This document shows positions 1 through 64,000 of a stretch of DNA of 64,000 nucleotides, piece after piece. Source of the stretch: Hyphomicrobiales bacterium (lineage in GTDB: Bacteria; Pseudomonadota; Alphaproteobacteria; Rhizobiales; MH13); contig JAEPOK010000001.1 in NCBI GenBank assembly GCA_017642935.1, forward strand, positions 124,001 through 188,000, in the 5' to 3' direction. The notes under the pieces were generated by a model that was not told the DNA's origin, searched no databases, and saw nothing but the letters and a program-made list of their open reading frames with translations. Every line of letters starts with the position of its first letter. The first letter of the stretch is position 1. A program made the translations under genes and the position numbers.

Positions 1-370
1 CGAGAATGGCGAGCGCAATGCCTTGCCAAACCGCGACGGCGTCCATCGGCAGGCCGAAGGGCATGGCGAACGTTGCCAGCAAGTGGACGATCAAGAAGAG
101 TATGAAAGCGATGGCGCGGGAGCGTTTGGTGGCGCGGGACTTGGGGTCGAGTGCGCTGATGTAAGCGCCTGCGACCAGGCCTGCGAGCGCGGCAGCGCCG
201 GCGGGCGGTGAGGCAAAGGCGCCGGTGATGAGGCCGAGCGTCACCCCGACCACAATCATCACCACGAAGCCCGCCAAGGCGCCGATGACCGCGCTGATCA
301 AGGTGCCTGCGCCGAAGTTAAAACCGGACTGTGCCGGGGCAGGCGCTGGGGACGTTTCTGCGATGGCCAT
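1..370 (-). CDS. Membrane protein, partial (3' end outside window)
   Basis: The reading frame starts with ATG two bases past the stop of the upstream permease gene and runs off the window edge, so only about 123 residues are visible. After a short Pro/Ala-rich N-terminus there are hydrophobic stretches at roughly residues 20-50, 57-70 and 87-120, which look like membrane segments. I do not recognise a family. Its position directly after a MalF-type permease in a sugar ABC operon suggests a transport accessory subunit or a divergent membrane partner; the usual second permease (MalG type) would be expected further on, outside the window. Confidence 0.6.
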   Translation of the reverse strand, partial: MAIAETSPAPAPAQSGFNFGAGTLISAVIGALAGFVVMIVVGVTLGLITGAFASPPAGAAALAGLVAGAYISALDPKSRATKRSRAIAFILFLIVHLLATFAMPFGLPMDAVAVWQGIALAIL

Positions 371-373
371 GGC

Positions 374-1714
374 TTACGCCCCTCCCTCTTTGGGTGAGAA
401 CCTGAAGAAGGCGAGTGCGAAGACCAAAAGCACGAAGAAGACGACCACGGCCACCGCAGCACCTGCACCAAGGTTGGAGAGGGCAAAGCCCTGCTCGTAG
501 ACTTGGACGGTCAGCGTGCGCGTGCCCGCTGCACCACCAGTCAGCAGGAAGATGTCGTCGAATTTGTTGAAGGTCCAAATGAAGCGCAGAAGGAAAAGCA
601 CCGATAGGATGCCGACCAATTGCGGCAGCGACAGGTACCAGAACTGTTGCAGCGGTGTGGCGCCGTCCATCTCGGCGGCCTCGTACATCTCTGCGGAGAC
701 CGATTGCATCGCTGCCAGGATGAAAAGGAAAGAGAGCGGGAAGTACCGCCAGGCTTCGAACGCGATCACCGTGGAAAGCGCGACCGGGAATCCGAAGGTG
801 AAGCCGAAGATGGTGACATCCACCTCACGCGTCCCGAAGAAGTTTATCGGCGCACCTATCAGCCCCATCTCGACCAGCATCGCGTTGATCGTGCCGGAAA
901 ACGGATCGAGCAGGATGAGCCAGGTGAAGGCAACCGCGATCACCGGCGCGACATAGGGAAAGAGGAAAAGGCCGCGCAGAATACCGCGACCCTTGAAGGC
1001 GGTGTTCATCAGTTGCGCAGCAAACAGTCCAACCACCAGCGCGCCTGCGGTGGAGAACACGGTATAGTAGATGGTGACGCGCAGCACGAACCAGAACTCG
1101 GAGCTGTCAAAAACGCGCTGAAAGTTCTCAAGCGTGAAATCAAAGCTGGTGAGCACATTGACGCCGGAGCCCGTGACATTCGGCTCGGTTTGGCGAACGT
1201 CGATCGGGTTGTCGAGGAACGCCTGGGTGACCTCGGCCTGCAAGCGAAAGCGCTCGCGGAAGCCGCCTTCCAGATCGCCCAACGCGCAGGAAAGCTCACG
1301 GCCGGTCAGCGTGCAGCGCTCGTCAAGACCGGTGACCGTCAGGCCCTCTGGAATTTGGTCAGTGAAGGCCGCATCACGCACCGGTTGGTTGGGCGAGGAG
1401 TTGCGCATGCGATATTCAAGCTCGACCTCATCGCCAACAGCCTCAGCGTCGCCGCGAAAGCGCTCGGTAAGTAGCATGCTGGGCGCGCGAAGATCAGCCA
1501 ACTCGACCGGTTTGACGGAAATCCAGAAGTTGGCGAGCAGCGGGCCTAGCACGACCAAGACCACGATCAGCGCCGTCGGCAGCAGCATGTTGAAGGCAAG
1601 CCGCGCCTCGCGTTTGCGCATAGGTCCCGACCCCTTGGGCGGGCCAAGGGCGGATATGGGGCCGGAGCCTTTGGGCGGGCCTGAGGAGGAGTCAGCAATC
1701 GACACGGCATTCAC
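374..1714 (-). CDS. Sugar ABC transporter permease (MalF type) with extra periplasmic domain
   Basis: Inner-membrane permease of a family-1 carbohydrate importer. A first transmembrane segment lies near residues 40-65, then a long non-membrane loop to about residue 205, then the usual five-helix core with the EAA-type loop (EAAEMDGATPLQQFW) that docks the ATPase. The loop contains a stretch resembling a DUF11 immunoglobulin-like domain (residues about 85-165, with the segments FTDQIPEGLTV and CTLTGRELSCALGDL). The first 31 residues hold two copies of GPPKGSGP 12 residues apart and may not be translated: an alternative ATG at codon 32 (position 1621) begins MRKREARLAF, the more typical start. 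It follows the binding-protein gene by about 100 bp. Family assignment is firm; sugar specificity cannot be read. Confidence 0.85.
   Translation of the reverse strand: MNAVSIADSSSGPPKGSGPISALGPPKGSGPMRKREARLAFNMLLPTALIVVLVVLGPLLANFWISVKPVELADLRAPSMLLTERFRGDAEAVGDEVELEYRMRNSSPNQPVRDAAFTDQIPEGLTVTGLDERCTLTGRELSCALGDLEGGFRERFRLQAEVTQAFLDNPIDVRQTEPNVTGSGVNVLTSFDFTLENFQRVFDSSEFWFVLRVTIYYTVFSTAGALVVGLFAAQLMNTAFKGRGILRGLFLFPYVAPVIAVAFTWLILLDPFSGTINAMLVEMGLIGAPINFFGTREVDVTIFGFTFGFPVALSTVIAFEAWRYFPLSFLFILAAMQSVSAEMYEAAEMDGATPLQQFWYLSLPQLVGILSVLFLLRFIWTFNKFDDIFLLTGGAAGTRTLTVQVYEQGFALSNLGAGAAVAVVVFFVLLVFALAFFRFSPKEGGA
1623..1681. repeat. Two direct copies of a GC-rich unit in the permease N-terminus
   Basis: Two imperfect copies of a roughly 22-bp unit (core CTTTGGGCGGGCC or CCTTGGGCGGGCC) lie 36 bp apart, giving the doubled GPPKGSGP peptide. 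Either a short tandem duplication or a dispersed repeat that became part of the reading frame. Confidence 0.5.
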
Positions 1715-1818
1715 CCGGTGCGTTCAAGCAAAGAATTGGTCGCAAACAAGGGTGCCAGAGGGGGAGGGCGATGCCGCCCATTCAGGGCAGCATCGCATCT
1801 AGCGTCTTTCGTTGGTGC

Positions 1819-3168
1819 CTACTCGACGGCGGCAGCCAACTCGTCGTTGATGATCGCAACCGTCGCGGCGGCGTCACGCTCGCCATCGATGAACTCGCGC
1901 ACATAGCGGTTGATAATCTGCGAGTTGATGATCTGCGAAGCAATGGAGAGTTGACCTTCGGTCACGCCCCAGCGATCAGCGGTTTCAAGGCCAGCGACGA
2001 TGCTGCCAATGACCTCTTCTGGATAGAGATCAGACAGGGGCGCCCGGCGATCCACACCCACATCCAGCATCGACCAACCATCAACAAATTCAGTCGGGTT
2101 GTCCTCGGTGCCGCGACGCACGGGGAACTTGCCTTCCGGCGCGATGGAGAGCGTCGACATGTAGCCTTCGCTCATCGAGTAGGCGACGAAGTCCTGTGCC
2201 ACATCAAGGTTTGCGCCCGATGTAATGCCGAGATAGCGGATGTCCGCCCAGGCCGCGCCATCCGGATTGGATGGGCCAGAAATGGTGGTCACGACACCCG
2301 TATTAGAGGCGAGCTCGCGCGAGGTTGGATCATCATTGACGGTTGGTGGCGCGCTGTCGCGCAGACCGGCCAGTTCATCCAAGATGAAGGGTGACCAGAT
2401 GATCATCGCGGCCTGGCCGGCAAAGTACAGCTCACGCGATTGCTGCCAGAAAAGGTCGCCCGGAGGAGAGGCCTCGGCGATGGCTTTGTAAAACTCCAAC
2501 ACTTCGATGGTGGAGTCTTCGTCCAGCGGCTCGAAGCCATCATCGTCGACAGGGGAGACGCCATTGGCGAGGAACACATGTTCTAGCACCTGGCTCATGA
2601 AGTTTTCATCGATCTTTGTCGCGGCGACAAAGCCGAACACCTCCGGTGGATTGTGGAGTGCTTCAACGGCGGCCAAAATGTTGGCGTACGAGGTTGGCGG
2701 CTCCAGGCCGGCTGCCTCAAACAGGTCGGTCCGGTAGACGACCATTTGCGTCCAGCCGTCCACTGGCACAGCGGCGTAGAGATCGTCGTCGATCTCGGCC
2801 ATTTCCAGAGCGCCGGGTGCGAATGTGTCGTCGCCCAGATCATCGATGATGTCGGTGGCGGCGTCCGGGTCAAGGATGCCGGCCTCGGTCCAAGGCAGGA
2901 CATATTGCAGCGTGTGATAGATCACGTCGGGCAGGTCACCGGCGGCGAAGGCTGCAGTAGCGCGGGTGCCCAGCTCGTTTTCCGACACCGGGATAACCTG
3001 CACATCATTGCCGGTGGCGGCAGAAAAGTCAGCGGCCATCTGCTCTTGGATAGCAAGGCGTTCGGGCTGCTCTTCGGTCGTCCAGAAGCGGATCGTCTCA
3101 GCGCTTGCGGCGGACGCCAAGAAGGTGCCGGCCAAAAGCGCACTGATGGTAAGGGTTGTTCTTTTCAT
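1819..3168 (-). CDS. Sugar ABC transporter substrate-binding protein (family 1)
   Basis: Periplasmic solute-binding protein of about 449 residues. It opens with a clear Sec signal peptide (MKRTTLTISALLAGTFLASA, cleavage likely after ASA-) followed by ETIRFWTTEEQPERLAIQEQ, the typical beginning of extracellular solute-binding family 1. The internal segment GDLPDVIYHTLQYVLPWTEAG is also typical. It is the first gene of the reverse-strand sugar operon and has a good ribosome site (GGGAGA) about 8 bases before its ATG. A LacI-type operator lies just upstream, so induction by its sugar is likely. The ligand is unknown. Confidence 0.9.
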   Translation of the reverse strand: MKRTTLTISALLAGTFLASAASAETIRFWTTEEQPERLAIQEQMAADFSAATGNDVQVIPVSENELGTRATAAFAAGDLPDVIYHTLQYVLPWTEAGILDPDAATDIIDDLGDDTFAPGALEMAEIDDDLYAAVPVDGWTQMVVYRTDLFEAAGLEPPTSYANILAAVEALHNPPEVFGFVAATKIDENFMSQVLEHVFLANGVSPVDDDGFEPLDEDSTIEVLEFYKAIAEASPPGDLFWQQSRELYFAGQAAMIIWSPFILDELAGLRDSAPPTVNDDPTSRELASNTGVVTTISGPSNPDGAAWADIRYLGITSGANLDVAQDFVAYSMSEGYMSTLSIAPEGKFPVRRGTEDNPTEFVDGWSMLDVGVDRRAPLSDLYPEEVIGSIVAGLETADRWGVTEGQLSIASQIINSQIINRYVREFIDGERDAAATVAIINDELAAAVE

Positions 3169-3187
3169 TGATCATCTCCCTAGAATT

Positions 3188-3201
3188 GGAAGCGCTTTCG
3201 A
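3188..3201. promoter_or_regulatory. LacI-family operator candidate
   Basis: The palindrome GGAAGCGCTTTC lies about 20-30 bp before the start of the binding-protein gene. It matches the central GAAAGCGCTTTC pattern bound by many LacI-type sugar repressors. No lacI gene is visible, so the regulator must be encoded outside the window. Confidence 0.6.
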
Positions 3202-3320
3202 GGAGTGCCCCACGCCGCGCTTGACCTCGTTGATCGAGGTTCGGGAGAAAACGTAGGCGATGAAATTTCCCTCGTCCAGCCCAACAATTAGGCAGGCAAC
3301 CTTGGCCGGGTTCCTCGCAG

Positions 3321-3848
3321 TTAGCTTCGCTTGCCGAACCACATGCGGCTGATCAGCCCGTCATGACGTACCAGTTCGTGGTAAAAGGCTGCCGCGATAT
3401 GACCGAGGATCAGCACTGCAAGCGCGGCTGCAAAGAAGCCATGGGCGGCCCGAGGTGCGAGTTCGTCAAACACTGGCAATGGATCGCCAGATCCGCCGAA
3501 AACAATCGGGGGAAGGCCGCCAAGCACGCTCATCGCGATGCCGGAACCCACCATCGCAAACACCAAGAGATAGAGCGCCCAATGCGCCAGCCGCGCAACG
3601 CGGTTTATGGCTGGGATGCCAATATCGGCTTCCGGCGGATGCTCGGTCCGCAGTCGCACGACCAGGCGTACCAGCATCAACAGGAGGATCACCGCGCCGC
3701 CAATCATGTGAGAGCGCAAGGCGTCGATTTTGGCCGGGTCGCTTTCCGGAATTGGATCGAGCGCAAAATTGCCGATCAAAAGCGCAGCGATAATGAACAG
3801 TGCCAAGAGCCAATGAAGTGTCACAAGGGCGGGATGGTAGCGGGTCAT
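3321..3848 (-). CDS. Cytochrome b561
   Basis: Four-helix membrane cytochrome b of 175 residues, the usual size for the bacterial CybB family. It starts MTRYHPALVTLHWLLALFI, where the two early histidines and the LHW motif are family hallmarks. Further histidines in the helices (SHMIGG, ARLAHWALY, AAHGFFAA, LGHIAAAFYHE) can supply heme ligands. Likely role: moving electrons between membrane quinol and an acceptor such as superoxide. It is transcribed divergently from the neighbouring MarR gene, a common pairing suggesting MarR controls it. Confidence 0.9.
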   Translation of the reverse strand: MTRYHPALVTLHWLLALFIIAALLIGNFALDPIPESDPAKIDALRSHMIGGAVILLLMLVRLVVRLRTEHPPEADIGIPAINRVARLAHWALYLLVFAMVGSGIAMSVLGGLPPIVFGGSGDPLPVFDELAPRAAHGFFAAALAVLILGHIAAAFYHELVRHDGLISRMWFGKRS

Positions 3849-3901
3849 GGCATGCGTCCTTTGCGGTGTTGATACGCCCTATTAGCTCAATCTCTTTTTT
3901 G

Positions 3902-3914
3902 TTGCAATATGCAA
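3902..3914. promoter_or_regulatory. MarR operator candidate between divergent genes
   Basis: A perfect inverted repeat, TTGCA-ATA-TGCAA, sits in the AT-rich gap between the cytochrome b561 and MarR starts. Its size and symmetry suit a MarR dimer. Assigning it to this MarR is inference from position. Confidence 0.5.
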
Positions 3915-3970
3915 ATGTTGCTGAATGCGATATTTCTGCCTATGGCGTTCTGACCAAGAGGCGAGGTGGC

Positions 3971-4441
3971 ATGACGGTTGGATTCGATGAGTTGAGCGAG
4001 CAGGTCCGCGCCACGCGCACCAGCAGCGCCGGCTGGCACATTCAGCGGCTGGCAGGGCAGTTGGATCGGGCAATGAACCGCGCCTTGGAACCCCATGGGC
4101 TGACCGTGCAAAGCTTCGCCATCGTCATGGCGCTGGTTGAGCAAGACGGGCTGTCGCAGACGCAAATCGGTGAGCGGTTCAGTGCGCCTGCCTATGCGAT
4201 CAGCCGGGCCATCGATTCCCTGGAGCGTGATGGCTATCTGGAGCGGCGGACGGACCCCAGGTCGCGGCGGTCGAACACCGTGCACGCGACCGGCAAGGCG
4301 AAGGCGCTGATACCGACCCTGCTCACGATCATCGACGGCGTGAATGGTGGTTTGATGGCTAGGCTGTCATCCGCCGAACGATCGCAGATGATTGCGCTCC
4401 TCAGCAAGGTACTTGCTGACAACAGCCTTGCCGACGTCTAG
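3971..4441 (+). CDS. MarR family transcriptional regulator
   Basis: Winged-helix regulator of 156 residues. The ATG at 3971 is preceded by GAGGTGG; a longer upstream frame has no support. Recognisable parts are the dimerisation helix (GWHIQRLAGQLDRAMNRAL), the recognition region (LSQTQIGERFSAPAYAISRA) and the wing (RRTDPRSRRSNTVHATGKAK), all typical of MarR. It probably represses itself and the divergent cytochrome b561 gene through the palindrome between them. Its stop codon overlaps the stop of the convergent RutR-type gene in a shared CTAG. Confidence 0.88.
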   Translation: MTVGFDELSEQVRATRTSSAGWHIQRLAGQLDRAMNRALEPHGLTVQSFAIVMALVEQDGLSQTQIGERFSAPAYAISRAIDSLERDGYLERRTDPRSRRSNTVHATGKAKALIPTLLTIIDGVNGGLMARLSSAERSQMIALLSKVLADNSLADV

Positions 4442-5052
4442 CGCGGTTTGACGCCATTGAGCAGGATCGACAGCACCGCCTGCGAGGCTTGCTCGTAAAA
4501 GCCGGAGCGTTTCGACTGTCCCCCAGTGACGGCGTCGATCTGGGCTTCGAAATCGGCATAGTGCTGGGTGGTCGCCCAGATCATGAAGATGAGATGCACC
4601 GGATCAACTGGCGCCAGTTTGTCCGCATCGATCCAGCCCTGAAGAATGGTGGCTTTCTCCTCCACCAGCGACTTCAGCCGCGTTTCCAGAAAGTCTTTCA
4701 GGATCGGCGCGCCGGCAAGAACCTCCGAGGCAAAAAGCCTGGACGCTTGCGGGCGATCGGCGGACATGCGCATTTTCAGCGTGATGTAGCGGCGCAGTTC
4801 CTCCACCGGATCAGCGGCGGGGTCGAGCGTCATCAGCGGCGACAGCCACTCTTCGACGATCTGTTCCAGAACCGTTCTGTAGATCGCCTCTTTGGAGGGG
4901 AAATAGTAGAGCAGGTTGGGCTTGGACATGCCCGCCCGGTCGGCAATCGCGTCGATGGTCGCGCCGTGATAGCCACGTGACGAAAACTCGCTGACCGCCG
5001 CCTCGGCAATTGCGGCTCGGTTTTCCAGTTGAATGCGGCTGTGTTTGTTCAA
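4438..5052 (-). CDS. rutR: TetR-family pyrimidine regulator (RutR type)
   Basis: A TetR repressor of 204 residues closely resembling E. coli RutR, the uracil/thymine sensor. Shared segments include the DNA-binding helices (KPNLLYYFPSKEAIYRTVL), PQASRLFASEVLAGAP, and the C-terminal HLIFMIWATTQHYADF with VTGG. It is divergent from the pyrimidine-degrading operon, and a RutR-type palindrome lies between them. A second such palindrome precedes the F420 operon 15 kb away. In E. coli, uracil or thymine binding releases RutR from DNA; I infer the same here, so pyrimidines would induce both operons. Confidence 0.88.
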   Translation of the reverse strand: MNKHSRIQLENRAAIAEAAVSEFSSRGYHGATIDAIADRAGMSKPNLLYYFPSKEAIYRTVLEQIVEEWLSPLMTLDPAADPVEELRRYITLKMRMSADRPQASRLFASEVLAGAPILKDFLETRLKSLVEEKATILQGWIDADKLAPVDPVHLIFMIWATTQHYADFEAQIDAVTGGQSKRSGFYEQASQAVLSILLNGVKPR

Positions 5053-5147
5053 GCGTGTCGGCCAATGCGCAGTTGTTTTCGGGAAGCGACGCTAGCGCTT
5101 AGATCTCTCGGGACGCAACCCTACGCTGTTGGAACGGCCACCAACAT

Positions 5148-5163
5148 TCGACCAAATGGTCAA
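5148..5163. promoter_or_regulatory. RutR box in the rutR / pyrimidine operon promoter
   Basis: TCGACCA-AA-TGGTCAA matches the published RutR consensus TTGACCA-NN-TGGTCAA at 15 of 16 positions (14 defined positions differ once). It lies between the divergent rutR gene (start 5052) and the amidohydrolase gene (start 5230), so it could control both. Confidence 0.8.
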
Positions 5164-5229
5164 AATCTTGACGTGGGGCCGTTTGCGGTCTTCACTGCCC
5201 CAAACCGATTTGAACCAGAGGGGAACGCA

Positions 5230-6504
5230 ATGGGTTCAGTGGGCAATCAGTCAGGAAACCAACCTGGAGAAAATCTGCGGATCAATCCGGAGCGCCTTTG
5301 GGATTCGCTGATGGATATGGCGAAGATCGGTCCGGGAATCGCTGGCGGCAACAATCGACAGACGGTGACCGATGAGGATGCTGAGGGTCGTAGGCTTTTC
5401 CAAAAATGGTGTGAAGAGGCTGGCCTCACCATGGGCGTCGATGAGATGGGCACCATGTTCATGCGCCGTGAGGGCACCGACCCCGATGCGCTGCCGGTCT
5501 ATGTCGGATCGCACCTCGATACGCAGCCGACCGGCGGCAAGTATGACGGCGTTCTCGGCGTGCTTGGCGGCCTGGAAATCGTGCGCACGCTCAATGATCT
5601 CGACATTAAGACCAAGCATCCCATCGTCGTCACCAACTGGACCAATGAAGAGGGCACGCGCTACGCCCCGGCCATGATGGCGTCCGGTGTGTTTGCCGGT
5701 GTTCTCGACCAGGCCGATGTCTATGAGCACACCGATGCTGAGGGAAAAAAGTTCGGCGATGAGCTGAAGCGGATAGGCTGGAAGGGCGACGAAAAAGTCG
5801 GCGATCGCAAGATGCACGCTTTCTTTGAGCTGCACATCGAACAAGGCCCGATCCTCGAAGCTGAGGGCAAGGATATTGGCGTTGTCACCCACGGACAGGG
5901 GCTGCGCTGGATTGAATGCACGGTGACCGGCAAGGAGAGCCACACCGGCTCAACACCGATGCCGATGCGCAAGAATGCCGGCCGTGGTTTGGCGCGGATC
6001 ACCGAGCTGGTGCACGAGATCGCGATGGACAATGCGCCCAACGCCGTCGGTGCGATTGGCCATATCGATGTCTATCCCAACAGCCGCAACATCATTCCGG
6101 GCAAGGTGGTTTTCACCGTTGATATGCGCAGCCATGAGCTGGAACGCCTGCAGCGCATGGTGGCGCGGTTTGAAGAAGAAGCACCCAAGCTCTGCGAGGC
6201 GATTGGCGTAGAGCTGAGCTACGAGACGGTGGGTGAATTCGACCCGCCTGCCTTTGATGAAGGCTGTGTTGGCATGATCCGCGATGCTGCCGAGCGTTTG
6301 GGATACTCCCACCGCGATATCGTTTCCGGCGCTGGCCACGATGCCTGCTGGATCAACCGTGTGGCGCCAACCGCCATGGTCATGTGCCCCTGCGTCGATG
6401 GCCTGTCGCATAATGAGGCCGAAGAGATCACCAAGGACTGGGCGCGCGCCGGGGCCGATGTGCTGTTCCACGCGGTGGTGGAAAAAGCGGAGATTGTTGG
6501 GTGA
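5230..6504 (+). CDS. Zn-dependent amidohydrolase, N-carbamoyl-beta-alanine / N-carbamoyl-amino acid hydrolase type
   Basis: M20-family hydrolase of 424 residues. The ATG at 5230 has a strong ribosome site (AGAGGGG); the open frame extends upstream through the promoter and RutR box, so that longer form is rejected. Metal ligands expected for the family are visible: H95 in GSHLD, D106 in YDG, E141 in TNEEG, H202 in ELHIEQGP and H394 in LSHNEAEE. In reductive pyrimidine breakdown this enzyme releases beta-alanine, CO2 and ammonia from N-carbamoyl-beta-alanine. Allantoate or hydantoin-derived carbamoyl amino acids are alternatives, but the RutR control and adjacent dihydropyrimidinase favour pyrimidines. 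Confidence 0.85.
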   Translation: MGSVGNQSGNQPGENLRINPERLWDSLMDMAKIGPGIAGGNNRQTVTDEDAEGRRLFQKWCEEAGLTMGVDEMGTMFMRREGTDPDALPVYVGSHLDTQPTGGKYDGVLGVLGGLEIVRTLNDLDIKTKHPIVVTNWTNEEGTRYAPAMMASGVFAGVLDQADVYEHTDAEGKKFGDELKRIGWKGDEKVGDRKMHAFFELHIEQGPILEAEGKDIGVVTHGQGLRWIECTVTGKESHTGSTPMPMRKNAGRGLARITELVHEIAMDNAPNAVGAIGHIDVYPNSRNIIPGKVVFTVDMRSHELERLQRMVARFEEEAPKLCEAIGVELSYETVGEFDPPAFDEGCVGMIRDAAERLGYSHRDIVSGAGHDACWINRVAPTAMVMCPCVDGLSHNEAEEITKDWARAGADVLFHAVVEKAEIVG

Positions 6505-6512
6505 GAAAACTT

Positions 6513-6552
6513 CACCCCACCCCTAACCCCTCCCCATCAAGGGGAGGGGAAT
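6513..6552 (+). repeat. Palindromic GC-rich repeat, copy A
   Basis: A unit built from CACCCCACCCCTAACCCC followed by a self-complementary CCCCTCCCC...GGGGAGGGG stem. Same orientation as copy C; located just after the amidohydrolase stop. Confidence 0.8.
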
Positions 6553-6581
6553 CTATTCTGAGTTGCGGAGGGCGCGATGCT

Positions 6582-6621
6582 GTCTCCCTCCCCCTTGTGG
6601 GGAGGGATTAAGGGTGGGGGG
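6582..6621 (-). repeat. Palindromic GC-rich repeat, copy B (inverted)
   Basis: The same unit in the opposite orientation, with stem CTCCCTCCCC/GGGGAGGG. It supplies both the probable ribosome site and the GTG start of the DUF559 gene. Confidence 0.8.
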
Positions 6622-7036
6622 CAATCCAGCCATTGCGCGCGCTCGCGCTCTGCGTCACTCCATGACGGAAGGTGAAAAGCGTTTGTGGGCTCGTCTACGA
6701 ACTTTGCGGCGAAGCCACAATCTGCACATTCGCCGGCAAGCACCCATTGGTCCCTACGTGGCGGATTTCGCAGTCCACGATGCGAGGCTGATCATTGAAG
6801 TTGACGGCGAGCACCATCAATCAGCCCAGCAACAAAGCCTCGATGCGCACCGTGAGGTTTGGTTCGCTGGGCAAGGCTATCAAACTCTGCGTTTTTCCAC
6901 CGGCGACTTGATTTCGAATATAGAAGGGTGCCTGCAGGCTATTTTGGATGTGGCTGCACCCCCACCCCTAGCCCCTCCCCACAAGGGGGAGGGGAATGCC
7001 ATCGCGCTTGCCCCAAAATCGGGAGACCAACAATGA
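6614..7036 (+). CDS. DUF559 endonuclease-like protein
   Basis: Small protein of about 140 residues with the DUF559 (Vsr/PD-(D/E)XK-like) core: RARALRHSMTEGEKRLWARL, RRQAPIGPYVADFAVHDARL and LIIEVDGEHH, in which the D of VADF and the E-V-D motif are likely metal-binding. Conserved residues before the ATG at 6662 mean translation should begin earlier; GTG at 6614 with GGAGGG seven bases upstream is my choice. The C-terminus (PPPLAPPHKGEG) is simply the translated third repeat copy. The gene sits inside the pyrimidine operon, bounded by repeats of opposite orientation, which suggests insertion. Its stop overlaps the dihydropyrimidinase start (ATGA). Function unknown. Confidence 0.7.
   Translation: MGGNPAIARARALRHSMTEGEKRLWARLRTLRRSHNLHIRRQAPIGPYVADFAVHDARLIIEVDGEHHQSAQQQSLDAHREVWFAGQGYQTLRFSTGDLISNIEGCLQAILDVAAPPPLAPPHKGEGNAIALAPKSGDQQ
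6957..6996 (+). repeat. Palindromic GC-rich repeat, copy C
   Basis: Third copy, oriented as copy A, with stem CCCCTCCCC / GGGGGAGGGG. It lies within the 3' end of the DUF559 frame and 37 bp before the dihydropyrimidinase start. Confidence 0.8.
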
Positions 7037-8484
7037 CCACCATTATCAAGAACGGCACAATCGTCACCGCCGATCTGACCTACAAGTCCGACATCAGAAT
7101 AGAAGACGGTGTGATCACCGAAATCGGCGAGAACCTCTCCGGCGGCACGGAGCTGGACGCCACGGGCTGCTACGTGATGCCGGGCGGGATCGACCCGCAT
7201 GTGCACCTGGAAATGCCGTTTATGGGCACCTACTCGTCGGACGATTTTGAGTCCGGCACGCGTGCTGGGCTTTCCGGCGGGACGACGATGGTGGTGGATT
7301 TCTGCCTGCCCAACCCTGACCAGAGCCTGCTCGAAGCGTTGCAGCGCTGGGACAACAAATCGACCCGCGCCAACTGCGACTATTCCTTCCACATGGCCAT
7401 CACCTGGTGGGGTGAGCAGGTGTGGAACGAGATGGAGGACGTCACCAAGCGCGGCATCAACACGTTCAAGCACTTCATGGCCTACAAGGGCGCGTTGATG
7501 GTGGACGATGATGAGATGTTCTCATCCTTCCAGCGCTGCGCGGCCATCGGTGCCTTGCCTTTGGTGCATGCTGAAAATGGCGATGTGGTCGCCCAGCTTC
7601 AGCAGAAACTTTTGGCCGAAGGCAACAATGGTCCGGAGGCGCATGCCTATTCTCGCCCTGCCGAAGTGGAAGGAGAGGCGACCAACCGCGCCATCATGAT
7701 CGCTGATATGGCGGGCGTGCCGGTCTACATCGTGCACACCTCGTCTGAGCAGGCGCATGAAGCGATCCGTCGGGCCCGCCAGAACGGCATTCGTGCCTAT
7801 GGCGAGCCGCTGATCCAGCATCTGACACTCGATGATAGCGAATATGCGCATCCCGATTGGGATCATGCCGCGCGCCGGGTGATGAGCCCACCATTCCGCG
7901 ACAAGAAGCACCAAGATAGCTTGTGGGCGGGGCTAGCGGCAGGTTCCCTGCAAGTCGTGGCTACCGATCATTGCGCCTTCACCACCGAGCAAAAACGCAA
8001 CGGCGTCGGCGATTTCACCCTGATCCCCAACGGTACCGGCGGCCTGGAAGATCGCTTGCCGATGCTTTGGACTCACGGCGTGGAAACGGGCCGGCTGACC
8101 ATGAACGAATTTGTCGCCGTCACGTCCACCAACATCGCCAAAATCCTGAACGTCTATCCGAAGAAGGGTGCGATCCTGGAAGGGGCCGATGCTGACATCG
8201 TGGTGTGGGATCCGGCCAAGGAGAAAACAATCACGGCTGACACCCAACAGTCGGCCATCGACTACAATGTGTTTGAGGGCAAGCATGTGAAAGGCCTGCC
8301 GCGATACACGCTGACACGTGGCGTGGTGGCTGTGGATGATGGCGAGGTGAAGACGCGTGAAGGGCACGGCAAGTTCGTTGCTCGCGAGCCGTTCCAGGCG
8401 GTGAACACTGCGCTTTCCACCTGGAAAGAGGTGACCGCGCCAAGGAAAGTGGAGCGCACTGGCATTCCGGCGAGCGGGGTGTGA
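7033..8484 (+). CDS. D-hydantoinase / dihydropyrimidinase
   Basis: Cytosolic ring-opening amidohydrolase of 483 residues, normal for the family. Dizinc-site motifs are all present: H56 and H58 in DPHVHLE, the carboxylated lysine in FMAYKG (K152), H179 in LVHAENGD, H235 in YIVHTSS and D312 in VATDHCAF. It converts dihydrouracil or dihydrothymine to the N-carbamoyl-beta-amino acid, which the preceding amidohydrolase then cleaves. The ATG overlaps the DUF559 stop by four bases. The operon thus holds steps two and three of reductive pyrimidine catabolism. Use of other 5-substituted hydantoins cannot be excluded. Confidence 0.92.
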   Translation: MTTIIKNGTIVTADLTYKSDIRIEDGVITEIGENLSGGTELDATGCYVMPGGIDPHVHLEMPFMGTYSSDDFESGTRAGLSGGTTMVVDFCLPNPDQSLLEALQRWDNKSTRANCDYSFHMAITWWGEQVWNEMEDVTKRGINTFKHFMAYKGALMVDDDEMFSSFQRCAAIGALPLVHAENGDVVAQLQQKLLAEGNNGPEAHAYSRPAEVEGEATNRAIMIADMAGVPVYIVHTSSEQAHEAIRRARQNGIRAYGEPLIQHLTLDDSEYAHPDWDHAARRVMSPPFRDKKHQDSLWAGLAAGSLQVVATDHCAFTTEQKRNGVGDFTLIPNGTGGLEDRLPMLWTHGVETGRLTMNEFVAVTSTNIAKILNVYPKKGAILEGADADIVVWDPAKEKTITADTQQSAIDYNVFEGKHVKGLPRYTLTRGVVAVDDGEVKTREGHGKFVAREPFQAVNTALSTWKEVTAPRKVERTGIPASGV

Positions 8485-8885
8485 TGCGCCTCGTTTTGGT
8501 TGCTGCAGCCGGGCTTTGCGCCACCTCCGTTCTCGCTGCTGAGCTGCCGATCGACGGTGTTTTCGGCGATGAGCTTGGTTGCGCGCGGCTCACTATGGGT
8601 CCCAACGATATCGACGAACCGGGCGGCATCAATGTCTATGCCGACCGCCTGGTTGGGTATGAGTGGGGATGCAGTTGGGCTGAAGTCTGGCCCTATCCGA
8701 ACGATCAAGGTTATGGGTTGCAAGGTTTGTGCAGCGGCGAAGGCATTCCTTCGTTGGAGCAGTTCATTGTCCAGCTCAACCGCGATGGCCCCACGCCGCG
8801 CATGACCGTTTCTGGACCGGATGGTAGCCAGCTCTGGGTTCTGGATGTGTGCGAGAGCGCGCCGGACCAAGGTGGCAAGGGATGA
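8484..8885 (+). CDS. Small secreted protein of unknown function
   Basis: A 133-residue product beginning MRLVLVAAAGLCATSVLAAE, a clear Sec signal peptide, so probably periplasmic. The mature part has five cysteines (ELGCARL, EWGCSW, GLCSGEG, LDVCESA) and is otherwise unrecognised. The start is coupled to the dihydropyrimidinase stop as TGATG, so it is translated with the pyrimidine operon. A periplasmic helper for the importer encoded downstream is possible but unsupported. Confidence 0.65.
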   Translation: MRLVLVAAAGLCATSVLAAELPIDGVFGDELGCARLTMGPNDIDEPGGINVYADRLVGYEWGCSWAEVWPYPNDQGYGLQGLCSGEGIPSLEQFIVQLNRDGPTPRMTVSGPDGSQLWVLDVCESAPDQGGKG

Positions 8886-8907
8886 GTAGGGTTTCGTCCC
8901 ATTTAAG

Positions 8908-9012
8908 ATCGTCATGGCCGGTCTTGAATCGGCCATCCAGCTTTGATGGTAGCCATCAATCCGGTGGGCGCATCCCCGAGCTGGATCTCCGGATCAAGCC
9001 CGAGGGTGACGA
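8908..9012. repeat. Pair of inverted Rhizobiales-type intergenic repeats
   Basis: A first unit at about 8908-8941 (TCATGGCCGG...CGGCCATCCAGC) and a second at about 8974-9012 (GCTGGATCTCCGGATCAAG...GGTGACG) are divergent copies in opposite orientation of the familiar CGTCATGGCCGG/CCGGATCAAG extragenic palindrome. The pair fills the gap before the ATPase gene and could fold into a mosaic hairpin in the operon mRNA. Confidence 0.65.
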
Positions 9013-9075
9013 TTGGCGATTTGGCAAACATCTTGCTTTGCTGAGAACCAGCAAGACCCCGATGAAAGTTTCCGC

Positions 9076-9867
9076 GTGACGACCCCACCCGTTATATCCG
9101 CCAAGAATCTTGATCTCACCTTCACCACCAATGATGGGCCGGTGCATGCTCTGTCCGACGTCAATTTGGACATCCACAAGGGCGAGTTCGTTTCGTTCAT
9201 CGGGCCGTCGGGCTGCGGCAAGACCACGTTTCTGCGCGTGATCGCCGATCTGGAAAGCCCGACCGGTGGCACGATCAAAGTGGATGGGACCACGCCGCAT
9301 CAGGCCCGGCTGAACCGCGCTTATGGCTATGTGTTCCAGGCCCCGGCGCTCTATCCCTGGCGCACGATTGAAGCCAACATTACGCTGCCGCTGGAGATCA
9401 TGGGCTTTTCCAGATCCGAACAGCGGGAGCGGGCCGAAAAGGCGCTGGCGCTGGTGGATCTGGCAGGTTTTGGCAAGAAGTTTCCCTGGCAGCTTTCTGG
9501 CGGCATGCAGCAGCGTGCCAGCATTGCTAGGGCCTTGGCCTTCGATGCCGATATCCTGCTGATGGATGAACCGTTTGGCGCGTTGGATGAGATTGTCCGC
9601 GACCACCTGAACGAACAGCTTTTGAAGCTTTGGGACCGGACCAACAAGACGATCTGCTTCGTCACCCACTCGATCCCGGAGGCGGTCTATCTCTCCACCA
9701 AGATCGTCGTGATGAGCCCGCGCCCGGGCCGTGTGACGGATGTGATCGAGTCGACACTGCCGAAGGAGCGTCCACTGGATATTCGTGAGAGCAAAGAGTT
9801 TCTCGATATAGCGCATCGCGTGCGTGAGGGCCTGCGGGCTGGCCATGCTTATGAGGAGGTTGTTTGA
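9076..9867 (+). CDS. ABC transporter ATPase, nitrate/taurine/pyrimidine class
   Basis: Energises the importer encoded downstream. About 263 residues from GTG at 9076; an ATG at 9013 is in frame but adds residues from the intergenic repeat and is unlikely. Walker A GPSGCGKTT, Q-loop VFQAPALYPW, signature LSGGMQQR, Walker B ILLMDEPFGALDE and H-loop VTHSIPEA are intact. Relatives serve substrate-binding proteins of the NMT1/THI5 type such as the one ending this operon. Ribosome site before GTG is weak. Confidence 0.88.
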   Translation: MTTPPVISAKNLDLTFTTNDGPVHALSDVNLDIHKGEFVSFIGPSGCGKTTFLRVIADLESPTGGTIKVDGTTPHQARLNRAYGYVFQAPALYPWRTIEANITLPLEIMGFSRSEQRERAEKALALVDLAGFGKKFPWQLSGGMQQRASIARALAFDADILLMDEPFGALDEIVRDHLNEQLLKLWDRTNKTICFVTHSIPEAVYLSTKIVVMSPRPGRVTDVIESTLPKERPLDIRESKEFLDIAHRVREGLRAGHAYEEVV

Positions 9868-10448
9868 CGTCTTCTCAGGCATCAATGGAGCATGACAAAT
9901 CGAGCGGTGATCGAGCAGATGCCGAACTTGTTGTCCATCATTCCCGCAAAGTCGCAGATCACCTCGCAGGCTTATTCCTGATCTTCTTTATCGGTTTGTT
10001 GACTGCCGGTGTCTGGTTGACCATCGCCGATTCCGATATCGATTGGAATTCACGCGGCCAAGTTGAACGGTTCATGATTTTCGCTGGCGGTGCTTTATTC
10101 GTTGTCCTTGTCGCTCGGGCCATCAATACCTTGGCGCAAACACTATTTGGAGATGAGCGATTGTCTTTCACAGAGGATGCGCTCATCCACAGTGTAGCTC
10201 TATTCGGATTCCGGAGGCGCTCACGTTATCTGCGTCAGCACATAGGCCCGATCAGCTACTTGCCCTACAAAAAGGTCGGTTCGGGCAAGTATGCCGTTCA
10301 TCGGCCCTCGCAGATTTATGTCCCTTATATGAGCCGGTTCAAACGGCTGGCCTTGGATATCGACGATGAAGAAGGCGCGCGCATTTTGGCGTTTCTTCGC
10401 GACGTTGGCGGATTTGAAATCGCTGAAAACGAGAGTGTATCGCGATGA
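9864..10448 (+). CDS. Two-helix membrane protein with C-terminal soluble domain, unknown
   Basis: Starts at TTG overlapping the ATPase stop; GAGGAGG just upstream makes this start more convincing than the ATG at 9885. About 194 residues: a charged N-terminus, two membrane helices (about residues 35-55 and 68-90), and a soluble C-terminal part of about 100 residues resembling bacterial PH-like domains in its beta-strand spacing. The neighbouring gene has the same layout and weak similarity (L-S/T-x-x-x-DAL, then a final D/A-RILAFLRDVG/REILRALADTG helix). Both lie between ATPase and permease genes. Function not known. Confidence 0.6.
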   Translation: MTSSQASMEHDKSSGDRADAELVVHHSRKVADHLAGLFLIFFIGLLTAGVWLTIADSDIDWNSRGQVERFMIFAGGALFVVLVARAINTLAQTLFGDERLSFTEDALIHSVALFGFRRRSRYLRQHIGPISYLPYKKVGSGKYAVHRPSQIYVPYMSRFKRLALDIDDEEGARILAFLRDVGGFEIAENESVSR

Positions 10449-10481
10449 CCAAGAACGTGCTTTTCGGGATGATTTTTGGTC

Positions 10482-11063
10482 ATGAATGAATCAGCTCAAA
10501 TGCCGTCGGTCAACGGAACGGTGACGGACGATCGCGCCCCAGAATCGTTCGAAATCGCTTACCCGAGAAGGCCATTTATCGTCTTGCTCGGTGTGGTTCT
10601 CACCACAGTGTGTGGCGGATTGGCTACGCTGTTTTTCTCCATGACCTTCCACGCCTTGGGCGTTGGTGGTGAACCCGCAGAAGAGCCAACTGTGATTGTC
10701 TTTTCTGTTGTCGGTTTGCTTTTTACCTTGATCGGAACGGCAACGTTCGCGGTCGATGTTGCTTGGTTCACCGCACGACGCGAAACGCTCACCATCAAAA
10801 CCGACGCTTTGGTTCGGACGTTCCGATGTCTGAGTTATTCAAAAGTCACCCTCTATTCGTTTGCGAAGCTGGACACGGTTCGATTTGTTGCGGAGCATTG
10901 GCGCAGTGGAGTTGGGAAAGATCAGCTGGTGCATGCTCACCTTGCTTCCTCCTACTCTGGAAAAGCGATCAAGTTGGCCCATGGTCTGAGCGCAGACCAG
11001 GCGCGTGAAATTCTGCGAGCACTTGCCGACACCGGTCGCGTTGACGTGGAGCCAGTTGCATGA
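10482..11063 (+). CDS. Two-helix membrane protein, probable paralogue of the preceding gene
   Basis: About 193 residues from ATG 10482. Two membrane helices at about 30-58 and 73-97 are followed by a soluble C-terminal domain with the same order of elements as the upstream neighbour. Its stop overlaps the first permease start (ATGA), so it is translationally tied to the importer. Codon use seems somewhat less GC-rich than the flanking transporter genes. Possibly an accessory or regulatory subunit of the importer; this is inference from position only. Confidence 0.6.
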   Translation: MNESAQMPSVNGTVTDDRAPESFEIAYPRRPFIVLLGVVLTTVCGGLATLFFSMTFHALGVGGEPAEEPTVIVFSVVGLLFTLIGTATFAVDVAWFTARRETLTIKTDALVRTFRCLSYSKVTLYSFAKLDTVRFVAEHWRSGVGKDQLVHAHLASSYSGKAIKLAHGLSADQAREILRALADTGRVDVEPVA

Positions 11064-11938
11064 TCGCCCGCTCGATCCTCCCCATTCTCACGGTCCTCTC
11101 GATCATCCTCGCCGTTTGGTACGGCGGGGCCGTGGCCATGAACTGGCGCATCGAGGCGGAACGTTTCGAGCGCATGGGGCTGGAAAAAACCACCATGGAA
11201 ATGGTCCAGGCGACGATGGCCATGGACCGGCCGGTGCTGCCGGCGCCGCATCAGGTCTGGGTCGAATTCCAGGAGAGTGTCTTCGAGCGCAACCCGTCCT
11301 CGCCGCGCAGCCTGGTGTTCCACGCCTGGATCACGCTGTCGTCGTCGCTGGTGGGGTTTGCGATGGGCACCTTGCTCGGCATTCTGCTGGCCGTCGGGAT
11401 CGTCCATTCCAAAGTGCTCGACAAATCCCTTCTTCCCTGGATCATCGCCTCGCAGACCATTCCCATCCTCGCCATCGCACCGATGATCATCATCGTCTTT
11501 TCAACGCTTGGCGTGCAGGGGCTGATCCCCAAGGCCTTCATCTCCACCTATCTGGCGTTTTTCCCGGTCGCCATCGGCATGACCAAGGGGCTGCGCTCGC
11601 CCGAAGCCATGCACCTTGATCTGATGCACACGTATAACGCGACGCGCAGCCAGACCTTTTGGAAGCTGCGGCTGCCTGCCTCGCTGCCCTATCTGTTTGC
11701 CTCGATGAAGATTGCCGTGGCCATCTCGCTGGTCGGCGCCATTGTCGGCGAGTTGCCAACCGGCGCGCAGGGCGGCATCGGCGCGCGGCTGCTCAACAGC
11801 TCTTATTACGGTCAGACCATCCAGATCTGGGCGGCGCTGTTTGCTGCTGCCTTTATGTCGGCGTTGCTCGTCTATGCCATTGGCTGGATCGGCGCGGTTG
11901 TGAACAAGCGCATGGGTGCGCGTGAGGCGGCAGTATGA
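11060..11938 (+). CDS. ABC transporter permease 1 (pyrimidine-type importer)
   Basis: BPD-type permease of 292 residues with an N-terminal helix, a periplasmic stretch (residues about 30-80), and a core with five helices. The ATPase-docking loop is visible around residues 185-210 (DLMHTYNATRSQTFWKLRLP). Pairs with the next gene as a heterodimer. ATGA overlaps join it to both neighbours. Confidence 0.88.
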   Translation: MIARSILPILTVLSIILAVWYGGAVAMNWRIEAERFERMGLEKTTMEMVQATMAMDRPVLPAPHQVWVEFQESVFERNPSSPRSLVFHAWITLSSSLVGFAMGTLLGILLAVGIVHSKVLDKSLLPWIIASQTIPILAIAPMIIIVFSTLGVQGLIPKAFISTYLAFFPVAIGMTKGLRSPEAMHLDLMHTYNATRSQTFWKLRLPASLPYLFASMKIAVAISLVGAIVGELPTGAQGGIGARLLNSSYYGQTIQIWAALFAAAFMSALLVYAIGWIGAVVNKRMGAREAAV

Positions 11939-12810
11939 TGGGCCTCACCGGAACCAGTATTCTTTGGGCTGCGCTTGCTTTCTGGATCGTCGCCTGGGCC
12001 GCCAACCAACGGCTTGCCGGGCTGAACCTTTCCGGTGCGCCCAAGGTGCTGGTGAACCTTCTGATCCCGGTGCTGTTTGGCGCGACGCTTCTGGTGCTCT
12101 GGGAAGGGGTTACGCGCGGGCTGGATGTGCCCCAGGTGGTGATGCCACCGCCGTCCATGGTGTGGGAGCGGATCGTTTCGAGCACCGATATTCTCTGGGC
12201 CGACTTCCAACAAACGTTCTTGAAAGCTGTCATCGCAGGCTACGTCATGGGCTGCGGGCTGGGGTTTGTGGTCGCGATCCTGGTGGACCGTTCGCCGTTC
12301 TGGAAAGCAGGCATCATGCCGGTGGGCAATCTGATGTCGGCCCTGCCGATCATCGGGATAGCGCCTATCATGGTGATGTGGTTCGGCTTCGACTGGCCTT
12401 CCAAGGCCGCGGTCGTCGTCGTGATGACGTTCTTCCCGATGCTGGTGAACACGTTGGCGGGCCTTAACGCTTCAGGCCAGATGGAAAGGGATTTGATGCA
12501 CACTTACGCATCATCCTATCCGCAAACGCTGATCAAGCTGCGCTTGCCTGCGGCGATGCCGTTCATCTTCAATGCACTCAAAATCAACTCCACTCTGGCG
12601 CTTATTGGAGCAATCGTTGCAGAATTTTTCGGCACGCCAATTGTTGGCATGGGCTTTCGAATCTCTACTGCTGTCGGCAGCCTCAACATTGATCTGGTGT
12701 GGGCAGAAATTTTCGTCGCCGCCTTGGCAGGCTCGCTCACCTATGGTGCGATAGCTTTGATCGAACGGCGCGTGACGTTCTGGCATCCGTCCAACCGGCG
12801 GGCGCGATAG
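11935..12810 (+). CDS. ABC transporter permease 2 (pyrimidine-type importer)
   Basis: Second permease, 291 residues, with six predicted helices and the EAA-like loop (RDLMHTYASSYPQTLIKLRLP). It resembles permease 1 in overall layout, consistent with a heterodimeric channel. The start overlaps the previous stop by four bases. RutR control and the adjacent catabolic enzymes suggest uptake of uracil, thymine or a related ring; direct evidence is lacking. Confidence 0.88.
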   Translation: MMGLTGTSILWAALAFWIVAWAANQRLAGLNLSGAPKVLVNLLIPVLFGATLLVLWEGVTRGLDVPQVVMPPPSMVWERIVSSTDILWADFQQTFLKAVIAGYVMGCGLGFVVAILVDRSPFWKAGIMPVGNLMSALPIIGIAPIMVMWFGFDWPSKAAVVVVMTFFPMLVNTLAGLNASGQMERDLMHTYASSYPQTLIKLRLPAAMPFIFNALKINSTLALIGAIVAEFFGTPIVGMGFRISTAVGSLNIDLVWAEIFVAALAGSLTYGAIALIERRVTFWHPSNRRAR

Positions 12811-12875
12811 TTTCGAAGAATAAGGGGAATGGGCGTCGCAAAGGTGCCCACGAAAACTGGAAGGAGTTCCAACTT

Positions 12876-13871
12876 ATGAAAACCGCAACCAAACTTTTGG
12901 CAGGGGGCGCATTGCTTGCCTCATCCTTTGCGATGACCGCACCGGCGCTGTCGGCAGATGAGCTGACACTGCAGCTGAAATGGGTCACGCAGGCGCAGTT
13001 TGCCGGCTACTATGTGGCGCTGCATGAGGGGCTCTATGAGGCTGAAGATCTTGATGTCACCATCAATCCGGGTGGCCCGGATATCGCACCGCCGCAGGTG
13101 ATTGCTGGTGGTGCTGCCGATGTGATCGTTGAGTGGATGCCGGCTGCTTTGGCTGCGCGTGAGCGTGGTGTGCCGCTGGTCAACATCGCTCAGCCGTTTG
13201 CCCGTTCTGGCATGATGCTAACCTGTCGCGCCGATAGCGGTGTGACCTCACCGGAGGATTTCCCGGGCGAGACGTTGGGCGTCTGGTTCTTCGGCAATGA
13301 GTATCCGTTCCTGTCCTGGATGAGCCAGCTTGGCATTCCCACCGATGGTGGTGATGAAGGCGTGACGGTTGTGCGTCAGGGCTTCAACGTTGATCCGCTC
13401 ATTCAAGGTCAGGCCGCTTGCGTGTCGACCATGAACTACAATGAATATTGGCAGGTGATCGACGCTGGGTTCTCGCCGGACGATCTGGTGGTGTTCAACT
13501 ACACCGACCAAGGCGTCGCGACGCTGGAAGACGGTCTTTATGTGCTCGAAGAGTCGCTGGAAGACCCTGAAATGGTCGACAAGCTGACCCGCTTCGTGCG
13601 GGCCTCGATGGCGGGCTGGAACTGGGCGCAGGAAAACCCTGAAGAAGCGGCGATGATCGTGCTGGAGTATGACCAGACCGGCGCACAGACTGAAGCGCAT
13701 CAGATCCGCATGATGGGTGAGATCAACAATCTGACGGCCGGGTCCACCGGCGCGCTGGATGTGGCGGCCGCCGAGACAACGGTCGACTCGCTGCTCTTTG
13801 GTGGCGATGATCCAGTGATCACCGAGCGCCCAACCGGTGCTTGGACATCCGTCATCACGGACGGCTTGTAA
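12876..13871 (+). CDS. ABC transporter substrate-binding protein, NMT1/THI5-like
   Basis: Periplasmic binding protein of 331 residues. ATG 12876 follows AAGGAG and opens a signal peptide (MKTATKLLAGGALLASSFAM, cleavage near LSA-). The mature start LTLQLKWVTQAQFAGYYVAL is the hallmark of the ThiY/NMT1 group, which bind pyrimidine-like molecules (thiamine precursors, riboflavin precursors, pyrimidines). Last gene of the operon, followed by a strong terminator. Ligand inferred from context to be a pyrimidine base or dihydropyrimidine. Confidence 0.88.
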   Translation: MKTATKLLAGGALLASSFAMTAPALSADELTLQLKWVTQAQFAGYYVALHEGLYEAEDLDVTINPGGPDIAPPQVIAGGAADVIVEWMPAALAARERGVPLVNIAQPFARSGMMLTCRADSGVTSPEDFPGETLGVWFFGNEYPFLSWMSQLGIPTDGGDEGVTVVRQGFNVDPLIQGQAACVSTMNYNEYWQVIDAGFSPDDLVVFNYTDQGVATLEDGLYVLEESLEDPEMVDKLTRFVRASMAGWNWAQENPEEAAMIVLEYDQTGAQTEAHQIRMMGEINNLTAGSTGALDVAAAETTVDSLLFGGDDPVITERPTGAWTSVITDGL

Positions 13872-13899
13872 GCCGTCCATTTGTTGGTCTGGGTCGCTC

Positions 13900-13978
13900 T
13901 GTTCTTTCAGAACAACCGCTCAGCCAGACGACGTGATGAATGGTGCTACCCCCGCGGGTGGTTGTTCCGTCAGGAACA
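13900..13978 (+). other. Two short hairpins in the operon 3' region
   Basis: TGTTCT-TTC-AGAACA (13900-13914) and TGTTCC-GTCA-GGAACA (13963-13978) are perfect and near-identical in arm sequence, lying between the binding-protein stop and the terminator. They may stabilise the mRNA end; a small processed RNA is possible. Confidence 0.45.
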
Positions 13979-14007
13979 GAACGACCGGGAACACCAAGAG
14001 ATGCAGG

Positions 14008-14032
14008 AGGGCCGGGAGACCGGCCCTTTTTT
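14008..14032 (+). terminator. Rho-independent terminator of the pyrimidine operon
   Basis: Perfect 8-bp stem AGGGCCGG / CCGGCCCT closed by a GAGA tetraloop and followed by a T run. The stop codon of the convergent methyltransferase gene lies in the T run. Confidence 0.92.
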
Positions 14033-14681
14033 ACGGGAGTCTGTCCAACGCCGTCAGCAACCAGACTTGCTCCTGGCCGCTGCATCGCTCAGCCAGTGCA
14101 CCGGAAATGGCTGTGTCGGAAATCAACTCTCGCTTGAACACGTCATCGTAATAAGTCGCGATTGTCTTGTCGGGCACTGAGAACGGCGGGCCATTCATCT
14201 GGCTTTGATCATAGTCGAACGAGACCAGAAGTTGGCGAGCCTTGCCGGTGATCGCCATGAGATGCTGGGCGTAGTCGGCGCGCATGCTGTCGGGCATGGC
14301 AACCAGAGCCGCGCGATCATAAACGGCGTTCACCGTCCCAATGTCGCTGGCTTGCAGCAGGAAAAAATCGCCAACAAACACTGTGAGCGCCTCGGCGCTG
14401 TAGCGTTTCAGTGCGCCGATTGCAGTAATCTCTGGTGTCAGGCGCAGGCGCTCAAACACCTCCTGCACGGCGCCTTCATTGAGTTCAGCACCGATAACTG
14501 TGACGCCTTGGAGGAGCAGCCAATCCAGATCGAACGATTTGCCACAGAGCGGCACGAAAACCTGATCACCGGCTGAAAGCTTAAGGTGGTGATAGTTCTG
14601 GGTGAGCAGCGGGTTGGGTTCTGCTTCGTGAAACGCGATGCGGTTCTCGCGCCAGCGCTCCTGCCAAAAGGCGTGCTCCAT
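14031..14681 (-). CDS. Thiopurine S-methyltransferase family protein
   Basis: SAM-dependent methyltransferase of 216 residues, the usual bacterial Tpm size, starting MEHAFWQERWRENRIAFH, a strongly conserved family opening. The SAM-binding region reads VFVPLCGKSFDLDWLLLQG with the acidic residue in IGAELNEGAV. Bacterial members methylate metalloids such as selenite or tellurite and thiopurines. A longer frame upstream (to 14750) would overlap the neighbouring gene and is rejected, because the ATG at 14681 has a GGAG site. Confidence 0.85.
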   Translation of the reverse strand: MEHAFWQERWRENRIAFHEAEPNPLLTQNYHHLKLSAGDQVFVPLCGKSFDLDWLLLQGVTVIGAELNEGAVQEVFERLRLTPEITAIGALKRYSAEALTVFVGDFFLLQASDIGTVNAVYDRAALVAMPDSMRADYAQHLMAITGKARQLLVSFDYDQSQMNGPPFSVPDKTIATYYDDVFKRELISDTAISGALAERCSGQEQVWLLTALDRLP

Positions 14682-14730
14682 TAGGGTCTCCGTTCTTGGC
14701 TCGCGATAGCGGGAATGCTGAGCGAAAGTG

Positions 14731-15234
14731 TTAGTAAAACCGGACGCCACCGACGCTTACATCTGCGTCAACCGCCCGTCCAATTGCCAGAATGCCTAGG
14801 CGGCGCAGTTTGGAAACATCCATTGGCGTATCGATGCGATGTGGCGCAAAATCGGTGAAGGGGACGCGATGGGTTTCCCAGCTAGGACCGGCGATCAAGC
14901 TTTGGCGGTAGCTTTGCCAGGGACGCGTTAGATCGGTTGTGCGCAGATGGAGATTGTAAGTTTCGCCGTTCCCCGTCACGTCCAGTGCGATGCCAGAGAA
15001 GGCGCTTGCATCCACCGCTGAACCATCGGGGGTCAAATCCAGCGCCACCTGGATGAAGCCACCATTGTTCTCCAAACTCACTGCGCCGCGAATGCGATAA
15101 GCCTCGCGCCCATCAACCGTTTCGCGGGTCATGGTGCCTTGCGACACACCGCCCATCACACCGTCGGCGATGAACTGCCAGGTCGCGCCGTTGCTTGCCT
15201 GCGGGGCAGGGCGGCTGAGATCATCAATGATCAT
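14731..15234 (-). CDS. CIA30-family protein
   Basis: 167-residue protein resembling the complex I intermediate-associated protein 30 domain, a beta-sandwich related to carbohydrate-binding folds. Typical segments are WQFIADGVMGGVSQG near the start, GGFIQVALDL, and the final RLGILAIGRAVDADVSVGGV. In bacteria its role is not established. Four-base overlap with psuG suggests co-transcription with the pseudouridine genes. Confidence 0.75.
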   Translation of the reverse strand: MIIDDLSRPAPQASNGATWQFIADGVMGGVSQGTMTRETVDGREAYRIRGAVSLENNGGFIQVALDLTPDGSAVDASAFSGIALDVTGNGETYNLHLRTTDLTRPWQSYRQSLIAGPSWETHRVPFTDFAPHRIDTPMDVSKLRRLGILAIGRAVDADVSVGGVRFY

Positions 15235-16154
15235 GTCACAAGTGCCTTGGCGATCTCTGTGGCCAGGCGCGCATTGTTTTTCACCAGCGCGATGTTGCTG
15301 GTCAGGCTCTTGCCGTCCGTCAGTTCAAGAATGCGCCCAAGCAAATAGGGCGTGACCTCTTTGCCTTTGATGTCAAGACGCTCCAGATCGGCTTGTGCCT
15401 GCGCGATGTAGCCCTGCATTTCAGCTTGCGGAATTTCATCGGCAACCGGAATGGGGTTGGCGACCAGCATGCCGCCGTCCACACCCATATGATCGCGGGT
15501 CTTTTGGAAGGCCGCAATCCCCTGCCCGCTGTCGATCCGCAAAGGCACGGAATGCTCTGACTCGCGCGACCAAAAGGCGGGCATCACGTCCGTTTGGTAG
15601 CCGACCACCGGCACGCCCTGGGTTTCCAGCACTTCCAGCGTTTTGGGAATATCGAGGATGGCCTTGGCGCCGGCGGCGACCACGATCACCCCAGTGCGAC
15701 CCAGCTCCATCAGATCGGCGGAAACGTCGAAGCTGTCGCTCGCGCCCTGATGCACGCCGCCAATGCCGCCGGTGGCAAAGACTTTGATGCCGACCATCTG
15801 CGCTACCATCATGGTGGCGGCGACGGTGGTGCCTGCACTTTCTCCGCTGGAAACGGCATAGGCCAGATCAGCGCGGGAGGCTTTGCGGGCGTCTTTGGTC
15901 TGGCCCAGGGCGGATCGTTCTTCATCGCTCAAACCGACCTTGATGCGGCCATCCACCACCGCTATCAGCGCTGGAGTCGCACCACCTTCAGTGATGATAT
16001 CCTCCACTGCCTGCGCCATCTCAAGGTTTTGCGGGTAGGGCATGCCGTGGGTGATGATGGTGCTTTCCAGCGCCACGAGGGGCTTGGCGGCGGCCAGCGC
16101 CGCGGCGACCGTCGGGTGGATATCAATCAAAGCCTTGAGGGAGTCGGGTGTCAT
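15231..16154 (-). CDS. psuG: Pseudouridine-5'-phosphate glycosidase
   Basis: Breaks the C-C bond of pseudouridine 5'-phosphate to give uracil and ribose 5-phosphate. The product of 307 residues shows family motifs VALESTIITHGMPYPQN near the N-terminus, FATGGIGGVHQGAS, SADLMELGRTGVIVVAAGAK and VANPIPVADEIP. The start at 16154 overlaps the kinase stop in ATGA; an in-frame upstream extension is rejected. Co-encoded with the kinase, so the two form a pseudouridine salvage pair that feeds uracil to the pyrimidine-degrading operon nearby. Confidence 0.93.
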   Translation of the reverse strand: MTPDSLKALIDIHPTVAAALAAAKPLVALESTIITHGMPYPQNLEMAQAVEDIITEGGATPALIAVVDGRIKVGLSDEERSALGQTKDARKASRADLAYAVSSGESAGTTVAATMMVAQMVGIKVFATGGIGGVHQGASDSFDVSADLMELGRTGVIVVAAGAKAILDIPKTLEVLETQGVPVVGYQTDVMPAFWSRESEHSVPLRIDSGQGIAAFQKTRDHMGVDGGMLVANPIPVADEIPQAEMQGYIAQAQADLERLDIKGKEVTPYLLGRILELTDGKSLTSNIALVKNNARLATEIAKALVT

Positions 16155-17131
16155 GAAATGGGCAGCTTTCGTGATGTGATGCGGGCCAGGCGGTCGGTCT
16201 GTGACTCCAACCAAGCAGGGGTGAGGTCCGGCAAAACGTCTTGCTCGGATTCAAGGGTAAAGGTCGCGAGCACGGCGCCGAGGCGCGAGGCATCGACCAG
16301 AGATTGGCCGTTCATCAGGCCGTAGAGCGTGCCCGACATCAGCGCATCGCCGGCGCCCGTGACATCGACGGTGTGAGCGTCCAGCGCCTTGACTTGGTGC
16401 GTGCCGGTATCATCCGCGACCAGGTGCCCATCCGCGCCAAGGGTCAGCACCACGGCATTGGCACCACGTTGGCGCAGGCCCGTGGTGAGATCGCTGGGCG
16501 CGTTGGTGTTGATGCCAAGCATCGCCTTGGCTTCACCGGCGTTGGTGAAGAGCACGTCGATCGCCGACAAATCATCGGGCAGGCGCACGGCTTTGGGCAC
16601 CGACACCGTGTTGACGGCGAGCTTGGCGCCAGCCTTGCCTTGCAGCAGCGCGTGCAGCGTTGCTTCAGGCAGATTGCAATCGGCAAATATCCAGCGGCTC
16701 GCAGCGATGTGCGGCCAAGCGCTGACGAGCATGGCGGGTGTGATCGCTTCGAGTGCGTCCATCGCCGCCATGGCGATGTGGAGATCGCCGGTGCCGTCCA
16801 AGATCGCGGCATATTCCGCCGTTGCGCTCATGGGCGACACAGCAACTTGGCCGACATCGACGCCTAGCTCGCTCAAATGATGAAAGATGGCGCGACCCGC
16901 CTCGTCCTCACCAACCAGCGAGACCAGTGCCACAGCCTTCTGCAAACGCGCCAGTGTTTCGGCGACATTGCGCGCCACGCCGCCGAAGCTCTGATTGGTG
17001 GTGGCAGGGTTGGACGTGCCGGCGATGAGCGCGCCCTTGGCGTGGTATTTGCGGTTGATTGCCGCCCCGCCAATACACACCAGATCGCTGGTTCGCCGTG
17101 CTGTGCCATCTGAAGTTTTTGGGGATGTCAT
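16151..17131 (-). CDS. psuK: PfkB-family sugar kinase, probable pseudouridine kinase
   Basis: Ribokinase-fold kinase of 326 residues. The opening VCIGGAAINRKYHAKG, the GGVARNVAETLARLQ helix and the C-terminal DVTGAGDALMSGTLYG (anion hole and catalytic aspartate) are all present. Overlap with psuG makes pseudouridine the likely substrate, phosphorylated before glycosidic cleavage. ATG 17131 preferred over a TTG at 17149. Confidence 0.88.
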   Translation of the reverse strand: MTSPKTSDGTARRTSDLVCIGGAAINRKYHAKGALIAGTSNPATTNQSFGGVARNVAETLARLQKAVALVSLVGEDEAGRAIFHHLSELGVDVGQVAVSPMSATAEYAAILDGTGDLHIAMAAMDALEAITPAMLVSAWPHIAASRWIFADCNLPEATLHALLQGKAGAKLAVNTVSVPKAVRLPDDLSAIDVLFTNAGEAKAMLGINTNAPSDLTTGLRQRGANAVVLTLGADGHLVADDTGTHQVKALDAHTVDVTGAGDALMSGTLYGLMNGQSLVDASRLGAVLATFTLESEQDVLPDLTPAWLESQTDRLARITSRKLPIS

Positions 17132-17200
17132 GCGGTTCCGGCTCGCCAAGGATGGTCGAGGCTATAGCCAACGCGCGACGGTTGAGGAAGAGGCTGGCGC

Positions 17201-18436
17201 TTATCCGGCGCAGCTGATCTCCACCCGACGGTTCAGCGAACGGCCGGCTTCATCATCATTGCTGGCGATGGGCTCGTCCTCGCCACGGCCAGAGGCGGAG
17301 ATGCGCGCCGGATCCATGCCCTGCGCCACCAGCGCCGCAACCACCGAGCTGGCACGGCGCTCGGAAAGATCGCGGTTGTAGTCGTCTGCCCCTTCGCTGG
17401 AAGAATGGCCAATGATCTCAACGCTCACATCCCCTTCGGCTTGCAGCCCTTCAAACATAGCGGTGAGGATCGGCGCGGCGTCGGGGCGCAGCAGGTCGGA
17501 ATCAAAATCGAACCCGATCCCGTGCACCACCGAACCGCAGCCGAGCATCGGCTCTTCGGCCGGCAGGCAGACGGGTGAGGCCGCGCTTGCCTCCCCATCA
17601 TAGGGGCGGAACGGTGCCCCATTGGTGGAGCGCAGACCGCGCAGCGCGCCATTCTCAGCGGCGATCAGGATGAATTGCGAGGGGATGCCGGCCTCGTCTG
17701 CGCCAAGCGCGCGCAGGACATTGCCATCGACAGTCCCACTGAGCGGGCTACGCGTGTCGTAACAGCCGGTTACGCTGGCGCCGTCCTGCGCCAGTTCGAT
17801 GTCAACGCCTCGGCCGTCCCACACGCCGCTGAACTGCTCCGATAGCGCTGCCGGCGCCTGGGTGCCGTTGCCGATCAGTTCGGAGAATTCGAAAAACGTG
17901 TTCTCCACCTGCACGTCGAGGCCATCGGAGAGGCGCAGCCGCACCCACTGCACATCGGGCTGGTCAGCCGTCATGGTGAGGTCGGTGACGAGGCCACGCT
18001 CGGCATGCTCTTCCAGCGTGCCGGCGGCGAGCGTGACGAAGGGCCCTTCGGCGCTCTCGGTCGAGCCTAAAACCTCCACCGATTTAAAGAAGGTTTGCGA
18101 GGGGCTCGGCGTTTCGGCGATGCCCGGCACGGCGAAGCGGGTGAACTGGGTCGGCGCCGGCAGGGCGTAGGTGATCTCTAGCGTGTCGCTGGGCCCGCCA
18201 AAGCGAGGCGTCATCACATACTTGCCCGGGTTGCCATCAATCGCGCTGATGGCGTGCTCCATGGCGGTGCGGAAGTCAGCGCTGGTGGTGATCGCAACCG
18301 GCAGCACGCCTTGCGCGAACGTCATCAGATCGATGGGCTCGGGGGCGTCTTGGGCGTACGGTACAGTTGTGAGCAGCGCGGTGATGGCGGCTGTGGCCAT
18401 CGTTCCGGATAGGGTTGCAGCGGGATGGTTTGGCAT
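17201..18436 (-). CDS. OmpA-family outer-membrane / peptidoglycan-associated protein
   Basis: 411 residues. The N-terminus has a hydrophobic segment ending AQDAPEP, consistent with a signal peptide. The C-terminal 120 residues form an OmpA-like domain that binds peptidoglycan: GFDFDSDLLRPDAAPIL, VEIIGHSSSEGADDYNRDLS, RRASSVVAALVAQGM and SLNRRVEIS. The large N-terminal part (residues 30-280) looks beta-rich, with a discoidin-like feel, but I do not recognise it. A likely envelope protein of unknown role. Confidence 0.82.
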   Translation of the reverse strand: MPNHPAATLSGTMATAAITALLTTVPYAQDAPEPIDLMTFAQGVLPVAITTSADFRTAMEHAISAIDGNPGKYVMTPRFGGPSDTLEITYALPAPTQFTRFAVPGIAETPSPSQTFFKSVEVLGSTESAEGPFVTLAAGTLEEHAERGLVTDLTMTADQPDVQWVRLRLSDGLDVQVENTFFEFSELIGNGTQAPAALSEQFSGVWDGRGVDIELAQDGASVTGCYDTRSPLSGTVDGNVLRALGADEAGIPSQFILIAAENGALRGLRSTNGAPFRPYDGEASAASPVCLPAEEPMLGCGSVVHGIGFDFDSDLLRPDAAPILTAMFEGLQAEGDVSVEIIGHSSSEGADDYNRDLSERRASSVVAALVAQGMDPARISASGRGEDEPIASNDDEAGRSLNRRVEISCAG

Positions 18437-18496
18437 CAGTCTCTCCCCGGTTTTGCCGGAGTTTAGGCAGGGGGAGGTGTGGGGGCAATGAGGCCA

Positions 18497-19009
18497 CTAG
18501 AAAACAGGAATTTGTTCTGGAGTATCGATCGCCCGTAACCTTTCCAAAATTTTTTTAGCTCCGTCTATATGAGCGACACTGGATTTTTCTGGCTTGCGAC
18601 GGGCAGTCTCCCCCCAGGGGTCATGAAAACCGTCTTTTGCCAAAAAGACGGCTGTGGCGGCCAGTTCTAACTCTATCGCATTTTCGCCAACTATCGCCTT
18701 AGCAAACTCACTGCGGGGACCAGTAGTCACATTTGACGCAGATTTAGGACTTTCAAAAACGGAATAGGTTCCACCCCAGTTTGCAGGATGCTCTGTTTCG
18801 CTAAATTCTCCCAACAAATTCCCAACCATCAACGCGTCAGCTAATTCTTCGCTATAGGGACCGTAGTGTTTATAGGAAAATTTGAAATCATTCTCCATTC
18901 CTGCTACCGTTAAAAGGTAGGCGATTTTTTGTATTCGAGTGCGACCAATAACTTTGCCTCCAGAATCAGCAATTAAAGATGCGGCTCTTTTTGATTTATT
19001 TATTGACAT
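18497..19009 (-). CDS. YwgA-like small partner of an HD phosphohydrolase
   Basis: 170 residues starting MSINKSKRAASLIADSGGKV, then GRTRIQKIAYLLTVAGM and FSYKHYGPYSEELADAL, which resemble the Bacillus YwgA family and the related SocA/Panacea-like fold. Bacillus ywgA also sits beside an HD-domain gene. Here the two overlap by 10 bp. Codon use is clearly more AT-rich than in neighbours, pointing to horizontal acquisition. An antitoxin or specificity subunit role is speculation. Confidence 0.55.
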   Translation of the reverse strand: MSINKSKRAASLIADSGGKVIGRTRIQKIAYLLTVAGMENDFKFSYKHYGPYSEELADALMVGNLLGEFSETEHPANWGGTYSVFESPKSASNVTTGPRSEFAKAIVGENAIELELAATAVFLAKDGFHDPWGETARRKPEKSSVAHIDGAKKILERLRAIDTPEQIPVF

Positions 19010-20388
19010 GCAGATACCTCCCTCAAAATAGTTGAATTAATCAATTCCAAAGAGCCATCATCGCCATGATCATGATAGGCGCGAAGCAATTTGAAGTCTT
19101 TAAGGCTGGCAACGACCTGTGATTGCTCTTTAAGGTCTACAAGTTCACCGCCGTCGGTTCGTATGTTTATTCTACCAAGTAAACCTGCGTTCCGCTTGTA
19201 AGGGGAGCGAGTTGCTTCATCTATCAGGATAGCAGGCAAATTTCCGTCTCGACGGTCCGTCCATTCAGTTAATTTTTCTTTAATCGCCTCACAGCAACGA
19301 TCTATCTTTTCGATATGGGTAGGAGTGCCCTGACTGGCAGGGTCAAGTGCGTGGACGACCCTCGAACGAATATCAACGCATTTAAAAAGCTTGCGGTCTC
19401 GAAGTCGCGATGCAAGTTCTGCCACAACTGAATCATTTGCATTGGCCAATAAAGGCAAAGCTCCCCATATGACTGAGTCATCCAAATCAAGAACTGCCTC
19501 AAGGTTTTCTGGATCTCGGATAAAAAGAAGTATGGGATGGTTCTGCGGCAAGCCAGTTCTGTTTGAGCTGCTATCAAGCGCAAGCGCGACGATTCGAACG
19601 AACAACTCTGTAAAAATTTTCTCTAAGCAACGTGTTGCTTTATGAAAATAAACAGTTGGATATAATTGAAACAGGCCTAAAACATAAGCCTCTGCAGCAT
19701 AAATTGCCTTAGAGCCAAGGACAAATGTGTTAACGTCTCCAGTCTTTTGCTCGTCGACTCCGATGGGGATTGTTCCAATCTCCAAATTATTAATAAGCCA
19801 AGTAAAATCAATGGCGGCATGTTCACTGCCGCTCATCAATCGATCGCGTCTCATGTAGTCGAGTCGGTCGGCATCAAATTGACTTGATACAACCGCGTTA
19901 TGGACAGTTATATTACCTTCACCTTTGATTATGTCTGCGACATCTGAAGCAAATCCGCTTCCCATGTCGTTTAAAATTTCAGCAACTTCCCCATCCCTAA
20001 TTAGGGCGTCGCTTACCAACTCATGATCGGCCAACTTCAGCCCTAGGCGTTCACCGACCTTTTCAAAGGCGTGGCTAAAGGGACCGTGGCCTAGGTCATG
20101 AACCAGAGCTGCAGCCATGGCTCGATTTTCCCGTGAAGGGGACTGGATTACATCACTCGCTCGATTAATAACTTTCATCAACTGGCGCGCAGTATGAAAC
20201 ACTCCCAGGCTATGAATTAGTCTTGAATGACTTGCACCGGGATATACTAAGTCGGAAAATCCCAGCTGCTTTATTCGACGCAATCTTTGAAATGGTCGGC
20301 TCTGAACCACACGCCACAAATGGCTTTCAAGTTCGTCGTCAGTTTTGAACTCAATCAAATCATGAAGTGGATCGCGAATGCGCTGCAT
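19000..20388 (-). CDS. HD-domain phosphohydrolase (dNTPase-like)
   Basis: About 462 residues from ATG 20388 (GTG at 20394 also possible). Begins RIRDPLHDLIEF and contains FQRLRRIKQLG, FPGAxHSRLIHSLGV-like YPGASHSRLIHSLGVFHTAR, the HD pair in ALVHDLGHGPFSHAFE, and SSQFDADRLDYMRRD, all typical of dGTPase-related metal phosphohydrolases of the YwfO group. Likely hydrolyses nucleotides or nucleotide messengers. With its YwgA-like partner it forms an AT-rich two-gene unit resembling known defence or stress modules. Divergent from the F420 operon. Confidence 0.75.
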   Translation of the reverse strand: MQRIRDPLHDLIEFKTDDELESHLWRVVQSRPFQRLRRIKQLGFSDLVYPGASHSRLIHSLGVFHTARQLMKVINRASDVIQSPSRENRAMAAALVHDLGHGPFSHAFEKVGERLGLKLADHELVSDALIRDGEVAEILNDMGSGFASDVADIIKGEGNITVHNAVVSSQFDADRLDYMRRDRLMSGSEHAAIDFTWLINNLEIGTIPIGVDEQKTGDVNTFVLGSKAIYAAEAYVLGLFQLYPTVYFHKATRCLEKIFTELFVRIVALALDSSSNRTGLPQNHPILLFIRDPENLEAVLDLDDSVIWGALPLLANANDSVVAELASRLRDRKLFKCVDIRSRVVHALDPASQGTPTHIEKIDRCCEAIKEKLTEWTDRRDGNLPAILIDEATRSPYKRNAGLLGRINIRTDGGELVDLKEQSQVVASLKDFKLLRAYHDHGDDGSLELINSTILREVSACQ

Positions 20389-20471
20389 GAACACCCAGTA
20401 TGAGATTCGCTAAGTAGTTGCTAGCCTTTATGAGAACAAAAGTAGAACAAATTTGCTCAGGCGTCTACCCC

Positions 20472-20500
20472 TTGACCGAAATTTGACCAAATGGTCTAGT
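20472..20500 (+). promoter_or_regulatory. Candidate promoter of the F420 operon
   Basis: TTGACC (20472-20477) and TCTAGT (20495-20500) are separated by 17 bp, a reasonable sigma-70-like arrangement. The RutR box covers the spacer and reaches into the -10 element, a position that suits repression. Confidence 0.5.
20483..20498. promoter_or_regulatory. RutR box upstream of the F420 operon
   Basis: TTGACCA-AA-TGGTCTA differs from the RutR consensus TTGACCA-NN-TGGTCAA at one base. It lies 64 bp before the cofG ATG. The core GACCAAATGGTC is identical to that in the box beside rutR. No other match this good was found by eye in the window. Confidence 0.78.
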
Positions 20501-20561
20501 TTCCTCTGAAAGCGGTTGCGCTCGCCAGAAAGTGCCCGCTGATGTCGAGGGGACAGGCCTT

Positions 20562-21719
20562 ATGGTCAGCCTGCACGAGGCAGTTGCATATGAACATGCA
20601 GGCGAAAGTTTGCGCCGCGAACTCGCGCGTCAGGCGTCTGCCATCCGCTCTGCCCAATGGGGCGACACGGTCACCTATTCCCGCAAAGTGTTTGCGCCGC
20701 TGACCACCATGTGCCGCGACACCTGCGGCTACTGCACCTTCGTCAAGCACCCCGATGATCCCGGCGCCTTCATCATGACACCGAACGAGGTTCTCGCCAC
20801 CGCCCGCAAGGGCGAAGACACTGGCTGCAAGGAGCTGCTCTTCTCGCTGGGTGAAAAGCCTGAGCAGCGCTACGAGAAAGCCGCCGAGGCGCTGGCCAAG
20901 TGCGGCTATTCCAGCATGATCGACTATCTGGCCGCCGTGTGTGCGCTGGTGCTGGAAGAAACCTCGCTGCTGCCGCACGTCAACGCCGGTACGCTAACGG
21001 ACCAAGAGATCGAGACATTGAAGCCGGTTTCGGCCAGTATGGGCATGATGCTGGAGACGGTCTCCAACCGGCTGATGCAGCCGGGCATGCCGCACCATCA
21101 ATGCCCCGATAAAACGCCAAAGGCGCGGCTGCGCACGCTTGAGGTTGCCGGGCGCAACAAGGTGCCGTTCACCACCGGGCTGCTCATCGGGATTGGTGAG
21201 ACCTGGGCTGAGCGCGTCGAAGCGCTGTTTGCGATCAATGCAGCACACCGCCGCCATGGTCACATCCAGGAAGTGATCATCCAGAATTTTCGCGCCAAGC
21301 CGGGCATCGCCATGGCCGATCATCCCGAACCGTCGCTGGACGATATGCTGCTGACGCTTGCCACCGCGCGGCTGATACTGGACCCGTCGATCAGCCTGCA
21401 GGCGCCGCCCAACCTGTCGGCGCGACATGCCGCGTATCTGGATGCCGGGATCAATGATTGGGGTGGGATTTCGCCGGTGACGCGTGACTTCATCAATCCC
21501 GAACGCCCGTGGCCGCAGCTGGATGGGCTCGCCAAGGCCTGCGCCGAAAAGGGTCTGAAATTGCAGGAGCGGCTCACCGTCTATCCGAGTTATCTGCAAT
21601 CTGGCGGTTATGTGGCGCCGCCTGTCGCCGCGCGGGCGAAGGCCATGGCGCGCCGGGATGGGTTGGCGCTTTCCCAGGCGTTGGAGCAAGAGGGGGAGGC
21701 TGCCCATGCTGCTGCCTAA
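20562..21719 (+). CDS. cofG: FO synthase subunit CofG (radical SAM)
   Basis: Radical-SAM enzyme of 385 residues that, with CofH, joins 5-amino-6-ribitylaminouracil-derived material to tyrosine-derived carbon to form the deazaflavin FO. The 4Fe-4S motif CRDTCGYC (C51, C55, C58) is intact, preceded by VTYSRKVFAPLTTM. TGLLIGIGETWAERVEAL and IQEVIIQNFRAKPG are typical of CofG. ATG 20562 follows GAGGGGA; a GTG at 20532 is less likely. First gene of the F420 operon, overlapping cofH by 14 bp. Confidence 0.93.
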   Translation: MVSLHEAVAYEHAGESLRRELARQASAIRSAQWGDTVTYSRKVFAPLTTMCRDTCGYCTFVKHPDDPGAFIMTPNEVLATARKGEDTGCKELLFSLGEKPEQRYEKAAEALAKCGYSSMIDYLAAVCALVLEETSLLPHVNAGTLTDQEIETLKPVSASMGMMLETVSNRLMQPGMPHHQCPDKTPKARLRTLEVAGRNKVPFTTGLLIGIGETWAERVEALFAINAAHRRHGHIQEVIIQNFRAKPGIAMADHPEPSLDDMLLTLATARLILDPSISLQAPPNLSARHAAYLDAGINDWGGISPVTRDFINPERPWPQLDGLAKACAEKGLKLQERLTVYPSYLQSGGYVAPPVAARAKAMARRDGLALSQALEQEGEAAHAAA

Positions 21720-22971
21720 ACCGGCCTCCTCGCCGGTGCGGGCGATCCTCGATCAGGCGCTGGCTGGCAAAGATGTGACCCGCGAGCAGGGCACTGTTCT
21801 GTTTCAGGCGCGCGGCGCTGATCTGGAAGCCATTGTTGCCGTTGCCGACCAGCTACGCCGCCAGGCGGTGGGCGATGAGGTGACGTTTGCCGTCAACCGG
21901 AACATCAACTTCACCAACATCTGCTACATGGGCTGCCAGTTCTGCGGCTTTGCCAAGCGCATGGAAGAGGACGGCGCGGAGTTCCTGTCGCTGGAAACCG
22001 TTGTCGCCCGCGCCCGCGAAGCCTGGGACCGCGGCGCCACGGAGGTCTGCATCCAGGGTGGGCTGCACCCGAAGATGAAGGGCACGCATTACCGCGATAT
22101 TCTGCTCGCCATCAAAGCCGAGCTGCCGGACATGCATATCCACGCGTTCTCACCGTTCGAGATCTGGTATGGCGTGAAAAAGACCGGCATGAGCATCGAA
22201 GACTTTCTCACCGATCTCAAATCCTGCGGATTGGGGTCGATGCCGGGCACGGCGGCGGAGATTTTGGACACTGAGATCCGCAAAGTGCTGACCCGAGACA
22301 AGCTTACTGCCGATGAGTGGGTGGAGATCATATCCACTGCGCATCATGTTGGCATTCAGACCACCGCGACGATCATGTACGGGCACGTCGATGGGCCGGA
22401 ACACTGGTCGGATCATCTGGTGCGTATTCGCGACATTCAGGTAATTAGTCGCGACAAAACCGGCGGTAGTCGCGACAAAGAGGGGGCGTATTCTTTCCGT
22501 GGTTTTACGGAGTTCGTGCCGCTGTCGTTCGTGCACGAGGACGCACCGCTTTACCGCAAGGATCCCTCGGCGGTGCGACCCGGTCCGACCCGCGAAGAGG
22601 TGGTTTTGATGCACGCCGTCTCGCGGATCATGCTTCACAGATACATTGATAACATCCAGGTTTCCTGGACCAAGCTCGGCCCAGAAATGGCGCAGGCGAT
22701 GCTTGCCTGCGGCGTCAATGATTTGGGCGGTACGCTGATGAATGAGAGCATCTCGCGGGCCGCTGGCGCCAAGAATGGGCAGGAGGTTACGGCCCACGAG
22801 ATGGTGCGAATCATCCGCTCTGCAGGTCGGGTGCCTGTGCAACGGAATACGCTCTACGGAACGATCCAACGCTTTGATAAAGTTGATCCTTTGGCGCTTG
22901 ACCCACTGGTCGACCGCAAGGGCGCTGACCCTCTTTCCTTCCTAGAGAAGGGTGAGCGCAAACGTGCCTAA
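21706..22971 (+). CDS. cofH: FO synthase subunit CofH (radical SAM)
   Basis: Partner of CofG, 421 residues. The cluster motif is CYMGCQFC (C73, C77, C80), with NRNINFTNI before it and VCIQGGLHPKMKG, HAFSPFEIWYG and TTATIMYGHVD following, all typical. Between RIRDIQ and GFTEFVPLSFVHE there is an unusual insert of about 20 residues containing the doubled SRDK, caused by a 13-bp direct repeat. The frame stays open. ATG 21706 follows a strong GGGGGAGG site. Bacterial operons with separate cofG and cofH, rather than fused fbiC, are common outside Actinobacteria. Confidence 0.93.
   Translation: MLLPKPASSPVRAILDQALAGKDVTREQGTVLFQARGADLEAIVAVADQLRRQAVGDEVTFAVNRNINFTNICYMGCQFCGFAKRMEEDGAEFLSLETVVARAREAWDRGATEVCIQGGLHPKMKGTHYRDILLAIKAELPDMHIHAFSPFEIWYGVKKTGMSIEDFLTDLKSCGLGSMPGTAAEILDTEIRKVLTRDKLTADEWVEIISTAHHVGIQTTATIMYGHVDGPEHWSDHLVRIRDIQVISRDKTGGSRDKEGAYSFRGFTEFVPLSFVHEDAPLYRKDPSAVRPGPTREEVVLMHAVSRIMLHRYIDNIQVSWTKLGPEMAQAMLACGVNDLGGTLMNESISRAAGAKNGQEVTAHEMVRIIRSAGRVPVQRNTLYGTIQRFDKVDPLALDPLVDRKGADPLSFLEKGERKRA
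22446..22479 (+). repeat. 13-bp direct repeat inside cofH
   Basis: TAGTCGCGACAAA occurs twice with starts 21 bp apart (seven codons), so the frame is preserved. Each copy contains the palindrome GTCGCGAC. It underlies the extra loop in CofH. Confidence 0.85.
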
Positions 22972-23890
22972 AGTGACCCTTCTTGCAGGCGGTGTCGGTG
23001 GCGCCAAAATGGCTGAAGGTCTGGCCGCCCTGGACGATGTCGAGCTGACGATCATCGGCAACATCGCCGATGATGATCAGTTTCACGGGCTTTGGGTCTC
23101 GCCAGATATCGACACGGTGACATACACGCTGGCTGGCCTCATTGACCGTCAGCAGGGCTGGGGTGTTGCCGATGAGGGGCTGCGGGCGCTCGGCGTTTTG
23201 GAGACGCTTGGCGAGCACACTTGGATGACGCTTGGCGACAAAGACCTTGGCTTGCATATCTATCGTACCATGCGCCGCCATGAGGGCGATCGGCCCAGCG
23301 ATATTGCCCGCCACATCGCTAAGGCTTTCGGGGTTGAACCAACAATTGTCCTGCCGACGGACGATTGGATGCAAACGCGGTTGGTGACCGATATCGGGCC
23401 GCTCAGCTTCCAGGAATATTTCGTGCGCGAGAAGTGCAAACCTGACGTTCAGGAGATTTGGTTTGAGGGTGTTGAGTTCGCCAAGCCGACGCCGGAAGCG
23501 TTGGAAGCCCTTGAAAATGCGGACCTTATTATTGTTGCTCCGTCCAACCCGCTGGTGAGCATTGATCCCATTCTTGCGATCCCCGGCATGCATGACGCTC
23601 TGGTGGAGGCCCCCGCTTCGGTGATCGCCGTCAGTCCATTGATCGCGGGCAAAACCGTGAAGGGGCCCGCAGCACGGATGATGACAGGCGTTGGTCTTGA
23701 AGCGTCGGCGCTGGGTGTCGCGCGGCACTATCAGGGGCTGGTCGATTGCCTGGTGATCGACAATCAGGATGCCGCGCTTGAAGCCGACATCGAAGCGCTC
23801 GGCATGGATGTCTCGGTCACCGACATCATGATCGGAACGCCGGAGCGCAAGCGAACGCTGGCGGCCCATTTGGCGGAGGTGGGGATGTGA
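22952..23890 (+). CDS. cofD: Phospholactate/PEP transferase CofD (F420 biosynthesis)
   Basis: Transfers the phospho-acid tail from its guanylylated donor to FO, giving F420-0 or a variant. 312 residues, begins with VTLLAGGVGGAKMAEGLAAL and the IIGNIADDDQFHGLWVSPD motif, both family signatures. ADLIIVAPSNPLVSIDPIL and SPLIAGKTVKGPA are also present. GTG at 22952 chosen because AGAGAAGG precedes it; overlaps cofH by 20 bp. Confidence 0.93.
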   Translation: MSANVPKVTLLAGGVGGAKMAEGLAALDDVELTIIGNIADDDQFHGLWVSPDIDTVTYTLAGLIDRQQGWGVADEGLRALGVLETLGEHTWMTLGDKDLGLHIYRTMRRHEGDRPSDIARHIAKAFGVEPTIVLPTDDWMQTRLVTDIGPLSFQEYFVREKCKPDVQEIWFEGVEFAKPTPEALEALENADLIIVAPSNPLVSIDPILAIPGMHDALVEAPASVIAVSPLIAGKTVKGPAARMMTGVGLEASALGVARHYQGLVDCLVIDNQDAALEADIEALGMDVSVTDIMIGTPERKRTLAAHLAEVGM

Positions 23891-24534
23891 GCTCGCCCAA
23901 CCCATCGCTTTGCGTCGTGATCCCGATGAAAGACCCCGACCAGGCGAAGACCCGGCTCGGCGACACGCTGCCGGCGAAGACGCGCGCGGCCCTGACGCGT
24001 ACCTTGTTCCGGCAAACGCTGCGGGTGCTGAAGTCTCTCGATCAAGATCTGCACATTGTGGTGGTCACCGATTCCGATGCCATTGCCGAAATCTGTCTGC
24101 CATTTCGTGTGCAGGTGCTCGGTGACCCAGGAGGCGGGTTGAACGCTGCCGTGAAAGCGGGCGTCGACTATGCGGCGCACCATCGTTTTGCGAGCCTCTG
24201 TGTTCTGCCCGGTGATCTCGCCGACCCGTCGCGCGATGACCTGACCGCGCTGTTGGCGATGCCGCGCGAGGAGAAGTCCGTGATCCTCGCACCCGCCCAT
24301 GATGGCGGGACAAACGCGCTGGTGGTCACCCCGCCGGACGCCATGACCTTCGCGTACGGCCCGGACAGCTGTGCGGCTCATCAGGCTCTGGCGGAAAAGT
24401 CTGGCCTTTCTTGTGTGGTGATGCCGCTGCCAAGCCTGCTCTACGATGTGGATCGTTCCTCTGATCTCGGCGCCCGTTTGGTGCGGGGGCTCGATCGCTC
24501 GCTTGGTGCTTTCGGCAAGGGGGTGGCTGGATGA
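23887..24534 (+). CDS. cofC: Guanylyltransferase CofC/FbiD (F420 tail activation)
   Basis: 215 residues starting at GTG overlapping the cofD stop (GTGA). Nucleotidyltransferase motifs: CVVIPMKDPDQAKTRLGDTL near the start and VLPGDLADPSRDDLTALL mid-protein. Activates 2-phospho-L-lactate, PEP or 3-phosphoglycerate with GTP, depending on lineage. Some proteobacterial enzymes prefer 3-phosphoglycerate, giving 3PG-F420; which acid is used here cannot be read directly. Confidence 0.9.
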   Translation: MSSPNPSLCVVIPMKDPDQAKTRLGDTLPAKTRAALTRTLFRQTLRVLKSLDQDLHIVVVTDSDAIAEICLPFRVQVLGDPGGGLNAAVKAGVDYAAHHRFASLCVLPGDLADPSRDDLTALLAMPREEKSVILAPAHDGGTNALVVTPPDAMTFAYGPDSCAAHQALAEKSGLSCVVMPLPSLLYDVDRSSDLGARLVRGLDRSLGAFGKGVAG

Positions 24535-25304
24535 GGCGCGCGGAGATCCTAGCTGTACCTGGTCTGCCGGAAGTGAAAGCCGGCGATGATCTGGCGACCC
24601 TTATCGGCGATGCGCTGGTCGTAGCTGATCTTGTTCCCGGCGATGGCGACGTCCTGACCCTTGCCCACAAGATCGTCTCCAAAGCCGAGGGGCAGGTGAG
24701 ACGACTGGCCGACATCACGCCGGGTGACGAAGCGCTGCAGTATGGCGAAGAGCTTGCCAAAGACCCGCGCAAAGTTCAGGCCGTTCTTGATGAAAGCACC
24801 CGCGTGGTTCGCGCATTCAAACATCCCCATGCCAAGGAAGGCACGATGATTTGCGAGCATCGGTTGGGGCTGATTTCCGCCAATGCGGCTGTGGATGAAA
24901 GCAACACAGGCGGTGCGGATGAGGTGATCCTGCTGCCCAAGGACCCAGATGCCAGCGCCCGAGCGCTTCGTGATGCGCTTCAAGTGCGCTTTGGCGCAGA
25001 TATCGGCGTGATCATCACCGACACGTTTGGCAGGCCATGGCGTCTTGGCCAAGTGAATGTGGCCATCGGCTTGGCCGGTGTCCCAGCGCGGATCAATGAA
25101 GCCGGTGGACACGATGCGCGCGGGCGCGAGTTAAAGGTGACCGAGCCAGCCTTTGCCGATGAGGTGGCGGCCGCCTCCGGCTTGGTGATTGGCAAAGCGG
25201 CGCAAACGCCGGTGGTGCTTTTTCGCGGCCTTGATTGGCCGCCAACAAATGAGGCGCGGGGGGCTGACCTGATCCGCGCGCAAAGCGAGGATATGTTTCG
25301 ATGA
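24531..25304 (+). CDS. cofE: F420-0:L-glutamate ligase CofE
   Basis: Adds the glutamate tail to F420-0 using GTP. 257 residues: a single CofE domain without the C-terminal nitroreductase-like part of mycobacterial FbiB. Family motifs include [50 protein letters not shown] and [15 protein letters not shown] overlaps with neighbours on both sides. Confidence 0.93.
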
Positions 25305-25969
25305 CGATTGCGATAGTCGGGGGCACAGGCCCTCAGGGAAAAGGGTTGGCCCTGCGGTTTGCCCGCGCTGGTGTGCCGGTGGCCATCGGGTCGCGCGATG
25401 GTGGGCGCGCGGCGGACATAGCGGCGGAGCTTTCAGGCCAGCTTGGTAGTGACGCTGCCCCCATCTCTGGCCATAGCAACGAGGATGCCGTTGCCGCCGC
25501 TGATCGGATCGTGATCCTTTCGGTGCCCTATGCCGGGCACAACGCCACGCTGGAGCAGATCAAAGGCGCACTTTCCGGCAAAATCCTGGTCGATATCGTC
25601 GTGCCGCTCGCGCCCAACGATCCGAAAATCGTTGAGATGCCCCCAGAAGGCTCGGCCACCGAGGCGGCGCAGGCCCTTATTGGTGACGACATTCCCGTTA
25701 TCGGCGCTTTGCACAATGTGTCTGCGGCGACGCTCAACAACCTTGATTGGGATATCAATTGCGACATCCTGGTCTGCGGCAACTCGCTGGATGCCCGTAA
25801 AGAGGTGATGGCGCTGGTCAAAAAGCTGGGTGTGGAAGCCTACAATGCCGGTGGTGCCAGTGCGGCGCGGTGCATCGAGGCGATCACGCCCATTCTCATC
25901 CGTATCAATATTTCCAAGCAGGTGCCGTTCACCCATGCGGGCATCAAGATCTGGCCACCTGCCCATTAA
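25301..25969 (+). CDS. npdG: NADPH:F420 oxidoreductase (NpdG/Fno)
   Basis: 222-residue Rossmann enzyme that moves hydride between NADPH and F420. It opens [20 protein letters not shown], the NpdG signature, then [18 protein letters not shown], where the serine and arginine after the second strand fit NADPH selection. [17 protein letters not shown] and [11 protein letters not shown] are family motifs. Placed between the F420-making genes and the F420-using oxidoreductase, so its natural job here is probably to supply F420H2. Confidence 0.92.
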
Positions 25970-26006
25970 GCTTCACTGAGTTCAACAAATAAGAGGGAGT
26001 AAACCG

Positions 26007-27011
26007 ATGGAATTTGGGATTACATTTAAGGGCTTTGTGGAGCCAGACCGCGCACGCGCTTTGGTACGCCAAGCGGAGAATGCAGGCTTCACCTATTGCT
26101 GGTTCTACGACAGCCACATTCTTTGGCGTGAGAGCTTTGCTGCTATGGCCATGTGCATGGAGCACACCAAGACCATGCGGTTTGGTCCCTGCGTGACCAA
26201 CCCGAACACCCGCGATTGGTCGTTGGCTGCGTCCATGTTCGGCTCCCTTGCCAAACAGTCCGGAGGCCGGTTCGACATCGGTGTTGGTCGCGGCGACAGC
26301 GCCGTGCGCGTGATGGGCAAAAAGCCGGCCAAGCTCGCCGTGCTGGAAGAGTTCATCACCAAGGTCAAAGCCATGGTGCGCGGCGAAGAGGTGACCTACG
26401 GCGATGTGCCTGCGCCGATTCAGTTTCCCTGGGCTACCGGCTACGAGCTGCCGGCTTGGGTCGCCGCATACGGCCCAATGGCGTTGAAGTCAGCCGGCAA
26501 GGTCGGTGACGGTTTGATCCTGCAAATCGCCGAGCCGGGCATCTGCAAATGGCTAGCCGACCAGGCTATCGCCGCCGGAAACGAGGCAGGCCGTGACATG
26601 TCAAACTTCAAGGTGATGTCCGCGGCACCGGCCTATATCGGTGAGATGGCCGAAGCGCGCGAAGCGACCAAATGGTTCCCCGCCATGGTTGGCAACCACG
26701 TTGCCGATATTGTCGAGAAGTATGGCGCTGATACCGATCTGGTGCCGCAGAGCCTGACCGCCTATGTGGAGAAGCGTCGCGGCTACGACTATTCCAAGCA
26801 CGGCCAGAGCGACAATCCGTATCTCGATTTCATCACCGATGACATCATCGACGGGTTCGCCGTTCTCGGCTCTGTGGATGACCACATCGCCAAACTTCAA
26901 GAGCTGGAAAGCGTGGGTGTGACCCAGTTCAACATCTATCTGGATAATGGCGATGAAGAGAACATCATCGCGCGCTACGGCGATACGATCATCCCTGCGA
27001 TGACGAGCTAA
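26007..27011 (+). CDS. Luciferase-like (LLM) F420-dependent oxidoreductase
   Basis: TIM-barrel LLM protein of 334 residues with a good ribosome site (GAGGGAG). Begins EFGITFKGFVEPDRARALV; FGPCVTNPNTRDWSLAASMF and GRFDIGVGRGDSAVRVMG are the flavin/F420-binding regions. It resembles methylenetetrahydromethanopterin reductase relatives, and from memory the group named after CPS_4043. The gene starts 37 bp after npdG and precedes the terminator, so it is the dedicated user of the cofactor made by this operon. RutR control, and the fact that RutA (the uracil oxygenase) is also an LLM protein, make a pyrimidine ring reduction or oxidation plausible. The substrate is unproven. Confidence 0.85.
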   Translation: MEFGITFKGFVEPDRARALVRQAENAGFTYCWFYDSHILWRESFAAMAMCMEHTKTMRFGPCVTNPNTRDWSLAASMFGSLAKQSGGRFDIGVGRGDSAVRVMGKKPAKLAVLEEFITKVKAMVRGEEVTYGDVPAPIQFPWATGYELPAWVAAYGPMALKSAGKVGDGLILQIAEPGICKWLADQAIAAGNEAGRDMSNFKVMSAAPAYIGEMAEAREATKWFPAMVGNHVADIVEKYGADTDLVPQSLTAYVEKRRGYDYSKHGQSDNPYLDFITDDIIDGFAVLGSVDDHIAKLQELESVGVTQFNIYLDNGDEENIIARYGDTIIPAMTS

Positions 27012-27051
27012 CAAGACGTCTTCAAAGGACGCGCACTGAGCAGAGCGACTG

Positions 27052-27080
27052 GCCGGCGGCGTAGCCGCCGGCTTGATTTT
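27052..27080 (+). terminator. Rho-independent terminator of the F420 operon
   Basis: Perfect 9-bp stem GCCGGCGGC / GCCGCCGGC with a three-base loop, followed by TTGATTTT, 40 bp after the oxidoreductase stop. Confidence 0.85.
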
Positions 27081-27419
27081 GCCGCTACGGGCTTTTCCCA
27101 AGCGACGAAGGTTGCGGCGCACCTAATTGCTGCGCCGCACCGCTGATATCGATGGGCAAGTCAAATCTATATCATTGAAATTATTGACTAATTTTTGACC
27201 TAGCCAAAGGTTGAACGCCCTTCGTTGATTACCCGGAAGTATAGGGGGTAGTCCGTACGTACCCGCTTCAAGAATCCGAAACCTTCCGATAGTTTGCCCG
27301 ACAGCTTTGGATCGTTACCATTCGGTAATCCTATGGGCGCGCCTTCGGGCCTGCTCGCAGGAGGCCCATTCGGGCACACGCGATCCAAGGGCTGGAAACG
27401 TCTTTAGGGAGGACGCGTA
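27081..27419 (+). other. Intergenic stretch with structured leader of the symporter operon
   Basis: No convincing gene. Contains the palindromic CCGTACGTACCC region near 27260, a hairpin TTACC-ATTC-GGTAA with flanking GGA/TCC (27309-27331) and a hairpin GGGCCT...AGGCCC (27347-27367), then the ribosome site AGGGAGGA for the DUF4212 gene. A long, folded 5' leader or regulator-binding region seems likely. Confidence 0.45.
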
Positions 27420-27683
27420 TTGTCTGACTACTCAGAAGAAAACACGGCATACTGGAAGGCGAATCTTCGCCTCATCAGCATCTGCCTTGTTATCTGGGCC
27501 ATTGCATCCTTTGGCTTCGCCATTCTGCTACGCCCACTCATTTCCGGTATCGCCGTCGGCGGCACCGATCTTGGTTTTTGGTTCGCCCAGCAGGGCTCCA
27601 TCCTCGTGTTCTTGGTCCTGATCTTCTTCTACGCTTGGCGTATGAATGCTCTCGACCGTGAACACGGCGTGGACGAAGAATAG
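27420..27683 (+). CDS. DUF4212 small subunit of solute:sodium symporter
   Basis: 87-residue two-helix protein. Opens SDYSEENTAYWKANLRLI, the DUF4212 signature, with helices at about 20-42 and 56-76. Start is TTG, supported by AGGGAGGA upstream; no in-frame ATG near it. This family always accompanies the large symporter that follows 15 bp later, and probably forms a complex with it. Confidence 0.88.
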   Translation: MSDYSEENTAYWKANLRLISICLVIWAIASFGFAILLRPLISGIAVGGTDLGFWFAQQGSILVFLVLIFFYAWRMNALDREHGVDEE

Positions 27684-27698
27684 TCCGGGAGCGCTGTA

Positions 27699-29477
27699 AT
27701 GGATCAAACAACCCTCAACTTTATCGTGGTGGGCGCGTCGTTTGCGCTCTACTTCGGTATCGCCATCTGGGCGCGTGCTGCGTCGACGAGTGAGTTCTAT
27801 GCCGCTGGTCGCGGCGTGAACCCAATCATCAACGGTATGGCGACCGCAGCTGACTGGATGTCCGCTGCTTCGTTTATTTCGATGGCGGGTCTTATCGCCT
27901 TCGTTGGTTACAACAACTCACTGTTCCTGATGGGTTGGACGGGCGGCTACGTGCTGATGGCCATGCTGCTTGCACCGTACCTTCGTAAGTTCGGCAAGTT
28001 CACGGTTCCTGAGTTTGTGGGCGACCGGTACTACTCCACCGCCGCGCGCGTTGTGGCAGTTATCTGTCTCATCGTGATCTCGGTGACCTATGTGATCGGT
28101 CAGATGCGTGGTGCAGGCATTGCCTTCTCGCGCTTCCTGGAAATCCCGATTGACCTCGGCCTCTACACCGCTGGTTTTGTCGTTCTGGTCTACGCTGTGC
28201 TCGGCGGTATGAAGGGCATCACCTATACCCAGGTGGCCCAGTATTGCGTGCTGATCATCGCCTACACCATTCCGGCGATCTTCATCTCGCTCAACCTGAC
28301 CGGCAACCCGATCCCGGGTCTTGGCCTGTTCTCAACCATGGCAGAAGGCAATGCAGGCGCAGGCCAGCACCTTCTCGTGGTGCTCGATGGGCTGCTGACG
28401 GATCTTGGCTTTAGGGAATACACCGCCACCACCAATCCTTGGTTGATGGCGCTCTACACCCTGTCGCTGATGATCGGTACTGCTGGTCTACCCCACGTGA
28501 TCATCCGCTTCTTCACCGTTCCTAAGGTGGCTGACGCGCGTTGGTCTGCTGGTTGGGCACTGGTGTTCATCGCCCTTCTGTACCTGACGGCTCCGGCTGT
28601 TGGTGCGATGGCGCGCCTCAACATCACCACCACGATGTGGCCGGCTGGTCTTGAAGGTGAAGCGGTTGCGGTCGATGAGTTGCCCGATTGGTTCGAAACC
28701 TGGCAGGTCACCGGCCTTCTGGGTGTCGAAGACAAGAACGGCGACGGTCGGATCCAGTACTACAACGATGCCAATCCGGCGATGGCCGAACTGGCCGCTG
28801 AGCGTGGCTGGGAAGGCAATGAGCTTGTCACCTTCAACCGTGACATCCTCGTGCTTGCTAACCCGGAGATTGCACAGCTTCCAGGCTGGGTGATCGCGTT
28901 GATTGCTGCCGGTGGTATCGCCGCCGCGCTGTCAACGGCTGCTGGTCTGTTGCTCGCCATCTCCTCGGCGATCAGTCATGACCTCATCAAGTCGGTATTC
29001 AATCCGGATATCTCAGAGAAGGGCGAGCTACTTGCAGCGCGTATTTCGATGTTGGTATCCATCTGTGTGGCGGTGTATCTGGGCCTCAATCCCCCGGGCT
29101 TCGCGGCTCAGGTGGTGGCGCTGGCCTTCGGTCTTGCCGCTGCGACCCTGTTCCCGACGCTGATGATGGGCATCTTCTCCAAGCGGATGAACTCTGCTGG
29201 TGCTATCGCAGGTATGCTGGCCGGTCTGATTTCGACCTGTCTGTACCTCTTCCTGTTCCTTGGATGGTTCTTCATCCCAGGCACGGCGACATTCGATAGC
29301 TCGCAGTATCTGTTCGGCATCCCACCGACCCACTTCGGGCCGATTGGTGCGGTGTTCAACTTCGCTGCAGCGTTCCTGGTGTCGCGTGCGACAGCTGCTC
29401 CACCGGAGCACATTCAGGAGCTGGTGGAATCGGTTCGGTTCCCACGCGGTGCCGCCGCAGCTGCTGCGGATCACTAA
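27699..29477 (+). CDS. Sodium:solute symporter, acetate/short-acid type (large subunit)
   Basis: Membrane symporter of 592 residues with about 13 helices. Typical segments: SEFYAAGRGVNPIINGMATA, ADWMSAASFISMAGLIAF and LGGMKGITYTQVAQYCVLI. A long loop between residues 320 and 390 contains DKNGDGRIQYYN, an EF-hand-like calcium loop. Related proteins carry acetate or similar monocarboxylates (ActP group), but the pairing with DUF4212 marks a separate subfamily (VC2705-like), whose substrate is less certain. Followed by a strong terminator. Confidence 0.88.
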   Translation: MDQTTLNFIVVGASFALYFGIAIWARAASTSEFYAAGRGVNPIINGMATAADWMSAASFISMAGLIAFVGYNNSLFLMGWTGGYVLMAMLLAPYLRKFGKFTVPEFVGDRYYSTAARVVAVICLIVISVTYVIGQMRGAGIAFSRFLEIPIDLGLYTAGFVVLVYAVLGGMKGITYTQVAQYCVLIIAYTIPAIFISLNLTGNPIPGLGLFSTMAEGNAGAGQHLLVVLDGLLTDLGFREYTATTNPWLMALYTLSLMIGTAGLPHVIIRFFTVPKVADARWSAGWALVFIALLYLTAPAVGAMARLNITTTMWPAGLEGEAVAVDELPDWFETWQVTGLLGVEDKNGDGRIQYYNDANPAMAELAAERGWEGNELVTFNRDILVLANPEIAQLPGWVIALIAAGGIAAALSTAAGLLLAISSAISHDLIKSVFNPDISEKGELLAARISMLVSICVAVYLGLNPPGFAAQVVALAFGLAAATLFPTLMMGIFSKRMNSAGAIAGMLAGLISTCLYLFLFLGWFFIPGTATFDSSQYLFGIPPTHFGPIGAVFNFAAAFLVSRATAAPPEHIQELVESVRFPRGAAAAAADH

Positions 29478-29503
29478 CACCGCAGCCTCTGCCATATGCT
29501 TTG

Positions 29504-29532
29504 ACGGGTCCCGCTTTTGCGGGGCCCGTTTT
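29504..29532 (+). terminator. Rho-independent terminator after the symporter
   Basis: 11-bp stem ACGGGTCCCGC / GCGGGGCCCGT (one G-T pair) with a TTTT loop, followed by a T-rich tail. Confidence 0.88.
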
Positions 29533-29654
29533 CGTTTGGGACTGCAAATTCTGCGCTGTTGGAAGGGTTTACGCGCTTTGCCCTATTGGCCCTCGTCGAC
29601 CAACGGCGCATGGTCTGATCGCCTCATGTGCGACGCCTGATTCAAGGATTCCCT

Positions 29655-31496
29655 ATGGACGTCACCCTCGCCAATGCGCCCAGCTTCGTGCGCAACTATC
29701 ATCCGTTCGATTCCCTGTCAGAAGAGGCGATGGCGACGTTGCTCGGCAGTCTTGGTGTTGAGACCTATGCCGATGGGGCGATCATTTACGGGTTCGGCCA
29801 GGACGTGGACGCGCTTCGGATTGTGGCGCGCGGCGAGGTGGATTTGCTGTCGCCCGACGGCGATGTGATCAGCCAGGTCCATGCTGGCGATAGTTTTGGT
29901 TCGCGCGCCCTTTTCAATGACGGCGTGGCCAATCAATCGGCCCGCGCGCGCGGTGACCAGGCAGCCGTCTACACCGTTCCGCTGACGACGTTCATAGAGC
30001 TGGTGGAATCCAGCGATCCGTTCAAGGCGTTCTTCGGTCGCTTCCTGCCGGACCAGAGCGAGCCGGCTCCGACCACCGATGCCAGCCTTGTCGGCATTCC
30101 GCTGCACGAGTTGATGACGCCGAACCCCGTCACGGTACCGCTCGGCACCCGTGTCCAGGACGCGGCGACCTTGATGGCCGACAAGCACATTTCCTGTGTC
30201 CTCGTCGTCGATGGCGACCAGTTGGTCGGTCTTTTGACGACTGGCGATATCACTGGGCGGGTCGTCTCGGCAGGCCGTGATCCGGGCGTGCCGGTGGACG
30301 AGGTCATGACGCGTGATCCGATGGCCTTTGCGCCCGATGCCTCCGGCTTTGATGCGATGCTGGCCATGAGCACCAACGGGATCGGTCATTTGCCGATTGC
30401 CGAGGATGGTAAGCCGGTTGGCATCATCACGCGGACCAATCTGGTGCGCCGCCAGCAAGTGTCGGCGGTCTATATGATCGGCGACATCCAACGGCTGTCC
30501 GACACCGCGGAGTTGGCCGGTGTGATCGAGCAGACGCCCTCACTTTTGGTGCAACTGGTCGGGTCGGGCGTACCGCCGCACGAAATCGGACGGGTCATCA
30601 CCTCGCTCACCGATGCGCTCACCATCCGCCTTCTGGAGATGGCCGAAGAAAAGCTGGGGCCGCCACCGGTGCCCTATCTGTGGCTGGCCTGCGGTAGCCA
30701 AGGGCGGCGCGAGCAGACCGGCGTCTCAGACCAGGATAACTGCCTGATCCTGCATAATGATTTCGACGCCGCCAAGCATGATGCCTACTTCAAGGACATG
30801 GCAACATTTGTGTCGGATGGGCTTGATGAGGCGGGCTATTTCTATTGCCCGGGCGATATGATGGCGACCAACGATCGTTGGCGGAAACCGGTGAACGTCT
30901 GGCGCGGCTATTTCGAGAGCTGGGTGCGCAAGCCCGACCCGATGGCGCAGATGCTCGCCTCGGTGATGTTCGATTTGCGCGCTATCCACGGCGAAATGAG
31001 CCTGTTCGACGGTCTTCAGGAGAAGACCTTGGAGTTGGCGTCGAAGAACTCGATCTTCCGCGCGCATATGGCGGCCAACTCGCTGAAGCATACGCCACCG
31101 CTCGGCTTGTTCCGCGGGTTTGCGCTGATCCGCTCCGGTGAGCACAAGGACACCGTCGATCTGAAGCACAATGGTGTGGTTCCGATCGTCGATCTGGCGC
31201 GCATGTACGCCCTGGAAGGCGCGATCGGCGCGGTCAATACGCGCGAGCGGCTTCAGGCGGCGCAGGAGGCGGGCACTGTCTCCAAGTCGGGCGCGAGCGA
31301 CCTCATTGATGCCTATGATCTGATATCGACCATGCGCCTTCGCCATCAGGCCCGACAAATCCGCGACGGTGAGAAGCCGGACAATTTCCTAGCGCCTTCC
31401 CGGTTGTCTTCATTTGAGCGCAACCATCTAAAAGATGCGTTCGGTGTCATCAAAAGCCTGCAATCGGCTCTTGGGCATGGGCGGAGCGTCGGCTGA
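29655..31496 (+). CDS. cNMP-binding / CBS / DUF294 nucleotidyltransferase-like signalling protein
   Basis: 613 residues. Domains in order: cyclic-nucleotide-binding fold (about 15-130), paired CBS domains (about 145-270; HELMTPNPVTVPLGTRVQDA and DEVMTRDPMAFAPDA), DUF294 nucleotidyltransferase-like domain (about 280-430; CGSQGRREQTGVSDQDNCLI) and its C-terminal helical domain. Relatives lie next to DUF4212 symporters and exonuclease-fusion genes in many proteobacteria, and are thought to sense nucleotides and modify partners. Substrate unknown. ATG 29655 preceded by AAGGA. Confidence 0.88.
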   Translation: MDVTLANAPSFVRNYHPFDSLSEEAMATLLGSLGVETYADGAIIYGFGQDVDALRIVARGEVDLLSPDGDVISQVHAGDSFGSRALFNDGVANQSARARGDQAAVYTVPLTTFIELVESSDPFKAFFGRFLPDQSEPAPTTDASLVGIPLHELMTPNPVTVPLGTRVQDAATLMADKHISCVLVVDGDQLVGLLTTGDITGRVVSAGRDPGVPVDEVMTRDPMAFAPDASGFDAMLAMSTNGIGHLPIAEDGKPVGIITRTNLVRRQQVSAVYMIGDIQRLSDTAELAGVIEQTPSLLVQLVGSGVPPHEIGRVITSLTDALTIRLLEMAEEKLGPPPVPYLWLACGSQGRREQTGVSDQDNCLILHNDFDAAKHDAYFKDMATFVSDGLDEAGYFYCPGDMMATNDRWRKPVNVWRGYFESWVRKPDPMAQMLASVMFDLRAIHGEMSLFDGLQEKTLELASKNSIFRAHMAANSLKHTPPLGLFRGFALIRSGEHKDTVDLKHNGVVPIVDLARMYALEGAIGAVNTRERLQAAQEAGTVSKSGASDLIDAYDLISTMRLRHQARQIRDGEKPDNFLAPSRLSSFERNHLKDAFGVIKSLQSALGHGRSVG

Positions 31497-31611
31497 CGCG
31501 CCGGCATCCTGATGCGCCTTAAACATCGACCAAATGAGGTGCTGGCGCTCCAGAGCGCCAAGGGCTACATCAAGCGCCTGGGCTCTTAGTTGGTATGCGT
31601 GAAAGGCATCG

Positions 31612-32151
31612 ATGTTTTTAGGATATATTGGCGCCATTGCCGGCGGCATCTCGTTGGCCGCTGTCTTGTTGATCATCTCCAAGACGTTTCGGCTCAACCT
31701 GCCGCGCTGGCTTTATCCGGCGACCGGCGGTCTGGGCATGCTGCTGCTCACGATCCACATCGAATATAGCTGGTTCAATCAGGTACGCTCCACGCTGCCC
31801 GAAGAGATTGAGGTGGTGGAGACGTTTGATTACTCGGTGCCCTATCAGCCTTGGACCTATCTCGTTCCGCGCATCAATCGTTTTGTCGCGATCGATCACA
31901 CGACGGCACGCACCAACCCTGACGTTGAAAATTTTGTGCTCATCGACGTCATTTTGATGGAGCGTTTCTCGCCGACCTTCGTGGCCACCAATTTCGTGGA
32001 TTGCGAGGCTGGTGCACGGCTTTTGGTCGGCGATGCTATGCAGCTTGACGAGAACGGTATGCCGCTTGACGGCGACTGGTCGTCGGTTGGCCTGGACGAT
32101 CCACTTGTTGCGGCGGCCTGCGCTCGACATGGAACGCCAGTCGATAGTTAG
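31612..32151 (+). CDS. Membrane protein of unknown function
   Basis: 179 residues: two N-terminal helices (about 3-23 and 33-52) and a soluble C-terminal region of about 120 residues with VENFVLIDVILMERFSPTF. I do not recognise the family. It lies between the cNMP/CBS/DUF294 gene and the PAS-exonuclease gene, both likely partners of the symporter system, but gaps of 115 and 158 bp make operon membership uncertain. Confidence 0.6.
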   Translation: MFLGYIGAIAGGISLAAVLLIISKTFRLNLPRWLYPATGGLGMLLLTIHIEYSWFNQVRSTLPEEIEVVETFDYSVPYQPWTYLVPRINRFVAIDHTTARTNPDVENFVLIDVILMERFSPTFVATNFVDCEAGARLLVGDAMQLDENGMPLDGDWSSVGLDDPLVAAACARHGTPVDS

Positions 32152-32309
32152 ACCGGGCTATCCGACGAAAGCGCTAGACTGATGTTGGCGAGGATCAAGG
32201 CATACTGAATGCCCCGCGGCTTAACTGCCGGGGTTGGCCCGCGTTTAGAAACAACAACAATGAATGCGGATGCCGCTAATTGGTGACCACCTGTGGGAGG
32301 GAACACACC

Positions 32310-34418
32310 ATGGCTTCTGCTGATCAAGCGCGTGATCATGCCTCCGCGCGCGTGGCGCCTGAACCCAATGCGCTGGCGCGCCGCCTGTTTATGCCGACGC
32401 TGACCGTCGCGATCCTCCTGATCGTGCTATCGGGCCTTGCCGCCTGGGGCGGCAGCGATGGCGGGCTCGGCCGAACCTTGGCGCCGGTCATTGTGCTTTT
32501 GGCGTTCGGGTTGGTGGGTTTGCTTTTTGCCTGCATGGCCAAGGTCAAATCCACAGCGCTTGCGCCCGCAACCCGCTTGCAGACGGCTTTGCGCCGGGTA
32601 CCGGACGAAGGCGTCGCCGCGGTTTCCGGCTTGCGTGATCCGGGATTACTCGGCGGTGTGGTGCGTGAGGTCAGCGCGCTGCTTGAAGCCTATTTGCCGA
32701 GCGGTCAGGACGATGCCAAAGAGCGCGAGACGGTCGTGCGCGGTCGGCTGGAGACCGTGCTGCGCGATCTCCATGACGGGGTGCTGATATGCACGCTCGA
32801 CCATCAGGTGCTGCTCTACAATCGCCGGGCGCTGGAAATCCTGCACGTCACCGGCGATGTGGGTCTTGACCGTCCTCTGTTCGAAACCTTGGCCGAGCGA
32901 CCGTTTCGTCACGCGCTTTTGCGTCTTCAATCCCGGTTTGCTTCGGGTCGCCATGCCGAGCATGCCGATGGCCTAAGCATCATGTTGATTGCCGGGACGG
33001 TAGATGGGCGCCATACCATCAAGGGGCGCATGTCTCTGATGATGGACGATGCTGGCGCGGTGCCCGTCGGGTATGTCGTGACGTTTGAGGACGTCACCAA
33101 CGCACTATCGACAGCGCTTTATCGTGAGCGTGCGCTGTTCGACATTCGCGATGATCTGCGCGCGCGCCTCACCGGGCTCACGGCCAAAGCCGATGCGGCC
33201 GACATGGGCGAGGACATGGCGGCTGTGACCGAAGAGATTGAGCGTCTCGATACGTTCCTGTTGGACGTCCTTGCAGGCGCCTGGCCGATGAGCGCAGTGT
33301 TTTCCACCACGCTGTTTCATTGCATCGCGGAACGCGACTCTGAGGGCCGCGGGCTGACATTCACCGTCGAAGGCGACCCGGTCTGGCTGCATTGCGACAG
33401 CGCCTCGATCACCGATCTTTTGGACCGGCTGGCCAACCGCTTGGCCATCGACTTTGAGGTGAAAGACTTCCGCGTTATCGCCACCCTTGCCTCGGACGGC
33501 GATGCGTTTGTCGATCTGCTCTACACAGGTGAAGCGGTTTCAGAAGAAACGCTGTCCAGTTGGCTGGAGGAACAGTTGGAGCCCGATCTTGGCGCGGTCA
33601 CCGGCGGCGACATTCTCCACCGTCACCGCACGCAGCTGCGTGTCGATGCGGACATTGGCGAAGGCGTGACGCGTTTGCGCCTTCCGCTGAAGGTGGCTGC
33701 TGAGCGCTATGAGCGAACCGAACGCTCGTTCATGCCGGCCGAAGCGCGGCGCGAATTCTACGATTTCGACCTGCTCCATCGCCCCCACGCCAGCGAGCTC
33801 GACAAGCGACCGCTGCGCGCGCTGACATCGGTGGTGTTCGACACCGAGACCACGGGTCTTGAGCCGTCCAAGGGTGATGAGATCATCTCCATCGGGGCGG
33901 TACGGATCGTCAATGGGCGGGTCTTGCGCGGCGAAATCTTCAATGAGTTCGTCAATCCGCAACGCACCATTCCGGCGGCCTCCACAAAAATCCACGGCAT
34001 CACCGATGCGATGGTGGCCGATGCGCCAGGGATCGAAGAAACCCTGCCGCGGTTTCATGGCTTTGTCGGGCCAGGCGCACTGATCGCGCACAATGCGGCG
34101 TTCGACATGAAGTTTCTCTCCTTGAAGGAAGCCCAAGTCGGCGTGCGGTTTAATCAGCCGGTGCTCGATACGCTGCTGTTGGCGGCCCATGCGTTGGGGC
34201 GTGATGAGAGCCTTTCTCTCGACGGTCTGTCAGAGCGGTTCGGCGTGGTTCTGCCGCCGGAAGATCGTCACACCGCGCTTGGCGATGCCCTGGCAACCGG
34301 CGAGGTTTTCATCAAGCTCCTACCATTGCTTGAGGCGCAGGGCGTTGTGACGCTCGCCGATGCTCTGGCCGCCTCCGACCGGCAGATTGGCCTGCGGCGG
34401 ATGCAGGAACAGTTCTGA
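32310..34418 (+). CDS. Membrane PAS / degenerate kinase-like protein fused to DnaQ-type 3'-5' exonuclease
   Basis: 702 residues, ATG 32310 after GGGAGGG. Two helices near 25-75, a PAS-like region about 145-270 (LHDGVLICTLDHQVLLYN), then a histidine-kinase-like helical hairpin where the usual histidine position reads FDIRDDLRARLTGL without His, and a remnant ATPase region. From about residue 505 a full DEDDh exonuclease follows: VVFDTETTGLEPSKGDEIIS, IAHNAAFDMKFL and DRHTALGDALATGEVF. The combination of membrane sensor and nucleic-acid exonuclease is odd; similar fusions beside DUF294 genes exist. Nuclease substrate unknown. Confidence 0.85.
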   Translation: MASADQARDHASARVAPEPNALARRLFMPTLTVAILLIVLSGLAAWGGSDGGLGRTLAPVIVLLAFGLVGLLFACMAKVKSTALAPATRLQTALRRVPDEGVAAVSGLRDPGLLGGVVREVSALLEAYLPSGQDDAKERETVVRGRLETVLRDLHDGVLICTLDHQVLLYNRRALEILHVTGDVGLDRPLFETLAERPFRHALLRLQSRFASGRHAEHADGLSIMLIAGTVDGRHTIKGRMSLMMDDAGAVPVGYVVTFEDVTNALSTALYRERALFDIRDDLRARLTGLTAKADAADMGEDMAAVTEEIERLDTFLLDVLAGAWPMSAVFSTTLFHCIAERDSEGRGLTFTVEGDPVWLHCDSASITDLLDRLANRLAIDFEVKDFRVIATLASDGDAFVDLLYTGEAVSEETLSSWLEEQLEPDLGAVTGGDILHRHRTQLRVDADIGEGVTRLRLPLKVAAERYERTERSFMPAEARREFYDFDLLHRPHASELDKRPLRALTSVVFDTETTGLEPSKGDEIISIGAVRIVNGRVLRGEIFNEFVNPQRTIPAASTKIHGITDAMVADAPGIEETLPRFHGFVGPGALIAHNAAFDMKFLSLKEAQVGVRFNQPVLDTLLLAAHALGRDESLSLDGLSERFGVVLPPEDRHTALGDALATGEVFIKLLPLLEAQGVVTLADALAASDRQIGLRRMQEQF

Positions 34419-34442
34419 CAATAGCGGGAATGCGAGCATGAA

Positions 34443-34470
34443 AAAGGGCGGCGCCGTAGCACCGCCCTTT
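34443..34470 (-). terminator. Terminator between convergent genes
   Basis: Stem AAAGGGCGG / CCGCCCTTT. On the reverse strand it is followed by a T run, so it serves the 34.5-kb membrane gene; on the forward strand the tail is weak but may stop the exonuclease transcript. Confidence 0.8.
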
Positions 34471-34496
34471 GATATGTCGGGACGAAGGTGTTTGGC

Positions 34497-35099
34497 TTAG
34501 ATCGCCAGTTCCTCGACCTCTTCGCCAGGCTGCGGTTTGGCCAGCTCAGGGTTGGCGCCGTTGAGGCCCACCAGGAAGAGCGCCACCAGGAACAGCGGCG
34601 TTGCAACCACGCCGAAAACGATGAGCGCCATTGGGCCGAAGACGATGAGCGCGATGATCAGCGCCACGACGGCATTGATGAGGAACAGCGACAGCGTCGT
34701 TGCGTCGGTCCAACGGCCATAGAAGAAGCTGCGCTTCTGACCGCTTTCATCGACATCATCGATGGTTGGTTCGATGCCCATTTTGCGGTCGCGCTGCGCT
34801 TTCAGGCGGCGGAAGAGGCCGACAATGACGGCCGGGATGAACAGGACAATGCTGGCGACCAACGCGAAAGGCGCGGAGACGATTTTGGCCAAACCGGTCT
34901 GTTCGGCGCCCGACGTTAGGCTGGGCCACGCGTAGAGAAGTCCGTAGAGAACCAGGCCGATGAGGGTGACCCATATGGCGCCGGTGACACCGCCAACGGC
35001 GTAGCCGATGCCCGCGAAGCCGACGATAACAATAAGGAGGACGATGAGACCGCCTAGGGTTTTACCGGCGCTCGATTGGCCCGCGTTTGAAGTGCTCAT
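34497..35099 (-). CDS. Membrane protein of unknown function, downstream of ccoS
   Basis: 200 residues with four to five hydrophobic helices (about 15-35, 37-58, 72-98 and 133-180) and an acidic C-terminus. Overlaps ccoS by four bases and is therefore the last gene of the cbb3 assembly operon. No family recognised; a role in oxidase assembly or merely co-transcription are both possible. Confidence 0.65.
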   Translation of the reverse strand: MSTSNAGQSSAGKTLGGLIVLLIVIVGFAGIGYAVGGVTGAIWVTLIGLVLYGLLYAWPSLTSGAEQTGLAKIVSAPFALVASIVLFIPAVIVGLFRRLKAQRDRKMGIEPTIDDVDESGQKRSFFYGRWTDATTLSLFLINAVVALIIALIVFGPMALIVFGVVATPLFLVALFLVGLNGANPELAKPQPGEEVEELAI

Positions 35100-35290
35100 T
35101 GCTTTTCATCCATCGTGTTGGGTGTGTCAGGTGGCAGGGAATGCTCAGGATGGTCATCGGTGTAGAGGATCCGTTCGGCCGCGCCTTGAAGATCATCAAA
35201 CTGTCCCGATTTTAGCGCCCAAAAGAACGCAATTAGACCAATTGTTGAGAGAAAAAGGGCAAGCGGCACCAAAAACAGGAGCACATCCAT
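35096..35290 (-). CDS. ccoS: Cytochrome oxidase maturation protein CcoS
   Basis: 64-residue, single-helix membrane protein. Starts MDVLLFLVPLALFLSTIGLI and holds FFWALKSGQFDDLQGAAERI, the CcoS signature. Required in other bacteria for inserting heme and copper into cbb3 oxidase. Overlaps ccoI by one base. Confidence 0.92.
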   Translation of the reverse strand: MDVLLFLVPLALFLSTIGLIAFFWALKSGQFDDLQGAAERILYTDDHPEHSLPPDTPNTMDEKQ

Positions 35291-37593
35291 CAGGCGGCTC
35301 CCTCGGTGGCGAGGATTTGCGCCGGTGGTTGCTGGCGGGTGGCGATCCGTTTGAACGGACCGGCACCGTCAAGCCGCATGGCGTTGAGCGTGACGATCAG
35401 CGAGCTGGCGGCCATGGCGATGGCCGCGATCCACGGTGTGACGAGGCCGAGCACGGCAACCGGCACCCAGAAAAGGTTGTAGCCCACAGAGAACGTAATG
35501 TTTTGTACCACGATGCGGCGGGTCGCGCGGGCCGTGGCCAGCGTTTCGGGCAAAGCTCTGAGGCTGTTGCCCTGAAAAACCGCGTCCGCCGCGCGCCGGG
35601 AAATGTCGGCAGCGCTGGTCGGCGCAAGCGAGGCGTGGGCGGCGGCAAGCGCAGGGGTGTCGTTGAGGCCGTCGCCGACCATCAAGACATGTTTGCCATC
35701 GGCCTTCATCGCTTCAATAGCGGCGATTTTGTCGGCGGGCGTCATGTCGCCTTGCCAATCGGCGATACCCAACTGATCGGCAAGCGGCCCCACGAACCGA
35801 GCGCGGTCGCCGGACATGATGGCGATCTGGAACCCGCCTTCCTTTAGCGTGTCGATGACTTGCCGGGTTTGCGGCCGCAGCAGCGGGGCAAAGACAAAGC
35901 GTGCCGGGCCATGGCCAGGGCGGGTGAGCCAGACCTCAGTTTCCAGGCCGCCGCCGGAAGTGTTGGCGGCTTCAGTATCCTCGTCTGACAGACCGCACCA
36001 GCGCGCCGAGCCAAGGCGAACTTCGCCGTCTTCGTTTTGCCAGGAAAGGCCCATGCCGGGTGTGTCTTCGACGCCTTTGGCGCGCGGCACATCCGGCGCG
36101 GCGGCGCGGATCGACTGGGCGAGGGGGTGTTTGGACGAAGCTGCGATTGAGGAGGCGATCTGCAGGGCTTCCTCGTCGTCTGGCAGACCGACCAGGCGCG
36201 GCTCAAGCGTGGTCAGCGTGCCTGTCTTGTCGAAGACGATGGTGTCGATGGCGGCGTAGCGTTCCAGCGCCGTTTCGGATTTCACCAGCACGCCTTGGCG
36301 GCTGAGACGGCCTGCGGCGACCACTTGGGTGATCGGCACGGCAAGACCAAGGGCGCAGGGGCAGGTGATGATGAGCACGCAAACCGCGATCATCAGCGCT
36401 TCGGGCACGGCCATGCCGCCAAAAAGCCACCAGCCAAGGAAGGCGCCGAGCGACAGGGCGTGCACAGTGGGTGAATACCAGCGCACCACCTTGTCGGCGA
36501 AGGCCATGTAGCGGCCCTTTTTCTGCTCGGCAGCTTCCAACAAGCGCACGATTTCGGCAAGCACGGTGGCTTCGCCGACGCTCTTGGCCTCCACAATCAG
36601 CGGGCCGGTGAGGTTCATGGTGCCGGCCAGCACATTGGCGCCGACAGCGACATCTTTCGGCGTGGTTTCGCCATCAATGAGCGCCGTGTCGATGGACGAG
36701 CCGCCTTCGCGCACGATGCCGTCCACGCCGATGCGTTCGCCGGCGGCCACTTGGATTCGATCACCACTTGCCAAACTGTCGGAGGCTACGGCCTGCAGCG
36801 TTCCGTCTGGCAGAAGCTTCTGCACCGGTTGACCAGCGAGCATCGCCAGATCGTGTACGGCGGAGCGGGCAGTCCCGCGCACCTTGTGATCAAGATAACG
36901 GCCAACCAGCAAGATGAAGAGCAGCATCAGCGCGCCGTCGAAATAGACGTGCGGGCCACCGGTCCAGGTTTCATACATGCTCATCGCCGTCGTCAGCGTC
37001 ACGCCGACCGAGATCGGCACATCCATGTTGGAGCGGCCCTTGCGCAGCGCGGCAATGGCCGAGCGATAGAAGGGCAGGCCGGCATAATAGACCGACGGCA
37101 CGGCGATCAGCGCGGCGATCCAATGGAAGAAGTCGCGGGTCGCCTGGCCCATGGTCGCGAAATGCCCGGCCCATACGGCCCAAGCGAGCATCATCAGATT
37201 GGCAGCGGCGAAGAACGACACCGCCAGCGCCATGATCAGCTCGCGCTCGGTCTTTTTGTCGCGTTCGACCACAGCTTCCATGCGGTAGAGGGCAACGGGA
37301 TAGCCAAGATCCTCAATCGCGCTGGCAAACGCGTTGGCGCGATCCTCATCCCCGTTCCATTTCACCGTCAGTCGACGAGTGGAGAGATTGACGCGTGCCG
37401 TCTCAACGCCGGGTTCCTTGGCCAAGCGGTCTTCGATCTTCCGCACGCAACCGCCACAGTGCACATTGCCGACCAGAAGGTTGATCGTGTGCGTGCCTTT
37501 GGCATCGGTCTCAGCGGCGGTCGACAAATCGACGACCGTGCGCGTCTTTGCGCGGCTGGAAGGTGGGGCGAGGGACGCGTCGAGTGATGCCAT
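35290..37593 (-). CDS. ccoI: Copper-translocating P1B-type ATPase CcoI/FixI
   Basis: 767 residues. N-terminal metal-binding domain with VHCGGCVRKIED (C46, C49), then membrane helices, the CPC metal site in ITCPCALGLAVPIT, phosphorylation motif FDKTGTLT, the SKHPLAQSI HP motif and GDGLNDTPALAAAH. Supplies copper for the CuB centre of the cbb3 oxidase (CcoI group), supported by placement between ccoH and ccoS. Confidence 0.93.
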   Translation of the reverse strand: MASLDASLAPPSSRAKTRTVVDLSTAAETDAKGTHTINLLVGNVHCGGCVRKIEDRLAKEPGVETARVNLSTRRLTVKWNGDEDRANAFASAIEDLGYPVALYRMEAVVERDKKTERELIMALAVSFFAAANLMMLAWAVWAGHFATMGQATRDFFHWIAALIAVPSVYYAGLPFYRSAIAALRKGRSNMDVPISVGVTLTTAMSMYETWTGGPHVYFDGALMLLFILLVGRYLDHKVRGTARSAVHDLAMLAGQPVQKLLPDGTLQAVASDSLASGDRIQVAAGERIGVDGIVREGGSSIDTALIDGETTPKDVAVGANVLAGTMNLTGPLIVEAKSVGEATVLAEIVRLLEAAEQKKGRYMAFADKVVRWYSPTVHALSLGAFLGWWLFGGMAVPEALMIAVCVLIITCPCALGLAVPITQVVAAGRLSRQGVLVKSETALERYAAIDTIVFDKTGTLTTLEPRLVGLPDDEEALQIASSIAASSKHPLAQSIRAAAPDVPRAKGVEDTPGMGLSWQNEDGEVRLGSARWCGLSDEDTEAANTSGGGLETEVWLTRPGHGPARFVFAPLLRPQTRQVIDTLKEGGFQIAIMSGDRARFVGPLADQLGIADWQGDMTPADKIAAIEAMKADGKHVLMVGDGLNDTPALAAAHASLAPTSAADISRRAADAVFQGNSLRALPETLATARATRRIVVQNITFSVGYNLFWVPVAVLGLVTPWIAAIAMAASSLIVTLNAMRLDGAGPFKRIATRQQPPAQILATEGAA

Positions 37594-37626
37594 TACGAGG
37601 TCTCAGAACAATCCTGCGATGGAGGC

Positions 37627-38172
37627 CTAGTTGACGCCGGGTGCATGGACGAAAATCTCTTCGGTCGCGAAGTGACGGCTTCCTTCGACATCGGCCAAGA
37701 CGCTGACGAACCAGCGACCGGAGATCGGAAACTCCATCGGCGCTTCGTAGCGGCCCTCGCCAACATCGGTAAGTTGAACACGAACCTGCTGGGCGTAACG
37801 GGTCATGCGTTCAGCCATCATGATCACGGTGCCGCCTGACAGCGCTTCGCCATTGCGGTCGGCAAGCGTAATCGCCGCGATCTGGCCATCGCCGGAAAAC
37901 TCAGGCGCAAGAATCTGCATTTGCCAGCCCTGCTCGGCCTGTGCCTGTTCGGCGGCAATCACATCGTCATAGGCAAGGCCACGCTCATAGGCATTGGTCG
38001 TGACAAGGCCGGGGAACGTGGTCAGGGCCAGGCGAACGAAGTTGCCGGTGACTGCGAAGAGAATGAGAAAACCACCGACAAAGAGCAACGGTATCCAGCC
38101 ATTGGAGCCGATCAGCCAGCCGAGGAAACCTCCGCGCTTAGGCGGCTCATTGTGCAAAGCATCGGTGCTCAT
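37627..38172 (-). CDS. ccoH: Oxidase assembly protein FixH/CcoH
   Basis: 181 residues with one N-terminal helix (about 28-50) and a periplasmic domain. GWIPLLFVGGFLILFAVTGN and TTNAYERGLAYDDVIAAEQA are FixH motifs. Stabilises CcoI and the oxidase during assembly. Sits 33 bp before ccoI. Confidence 0.9.
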   Translation of the reverse strand: MSTDALHNEPPKRGGFLGWLIGSNGWIPLLFVGGFLILFAVTGNFVRLALTTFPGLVTTNAYERGLAYDDVIAAEQAQAEQGWQMQILAPEFSGDGQIAAITLADRNGEALSGGTVIMMAERMTRYAQQVRVQLTDVGEGRYEAPMEFPISGRWFVSVLADVEGSRHFATEEIFVHAPGVN

Positions 38173-38224
38173 GGTCGTTCTTCCCTTCCGGCCCGTGTCG
38201 GACCGCTGGCCTTCTTCGAGGCTT

Positions 38225-39688
38225 CTAATTCTCTGGACCCCAGAAATAGGTATTGCTGGTCGTCATCACCTGGCCGCTGTCACCATTGACCAGCGAGAAG
38301 GTGATTGGCGTGCGACCTTCCGGGCGCCGCGTCGGCGGCACGGTGATGAGGACGCGCAGCGAGGCCGCTTCGATATCGCCAAAGGCAATGGTCGGGTTCT
38401 CGCCCTCGGCCAGTGCCGAGCCGGCATGGCTGATCGTGACCGTTTCGCCGACCAAGCCATCGATCTCAAAACGCACCATCTCGGCTTCCGAGCCGCGATC
38501 CGACAGGCGCACATTGTAGATGTTGCGGATCGAACCATCCGACAGCGTGACGAAGGCTGGGTTGCGCTCCGGCGTGATGGCGACGTCAAAGCCAGTGCGG
38601 TTGAGCACGGTGAAAACCATGGCGGCAGACACCAGAATCATCAAAGCGCCATAACCGTAGAAACGCACTTTGGTGGGTTTGCGTTTCTTGCCACCCACTT
38701 CCACCATCGGTGCGGCCAGATGAGCCTCATCGTGGGTTTCGGCAAGGCTGGCGAAGTTGATCAGGCCGGTCGGGCGTTTCAGCTTGGTCATGATGCCATC
38801 GCAGGCATCCGCGCAGAGCCCGCAGCCAATGCAACCCAATTGCAGGCCGTTGCGGATATCGACACCCGTTGGGCAGACATTGACGCACAGATTGCAGTCC
38901 ACGCAGTCGCCAATGTCGGCGCCAGCCGCCTTCTTCTTGGCGCTGCCGCGCGGTTCACCGCGCCAGGCGTGATAGGTCACGATCTTGGTGTTGGGGTCGA
39001 GCATGGCCGACTGAAAACGCGGCCAGGGGCACATGTAGAGGCAAACTTTTTCGCGCGCGAACCCGGCCAGCAGATAGGTGAGCGCGGCGAACACGCCGAC
39101 CATCACGATCGTCGGTGTGGCGGCTTGAAACGTCGGGACCTGGGTGAAGGTGTTGATGGTGCCAGCGAAATAACCAATCAGCGTCAGACCGGTCAGCAGG
39201 CCGATGGCCGCCCAAACGGTGTGCTTGCCAATTTTGCGGACAAGGTTCTGGGCAGTCAGACCTTCTTTGGCGCGTTTGATTTGCTCGTTGCGGTCGCCCT
39301 CAAACAGCCGCTCGATCATCTGGAACCCATCGGTCCAGAGCGTCTGCGGGCAGGAAAAGCCGCACCAGATACGCCCGACAATGGTGTTGGTGAAGAACAG
39401 CCCAAAGGCGGAGAACAGAAGCACCAGCGTCAGCAGATAGAGATCTTGCGGCCAGAAGGTCCATGGGCCAGCGTAAAACTTGCCTTCGGTGAACGACATG
39501 AGGAAGGCTTGGTCGGGGGTGTCGCCGGGGCGGTTCCATGGAATCCACGCCGCGCCGAAGAAGAACACCGTGATCGCTGCCAGAACCGCGCTTTTGATCC
39601 GGCGGAACGTGCCAGTGACGGATTTTTGGTAGACCTTTTTGACGCCAGGAAACTCGTCTGCCTGGTAGCCCACGACCATGGATTGCAT
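38225..39688 (-). CDS. ccoG: Cytochrome c oxidase accessory protein CcoG (FixG)
   Basis: 487 residues: polyferredoxin-like membrane protein with several helices, then two 4Fe-4S motifs (CVDCNLCVNVCPTGVDIRNG and CIGCGLCADACDG), and a C-terminal Ig-like domain. Also carries the GRIWCGFSCPQTLWTDGFQ and CLYMCPWPRFQ motifs of CcoG, which reduces Cu(II) for oxidase assembly. Separated from ccoP by 128 bp, so it may also have its own promoter. Confidence 0.93.
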   Translation of the reverse strand: MQSMVVGYQADEFPGVKKVYQKSVTGTFRRIKSAVLAAITVFFFGAAWIPWNRPGDTPDQAFLMSFTEGKFYAGPWTFWPQDLYLLTLVLLFSAFGLFFTNTIVGRIWCGFSCPQTLWTDGFQMIERLFEGDRNEQIKRAKEGLTAQNLVRKIGKHTVWAAIGLLTGLTLIGYFAGTINTFTQVPTFQAATPTIVMVGVFAALTYLLAGFAREKVCLYMCPWPRFQSAMLDPNTKIVTYHAWRGEPRGSAKKKAAGADIGDCVDCNLCVNVCPTGVDIRNGLQLGCIGCGLCADACDGIMTKLKRPTGLINFASLAETHDEAHLAAPMVEVGGKKRKPTKVRFYGYGALMILVSAAMVFTVLNRTGFDVAITPERNPAFVTLSDGSIRNIYNVRLSDRGSEAEMVRFEIDGLVGETVTISHAGSALAEGENPTIAFGDIEAASLRVLITVPPTRRPEGRTPITFSLVNGDSGQVMTTSNTYFWGPEN

Positions 39689-39771
39689 GCCTTTTGGTTG
39701 GTTTGAATAATGTGCTGCTAATGTTCCACAGCGGTGGCTGCTTCGTCGTCAGCACTAGCCCTTAAGGGCAA

Positions 39772-39795
39772 CCGCGCGGACGAAATGCCGCGCGG
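39772..39795 (-). other. Hairpin between ccoP and ccoG
   Basis: CCGCGCGG occurs twice eight bases apart and can pair; no T run follows. It may cause partial termination or protect the ccoNOQP message. CCCTTAAGGG nearby is a second small palindrome. Confidence 0.4.
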
Positions 39796-39816
39796 CCTGT
39801 TGGTGTGGCGTTGGTC

Positions 39817-40722
39817 CTATTGCAGCGCGGCGGTTTCACCAGAACCGGCGGCTTCACCACCGCCCAAGGAGTGCACATAGATGGCCAGCATCTTGATGGT
39901 GGCTTCATCCAGGCGTTCGCCGAACGCTGGCATCACGCCCATTTGCGGGTTGGTGATTTGCGCGACGATTTCTTCGCGTTCGCCGCCATAGAGCCAGACG
40001 GCATCCGACAGATTTGGCGCCCCAAAGATCGGATCACCCAGACCATTCACGCCGTGACAGGCTGAGCATTCCAGCTCAAACGTCTCCGCGCCAGGCAATT
40101 GGTCGCGCGTGGCGTGGTTGGGTGCGGATGGGTTGAGGGCCAGCACATAATCGGTGACGGCTTCAATGTCGGCCTGCTCGTAGAAATCGCCATAGGCCGG
40201 CATGATGGAGAAGCGTGCATCGAGCGTTTCATTGCGGATGCCGTGATTGATGGAATACCAGATGTCATCGAGCGTGCCGCCCCACAGCCAGTCATCATCG
40301 ATCAGCGATGGGAACTGACCAATTTGGCCGCCACCGCCAGCGCCGTGGCACTGGATGCAGTTCACACCGAAGGCCGAGCGACCGCCATTGAAGGCGAGCG
40401 TTGCCAGTTCGGCATCGGCGGCGATGTCGGCCAACTCCATTTCTGCCAAAACCGCGCCTTGGGCTTCGCGTGCTGTGCGCACGGTTTCCAGCTGTTCCTC
40501 CAGCGCCAGGCGAGCCGTGTAACCGGTGGTGCCAGAGGTTGTCTGATCACCGAGCGGGATGGACGGCAGCAACACAACGTAGACAACGGCAAAGGCGATG
40601 GAGGCGATCCACACCAGCATCCACCAGGTTGGCACCGGTGTGCGCAGCTCGCGAATCCCGTTCCATTGGTGGCCGGTTGTGTATTGGCCGGTAATCGGGT
40701 CGCGTTCGATCTTGTTACCCAT
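39817..40722 (-). CDS. ccoP: cbb3 oxidase di-heme subunit CcoP
   Basis: 301 residues. N-terminal IERDPITGQYTTGHQWNGIR and PTWWMLVWIASIAFAVVYVV (membrane helices), then two c-heme motifs: CIQCH (C122, C125, H126) and CSACH (C219, C222, H223). Passes electrons from cytochrome c to CcoO/CcoN. ATG 40722 immediately follows the ccoQ stop; a longer frame to 40797 would overlap ccoQ and is rejected. Confidence 0.94.
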   Translation of the reverse strand: MGNKIERDPITGQYTTGHQWNGIRELRTPVPTWWMLVWIASIAFAVVYVVLLPSIPLGDQTTSGTTGYTARLALEEQLETVRTAREAQGAVLAEMELADIAADAELATLAFNGGRSAFGVNCIQCHGAGGGGQIGQFPSLIDDDWLWGGTLDDIWYSINHGIRNETLDARFSIMPAYGDFYEQADIEAVTDYVLALNPSAPNHATRDQLPGAETFELECSACHGVNGLGDPIFGAPNLSDAVWLYGGEREEIVAQITNPQMGVMPAFGERLDEATIKMLAIYVHSLGGGEAAGSGETAALQ

Positions 40723-40723
40723 G

Positions 40724-40936
40724 TCAGTCCTGCCTTGCCGGGTTGCGGCTTGGTTCGTGGTTATCGGGCATCCGAGGTTCGGGGGCATCTTCGCCACGGA
40801 AAATGATGTTGGCGTGGTCGTCCATCTTGGCGCGATTGGCTGGATGGAAGACGCGCACCAGCAACAGGAGGATGGCTAGGAGGCCGATCGCAAGGAAGGC
40901 GGCCTCCGAGTAGCCGATCAGAGCCTCAGAGCTCAT
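40724..40936 (-). CDS. ccoQ: cbb3 oxidase small subunit CcoQ
   Basis: 70 residues with one membrane helix (about 10-30) followed by a charged tail. Position between ccoO and ccoP and length identify it as CcoQ/FixQ; sequence alone is weakly conserved. Overlaps ccoO by four bases. Confidence 0.85.
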
Positions 40937-41673
40937 CGTCCCACCTCCTGGCCCTGCAGCATGGTTTCCGGATCGAAGGTGGTGAAGTCCACCATCGTGC
41001 CGAGCACCTGCAGGTAGGCGATCATCGCGTCCATTTCCGTGACCTCTTCATCGTTGCCGGTGAATGGGCCAAGCGGGGCGTCGGCATAACGCTCGCGCAG
41101 TGCCGTGGCGTCGCCAATGGTCGGGACAGCCTGAGCGATGATGTCATCGCGGGCCGCTTCGATGTCGGCGTCGGTGTAGGGCACGCCGACGAAGCGCAGG
41201 GTGCGCATGTGCAGCTCGATATCGTCATAGTCCAGCGGGCGTTCCAGGAACGCGTAGTCCGGCATGATCGATTCCGGCAGCACGGCTTGCGGGTTGCGCA
41301 AGTGGGCAGCGTGCCACTCGTTGGAGTATTTGCCGCCGACGCGGGCAAGATCCGGCCCGGTGCGTTTGGAGCCCCATAGGAAGGGGTAGTCGTAGACCCC
41401 CTCTGCGGCGAGCGAATAGTGGCCATAACGGTCCACTTCATCGCGGAACGGACGCACCTGCTGCGAGTGGCAGTTGTAGCAGCCCTCGCGCATGTAGAGG
41501 TTGCGGCCGATCTGCTCCAGCGGTGAGTAGGGTCGCACACCCGACACCGGCTCGATGGTCGATTCCACTTTGTACAGCGGGATGATCTGGACCATGCCGC
41601 CGACGATAAGCGACAGCAGGATCAAGAGCAGCATCAACGGCGTGCTTTTTTCAATGATACCGTGATTCAACAT
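40933..41673 (-). CDS. ccoO: cbb3 oxidase mono-heme subunit CcoO
   Basis: 246 residues, one N-terminal anchor helix (about 10-33) and a c-heme motif CYNCH (C65, C68, H69) in [40 protein letters not shown] and MPDYAFL (axial methionine region) are typical. Confidence 0.95.
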
Positions 41674-41679
41674 GACCGT

Positions 41680-43176
41680 TTACTCCGCCGGTGCGAGGTC
41701 GCCGGGCTTGTGGCCCGAAACGAGGGGGGTGGGGGTGCGCGCTTGGATCGGTCCGGTGATGGTGCGGTAGAGGTTGTACATCATGACCACCACGCCACCG
41801 AGATAGAGGACACCGCCCAGGAAGCGCGTCACGTAGTAGGGGTGCAGCATCGCGACCGTGTCGGAGAACGTGTAGAGCAAGAAGCCGTTCTCATCATAGG
41901 TGCGCCACATCAGGCCCTGCGTGATACCCGACACCCACATCGCGGTGATGTAGAGAAGGATACCGATTGAGGCGAGCCAGAAGTGGACCTCGATCAGGGC
42001 GACCGAGTGCATGGTGCGCCGCCAAAGGCGTGGCACGAGATAGTAGATCGCGCCGAAGGCAACGAACGCCACCCAGCCAAGAGCACCGGAGTGCACGTGA
42101 CCAACCGTCCAGTCGGTGTAATGCGAGAGGGCATTGACCTCTTTGATCGACATGAGCGGACCTTCGAAGGTCGACATGCCGTAGAAGGCAACAGCCACCA
42201 CCAGGAAGCGCATGATCGGGTCGGTGCGCAGCTTATGCCAGGCGCCCGACAGGGTCATGATACCGTTCACCATGCCGCCCCACGAAGGCATCCACAGCAT
42301 GACCGAGAACACCACGCCCAGCGTCTGCGCCCAATCGGGCAGCGCGGTGTAGTGCAGGTGGTGCGGACCAGCCCAGATGTAGAGGAAGATCAGCGCCCAG
42401 AAGTGCACGATCGACAGGCGATAGCTGTAGATCGGGCGTTCGGCCTGTTTGGGCACAAAATAGTACATGATGCCGATGAAGCCGGCGGTCAGGAAGAAGC
42501 CGACCATGTTGTGTCCGTACCACCACTGGATCATCGCCGACTGGACGCCGGAATAGATCGAGTAGGAATGTGGCGAGAACAACGAAATCGGGATCGAAAT
42601 GTTGTTGACCGTATGCAGCATGGCCACGGCGACGATGTAGGCCAGGAAGAACCAGTTCGCGACATAGATGTGCGGTTCTTTGCGCCGGACCAGCGTGCCG
42701 ACAAAGACAACCAGGTAGGACACCCACCAGACGGTGATGAGAATGTCGAAGAACCACTCAGGCTCGGCATATTCTTTCGATTGGGTGAACCCAAGCACGT
42801 AGGAGCCGGCGGCTGACAGCAGCACAACTTGGAATAGCCAGAACTGCAGGATGTGGAACCAGTTGGGTCCGAACAGCCGTGTCTGACAGGTGCGCTGTAC
42901 AACATAGTAGGACGTGGCCAGCAAAGCGTTGCCGCCAAAGCCCAGAATCACGCCGGAGGTGTGGACGGGGCGGAAGCGGCCGAAATTGACCCACTCGTGA
43001 AAATTTAGGGCCGGAAAGGCGAGCTGTGCGGCAATGAAGACCCCGCCTGCCATCCCAACAAAAGCCCAAAGGACCGTTGCGATGGTAAACAGGCGTACGG
43101 CGTCATCCGCGTAAGTGAGCGGGCGGGCCGGGGCCTCTGTGCTGCCAGCCGATTGAGCTACGGCTTGTGCTGACAT
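41680..43176 (-). CDS. ccoN: cbb3 oxidase catalytic subunit CcoN
   Basis: Heme-copper oxidase core subunit, 498 residues with about 12 helices. Signature segments: [20 protein letters not shown] (heme ligand), [17 protein letters not shown] (CuB region) and [17 protein letters not shown] (the HH pair), plus HWTxGHVHSG-like [14 protein letters not shown]. High-affinity oxygen reduction at low oxygen. First gene of ccoNOQP; the assembly genes follow on the same strand. Confidence 0.95.
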
Positions 43177-43671
43177 TGTTTGGTGTCCTTGACCTAATTC
43201 GTGTCATGTCGCGTCTGCGTGCGGGCGAAGCGATGCCGGATGCCTGTCAAATCGTCGAAACCGATATGATGCTGGCGGACACGGACTCGCGGCCCAACGC
43301 ATCGCCCACAAACCCTCAAGCGGGCGCGAGGGCGTTGCGCTACATCAAAGGTAGCCAAACTCACTTATCATCCATCAGTTGGGGGTGCTGCGCACGGGGG
43401 TTCCCTGATCGACAAAAGTCGGGTCCGCATTTGATCTATGTCGATCCCAGGAAACGGGTTTCGGTATAGCGGTCGGGGTGGACCCCATCGTGAAGCTGGT
43501 GGGCTGGTATGCAGTCACTTGCCCGGACTTGCGCTTTTTGCGCCTCTTGGACAGGTTGTCGCATACGGCAGGCCGCGGGCATACGCTGTGGTCCGACTGG
43601 AACGAGCGTTGTCGCGCGCACTTGGCCGCGCCCGCTTGGCATGATGCAGGCACTAGAGGGATGAAACACCG
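43177..43671. other. Intergenic promoter region of the cbb3 operon
   Basis: No convincing gene on either strand. TTGATCTATGTCGA (43431-43444) resembles the FNR/FixK box TTGAT-N4-ATCAA with two mismatches and lies about 255 bp before ccoN; it is a weak candidate for oxygen-responsive control. Nothing else stands out. Confidence 0.35.
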
Positions 43672-44541
43672 ATGACGAGTGCAAACGACGTAAACAACAT
43701 CAGCGAGCTTGATGAGATCATTGGTGAGCCCGAGGACAGCCGTGCCGGTTTCGTGCCGCAAGGCTATGTGCCGCCGACCAAGGTCAATCAGATCAGTCTC
43801 GACACGGTGTTCAGCTCGCTGCACGCGGGCATTTCCGATTTTAAGAAGGGCGCCTTTGTCTCCACCTTCTTCGGCGCGGCCTATTTCATCATGGGCCTGC
43901 TCTTGATGGTGTTCTTGCTGGTCACCGAGTCCTATTCGTTGATCTTCCCTTTCACCGCCGGCTTTTTGCTGATCGGCCCGATCGCGGCGATTGGTCTTTA
44001 TGAGATTTCGCGCCGTATCGAAACCGGCGAGCAGGTTGGCTGGGACGTGCTCGGGGCCTTCAAACGCCATGGCGTCACGCACGTGTTTCTTTATGGTTTC
44101 GTGCTGGCGTTCATGCTGATCGTCTGGCTGGTCGTTGCTCGCGTGATCTACGCGCTGAATTTCGGCTACAACCCGCTCTACTTCGCGCAGATGGATCTCA
44201 GCTCGCTGATCGAGGAAGCCTTCACCGCCCGTGGTCTGGTATTCCTGTTCGTCGGCAACGCCTTCGGTGCCGTTCTCGCGGGCACTGTGTTCTCCATCTC
44301 GGTCGTCGGCGTGCCCTACCTGCACGATAAGCCAGTGGATTTCATGACCGCGATCATGACCAGCGTCCACGCCGTGGCGAAAAACCCCTGGCCGATGTTC
44401 GTCTGGGGCGTGATGGTTGCCGGTATCGTGGCGGTTTCAGCGCTGCTGTTCTTCTTCCCGCTGATCATCACGCTGCCGATCATTGGGCACGCGACCTGGC
44501 ACCTTTATCGCCAGACGGTCGTGCCGAATGACGAGGCCTAA
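43672..44541 (+). CDS. DUF2189 membrane protein
   Basis: 289 residues with six or seven hydrophobic helices after a soluble N-terminus of about 50 residues. FSSLHAGISDFKKGAFVSTF, the FTAGFLLIGPIAAIGLYEIS region and the C-terminal SALLFFFPLIITLPIIGHAT match the DUF2189 family, found beside respiratory genes in many alphaproteobacteria. Function unknown. Divergent from ccoN and followed by its own terminator. Confidence 0.8.
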   Translation: MTSANDVNNISELDEIIGEPEDSRAGFVPQGYVPPTKVNQISLDTVFSSLHAGISDFKKGAFVSTFFGAAYFIMGLLLMVFLLVTESYSLIFPFTAGFLLIGPIAAIGLYEISRRIETGEQVGWDVLGAFKRHGVTHVFLYGFVLAFMLIVWLVVARVIYALNFGYNPLYFAQMDLSSLIEEAFTARGLVFLFVGNAFGAVLAGTVFSISVVGVPYLHDKPVDFMTAIMTSVHAVAKNPWPMFVWGVMVAGIVAVSALLFFFPLIITLPIIGHATWHLYRQTVVPNDEA

Positions 44542-44588
44542 GCCCCAAAGGTTCTGCGGGTCCTACACGACCGCGTCCGGACAAAAAG

Positions 44589-44620
44589 ACGCCGCGTTGG
44601 AAATCCCAGCGCGGCGTTTT
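44589..44620 (+). terminator. Rho-independent terminator after the DUF2189 gene
   Basis: ACGCCGCGTTGG pairs with CCAGCGCGGCGT (one G-T pair and a short loop), giving a 12-bp stem followed by TTTT. Confidence 0.85.
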
Positions 44621-44642
44621 CAGTTTGGGAGGAGACTTTATC

Positions 44643-45017
44643 TCAGGGGTGCTTTGCGCCGGGTTTGGGTTTTACCGGTAGAGGGCGCAACCCGAGGCGG
44701 CGCATTTCCTTGTTCGACATGAGCGGGCTGGCGCGGCCGGGCTGTCCCTTGTCGATATCGTCTGAGGCAAACATCACCGCAAAGCCCATTTGCAGGCTGG
44801 CAAAGGTGAAGCCGATCATCAGCGTCATCAGCACGATCGCGAACAGGCCGACATCGGATTGGACGATAAGGGCCATTAGGTTGCCGACGTTGAAGTAAAG
44901 CATCGCGGCGACAAACAGGACGGCCGTCGCAAAGCCAATGGCAGCATTTTTGATAAGGAATCGCACCAGTGGCGGCTTGGGCATTCTGCCCGGTGGCGAA
45001 AGGTAAGGTGCTTGCAT
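44643..45017 (-). CDS. Small two-helix membrane protein, unknown
   Basis: 124 residues with helices at about 20-42 and 50-80. ATG 45017 follows AAGGAG. The C-terminal part is basic and ends PVKPKPGAKHP. No family recognised; a stand-alone gene convergent with the DUF2189 gene. Confidence 0.65.
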   Translation of the reverse strand: MQAPYLSPPGRMPKPPLVRFLIKNAAIGFATAVLFVAAMLYFNVGNLMALIVQSDVGLFAIVLMTLMIGFTFASLQMGFAVMFASDDIDKGQPGRASPLMSNKEMRRLGLRPLPVKPKPGAKHP

Positions 45018-45107
45018 GGTCACACTCCTTGGTTGGAGGGCCAGTTGGTCCGTACTTAACCTTAGCCTTTTAGGCGCATATTTGGGCTAAAATTTGCGTC
45101 ATTGTTT

Positions 45108-45124
45108 CACTTTTCGCAAAAGTG
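45108..45124. other. Hairpin downstream of adenine deaminase
   Basis: Perfect CACTTTT-CGC-AAAAGTG stem without a clear T run, 70 bp past the ade stop. Could be a weak terminator or an operator for the small membrane gene. Confidence 0.4.
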
Positions 45125-45193
45125 TCTGACGCCATTCAGGAATTTCGGTCGGCAGGCTTTTCCGCAACCGGTATTGATTCCCAAGGCTTTTTC

Positions 45194-47005
45194 TCATTCC
45201 CCAACGTAAAGCGGCTCCAGAGTCATCTCCGGAACGCGCACCATACCCTTGTCGGTGATTCGGATTTCCGGGATCACCGAGAGGGGAATCAGGTTGAAGC
45301 CCATGAAGGGAATGGTGCAGCCCATTTCCTTCCAGACGGCTTTCAGCGTGCTCATCTCTTCAGCGACCACCGTGACACGCTTGTCCGACAGCAACCCGGC
45401 GATCGGCAGCGGCACCATGGCTGTAACCTCTTCACCCTGGACGGTGACGACGCCGCCTTGATGCTCCTTGAGAGCTGCCAGCGCGACCTGCATATCCTCG
45501 GCGTTGGTGCCAGCGATGATGATGTTGTGGCTGTCATGGCCAACCGATGAGGCCACCGCGCCATCCTTCAAACCGAAGTCCTTCAACAAACCGTGGGCGA
45601 CGTTTCCGTCGGTCTTGCCGTGGCGTTCGATGATGGTGACGAAGCACAGCCCGTGGTCATCGAAGTGCGTGCCCCAGTCATTGCTGGCCTTAAGATCTAC
45701 CGTGTCATGGTAGAGGGTGATGCCAGGCAGCGCGACGCGCAGCACGTTGGCGGTGACATCGCGCGAGGGGACCTCAGGCGTCATGGTGATAGCCTCGGGC
45801 AGCTTCACGCTGGTGAAGGCCGCATCGGGATAGGTGTAGCGTGTGGAGAGCGCCTGATCGAGGCGTGGCGTGATCGATTTGTTTTCAACGACCAGCTCGC
45901 CACCATACCAGGTGTTTTGCGGTTCCAACTCATCATTGAGCAGCACCAGATCGGCGCGGCGCCCACCGCCGAGGCCGCCGATCTCGTTTTCCATGCCGAA
46001 GCGTGTGGCCCCATGGAGCGAGCCCATCGACCAGGCGGTCTCCGGTTTGATGCCGGCGTTGACGGCTTGGCGGGTGACCCAATCCTGGCCGAACATCAAA
46101 AGATCATCGGCGTCGCGATCATCGGTGCAGACGGCGACGCGTTTGGTGGAGGCGCCGAGCTCGGTGATCGTCTTGATCGCCTCCGGCAGCGAGTGCCATG
46201 GCGTTGTCGGTGGTCCGCCGCGCAGAAACACCCAAATGCCGGCGTCCAGAAGATCGTCGGCGATGTCGCGGTCGATCGCTTCGTGGGTGTCGGTGACACC
46301 AGCGGCGGCATAGGCGGCAACGAACTCGCGGCCATAGACGTGACCGGAGACCGGGCGCCCGCGTGACAAAGAAGCTTCGATGATGGCGTGCGAGCGTTCG
46401 TCCGACAGGCAGACGGGCACGAAATCCATCTTCTCGCCGAGGGCCACTGCTTCCGGCCAGCGATCGAAAATGCCGGCGATTTTCTCCGGCGTCAGATCGC
46501 CACCTGCCGTTTCAAGCTCCGGTGAAGTGGCGGGGACGGTCGATGGCACGGTGAGGAAGATGGAAAGCGGGGCCTGGCGCGCATCTTCCAGCATGGCCTC
46601 GACCCCGGCGACGTCCATGACGTTGCCGATTTCGTGACTGTCGCAAAAGATCGTGGTCGTACCGTTGAGCAAAGCTGCCTCGGCATAGGCGCAAGCGGTG
46701 ACCATGGAGGATTCGATGTGCAGGTGCGGATCGACCAGGCCAGGCGCGATGATGCCGCCTTTTCCGTCATAGCGCGGGGCTGCGCCCTGGTAGGTGCCGG
46801 CAGGTTTCACGGCGGCGATCCGTCCACCGGCAATCCACACTTCTTTGTCCGGTGCAATGCGCTCGGAGTAGGTGTTGAGCGTGCGCACGTCGGTGATCAC
46901 CGTGTCGGGATCGGCGCGCCCGGATGTTACGTCCGCAAGGTGGCGGGTCATGCCGGACAAGGGCGCGACGGAAAAGCGGGTGAGGGTGGTTGAAGGCGAG
47001 GACAT
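45194..47005 (-). CDS. ade: Adenine deaminase
   Basis: Amidohydrolase of 603 residues that converts adenine to hypoxanthine. Family motifs: [13 protein letters not shown] (metal histidines), [39 protein letters not shown] and [11 protein letters not shown]. The C-terminal domain with [18 protein letters not shown] confirms the Ade family rather than the adenosine-deaminase type. Monocistronic by position. Adds a purine salvage step to the nucleobase-related genes of the window. Confidence 0.93.
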
Positions 47006-47100
47006 CAGTGGGCTCCAAGCATCGATTTGATGCCCTCACCCTTTCATCGCGCCTCCAACCTTGGCAAGCGGCATTTCTGTTCACATTGCCTTCGCCTGCG

Positions 47101-47721
47101 TCAGCAGGTCGGGAGTTCCTCGTCCAATCCGTCGGTTGAGATTTCGCGCAGATCAAAGCCATCAAGGGTACGGACGAAGCGATTGGTTTCGCTGGTTTTC
47201 AAGAAGACGTCGACGCGCAGCGGACCATCTGGAAGGTCGCCGGCAACGCACATCTCGTCGACGCTGACGCTCACGCTGAGCGATCCGCTTTGCTGGTTCG
47301 CTTTGGCGACCTCGACGGCCCGGCGGATGGCGTCCATGCCACGCTGATCGTCCGGCGAAAGCGCATAAATGAAGGTGTGGCGGTCGCCGTCGGCTTGCGG
47401 AAGATCTGTTTGGACTGACGTGAGGTCTTGCCCAACCAGCGCGTAGGAACGCTCTTCGGCCACGGCTCCTTCAATGGTCAGCCTGACATTGAGCCGAACG
47501 CCGTCAATTTTCGGCACCAGAGCAGCCGGCATCTCGATCGCGGCGCGCAGGGCGCCAAACTCTGTCGTTTGGAAGTCAATGGCTGCGAGCGCCGGAACGG
47601 ATGTGATGGGCACATGGCTGCAGCCGGCCAGCAGGGCAAGCGCCGTTGCGCCGCCAAGAACGGCAGCGGTGATTTTGCGGGAGATGGAACCGCGGGAGAG
47701 CACGGATAGGGGGAATTTCAT
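47101..47721 (-). CDS. Lipoprotein of unknown function
   Basis: 206 residues with a signal sequence ending in the lipobox LLAGC (cysteine at about residue 33), so probably lipid-anchored. The mature region has alternating strands (FQTTEFGALRAAIEMP, GVRLNVRLTIEGAV). Not recognised. Divergent from the DUF2975/HTH pair, sharing a short AT-rich promoter region. Confidence 0.7.
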   Translation of the reverse strand: MKFPLSVLSRGSISRKITAAVLGGATALALLAGCSHVPITSVPALAAIDFQTTEFGALRAAIEMPAALVPKIDGVRLNVRLTIEGAVAEERSYALVGQDLTSVQTDLPQADGDRHTFIYALSPDDQRGMDAIRRAVEVAKANQQSGSLSVSVSVDEMCVAGDLPDGPLRVDVFLKTSETNRFVRTLDGFDLREISTDGLDEELPTC

Positions 47722-47740
47722 GATTTGAAGAACTCTTACT

Positions 47741-47769
47741 TTGACTCGATAAAATTCATCTATTATATT
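47741..47769 (+). promoter_or_regulatory. Strong sigma-70-type promoter of the DUF2975/HTH pair
   Basis: TTGACT and TATATT are separated by exactly 17 bp. An inverted repeat AGCGAT...ATCGCT (47785-47802) lies just after the likely start site and could be an operator for the HTH protein. Confidence 0.7.
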
Positions 47770-47830
47770 AATTTTTAGATTGGAAGCGATAATTTCATCG
47801 CTCGATCATTCCCAGTTCAAGGACATCCCC

Positions 47831-48400
47831 ATGCTTGCCTCCCCCCATTCCTCCCCGTCTGCCCTCACACCTGTCTCGCGTCGCGCCCGTTGGGTCGCGA
47901 TTGTTCCCTTGCTTGCTGCTGCCGGGCTGTTGATCGGCTTGATCGGTCAATGGGTCTCTGAAGACATCCGCATCACCTTCATCAGCACCTCGCTTGGCAT
48001 GCTGGGCACAGAAATGGCGGCTGATGCGGCCAGCTTCCCCAATGTGATTGTGCCGATGCTGCTGCGCACGGTCCCCGTTGTCGTGTTTGTGCTGACGATG
48101 CTGGTGCTTTTTCAGCTGTTTCGCCGCCTGGCCAAAGGCACCGTGCTGGATGCCCGTAACGCGCAGCTGGTGTCGCGGGCGGGTCTGGGGTTCGTGGTGT
48201 TCGCGGTGACGGCTATGGCAAGCAACACGCTATCCACGCTCTATCTTTCGATGACCAATCCAGACGGCCCAGGTGTGCTCAGTGTCGGTTTCACAACATC
48301 TGATATTGGCGCATTCGCAGCAGGTTTTGCGCTGTGGGGATTGGGATTGGTGCTCAGCGAAGCCGCGCGGGTGGCCGATGATCATGCGAGCATCGTCTGA
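47831..48400 (+). CDS. DUF2975 membrane protein
   Basis: 189 residues from ATG 47831 (AAGGA site). Four hydrophobic helices at about 22-42, 70-100, 112-135 and 150-172. Gene order with a small Xre-type regulator directly after it (ATG overlapping the TGA) is typical for DUF2975 proteins. Role unknown; perhaps a membrane sensor paired with the regulator. Confidence 0.78.
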   Translation: MLASPHSSPSALTPVSRRARWVAIVPLLAAAGLLIGLIGQWVSEDIRITFISTSLGMLGTEMAADAASFPNVIVPMLLRTVPVVVFVLTMLVLFQLFRRLAKGTVLDARNAQLVSRAGLGFVVFAVTAMASNTLSTLYLSMTNPDGPGVLSVGFTTSDIGAFAAGFALWGLGLVLSEAARVADDHASIV

Positions 48401-48621
48401 TGGCGATTGTCGTTGATCTTGATGTGATGCTGGCGCGGCGGAAGGTGCGTTCCAAAGAGCTTGCCGCCGCCATTGGCATCACGGAGCAGCAGGTGTCGCT
48501 GCTCAAGTCCGGCAAGGTGAAGGGCGTGCGCTTTGAGACGCTGGAGAAGATTTGCGCGTATCTCGACTGCCAGCCGGGAGATTTGATTCGCTACGAGCCG
48601 GACGAGGCCGGCGAGGGCTAG
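48400..48621 (+). CDS. Small Xre/Cro-type helix-turn-helix regulator
   Basis: 73 residues, nearly all HTH: VDLDVMLARRKVRSKELAAA, IGITEQQVSLLKSGKVKGVR and FETLEKICAYLDCQPGDLIR. The YozG-like group usually sits beside DUF2975 genes, as here. Probably regulates its own operon. Confidence 0.88.
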   Translation: MAIVVDLDVMLARRKVRSKELAAAIGITEQQVSLLKSGKVKGVRFETLEKICAYLDCQPGDLIRYEPDEAGEG

Positions 48622-48627
48622 AGCCGC

Positions 48628-49425
48628 CTAGTCGAACCGGGTGATGTCCGCCTCGGCAACGTCTTTCAACAGGCCGATGAAACCACGCGCATAATGGTCG
48701 GCAGTTTGTCGGCCTTTTTCCGCCGTTGCTATGCTCGCATCACCCACCGTGCCATCGCTGTTGAGGTCGGACGAAATCCATCCATAGGCGGGCATGCCGG
48801 TTGGGGAGATCTTGAAGCCGCCTTGCAGATCTTCGGCGGTGGAGCGGAAGTTCTCCGCCTTGCTCATATCCACCAAATCCTCATGGAAGTGCAGCATCAT
48901 CGACGTTTCAACATCGCCGCCATGGATGCCGAACTTCATCTCATCCTCCGTGTAGAGCCCATCTGGCACGCCCCAATTGCCCCACTGGCTTTTGACGCAG
49001 AGCATCCGTGCCTGCACCCGCATTTCGCGCGATAGGATGGAGATCAGATCGAGATTGCCGCCATGGGAGTTGGTGATGACCATCTTGCGCACGCCAGCAC
49101 GGGCAACCGAAAGGCCGATCTCCGTCCAGATGGCAAGGGCCAAGTCGGCGGGCAGGGTTAGCGTGCCAGGCGCGTGCAGATGCTCGTTGGATTTGCCGAT
49201 AGCCTGCACCGGCAAGATGCGCACATCTAGGTCCGGCGCCAGCTCAGGCAGCAGCGTTTCAACGGTGGCGAGCATGCCCTCATTCAAGAACGTATCGACG
49301 CCGACCGGCAAATGTGGCCCGTGCTGCTCAATGGCAGCCGTTGGCAATACTGCGATCACCTTTTGCGGATCGAGATTTTCAAATTCGGTGGTCTTGTAGT
49401 CGGCCCAGCGGTAGCGTTTCGTCAT
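48628..49425 (-). CDS. Creatininase-family amidohydrolase
   Basis: 265 residues with the creatininase metal ligands E33, H35 and D44 (AIEQHGPHLPVGVD), H121 (NSHGGN) and E173 (GGDVETSMM). The family includes creatinine amidohydrolase and several ring-opening or amide-cleaving enzymes (for example formamide and formamidopyrimidine hydrolases). Last gene of a nine-gene operon with a cytosine-deaminase-like enzyme, so hydrolysis of a pyrimidine-derived or other cyclic amide is plausible. Specific substrate unknown. Confidence 0.82.
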   Translation of the reverse strand: MTKRYRWADYKTTEFENLDPQKVIAVLPTAAIEQHGPHLPVGVDTFLNEGMLATVETLLPELAPDLDVRILPVQAIGKSNEHLHAPGTLTLPADLALAIWTEIGLSVARAGVRKMVITNSHGGNLDLISILSREMRVQARMLCVKSQWGNWGVPDGLYTEDEMKFGIHGGDVETSMMLHFHEDLVDMSKAENFRSTAEDLQGGFKISPTGMPAYGWISSDLNSDGTVGDASIATAEKGRQTADHYARGFIGLLKDVAEADITRFD

Positions 49426-50364
49426 TTAGCTTGCCGCTTTCTGGCTGTAGGTGGCCGTCAGGCGCATCGTGAGATATTCGTGGCAGAGGATTGGCTCATA
49501 ATGCTTTTCCTCGCCCGTTCCGGGCAGCGCTTGCACGAGCGCGTTCGGGTTGGGGTCCATAAAGAAAGCAATCGAGCGGCGCTCTTTTACTGGGCGCAGA
49601 ACCCGGTGCGGGTTCGACACATAGATGTCGTTGGTCCAGCGCATCAGCAGATCACCGATGTTGACGATAAAGGCACCATCAATAGCCGGGACATCAATCC
49701 ACTCGGCGCTGTCGCGTGGCTTCACCTGAAGGCCGGCAGTGCCATCACTCATCAACAAAGTGATGGAACCGTAGTCGGTGTGCGCCCCCGCGCCGATTTC
49801 GCCGGGCTGGGGGTTGATCGCCGGTGGATAGCGCAGCACCCGCAAGGTGGACATGGAATCCACAAAGGGTTCAGCGAAATGGTCCTCTGGCAGGCTGAGA
49901 TCCAGCGCGATGGCGCGGTGGAGATTCTGTCCGAGGTCGAACACTTGATCGAAATAGGCGGTGAACGTGTCTTTGAAGCCCGGAACATCGGGCCACATAT
50001 TGGTGCCGCGATAGGGCTCTTTGGCGATCACGCGCGGATCATCGGCAGGCAGATCAAGGGCCATGTTGAAGGCCTCTTTTTGATCCATCTGGCCGCTCTT
50101 CTCATCCAAGCTTTCCGACCCGGTGCCGGCATAACCGCGGTTATGCGGTGATTTATCGATCGAAATCTTGGCTTTTTCCTCTCCGGGCAGAGCAAAGAAC
50201 TCATCGGCTTTGGCAAACATGTTTGCGATCAGGTCTGGGTCCACGCCGTGGTTTTTCACCACCATGAAGCCCGGCCCACGGGCGGCTTTGCCCCAAGCGT
50301 CCACAAAGTCCTGTTTGGTCGCGCCGGAGAACGTTGCGTAGTCGAGAACGGGGATGGTCGTCAT
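49426..50364 (-). CDS. 2-Oxoglutarate-Fe(II) dioxygenase, isopenicillin N synthase family
   Basis: 312 residues. Iron ligands H195, D197 (GAHTDYGS) and H253 (SNPHRVL), with R263-x-S (RRSIAFF) for the 2-oxoglutarate carboxylate. Family relatives oxidise small molecules, including fungal thymine 7-hydroxylase, which makes hydroxylation of a pyrimidine methyl or other C-H plausible but unproven. Touches the creatininase gene with no gap and overlaps its upstream neighbour by four bases. Confidence 0.85.
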   Translation of the reverse strand: MTTIPVLDYATFSGATKQDFVDAWGKAARGPGFMVVKNHGVDPDLIANMFAKADEFFALPGEEKAKISIDKSPHNRGYAGTGSESLDEKSGQMDQKEAFNMALDLPADDPRVIAKEPYRGTNMWPDVPGFKDTFTAYFDQVFDLGQNLHRAIALDLSLPEDHFAEPFVDSMSTLRVLRYPPAINPQPGEIGAGAHTDYGSITLLMSDGTAGLQVKPRDSAEWIDVPAIDGAFIVNIGDLLMRWTNDIYVSNPHRVLRPVKERRSIAFFMDPNPNALVQALPGTGEEKHYEPILCHEYLTMRLTATYSQKAAS

Positions 50365-51041
50365 GCCGTTTGCCTCACCTTGTTGGGATAGCCTGCGACC
50401 GGCACTGCTGCGGTTGGCTGGCCGATCAGCTTGCGCATCTTTTTGCGAACGCGTGCCAAGTGCCGGGTGCGGCTATCCGATGTTGAAAAATCCATGCGGT
50501 AGTGGGCGGCGAACACGGTGCGCGCCCGATCGTGGCAAAGAGCTCGCAAACCGCGCATCAGGATGCGCTTGCCGGGCGAGCCGATCAATTTGGTGAGCCA
50601 GAACGAGGCACCGCAGGTGGTGAAGACGCCCAGATGCTTGATGTGCTTGAGCGTGTGGCCAAAGCGCTTGTTGTCCTCACACGGCATGGTGAAGGCAACG
50701 CCGGGCACCAGCACGCGGTCAAGCCAACCCTTCAGCATGGCCGGTTGGCCGAACCACCAGGTGGGGTAGACGAAGATCAGCGCGTTGCACCATTGCAGGC
50801 TTTCCACATGCGGGCCGATACGGTCGGTGTTGCAGCTGGTGTCTTCGTAGTCGGTCCAGTCTTCCAACGTCAGTGACGGTTGGAAGCGCTCGGCATAAAG
50901 GTCGATGACGCGGGTCTCAGCGCCGGCCTGGGTCAGTTCGTCGGTGACGGTCTCAAGAACCGAATGGTTGAAGCTTGTCGCGCTGGGATGGCAATAAACG
51001 ATCAGCGCTTTCATGCCGCTGGTTGCACGGTTGGCCTGCAT
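50361..51041 (-). CDS. NAD(P)H:quinone reductase-like flavodoxin-fold protein 2
   Basis: 226 residues. MKALIVYCHPSATSFNHSVL is the typical opening; WCNALIFVYPTWWFGQPAML and KHLGVFTTCGASFW form the FMN/FAD pocket of the NQO/KefF/MdaB family. Could start at ATG 51014 instead; the chosen start has GAGAGG upstream. Paired with a second, different member of the family, so an FMN reductase for the dioxygenase or another redox step is possible. Confidence 0.8.
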   Translation of the reverse strand: MQANRATSGMKALIVYCHPSATSFNHSVLETVTDELTQAGAETRVIDLYAERFQPSLTLEDWTDYEDTSCNTDRIGPHVESLQWCNALIFVYPTWWFGQPAMLKGWLDRVLVPGVAFTMPCEDNKRFGHTLKHIKHLGVFTTCGASFWLTKLIGSPGKRILMRGLRALCHDRARTVFAAHYRMDFSTSDSRTRHLARVRKKMRKLIGQPTAAVPVAGYPNKVRQTA

Positions 51042-51047
51042 GCCGGG

Positions 51048-51644
51048 TCAGAACCTCTCCATCTGTTGGGTGACGTGGGCGAGAAACGCCGCCCTCTTCT
51101 GATCGCTCGCTCGGTTCATGTCGTAAAGTGCGAGGTATTGCATAGGCGCGCCGCCCATCACGTAGCGCACAGGCCGCGTCATGAGCTTACGTGGCGGATC
51201 GCCGGCCAGAAAGGCACGTAGACGTGTGCCGCCATAGGTGGTGACCGTGGCGTACTTCTTGATGTTGGTGAGCGCCGGGCGCACATGGCCATCGACCAGC
51301 TTGAAGGAGACGCCAGGAAGGAAAACCCTGTCGAAAAACCCTTTCAGGATGGCAGGGTAGCCGAAGTTCCAAACTGGGTAGACGAATACGACGGCTTGGG
51401 CTGCCTGGAGCCGTTCGACATATCGTTTAACTGGATTTTTGTTGATTTGCTCGTCATGATAGGTGCGCCGTTCCTCGCAGGTCATGACGGCTGGGAAGTT
51501 TTCCGCGTTCAGATCGCAGTCATCCACTTGCCATCCGGCCGTTTCCATTGTCTTGACGACACGTGCATGCAACGCGGCTGAGAAGCTTTCAGGCACGGGG
51601 TGTGCAAAGATCACCATCACCCTTTTGCCAGCCTCGGACACCAC
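51048..51644 (-). CDS. NAD(P)H:quinone reductase-like flavodoxin-fold protein 1
   Basis: 198 residues starting at GTG, supported by AAGGGGA upstream. RVMVIFAHPVPESFSAALH, QAVVFVYPVWNFGYPAILKG and ATVTTYGGTRL mark the NQO-type fold. Six bases separate it from the next member of the pair. Cofactor FAD or FMN expected; substrate unknown. Confidence 0.8.
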   Translation of the reverse strand: MVSEAGKRVMVIFAHPVPESFSAALHARVVKTMETAGWQVDDCDLNAENFPAVMTCEERRTYHDEQINKNPVKRYVERLQAAQAVVFVYPVWNFGYPAILKGFFDRVFLPGVSFKLVDGHVRPALTNIKKYATVTTYGGTRLRAFLAGDPPRKLMTRPVRYVMGGAPMQYLALYDMNRASDQKRAAFLAHVTQQMERF

Positions 51645-51675
51645 AAATCCCCTTATTTAACTGAAAGTCAGTTGA

Positions 51676-53076
51676 TCAAATTGCTTGCTTCATCTTCGGA
51701 TAGGCGTACATCGTTTCGTAAGACCAATTTGGATCGTCCCAGGAGATCATCTTGCCCGGGTTCAACAGGCCTTTGGGATCGGCTTCTTTTTTGAATTTCA
51801 GCTGACGATCATCGGTTTTCTGCCGTCCGCCTTCTTCCAGCGTGTAGCGGTGCGGGTTGAAGATCATGCAGCCCAGCTCTTCGTGGATGCGCACGATCTC
51901 GTTGAGCCGTTCCTCTTTGGAAAAATCGACGATGGGCAGTCCAGCATAGATGACGTTGCCGCCTTCGCGCATGGCCTCAAGATGCTGGAGCACTTCGGCG
52001 CCAAACGTTTCGCGGACCTTGGCGACCTTAGCCAGCGGATCAGGGCCGCCATAACGCACCTGGAGATAGGTGACAGTCGGATCGACCTGCAGCGCGCGCA
52101 GGGTGGTGTGGTTCCAAGTGTATTCAGCCAGATGACCGGGCGTGCGATCGAAGGTCGACGCATCAGAGCGGTAGATCACGTCCGGGTCGTTGTTGCGGCC
52201 CATGAAGGCGGTGAACCCATCCAGCGATTGCGGCGCGACCAGCACGATAAGGATCGACTGATCTTCCCGGACATGCCCCTGAAAACGCTTGAAGAATTTA
52301 AAGGGGATCGGCGCTTCGATGGGTGTGATGAGCTTCACCAGGATGCCGTCCTGCTGGGCCAGATTGTAGCCGAAGGTCGCCGCGTCCATGAAATCGTCAA
52401 AGCCGAGCGCGAACTCTACCCAGTCATACGCCGGGGCCAGCGGCATTTCGATCTCGGTGATGATGCCGTTGGTGCCATAGGCGTGGGAAACACGCGCCAA
52501 GTCTTCTCCGGTGAATTCCAAAATGCGTGGCTCAGCCTCCATGGTGACAACGCGTAGGCGCAGAATGTTGCCCAGGTCGCGCAAAGCGCCCCAGCGCACT
52601 GAGCCGATGCCACCGGAACCACCGGCGATGAAACCGCCAATGGTTGCCGTGCCGTAGGTGGAGGGCATCATACGCTGTTCCTGGCCGGAATGGGCGCGGG
52701 TCTCAGCGTCCAGGTCTTTGACCACCTTTCCAGGCTCAACGATCACGCGCCCTGGGTGAATTTCCTTCACCTTGGTCATGTTCTTCATGTGCATAATGAC
52801 GCCACCGGCCAGCGGCATGGCTTGACCATAATTGCCGGTGCCCGCGCCGCGTGTCGTGACCGGCACATCGTGGGCGAAACAGGTTTTCAGGACTTCGATC
52901 ACTTCGGCTTCGGAGCGTGGTGACACGACGAAATCGCCGATCAGATGGTCCATCTTCTCTTTGAGCACCGGGGAGTACCAAAAGAAGTCGCGGCTTTTCT
53001 GTTTCAGCGTGGCCGGGTTATCGTCGATGTCGAGATGGTCAAGCGCTTCACGCACGGCGGCGATGTTTCCGGTCAT
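51676..53076 (-). CDS. FAD-binding oxidoreductase (PCMH/FAD_binding_4 type)
   Basis: 466 residues. The FAD domain is shown by PVTTRGAGTGNYGQAMPLAG and MPSTYGTATIGGFIAGGSGG; the C-terminal part ends LLNPGKMISWDDPNW, as in lactate/glycolate-type oxidases (GlcD-like). Oxidises an alcohol, hydroxy acid or amine of unknown identity, in the pathway encoded by this operon. Spaced three bases after the deaminase-like gene. Confidence 0.82.
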   Translation of the reverse strand: MTGNIAAVREALDHLDIDDNPATLKQKSRDFFWYSPVLKEKMDHLIGDFVVSPRSEAEVIEVLKTCFAHDVPVTTRGAGTGNYGQAMPLAGGVIMHMKNMTKVKEIHPGRVIVEPGKVVKDLDAETRAHSGQEQRMMPSTYGTATIGGFIAGGSGGIGSVRWGALRDLGNILRLRVVTMEAEPRILEFTGEDLARVSHAYGTNGIITEIEMPLAPAYDWVEFALGFDDFMDAATFGYNLAQQDGILVKLITPIEAPIPFKFFKRFQGHVREDQSILIVLVAPQSLDGFTAFMGRNNDPDVIYRSDASTFDRTPGHLAEYTWNHTTLRALQVDPTVTYLQVRYGGPDPLAKVAKVRETFGAEVLQHLEAMREGGNVIYAGLPIVDFSKEERLNEIVRIHEELGCMIFNPHRYTLEEGGRQKTDDRQLKFKKEADPKGLLNPGKMISWDDPNWSYETMYAYPKMKQAI

Positions 53077-53079
53077 TGG

Positions 53080-54354
53080 TTACTCCATAAACGGGTCGAG
53101 AACCGCGTAGTCGGGCGGCGAAAGGTCGAGCACCTTGCCATCACGGATCACGGTCCGGTCGGTTTGCGGACGCGCCATGAATTCGCTCCATGAGCGCGCC
53201 TTGAACAGATTGAAGTCGGCGGGTGTGCCAGCAGCAAAGGGCGTGTAGTCAAAGTCGCACATGGCTGCCGGGGTCGTCGAGAAGGCGGTCACCCAATCGG
53301 CATCGGAATGGTCCAGATGCGCAATGCGGGTCGCTTCGCGCATCACCTCGACCATATCCAGATCGCCATAGGCGTAGAAGGGGTCGCGTGTGTTGTCCGA
53401 GGCAAAGGCGACCGGGATGCCTCGCGCCTTCATCTCGTGCACCAAGGTTACACCACGCCAACGCGGGGTGCGGGCGCCCGAATTGCGATCCTGTAGGTAG
53501 AGATTGCACAGCGGCAGCGAGACGACGGTCAGGCCAGCTTCGGCGACCAAATCCATGGTGCGATCAGCTTCGCTTTCATCCTGGACGGCGAGTGAACAGC
53601 AATGACCGCAGACGACTTTACCTTTGTAGCCTGTTTTTAGAACAGTTTGCGCGATTTGGCGCAGTGTCGCGACCGAGGGATCGCCGGTTTCATCGACGTG
53701 AAAATCGGCGTCCAACTCGCGCTCTGTGGCCAGGCGGAAAAAGGCTTCCAGCCGATCTTCCAGGTCCGGCAAGGGATAGGTGACCAGGCCGAGCACGCCA
53801 CCGGCTTTGGAAACGATGTCTGCGGTTTTTTGGTAGCGACCGGTGCCGTCTGGTTCGATGCCATCAGCGCCGACAAGACTGACGGCTTGCAGATCGACAC
53901 GGCCTTTCCAATCGGCGCGCACCTCGTCGAACACCGCCCAGGAGATGTCATCCTGAGGCGGGATCGAATCCAAATGCGTGCGGATCGCCTTGGTGCCGTG
54001 GGCATAGGCGGCTTCCAGCGCGAAGTTCATGCGGGCGCGGACATCGTCGGCAGACCAGCGGGCCTCGCGGTCCCCGGCCACTGACGAGAGGGCGCCGTCG
54101 AACGTGCCATCGGGGTTAGGTGTGCGCGGCCAAATGTGCCCCTTGTCTAGATGGGTGTGCATATCGACGAAGCTTGGTAGGGCCATGCGCCCATGCATGT
54201 TGATCCGGGTCGGCGCAATCTGGTCTGAGAAGAGCCCGTCATTAATCGTGACGGAGCCTGTGACCAATGCGTCATCGGCGCCGATCAGCGGGCCTGGCAG
54301 GGTGAGATTATCGAGGGTAACCGGGCCTTCAGGTAGAGCAAATGCGCTGGTCAC
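53080..54354 (-). CDS. Cytosine-deaminase-like amidohydrolase
   Basis: 424 residues. Metal ligands align with E. coli CodA: H66 and H68 (HTHLDKGH), H219 (FHVDE), E222, H251 (GHCCS) and D320 (SDNTRDPF). CodA has HVHLD, H214, E217, H246 and D313 in the same spacing. CodA-type enzymes deaminate cytosine, isoguanine, creatinine or hydrolyse related rings, so substrate is open. Directly adjacent to an ABC importer, suggesting the ring is imported. Confidence 0.85.
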   Translation of the reverse strand: MTSAFALPEGPVTLDNLTLPGPLIGADDALVTGSVTINDGLFSDQIAPTRINMHGRMALPSFVDMHTHLDKGHIWPRTPNPDGTFDGALSSVAGDREARWSADDVRARMNFALEAAYAHGTKAIRTHLDSIPPQDDISWAVFDEVRADWKGRVDLQAVSLVGADGIEPDGTGRYQKTADIVSKAGGVLGLVTYPLPDLEDRLEAFFRLATERELDADFHVDETGDPSVATLRQIAQTVLKTGYKGKVVCGHCCSLAVQDESEADRTMDLVAEAGLTVVSLPLCNLYLQDRNSGARTPRWRGVTLVHEMKARGIPVAFASDNTRDPFYAYGDLDMVEVMREATRIAHLDHSDADWVTAFSTTPAAMCDFDYTPFAAGTPADFNLFKARSWSEFMARPQTDRTVIRDGKVLDLSPPDYAVLDPFME

Positions 54355-55236
54355 CTAGCGCTCCCGCTTCAAGGCACTCTCGTGCCATTTGTGGAGCAAG
54401 AGCCAACTGAGAAAGCTCAGCACAGCGTAGATCACCACGCCAGTTGCCGCGATCAATATCAGCGCAGCGAACATGCGCGGGATGTTGAGACGGTAACCGG
54501 CCTCCAAAATCGTGAAAGCGAGGCCCGAGCCGATACCGCCGGTGCCGGCCACATATTCAGCGACCACCGCGCCAATGAGCGCCAGACCGCCCGCGATACG
54601 CAGGCCACCGAGGAAGTAGGGCAGGGCTGAGGGCAGCTCCAAATGCAAAAGGCGTTGCCAGCGCGAGGCGCCGTAGATTTTGAACAGGTCGCGCAGATTA
54701 TGGTCTGCGGAGTTGAGGCCCAGCGTCGTGTTGGACAGGACAGGGAAGAAGGCCACGAGCCAGGCGCAAATCAGCAGGCCAACCAGGCGCTCTTCGACAT
54801 AAATGAAGATCAGCGGGGCAATCGCCACGATGGGCGTGACCTGCAAGATCACCGCATACGGGTAGAGTGACATCTCCATCAGGCGAGACTGTTTGAAGAG
54901 GATCGCCAAGCCCGCACCACCGATGATGGCGGCCAAAAGCGCGGCGCCTGTGATCATCATGGTGATGGAAAGCGCATCGAACAGAACCCGCCAATCAGCG
55001 ATCAGCGTGTCCCAAACGCGGCCGGGCGATGGCAAGATGTAATGCGGGATCTCGTTGATCGCGACGACGCGATCCCAGGCAAAGATGCCGAGCGCAATCA
55101 TGACGACTGGCAGCATCCAAGCACCGATCTTGTCCAAGCGCTCGCGGCGGGCAAGGGCGCGTTCTTCAAGATCGACAACCTGCGCGTCGTCGGATGGCGA
55201 GAGGCGTGGTGCATCATCGTTGGAGATCACAGCCAT
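54355..55236 (-). CDS. ABC transporter permease (pyrimidine/thiamine-precursor class)
   Basis: 293 residues with about six helices after a soluble N-terminus of 35 residues. EAA-like loop: HNLRDLFKIYGASRWQRLLH. Overlaps the ATPase stop by one base. Belongs to the SsuC/TauC/ThiX-like group. Confidence 0.88.
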   Translation of the reverse strand: MAVISNDDAPRLSPSDDAQVVDLEERALARRERLDKIGAWMLPVVMIALGIFAWDRVVAINEIPHYILPSPGRVWDTLIADWRVLFDALSITMMITGAALLAAIIGGAGLAILFKQSRLMEMSLYPYAVILQVTPIVAIAPLIFIYVEERLVGLLICAWLVAFFPVLSNTTLGLNSADHNLRDLFKIYGASRWQRLLHLELPSALPYFLGGLRIAGGLALIGAVVAEYVAGTGGIGSGLAFTILEAGYRLNIPRMFAALILIAATGVVIYAVLSFLSWLLLHKWHESALKRER

Positions 55237-56033
55237 TATGCCGCCTCCGCGTTGGTGCCGAGCGTTGCGTGCAAAGCCTCGGAGGCCTCACGGCAGTGGG
55301 CGGCATATTTGGGCGACGTGCGGAAGTCTTCGTGGCGCGGATAGGTCTCGTTCACCCGCAGTTCTTGCACGACGCGACCTGGACGGGCGGCCATGACCAC
55401 GATGCGGTTCGACAAAAAGACGCTTTCGAACACCGAATGGGTGACGAAGATGACGGTGCAACCGATGCGCGCCTGCATCTCCAGCAAGTCATTGTTGAGC
55501 TTGAAGCGGGTGATTTCGTCGAGCGCTGCAAACGGTTCGTCCATCAAGATGAGTTTTGGCCGGGTGACCATGGCGCGGGCGATGGAGACGCGCATTTTCA
55601 TGCCGCCGGACAGTTCGCGCGGGTAGCTGTTTTCAAACCCAGACAGGCCGACGACTTCGAGGATTTCGTCGATCTTGTCCTTCACCTCAGCTTTGCTGAT
55701 TTTGGCGAGCCTCATGGGCAGCCAGACGTTATCTTCCACCGTTGCCCACGGCATCAGCGTCGGCTCCTGAAACACCACGCCGAGGTCCTGACCTCCGGTG
55801 CTTTTGCGCCCGGTATCGGTCCAGACGATGCGCCCGGATGTTGGCCGCATCAGCCCGGCAATCAAACGCAAAGCGGTGGATTTTCCGCATCCTGACGGCC
55901 CGAGGAGACTGACGAAATCGCCGTCGTGAATGTCCATCGACATGTCATCGAGCGCGGTCACCGAGCCGCCGAACACCTTACCGACATGGCGCAGCGATAG
56001 GATGGGCGTGGATTGAGCTTGGGTATCAGGCAA
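55236..56033 (-). CDS. ABC transporter ATPase
   Basis: 265 residues. Walker A LGPSGCGKST, VFQEPTLMPW, signature RELSGGMKMR, Walker B LILMDEPFAALDE and VTHSVFES are intact. No ATG precedes the conserved region in frame; the best start is TTG at 56033, though its ribosome site is weak. SsuB/TauB/ThiZ class, partner of the adjacent permease. Confidence 0.88.
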   Translation of the reverse strand: MPDTQAQSTPILSLRHVGKVFGGSVTALDDMSMDIHDGDFVSLLGPSGCGKSTALRLIAGLMRPTSGRIVWTDTGRKSTGGQDLGVVFQEPTLMPWATVEDNVWLPMRLAKISKAEVKDKIDEILEVVGLSGFENSYPRELSGGMKMRVSIARAMVTRPKLILMDEPFAALDEITRFKLNNDLLEMQARIGCTVIFVTHSVFESVFLSNRIVVMAARPGRVVQELRVNETYPRHEDFRTSPKYAAHCREASEALHATLGTNAEAA

Positions 56034-56124
56034 GACGCAATGTCCAGGTCTCTTCAGGGGAACGGCGCACCCTTGTTTTTAGGCGCGCCGTTACAGTGTC
56101 GTCGGGGGGAGGAATTGAAAAGGG

Positions 56125-57156
56125 TTATTCCGGTCGCAAGTCCAAGCCCAGGCCTTGGTTGACGAATTCGGTCGTGTACGCGGCCGTGTAGTCAAGCCCC
56201 GCGTCGATCACACCGGCGTCGACCATCTGGGCGTAGAACGCGTCGATGGTTTCGTCAGTCATGGCGCCGATCCCCAGCTCCAACGCATCACCGGAATCGA
56301 CGATGCCGAATTCGAGCATCTTTTCGATCGCGTAGTCGATCTTGTCCTGCGTCATTTCCGGATTGTCGGCCATGATAAGCTCGTTGGCGGCGGCATTGTC
56401 GCCATAGAGATAGTTGTACCAACCGAGGATCGAGCCTTCGACGAAGCATTCGACGACTTCAGGCCGCTCTTCGATGGTGGCCGCCATGGTTTCCACGGTC
56501 GTTGCGTAGGTCGCAAAGCCCGCGTCGGCGATCAGGAACACGTTGGGGGTGAATCCGCCTTCGGTCTCGATGACATAAGGCTCGGAGGAAAGGTAGCCCT
56601 GCATGCCGGTGCGCGTGTCAGCGAGGAACGGTGCCGGGTTGAAGGTGTAAGGCACGCGCTGCTCGTCGGTGAAACCGTGGGCCTCGACCATCCAGCGATA
56701 ATAGCCGGCAAAGCCGTTGTCGCCGATGAGCAGCGTGAGGTCTTTGAGCTCTTCCCACGAATCGGCCTCACCGGGATGGGCAATAATCACCTGAGGGTGT
56801 TTCTGGAAGGCGGCCATGACGGCGACGACCGGGATGTCTTGCTCGGCGGCGAGGAAGGTGGAGACCAAATCGCCACCCATGTGGAAGTCAATCCGGCCGG
56901 CCAGAAGCAGCGCCTTGTTGTTCACCTGTGGGCCGCCGGTGACGATGGAAACGTCCAGACCGCAGGCCTCATAGGTGCCGTCGGCGACGGACTGATAGAA
57001 ACCGCCGTGCTCGGCTTGGGCGAGCCAGTTGGTGCCGAACACCACCTCTTCAAGGGCAAGCGCTGGCGAAACCGCGCCAACGGACAAGGCGGTGGCTGCT
57101 AGCAGGGCAATTTTGCGCGTGGATGTGCGGCGGTGGGACGAGGAAGAAAGTGTCAT
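56125..57156 (-). CDS. ABC transporter substrate-binding protein, NMT1/THI5-like
   Basis: 343 residues from ATG 57156 (GGAG site); a longer frame to 57234 is less likely. Signal peptide ends near SPALALEE. Mature start EEVVFGTNWLAQAEHGGFYQ matches the NMT1/ThiY group. First gene of the nine-gene operon. The ligand is probably a nitrogen-containing ring handled by the deaminase-like and creatininase-like enzymes. Confidence 0.88.
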   Translation of the reverse strand: MTLSSSSHRRTSTRKIALLAATALSVGAVSPALALEEVVFGTNWLAQAEHGGFYQSVADGTYEACGLDVSIVTGGPQVNNKALLLAGRIDFHMGGDLVSTFLAAEQDIPVVAVMAAFQKHPQVIIAHPGEADSWEELKDLTLLIGDNGFAGYYRWMVEAHGFTDEQRVPYTFNPAPFLADTRTGMQGYLSSEPYVIETEGGFTPNVFLIADAGFATYATTVETMAATIEERPEVVECFVEGSILGWYNYLYGDNAAANELIMADNPEMTQDKIDYAIEKMLEFGIVDSGDALELGIGAMTDETIDAFYAQMVDAGVIDAGLDYTAAYTTEFVNQGLGLDLRPE

Positions 57157-57259
57157 CAAGGACTCCGCTGTTTTTTGTGCGCATGCGTCGCGCATGTTTG
57201 GCCTGCCACTATAGGTTAGCCATTTTTGGGGCACAGTCCGGTTCGCTCGATGCGCTCAG

Positions 57260-57274
57260 ACCAACCCGCTTGGT
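57260..57274. promoter_or_regulatory. Inverted repeat between divergent operon and RidA gene
   Basis: ACCAA-CCCGC-TTGGT lies midway between the divergent starts (57156 and 57428) and could bind a regulator controlling both. It is not a RutR box: the arms are wrong for it. Confidence 0.35.
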
Positions 57275-57427
57275 TACGATTAGGTGGCGGGTGGGTTGTG
57301 ATGTCAACGCAAAAACGCCTAAAATCTAGTCGCAATGCGCCTTTGCCTTTTGCCTGTGCATGATGCCCACGCTTTGTGCTTGCTATGGAGGCAATTGGCC
57401 GGTTTTCGTCCTTCATGAGGTGACGCT

Positions 57428-57829
57428 TTGAGCTTTCGATCCCTTTTGCCCGACGGTTTGGCTCCGCCTTTTGCGCGCTATGCGCACGGTGTGGCGATCG
57501 AGGCCGGTCAACGCATGGTGCGCACTGCCGGTCAGTTGGCGATGGCCAAGGACGGGACGATTCCTGAGGGCGCGGAGGCGCAGGCGCATCTGGTTTTTGA
57601 AAATATCGAGGCTGTGCTCGCCGAAGGTGGCCTTGGCAAGAACGATGTCTGTCATCTGTTTGCGTTTGTTACGGCCCGCGAGCATATGGCCGGTTATATG
57701 AAAGCCCGCGACGCTTGGCTCGCCAATGTGCCAAAGCTACCGGCCTCGACGCTGATCATCGTCGGCGGCTTCACCCGCGAGGAATTTCTGGTGGAGATCG
57801 AAGCAACGGCGGTTGGGCCGGTAGCGTAA
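57428..57829 (+). CDS. RidA-family protein lacking the usual arginine
   Basis: 133 residues starting at TTG after GAGGTGA. RTAGQLAMAKDGTIPEGAEA and EEFLVEIEATAVG are RidA-family segments. The position normally reading P-x-R-(S/T), where arginine binds the imine substrate, reads LPASTLIIVGG, so canonical enamine/imine deaminase activity may be lost. RutC of the uracil oxygenase pathway is also of this family. Divergent from the nine-gene operon. Confidence 0.78.
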   Translation: MSFRSLLPDGLAPPFARYAHGVAIEAGQRMVRTAGQLAMAKDGTIPEGAEAQAHLVFENIEAVLAEGGLGKNDVCHLFAFVTAREHMAGYMKARDAWLANVPKLPASTLIIVGGFTREEFLVEIEATAVGPVA

Positions 57830-57852
57830 TTTTTTGCTAATTAGGCACCTCG

Positions 57853-58368
57853 CTAGAGGCTGGCAAAAGCCTCTGGCATGAACAGCAGGTCTGTATCCTC
57901 GGTCCTAGCACCTGCCGCGGTGAGCATCGCGTGCATCTGGCCGCGATGGTGGGTCTGATGATTGAAGAAATGGGTCGCCAGGATCTTGTGAGGTTTGCAA
58001 ACCTCGCCGCCAGCAACCGCCGAATGCCAGCAAAGCTCGCCGTCAAACCAGTCGGCTGGAACGTCGTGCGCCCAGCGCAAAATTGTCTGGTCGAGCGCCT
58101 TGCGCCTCGCCCTTAGATCATCCCACGCCGATGCGAAGGCCGTCGACTCTTTGACGCTGCCGCCCGGCGCAGGCGTGCCTGCAAAGCGGCTCATCCAGAA
58201 TGAGTCGCCCCATAACAGATGGGAGGCCGTTTGATGGATCGACCCAAAGAATGCGCCACGCTCTTTTTCGCGCTCATCTGCGCCTAGTTGATCGGCGGCC
58301 GAATAGAGGCTCTCATTTTGCCAGGCATTGTACCGCGCCATGGTGATCGCATGCTCTTTGGTCGGCAT
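57853..58368 (-). CDS. DinB-family metal-dependent protein
   Basis: 171 residues from ATG 58368 (AAGGAGA site); the upstream frame extension is a degraded remnant of another gene and not part of it. Four-helix DinB fold with metal histidines in GSIHQTASHLLWGDSFW and THFFNHQTHHRGQMHAM. Members are often thiol (bacillithiol/mycothiol-like)-linked transferases, but that cannot be assumed here. Confidence 0.82.
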   Translation of the reverse strand: MPTKEHAITMARYNAWQNESLYSAADQLGADEREKERGAFFGSIHQTASHLLWGDSFWMSRFAGTPAPGGSVKESTAFASAWDDLRARRKALDQTILRWAHDVPADWFDGELCWHSAVAGGEVCKPHKILATHFFNHQTHHRGQMHAMLTAAGARTEDTDLLFMPEAFASL

Positions 58369-58439
58369 GGTGTCTCCTTTCAAAGGATGTGCGCCGGTTT
58401 TGGCTTGCCTTCGCTCTGCGCCAGAAAGCTTGGCATCGC

Positions 58440-58600
58440 TTAAACCACCACAGATCCATCGCCAACGGCCGATGCGACGGGTTTGACCGAGCCGGAGCGG
58501 ATGTCGCCGACGGCATAGATCCGTCGCATGGAGGTCGCATAGCCTCGGGGGGTTCCAGCCCAATATCGGCACAGTTGTCACGACACTCGTCTCGATGGCA
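58440..58600 (-). pseudogene. Degraded C-terminal fragment of a thioredoxin-reductase-like gene
   Basis: Reverse-strand translation gives [19 protein letters not shown] and VASAVGDGSVVV then a stop, near-identical to the C-terminus of the intact cNMP/thioredoxin-reductase-like gene about 2.3 kb away, and DNA identity is visibly high. The upstream part (around ADIGLEPP) is out of frame relative to it. Nothing before that is recognisable. Confidence 0.78.
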
Positions 58601-58630
58601 GTGCAACGACCTGGTCAGATCAGCAGGGCT

Positions 58631-59254
58631 TCAGTCCAAGTCGCGGTTCATTGTGTAGGTGCCGATATGCGCCGCGCTATCAAGGACATGGCCATCGATG
58701 GCCGCCAACGCCTCCGGTCCGCCGAAGTCGTTCGGTACGTCCACCGCTTCAACGTCGAGCGCATACACCGTGAAATGGTAGTGGTGGACGATGGCGTCGT
58801 TCCATGGTGGGCACGGCCCATCATAGTCGCCATAGGTTCCGCCCATTTCGTCGTCACCGGCAAACCAGTTGGTGTAGTTATTCTCGCCAGCCAGGCCATA
58901 GGCTTTCGCGCCAACGGATTTACCCCTGGGCGTCACGCCCGATGAGGCGGCGCCTTCGTCTATCTGGGTGACCGAAGCGGGAATGTTGACCAGAACCCAA
59001 TGGAAAAAGTCGACCCTTGGCAGCGAGGCTGGAACGGTCTTGCCTTCCTGGTTCACGTCGTCACCGCTCGAAGGAACGTCCGGGTCATGGCAGATCAGGG
59101 CGAAGGACTTGGTGCCGGCCGGCGCGTCGCTCCAAGCAACCGCCGGGTTGACATTGTCGGAGAGCTCGAAACGACCCTCGGCCGGGATCTTGCCGAAGGC
59201 AAAGCGGGGCGGGATGGGCGCGCCGTTAGCCCAGTCGTTGATCGTGATTTTCAT
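58631..59254 (-). CDS. PEBP-like protein (YbhB/YbcL family)
   Basis: 207 residues, cytoplasmic by lack of signal sequence. PAVAWSDAPAGTKSFALICH and DPDVP with FFHWVLVNIPASVTQ and GTYGDYDGPCPPWNDAIVHH are PEBP ligand-pocket segments. Starts in a strong context after the gap to a second PEBP gene. Function of bacterial PEBP proteins is unclear. Confidence 0.88.
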   Translation of the reverse strand: MKITINDWANGAPIPPRFAFGKIPAEGRFELSDNVNPAVAWSDAPAGTKSFALICHDPDVPSSGDDVNQEGKTVPASLPRVDFFHWVLVNIPASVTQIDEGAASSGVTPRGKSVGAKAYGLAGENNYTNWFAGDDEMGGTYGDYDGPCPPWNDAIVHHYHFTVYALDVEAVDVPNDFGGPEALAAIDGHVLDSAAHIGTYTMNRDLD

Positions 59255-59314
59255 TGCGTTTCTCCCTTAAATCAAAGAGGCGCCGCCCCGGCGTGTGCCG
59301 GGACGGTTTTGAGT

Positions 59315-59845
59315 TCAGCGATTGTAAACCGCGGTGATGGTCGACGAAGCCAGGCTGTTGGCATTGACCATGAAGCCGGCCAGCGCGTTGCTGACAGAGG
59401 CGTCCAGTTCGAGCGTCGCACCGAGCGCGTGGACGGTAAAGATGTAGCGGTGCACTTCTCCTGGAGGGGGGCAAGCGCCGCCAAAGCCTGTTGCGCCATA
59501 ATCATTGGCCAGCTCAACCACGCCTGCTGGCATCTCGCCGCCGCCAGGCAGTTCCGTGACGTCGGCAGGGATGTTGAAGGCAAACCAGTGCCACCAGCCC
59601 GAACCGGTCGGTGCGTCCGGGTCATAGACGGTCACGGCAAAGCTCTGCGTGCCGTCAGGGGCGCCGGACCAGGCCAGTGTTGGAGCAGTGTTTTCGCCTT
59701 CACAGCCAAAGCCTTGAAAAACGAACTCATTGCTCAACTGCTGGCCTTCGGCAATGTCAGGACTGGTCAGGGTCAATCCGTCTGCCAAAGCGGGGCTCGC
59801 AAGTGTTGCGGCCAATACGGTGGAGAAGACTAGGTTGCGGCTCAT
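59315..59845 (-). CDS. PEBP-like protein with signal peptide
   Basis: 176 residues, opening MSRNLVFSTVLAATLASPAL, a Sec signal peptide. APTLAWSGAPDGTQSFAVTV, YDPDAPTGSGWWHWFAFNIP and GFGGACPPPGEVHRYIFTVH mark the family. Periplasmic counterpart of the neighbouring cytoplasmic PEBP gene; the tandem pair probably arose by duplication, though similarity is moderate. Confidence 0.88.
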   Translation of the reverse strand: MSRNLVFSTVLAATLASPALADGLTLTSPDIAEGQQLSNEFVFQGFGCEGENTAPTLAWSGAPDGTQSFAVTVYDPDAPTGSGWWHWFAFNIPADVTELPGGGEMPAGVVELANDYGATGFGGACPPPGEVHRYIFTVHALGATLELDASVSNALAGFMVNANSLASSTITAVYNR

Positions 59846-59947
59846 CGTTCTATCCTTGCTTGGGATCGTGGGTTGTTGATGAGGTCAACCTACCTGCCGT
59901 CTCGCTCTGTCGCTTCTTACACCCAATCAAGAATATTCGAAATTCGA

Positions 59948-60790
59948 TCAATTTGCCGCTGAACGGATGTCTTTTGGCTTAACTCCGAACCTTTTGCGGA
60001 AAGCGTCGGAGAAGTGCGATGGCGTTTTGAACCCGCACTCTAAGGCTATTTCGGACACTTGCGTGTGCGTTGTTTGCAGCAGGGCTAATCCTCGTTCGAG
60101 CCGCGTGTTCAATAGGATTTTGGAGAATCCTTGACCCGTCCGCGATAGCCAGCGGCGCATTGTTGCCTCGCTCATGGCAAAGTGCTCGGCCACCTCTTTG
60201 GCCATCCAGGGATGGCTGAGGTCGGTTTCGATCAGGCTTCTAACCTGACTGATCGGGTCATCTTGCACCTTAGTCGGCAATCGAAATCCTTTGCCGCGCA
60301 GCCAGAGCAAAGGCTCGATCAGGCGATGTTGTTTGATCGTTTCCGGCAGGCTGTCATTGTCCAAAGTCTCTTGGATCAGGCTTAGGATATGCGATGGATT
60401 GTGGTCCTTCGCGCGCACAACCTGCACGCCCAAGGCGCTGTTGGATTTTGGCAGGTCCGCAAAGACCGCATCCACCAGATCGTGGGTGAAACACACCCCC
60501 AGAGCTCGGTAATCGTCGTTCATGACCGGGCGGTTTTCCATCGTGACGATGGACCCCGGCGGAAAGATCATCAGATCGCCTTCGTGGCCGGCGATTTCAC
60601 CCTGCTTCGGGCACAGAACGTGCTTGCTTCCGCGCTGGATAAAGAACAGGAACGTCAGTCGAAAATAGAGCTCGGTGAAGGTCGCGGTCGTGGCCTGCGT
60701 GATCGGGTAGATCGAAACTTTGGCCTGCGCACCTGCCCCCAAGTCGCTCCCGGCGTCGCCCAGCTTCGACACGGTGCGTTTATCCGCCAT
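59948..60790 (-). CDS. AraC-family transcriptional regulator
   Basis: 280 residues. N-terminal cupin-like sensor domain (FFIQRGSKHVLCPKQGEIAG) and C-terminal pair of HTH motifs (MAKEVAEHFAMSEATMRRWL and SEIALECGFKTPSHFSDAFR followed by RKRFGVKPKDIR). ATG 60790 overlaps the 3' end of the upstream gene by 11 bp, so the two are translationally linked. Probably controls the PEBP or reductase-like genes. Confidence 0.88.
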   Translation of the reverse strand: MADKRTVSKLGDAGSDLGAGAQAKVSIYPITQATTATFTELYFRLTFLFFIQRGSKHVLCPKQGEIAGHEGDLMIFPPGSIVTMENRPVMNDDYRALGVCFTHDLVDAVFADLPKSNSALGVQVVRAKDHNPSHILSLIQETLDNDSLPETIKQHRLIEPLLWLRGKGFRLPTKVQDDPISQVRSLIETDLSHPWMAKEVAEHFAMSEATMRRWLSRTGQGFSKILLNTRLERGLALLQTTHTQVSEIALECGFKTPSHFSDAFRKRFGVKPKDIRSAAN

Positions 60791-62423
60791 TGAGATGGGC
60801 ATGCACCGCTGACACCACCACAGAGCCCTCGCCAACCGCCGAGGCGACGCGTTTGACCGACCCGGAGCGGATGTCGCCGACGGCGTAGATCCCTGGCATG
60901 GAGGTCGCGTAACCGCGCGTTTCCAGGCTGACGTCCGCGCCGGTTTTGATGAATCCTTTGGCGTCCAAATCGACCTGGCCGTTGAGCCAACCGGTGTTGG
61001 GCGCTGCGCCGATCATGATGAACAGCGCTTGGCTATCCACCTGTTTCACCTCGCCGGTCTGCCGGTTCTTGATGTGCACCGATTCCAGGCGTTTTTCGCC
61101 ATCCAGATGGCAGACTTCACTTTGCGTCCAAAGGGTGATCGACGGGTCGCTTAGGATGCGTGTCGAGAGGTACGATGACATGGTCTCCGACAAACCGTCA
61201 CGGCGCACCAGCAAATGCACATGTTTGGCATGACGCGACAGGAACATGGCGGCCTGACCTGCGGAGTTACCGCCGCCGATGATCACCACTTCAGTGTTCT
61301 TGCAAAACCGGGCTTCCAGTTCGGTGGCGGCGTAGTAGACGCCATGGCCTTCCAGGCGCTCCAGATCGTCCAATGGTAGGCGCTGGTACTGCACACCATT
61401 GGCAAGCACGATAGAGCGGGTGCGGATGCAAGTTTCGTCGTCCAGTTCCACTTCGTAGTGGGTTTTCTTGCAGTGCAGCTTGGTCGCGCGGCGCGGTACG
61501 GTGAAACGGGCGCCGAATTTCACCGCCTGCACTTCGCCGAGATAGGCGAGATCAGCGCCGGAAATGCCGCGCGGAAAGCCCAGATAGTTTTCGATCCGCG
61601 AGGAGGTGCCCGCCTGGCCGCCGATGGCGGTGTCTTCGATGGTGATCACATTCAACCCTTCAGAGGCCGAGTAGACCGATGCCGCCAGGCCGGCAGGACC
61701 AGCGCCGACGACAAGCACATCGAACAGCCGGTCGGCCTTGGCTTCTAGATCGAGGCCAAGCGCAGCTGAGACTTCGCGCGCGCGCGGATTGACCAGGATT
61801 TCATCCTTGCCGATCAGCGCAAGGCAATCGGCCTGCGGCAAGGCGCAATGATGATCGAGGGCTTGCTCCCAACCCTCTTGCGTGCGGTCCACAAACCGGT
61901 GGGGCACAAGAGACCGGGTGGCAAATTCAAGAAGGCGCAGTGTCGTGCGGTTGGTTGGATCGCCGACGATGGTCAGGCGCCCTTCACCCCATTCCATGAT
62001 CAGGCGTCGTCGGGCAGCAAAGGCGGTTACGATGATGTCACTGAATTCCGGATGGGTGGCGATCAGCTCTCGCAGCACGTCGTTTTTGACCGTGATGACT
62101 TCGGCTTTCTCGCCGATTTCGGCGGCAAAGAAGGTCCGCTGACCCATCAGCATGCCAAGCTCACCGATGAAGTTGGGTGAGGATACCGTCACCACGGTGT
62201 GCCCGTCGGTGCGGTCGATAACATGCATCGTGCCCGACAGAAGTTGATGGAAATCGTAGCTGTCTTGTCCCACCTCGAAGACAACGTCTCCCGGTTCCAG
62301 CGTGCGGCGCTCGCCAACGCTTTCCAGAAGAGCGACATGTTCATCGGATAGCGTGGGGTAGGCCGCGCGCTCCAGGTTGTTTTTCGGCTGGGTGTTGCGC
62401 GGCGTGTGGGTTTTGATTGGCAT
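60780..62423 (-). CDS. cNMP-binding / thioredoxin-reductase-like flavoprotein without the CxxC
   Basis: 547 residues. N-terminal cyclic-nucleotide-binding domain (about 25-150; [20 protein letters not shown]), a small linking domain (about 155-215), then an FAD/NADPH reductase domain with [20 protein letters not shown] (about 237-260), [20 protein letters not shown] and [20 protein letters not shown]. The usual CxxC of thioredoxin reductase is missing: the region reads [15 protein letters not shown]. So it is not a disulfide reductase of the standard kind. Starts at ATG 62423; divergent from the glyoxalase gene. Confidence 0.85.
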
Positions 62424-62493
62424 CGGGGGGACCTTGGTTCAGCGCGTCAGGTGTCCTATGTCGGGATCAACCAGACAAAAAGAAAGAGCGACG

Positions 62494-62949
62494 ATGCGTT
62501 ATTTGCACACCATGGTTCGCGTCCAAGATATCGACGCCAGCCTCAACTTCTACTGCAACCTTTTGGGCATGGTGGAAATTCGCCGCCGCGACAGCGAAGG
62601 CGGCCGGTTCACGCTGGTGTTTCTGGCCGCGCCCGAGGACAAAGAGGCGGCGCTTGCCAACAAGGCGCCGATGATCGAGCTCACCTACAATTGGCCCGAT
62701 GAGGACGGCAAATCCGAGGCCTATACCGGTGGCCGCAATTTCGGACATCTGGCCTATGTGGTCGATGACATCTACGCGCTCTGCCAAAGACTTCAGGATG
62801 GTGGCGTGACCATCAATCGCCCGCCGCGCGATGGGCATATGGCCTTTGTCCGTTCACCGGACGGCATCTCAATCGAGATGCTGCAAAAAGGCGATAATTT
62901 GCCGGCGCGGGAGCCTTGGGCATCCATGCCCAACACCGGCGAGTGGTAG
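62494..62949 (+). CDS. gloA: Lactoylglutathione lyase (glyoxalase I)
   Basis: 151 residues from ATG 62494. Nickel/zinc ligands and motifs: [60 protein letters not shown] and [13 protein letters not shown]. Detoxifies methylglyoxal as its glutathione adduct. An open frame begins upstream at 62377 but lacks support. Confidence 0.93.
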
Positions 62950-62952
62950 GCC

Positions 62953-64000
62953 TTGCGCTCTGACGACCGGCATTCAGATTATCTGGTGATTGGCGGCGGC
63001 ATTGTCGGTCTTTCGACCGCGATGCAGCTTGCCAAAACGCATCCGGATTCCACCGTTCGGGTGCTGGAGAAGGAAGACCGCCTGGCCGCCCATCAGAGCG
63101 GGCACAATTCCGGTGTCATCCATGCCGGGGTGTATTACGCGCCGGGCAGTTTGAAGGCGAAGTTTTGCCGCGCTGGTGTTGAGGCGACCATCGCTTTCTG
63201 CACGCGGCATCAGATCCCATTCGAGCAGTGCGGCAAGCTTTTGGTGGCGACCACGCCCATTGAGCTTGAGCGGATGGATGTGTTGGAAGAGCGCTGCCGC
63301 GCCAATGGGCTGGACCCCGAGCGCCTTTCCGCCGATGAGCTCAAAGCGCGCGAGCCAAACATCACCGGGCTTGGTGCGCTGTTCGTGCGGGTGACCGGCA
63401 TTGTCGATTATCCAGCGATGGCCCGCGCGATGGCTACGGAACTGATGGAAGCTGGCGGTGACGTGGTGCTGAACTGCGTCGTGACGGGTATCGCTGAAGG
63501 CCCCGACAGTGTTCCCGTTGCCACCAGTCGGGGCCTCTATGAAGCGAGGCAATTGGTCGTCTGCGGCGGCTTGCAAGCTGATCGGCTTGCCAAGATGGCG
63601 GGCGTCGATGTCGATTTTCAGATCGTGCCGTTTCGCGGGGAGTACTATCGCCTGAACGCGCGCCACAACGCGATCATCAAGCACCTTATCTACCCGATCC
63701 CTGATCCGGACTTGCCCTTTCTCGGCGTGCACCTGACGCGTATGATCGATGGGTCGGTGACCGTCGGCCCCAACGCGGTGCTTGGCTTTGCCCGCGAAGG
63801 TTATCCCAAGGGCTCGTTCAATGCAGGCGATGTCGCCGCGATGCTCGGTTTTTCAGGCTTCTGGAAAGTGATGGGCAAAAATCTCGGCTCGGGCATTACC
63901 GAGTTCCGCAACTCGCTCTCAAAACGGCGCTATCTGAAGCTCTGCCAGAAGTATGCGCCTGGTCTGGCGCTTGAGGATTTGGAGCCTTATCCGGCTGGCA
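62953..64000 (+). CDS. lhgO: L-2-hydroxyglutarate oxidase, partial (3' end outside window)
   Basis: Open frame to the window edge, about 349 residues visible. Start is TTG immediately after the glyoxalase stop; no earlier in-frame ATG. DYLVIGGGIVGLSTAMQLA is the FAD motif; GHNSGVIHAGVYYAPGSLKA, CGKLLVATTPIELERMD and REPNITGLGALFVRVTGIVD match LhgO, which oxidises L-2-hydroxyglutarate to 2-oxoglutarate. It has no stop in the window, so length cannot be checked. Confidence 0.88.
   Translation, partial: MRSDDRHSDYLVIGGGIVGLSTAMQLAKTHPDSTVRVLEKEDRLAAHQSGHNSGVIHAGVYYAPGSLKAKFCRAGVEATIAFCTRHQIPFEQCGKLLVATTPIELERMDVLEERCRANGLDPERLSADELKAREPNITGLGALFVRVTGIVDYPAMARAMATELMEAGGDVVLNCVVTGIAEGPDSVPVATSRGLYEARQLVVCGGLQADRLAKMAGVDVDFQIVPFRGEYYRLNARHNAIIKHLIYPIPDPDLPFLGVHLTRMIDGSVTVGPNAVLGFAREGYPKGSFNAGDVAAMLGFSGFWKVMGKNLGSGITEFRNSLSKRRYLKLCQKYAPGLALEDLEPYPAG

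Follow-up and report, generated by a model that had tools for sequence, protein, structure and literature searches.

A bacterium of the Hyphomicrobiales probably makes the rare cofactor F420 in response to uracil, for a first step of uracil breakdown in which the usual enzyme would be replaced by an unrelated one. Within the window (the whole analysed stretch of 64,000 nucleotides) we find a compact operon at 20532-27011, in which cofG-cofH-cofD-cofC-cofE-npdG are followed by a single gene of the TIGR03842 family encoding an LLM enzyme. Judged from sequence, it is very probable that this LLM enzyme is an F420H2-dependent dihydropyrimidine dehydrogenase that replaces PreTA and whose cofactor supply is under RutR control. 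We computed gene identities, RutR-type boxes, the conservation of uracil-contacting residues, the absence of detectable PreA and RutA, genomic linkage and the replacement of preTA in its operon slot. The features of the operon are:

20482-20499, plus strand, RutR-type box upstream of cofG, a perfect pattern match and one of two in the genome
20532-21719, plus strand, cofG, FO synthase subunit (TIGR03550, 464.9 bits, cut-off 213.35)
21706-22971, plus strand, cofH, FO synthase subunit (TIGR03551, 500.8 bits, cut-off 374.1)
22952-23890, plus strand, cofD, transferase of 2-phospholactate or an analogue (TIGR01819, 280.9 bits, cut-off 257.45)
23887-24534, plus strand, cofC, guanylyltransferase (TIGR03552, 150.5 bits, cut-off 105)
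24531-25304, plus strand, cofE, F420 glutamate ligase (TIGR01916, 255.3 bits, cut-off 180.65)
25301-25969, plus strand, npdG, NADPH:F420 reductase (TIGR01915, 188.9 bits, cut-off 149.8)
26007-27011, plus strand, LLM enzyme, proposed F420H2-dependent dihydropyrimidine dehydrogenase (TIGR03842, 508.0 bits, cut-off 295.45; Mer-like fold; linkage)
27051-27080, plus strand, intrinsic-terminator-like hairpin with a T-rich tail (10-pair stem at 27051-27073)

All seven genes score above their curated NCBIfam cut-offs, including the five of the F420 biosynthesis set (CofG, CofH, CofD, CofC and CofE), which confirms the first-pass annotation of an operon for F420 synthesis, its reduction and one LLM enzyme. 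The start of cofH is corrected to a position near ATG 21706. TIGR03842 (F420_CPS_4043), to which the LLM protein belongs by the curated cut-off, is a family of no known function. Neighbouring genes of the operon overlap throughout, with the sole exception of a 37-base gap ahead of the LLM gene, suggesting a single transcript. The terminator that had been placed after the operon corresponds to the strong 10-pair hairpin (fold z -2.71). As terminator-like sites across the region are no commoner than in shuffles (5 versus 6.8), the terminator claim rests on this one hairpin. A good sigma-70 promoter was looked for at the cofG-upstream box and none was found.

About 15 kb upstream, the same window contains a second operon and a regulator gene:

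4438-5052, minus strand, RutR-type TetR regulator (NF011584, 235.3 bits, cut-off 230)
5147-5164, listed on the plus strand, RutR-type box between rutR and the pyrimidine operon, a perfect match on the minus strand and one of two in the genome
5230-6504, plus strand, M20-type N-carbamoyl amidohydrolase (TIGR01879, 385.9 bits, cut-off 204; NF006769, 690.2 bits, cut-off 452)
7033-8484, plus strand, dihydropyrimidinase (TIGR02033, 580.5 bits, cut-off 393.25)
9013-9867, plus strand, ABC transporter ATP-binding protein of the pyrimidine operon (open frame, ABC ATPase motifs by eye)
11060-11938, plus strand, ABC transporter permease 1 (PF00528)
11935-12810, plus strand, ABC transporter permease 2 (PF00528)
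12876-13871, plus strand, NMT1/THI5-type substrate-binding protein (PF09084)

The RutR gene, the divergent box and the amidohydrolase and dihydropyrimidinase genes (5230-8484) are absent from the first-pass annotation. Start codons of the two enzymes (ATG 5230 and ATG 7033) were assigned from the sequence. TIGR02033, by which the dihydropyrimidinase was identified, also picks up hydantoinases from other pathways. The amidohydrolase is presumed to act on N-carbamoyl-beta-alanine; we count its substrate as inferred, since the best-scoring NCBIfam subfamily is named allantoate amidohydrolase. Homologues of the ATP-binding protein occupy the same place in preTA operons.

No PreA was found in the genome (3.74 Mb, 98.8% complete), its sole full PF01180 protein being PyrD, and a second, weak PF01180 match reads by eye as IMP dehydrogenase. 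RutA was not found either: the genome encodes two LLM proteins, and the second is alkanesulfonate-monooxygenase-like, not RutA. With neither PreA nor RutA found, the reductive pyrimidine pathway is short of its first enzyme alone. A dihydropyrimidine dehydrogenase encoded at another place in this genome, which the first-pass annotation had named as one case that would refute its proposal, was looked for and not found. By family the window LLM is not PreA/PydA, as it matches PF00296 only and is no NF006183-scoring PF01180 protein; we propose from sequence that it nevertheless works like PreA/PydA.

The two operons share a regulatory signature. The box upstream of cofG (TTTGACCAAATGGTCTAG) bears out the RutR-type site previously proposed there. 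A search of the whole 3.74 Mb genome with the pattern TTTGACCANNTGGTCNA returns just two perfect matches: this box, which precedes the F420 operon, and a match at 5148-5164, 15 kb away, which precedes the pyrimidine operon. Allowing up to one mismatch gives seven rows, compared to one for the reversed control pattern. One of the seven is the second site on the opposite strand, and the remaining four one-mismatch sites lie inside long open frames, for one of them (L006) only provisionally, as its frame runs from stop to stop. Among related loci, 30 of 48 have a box with at most 3/16 mismatches upstream of cofG, against 0.05 expected from dinucleotide shuffles; the control positions gave 0/69 for cofE, 0/70 for npdG, 0/38 for dihydropyrimidinase and 2/65 for cofD. 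The box is not universal: it has more than three mismatches in 18/48 loci, and more than four in 11/48. Loci exceeding three mismatches include those of Paracoccus denitrificans DSM 413 (L071) and both Leisingera loci, despite an adjoining RutR-type gene. The regulator of the window is 50% identical to E. coli RutR, and each of the 33 RutR rows that were compared, that of E. coli among them, retains the uracil contacts W77, Y97, W167, Q171 and Q179 (PMC10891134). We call it RutR-type because it misses the strict TIGR03613 cut-off (251.7 versus 368 bits), which only one of 14 control genomes passes.

What follows is inferred: which reaction takes place and in which direction, that F420 is the true cofactor, that RutR occupies the boxes and that the genes are induced. 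The cofGHDCE products would make F420, which NpdG would reduce with NADPH. The LLM enzyme would pass a hydride from F420H2 to C5=C6 of uracil or thymine, and the resulting dihydropyrimidine would be converted by the dihydropyrimidinase and amidohydrolase of the neighbouring operon to beta-alanine (or its methyl form), ammonia and CO2. RutR is predicted to occupy the boxes of both operons and to be released by uracil, so that cofactor, reductase and user enzyme would be made together whenever pyrimidine is present. The LLM enzyme would thus stand in for PreTA/PydA by non-orthologous displacement.

Gene neighbourhoods point the same way. In a survey of 80 related loci, NpdG is present in 69, a dihydropyrimidinase and/or amidohydrolase lies within 10 kb of the LLM gene in 46, a RutR-type regulator is found in 28 and PreA/PreT in none. 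When only the 44 loci with both flanks of at least 9 kb are considered, 34 have one or both pathway enzymes. Six loci (L040, L048, L056, L079, L084 and L105) carry the LLM gene without cof genes directly before amidohydrolase-dihydropyrimidinase-ABC; these and the majority of the remaining relatives show 75-80% identity, which means that the loci are not independent events. Four loci (L145, L147, L149 and L150) have the arrangement preT-preA / rutR / amidohydrolase-dihydropyrimidinase-ABC, and in L044 and, cut off, L045 it is cofGHDCE-npdG-LLM / rutR / amidohydrolase-dihydropyrimidinase-ABC. Thus, the LLM gene, with or without cof genes, takes the preTA slot in these loci. On a Leisingera aquaemixtae plasmid, genes for an NCS1 transporter, dihydropyrimidinase, amidohydrolase, omega-aminotransferase and PntBA are divergent from the F420 operon, and a Streptomyces replicon combines a carbon-nitrogen hydrolase, an aminotransferase and a dihydropyrimidinase with an LLM protein that is 42-43% identical. 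The missing PreA and RutA, the shared box, the linkage, the preTA slot and these two gene sets support the previous suggestion that the LLM enzyme reduces uracil or thymine with F420H2.

Co-occurrence was also determined for whole genomes. All 49 LLM genomes searched have a dihydropyrimidinase above cut-off, and in 43 of them no PreA reaches its cut-off. The other six (Ruegeria, Shimia, three Limimaricola and Thalassovita) do carry PreA, so the LLM enzyme is not always the sole route; Cohaesibacter marisflavi has a weaker, sub-cut-off PreA match. In a sample of the class, in which two genomes (G288 and G366) have contigs in common with L105 and L056, 113 genomes have dihydropyrimidinase; of these, 58 have PreA, five the LLM enzyme, none both and 50 neither (Fisher p 0.025). 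In a subset at E <= 1e-170, chosen after the fact (n=74), the numbers are 56, five, none and 13 (p 5e-4).

The presence of PreA together with the LLM enzyme in six of 49 genomes could mean a division of labour. The LLM enzyme would then be an F420H2-dependent reductase of the pyrimidine pathway that in truth acts on a modified or related ring (thymine alone, pyrimidines bearing methyl or hydroxymethyl groups, or compounds resembling barbiturate or hydantoin) and uses uracil itself poorly. Dihydropyrimidinase and M20 amidohydrolase families do accept several cyclic amides and N-carbamoyl compounds. We regard this as unlikely, as it would leave uracil reduction without an enzyme in the 43 genomes and in that of the window, and the RutR-type regulator keeps its uracil contacts. 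Even less likely is that the two operons are mere co-regulated neighbours and that F420 serves a stress or xenobiotic reductase, as in mycobacteria. Nine of the 44 well-covered loci have neither pathway enzyme nor regulator nearby, in Paracoccus alcaliphilus no gene for a pathway enzyme lies within 11 kb, and in G258, which has the operon, no dihydropyrimidinase was found at the threshold used. However, those nine loci retain a box with at most three mismatches, before cofG or between LLM and cofD, the six loci without cof genes have the LLM gene directly before pathway genes, and dihydropyrimidinase is found in every one of the 49 LLM genomes.

Equally improbable is a RutA-like ring-opening oxygenase, or an FMN enzyme, with F420 used for something else. 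RutA is of the same superfamily, shares the LLM fold and acts on uracil, and RutA-uracil structures exist. The first-pass annotation had taken from RutA that LLM folds can act on pyrimidine rings, an argument that proves weak. The closest solved relatives of the LLM protein are F420-dependent Mer proteins (E 1.6e-27), and its model gives Z of about 34-35 with Mer versus about 24.5 with RutA, being far closer to F420 hydride transferases, which favours a reductase over an oxygenase. Moreover, the LLM protein matches 20 NCBIfam families at E 1e-3, none of which is the RutA model TIGR03612. With E. coli Rut proteins, just four of the 80 loci gave matches, all weak, and in two cases the match is to a single protein family, a glucose-6-phosphate:F420 dehydrogenase. 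Finally, the dihydropyrimidinase requires a dihydro substrate, and the window LLM is the only F420-type one of the two in its genome.

According to a 2021 review, neither an F420H2-dependent reductase nor an F420-reducing dehydrogenase had yet been studied in any bacteria beyond the Actinobacteria, and the role of F420 in those bacteria requires experiment; the review gives trace F420 for Paracoccus denitrificans (PMC8498797). The genome of strain DSM 413 carries the F420-LLM operon (L071). For this species our proposal names a substrate, an enzyme, a regulator and a growth condition. If true, our proposal gives a function to the conserved TIGR03842 family. Uracil reduction would gain F420H2 as another redox partner, next to NAD(P)H and ferredoxin, and a cofactor pathway would be seen to be induced by the very compound on which the one known user of that cofactor acts. 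Where marine genomes without PreTA and Rut are now predicted to have "no uracil degradation", the prediction would need correction, and the role of F420 in many marine bacteria would be explained. On balance we lean towards a wider reading: these Proteobacteria would keep a whole F420 pathway for one substrate-induced catabolic reaction, TIGR03842 would be a general F420H2-dependent dihydropyrimidine dehydrogenase, in Actinobacteria too, and F420 would be scarce in cultured alphaproteobacteria because these had not been grown on pyrimidines. Our literature search found no paper naming LLM/F420 as a dihydropyrimidine dehydrogenase system.

The Rut pathway has RutR control, an LLM fold and a pyrimidine substrate in common with the proposed system; it is, however, oxidative and FMN-dependent, and only weak Rut matches are found beside the LLM gene. 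Closest in fold and sequence is Mer (TIGR03555), of which the LLM protein is not a member (125.6 bits, cut-off 348.7). It keeps D97, the counterpart of Mer Asp96, a residue in contact with the pterin's pyrimidine ring (PMC11094777), and a carboxamide, Q173, at the Mer 178 site, but lacks the catalytic Glu6 of Mer (PMC11094777), a position that is Thr or Cys in 35/35 rows of alignment A2; two rows of alignment A3 that belong to a deeper clade have Ala or Val there. A luciferase-family F420 "yanthine reductase", proposed from gene neighbourhood in uric acid clusters of Chloroflexota (PMC12507026), would also reduce a nucleobase-derived ring, but in a purine pathway and another phylum, and is likened by description only. 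SSGG-03002 / NpsU of uridyl peptide antibiotics is a putative F420/FMN oxidoreductase that, by genetics and NMR, reduces C5-C6 of a uracil moiety, its authors seeing no product in vitro (PMC10714638); it belongs to secondary metabolism and is likened by description, not by family. The ferredoxin-dependent PydA of Clostridium chromiireducens (PMC7332683) is a cofactor variant of the first step, but still a dihydroorotate-dehydrogenase-type enzyme. With the Pyd/Pre pathway the proposed system shares dihydropyrimidinase, N-carbamoyl amidohydrolase, RutR and the ABC transporter, in the order of several preTA operons; at some loci an aminotransferase or NCS1 transporter is shared as well. The first enzyme of that pathway is a PF01180 protein with the flavin partner PreT, whereas here it would be a 334-residue LLM-fold protein that is proposed to require a dedicated cofactor pathway.

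The first-pass annotation had described one operon for the synthesis of coenzyme F420, its NADPH-dependent reductase and a single F420-using luciferase-like (LLM) enzyme, with a RutR-type box before it and a terminator after it. This description holds: all seven gene families score above the curated family cut-offs, and both the box and a hairpin with a T-rich tail are present. The genes overlap pairwise, the sole exception being a 37-base gap upstream of the LLM gene. The LLM protein belongs to TIGR03842, a 'hypothetical equivalog', i.e. a family without assigned function. The relevant features of the window are as follows.

4438-5052: RutR-type TetR gene, divergent from the amidohydrolase, dihydropyrimidinase and ABC transporter genes
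5230-6504: M20 N-carbamoyl amidohydrolase
7033-8484: dihydropyrimidinase
20482-20499: RutR-type box TTTGACCAAATGGTCTAG, about 30 bases upstream of the earliest possible cofG start
20532-27011: cofG, cofH, cofD, cofC, cofE, npdG and one LLM gene
3' of the LLM gene: hairpin of 10 pairs with T-rich tail

ABC transporter genes accompany those of the amidohydrolase and the dihydropyrimidinase, and a second RutR-type box sits between the RutR-type gene and the amidohydrolase side. The two boxes are the only perfect matches to the box pattern in the 3.74 Mb genome. Four other sites with one mismatch were rejected as further RutR targets, all of them lying within long open frames (the start of one frame is unsettled). 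The window regulator shares 50% identity with RutR of E. coli and keeps the five uracil-contacting residues that PMC10891134 names for the E. coli structure. These contacts are retained in all 33 aligned RutR rows (E. coli, the window, 30 sequences from 28 other LLM loci and one from Leisingera), and we would expect uracil to induce the operon. Two LLM loci, L106 (3208-4503) and L043, have two RutR-type genes each; those in L106 are neighbours, and every copy retains the five contacts.

The window holds further features of interest. Inspection by eye of the gap between the amidohydrolase and dihydropyrimidinase genes (6510-7010) shows short palindromic repeats, C-rich/G-rich in composition, as well as an incomplete reading frame. 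A cytosine deaminase is encoded at 53080-54354 (NF005759, 590.3 bits, cut-off 403), and cytosine deamination would supply uracil to the pyrimidine pathway; the genes downstream of it (to 57234) look ABC-transporter-like by eye and have no NCBIfam match. An adenine-deaminase-like protein (45194-47005) scores 347.3 bits with TIGR01178, under the cut-off of 472.5. This region may be a nucleobase-use island.

A dihydropyrimidine dehydrogenase elsewhere in the genome would, as the first-pass annotation pointed out, argue against a pyrimidine-reducing LLM protein. Searches with PF01180 and NF006183 found no PreA, the usual uracil-reducing enzyme together with PreT, in this genome, which is 98.8% complete and whose one full dihydroorotate-dehydrogenase-family protein is the quinone-type PyrD. 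It encodes two LLM proteins, the TIGR03842 protein and an alkanesulfonate-monooxygenase-like one, which for that reason was rejected as the pyrimidine-ring-opening oxygenase RutA. Thus, uracil reduction, the step preceding dihydropyrimidinase, is without a known enzyme in this genome. The same LLM would fill this gap in other genomes too. Among 385 sampled Alphaproteobacteria, at the thresholds used, the LLM was found in 6, PreA in 63 and dihydropyrimidinase in 113, and no genome had both LLM and PreA. The 113 dihydropyrimidinase genomes divide into 58 with PreA, five with the LLM and 50 with neither (Fisher p = 0.025); when the set is restricted to E <= 1e-170 (74 genomes), a threshold chosen after the data had been seen, the numbers are 56, five and 13 (p = 5e-4). 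One LLM genome, G258, lacks dihydropyrimidinase at the threshold used. All 49 named LLM genomes drawn from the best 80 of 461 loci have dihydropyrimidinase above the cut-off, and in 43 of these 49 PreA above the cut-off is absent. The six that carry both are Ruegeria, Shimia, three Limimaricola and Thalassovita.

A collection scan gave 461 candidate loci, and linkage was analyzed in the best 80, mostly from marine Alphaproteobacteria but including Marinomonas and other Gammaproteobacteria. Within these 80, NpdG adjoins the LLM in 69, dihydropyrimidinase and/or amidohydrolase lies at most 10 kb from it in 46 (with weak enzyme matches in two, L046 and L059), and a RutR-type gene is near it in 28; PreA or PreT is near it in none. 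When both flanks extend at least 9 kb, one or both pathway enzymes are present in 34 of 44 loci. The dihydropyrimidinase runs off the stretch end in several Marinomonas loci, and nine well-covered loci without enzymes or regulator carry a box (at most three mismatches) before cofG or between LLM and cofD. In ten small-genome marine loci (L073, L074, L076, L080, L085-L088, L090 and L093) the genes matched ahead of the LLM are cofD, cofE and npdG alone; cofG, cofH and cofC had no match over the upstream stretch of up to 10 kb, and FO synthesis is therefore located elsewhere or missing.

For comparison, twelve PreA-bearing stretches were hand-picked from the class sample, mostly for proximity of PreA to dihydropyrimidinase. 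In each of these picked stretches PreT is a neighbour of PreA; the other genes present are those of the amidohydrolase (10/12), dihydropyrimidinase (10/12), a RutR-type regulator (9/12) and a full four-gene ABC transporter (7/12). Four of them (L145, L147, L149 and L150) share the order preT-preA, rutR, amidohydrolase, dihydropyrimidinase, ABC transporter, with an aminotransferase upstream of the amidohydrolase in L147. The LLM locus L044 keeps this order, with cofGHDCE-npdG-LLM at the position of preTA, and so does L045 up to its contig end. In six other LLM loci (L040, L048, L056, L079, L084 and L105), whose stretches contain no cof gene, the LLM immediately precedes a same-strand amidohydrolase, the place that preTA occupies in L148, L151, L153 and L154. 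The gene identities, boxes, uracil-contacting residues, absent first enzyme, linkage and slot replacement are all computed, whereas the reaction, its cofactor, the flow direction and the uracil induction are inferred; the main function of the LLM is very probably the reduction of uracil or thymine by F420H2.

The box was scored upstream of cofG in the 48 loci that have cofG and sufficient upstream sequence, three of them plasmid loci from outside the set of 80. It is present, with at most three mismatches in 16 positions, in 30 of the 48, compared to 0.05 expected from shuffles. At the same threshold the control positions gave no match before cofE (0/69), npdG (0/70) or dihydropyrimidinase (0/38) and two before cofD (2/65), both in loci where cofD faces the LLM (L060 and L081); five of 47 amidohydrolase genes are preceded by a box. 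Upstream of cofG, 18 of the 48 loci exceed three mismatches and 11 exceed four, the latter including both Leisingera loci and Paracoccus denitrificans, in which relaxing the motif did not recover a box. RutR control is therefore well supported, as judged from the sites, in the window and in many of its relatives, but not in every one.

On a plasmid of Leisingera aquaemixtae the F420 operon is followed by a RutR-type gene. The genes divergent from this operon are pntA-pntB, an omega-aminotransferase gene whose product scores 742 bits with the AptA model (cut-off 500), those of the amidohydrolase and dihydropyrimidinase, and one for a nucleobase transporter of the NCS1 type. L. caerulea has the same arrangement over the stretch examined, up to the hydrolase. 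NADPH from the transhydrogenase encoded by pntAB would fit with NpdG running towards F420H2. In Roseibium aggregatum (L060, 3931-9768) a RutR-type box separates the LLM gene from the F420 genes that face it. Among the latter is one for a glucose-6-phosphate:F420 dehydrogenase (TIGR03554, 490.5 bits, cut-off 420), an alternative source of F420H2. Beside it lies an 832-residue open frame with a cofH match, likely a fused cofGH. In P. denitrificans DSM 413 (L071), a species for which trace F420 is reported (PMC8498797), NCS1, dihydropyrimidinase and amidohydrolase genes are divergent from the F420 operon, a RutR-type gene follows it, and the genome has no PreA above the cut-off. The actinobacterial survey covered one locus (L139, Streptomyces sp. 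BHT-5-2), whose record is without gene annotation there: a deeper-clade TIGR03842 protein (42-43% identical) directly follows dihydropyrimidinase, and a few kb upstream are genes for an aminotransferase and a carbon-nitrogen hydrolase. Finally, two genomes of one alphaproteobacterial family (G196 and G289, L131-L135) have several TIGR03842 copies, some in tandem and some near npdG and cof genes; three aligned copies are 54-56% identical to the window LLM. The stretches examined contain no dihydropyrimidinase, which both genomes encode elsewhere, and this sub-clade may differ, perhaps in its substrates.

We lean towards a broader reading, in which the F420 pathway of these Proteobacteria serves one substrate-induced catabolic reaction, TIGR03842 is a general F420H2-dependent dihydropyrimidine dehydrogenase found also in Actinobacteria, and F420 is scarce in cultured alphaproteobacteria as they are not grown on pyrimidines. 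The missing box in P. denitrificans and Leisingera weakens this reading slightly. The operon makes the role of F420 in Proteobacteria directly testable. The open-access literature searched names no F420-dependent uracil or pyrimidine catabolic reductase. The cof genes may already appear among the RutR targets in the RegPrecise regulon tables behind PMC5343134. What is new is the F420 version of a known pathway; two related ideas are already in print, a putative F420 reductase proposed for Chloroflexota uric acid clusters (PMC12507026) and a putative F420/FMN enzyme that reduces a uracil moiety of an antibiotic (PMC10714638).

The predicted LLM fold (mean pLDDT 85.6, pTM 0.88) is nearest to Mer, which depends on F420, and to other hydride transferases that use this cofactor, with RutA clearly more distant; the family and fold scores led us to reject a RutA-like origin. 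According to PMC11094777, the pterin site of Mer includes Glu6, residue 178 and Asp96, which touches the pyrimidine ring of the pterin; residue 178 is printed there as Gln178 but is Asn in the aligned chain by count. Judged from alignment columns, the LLM shares with Mer the Asp (D97) and a carboxamide residue (Q173), both retained in every row of three alignments. Unlike in Mer, its position 6 is never Glu: it is Thr or Cys, and two rows of the deeper clade have Ala or Val. This combination would fit hydride transfer onto a bare pyrimidine ring rather than the methylene-pterin reduction.
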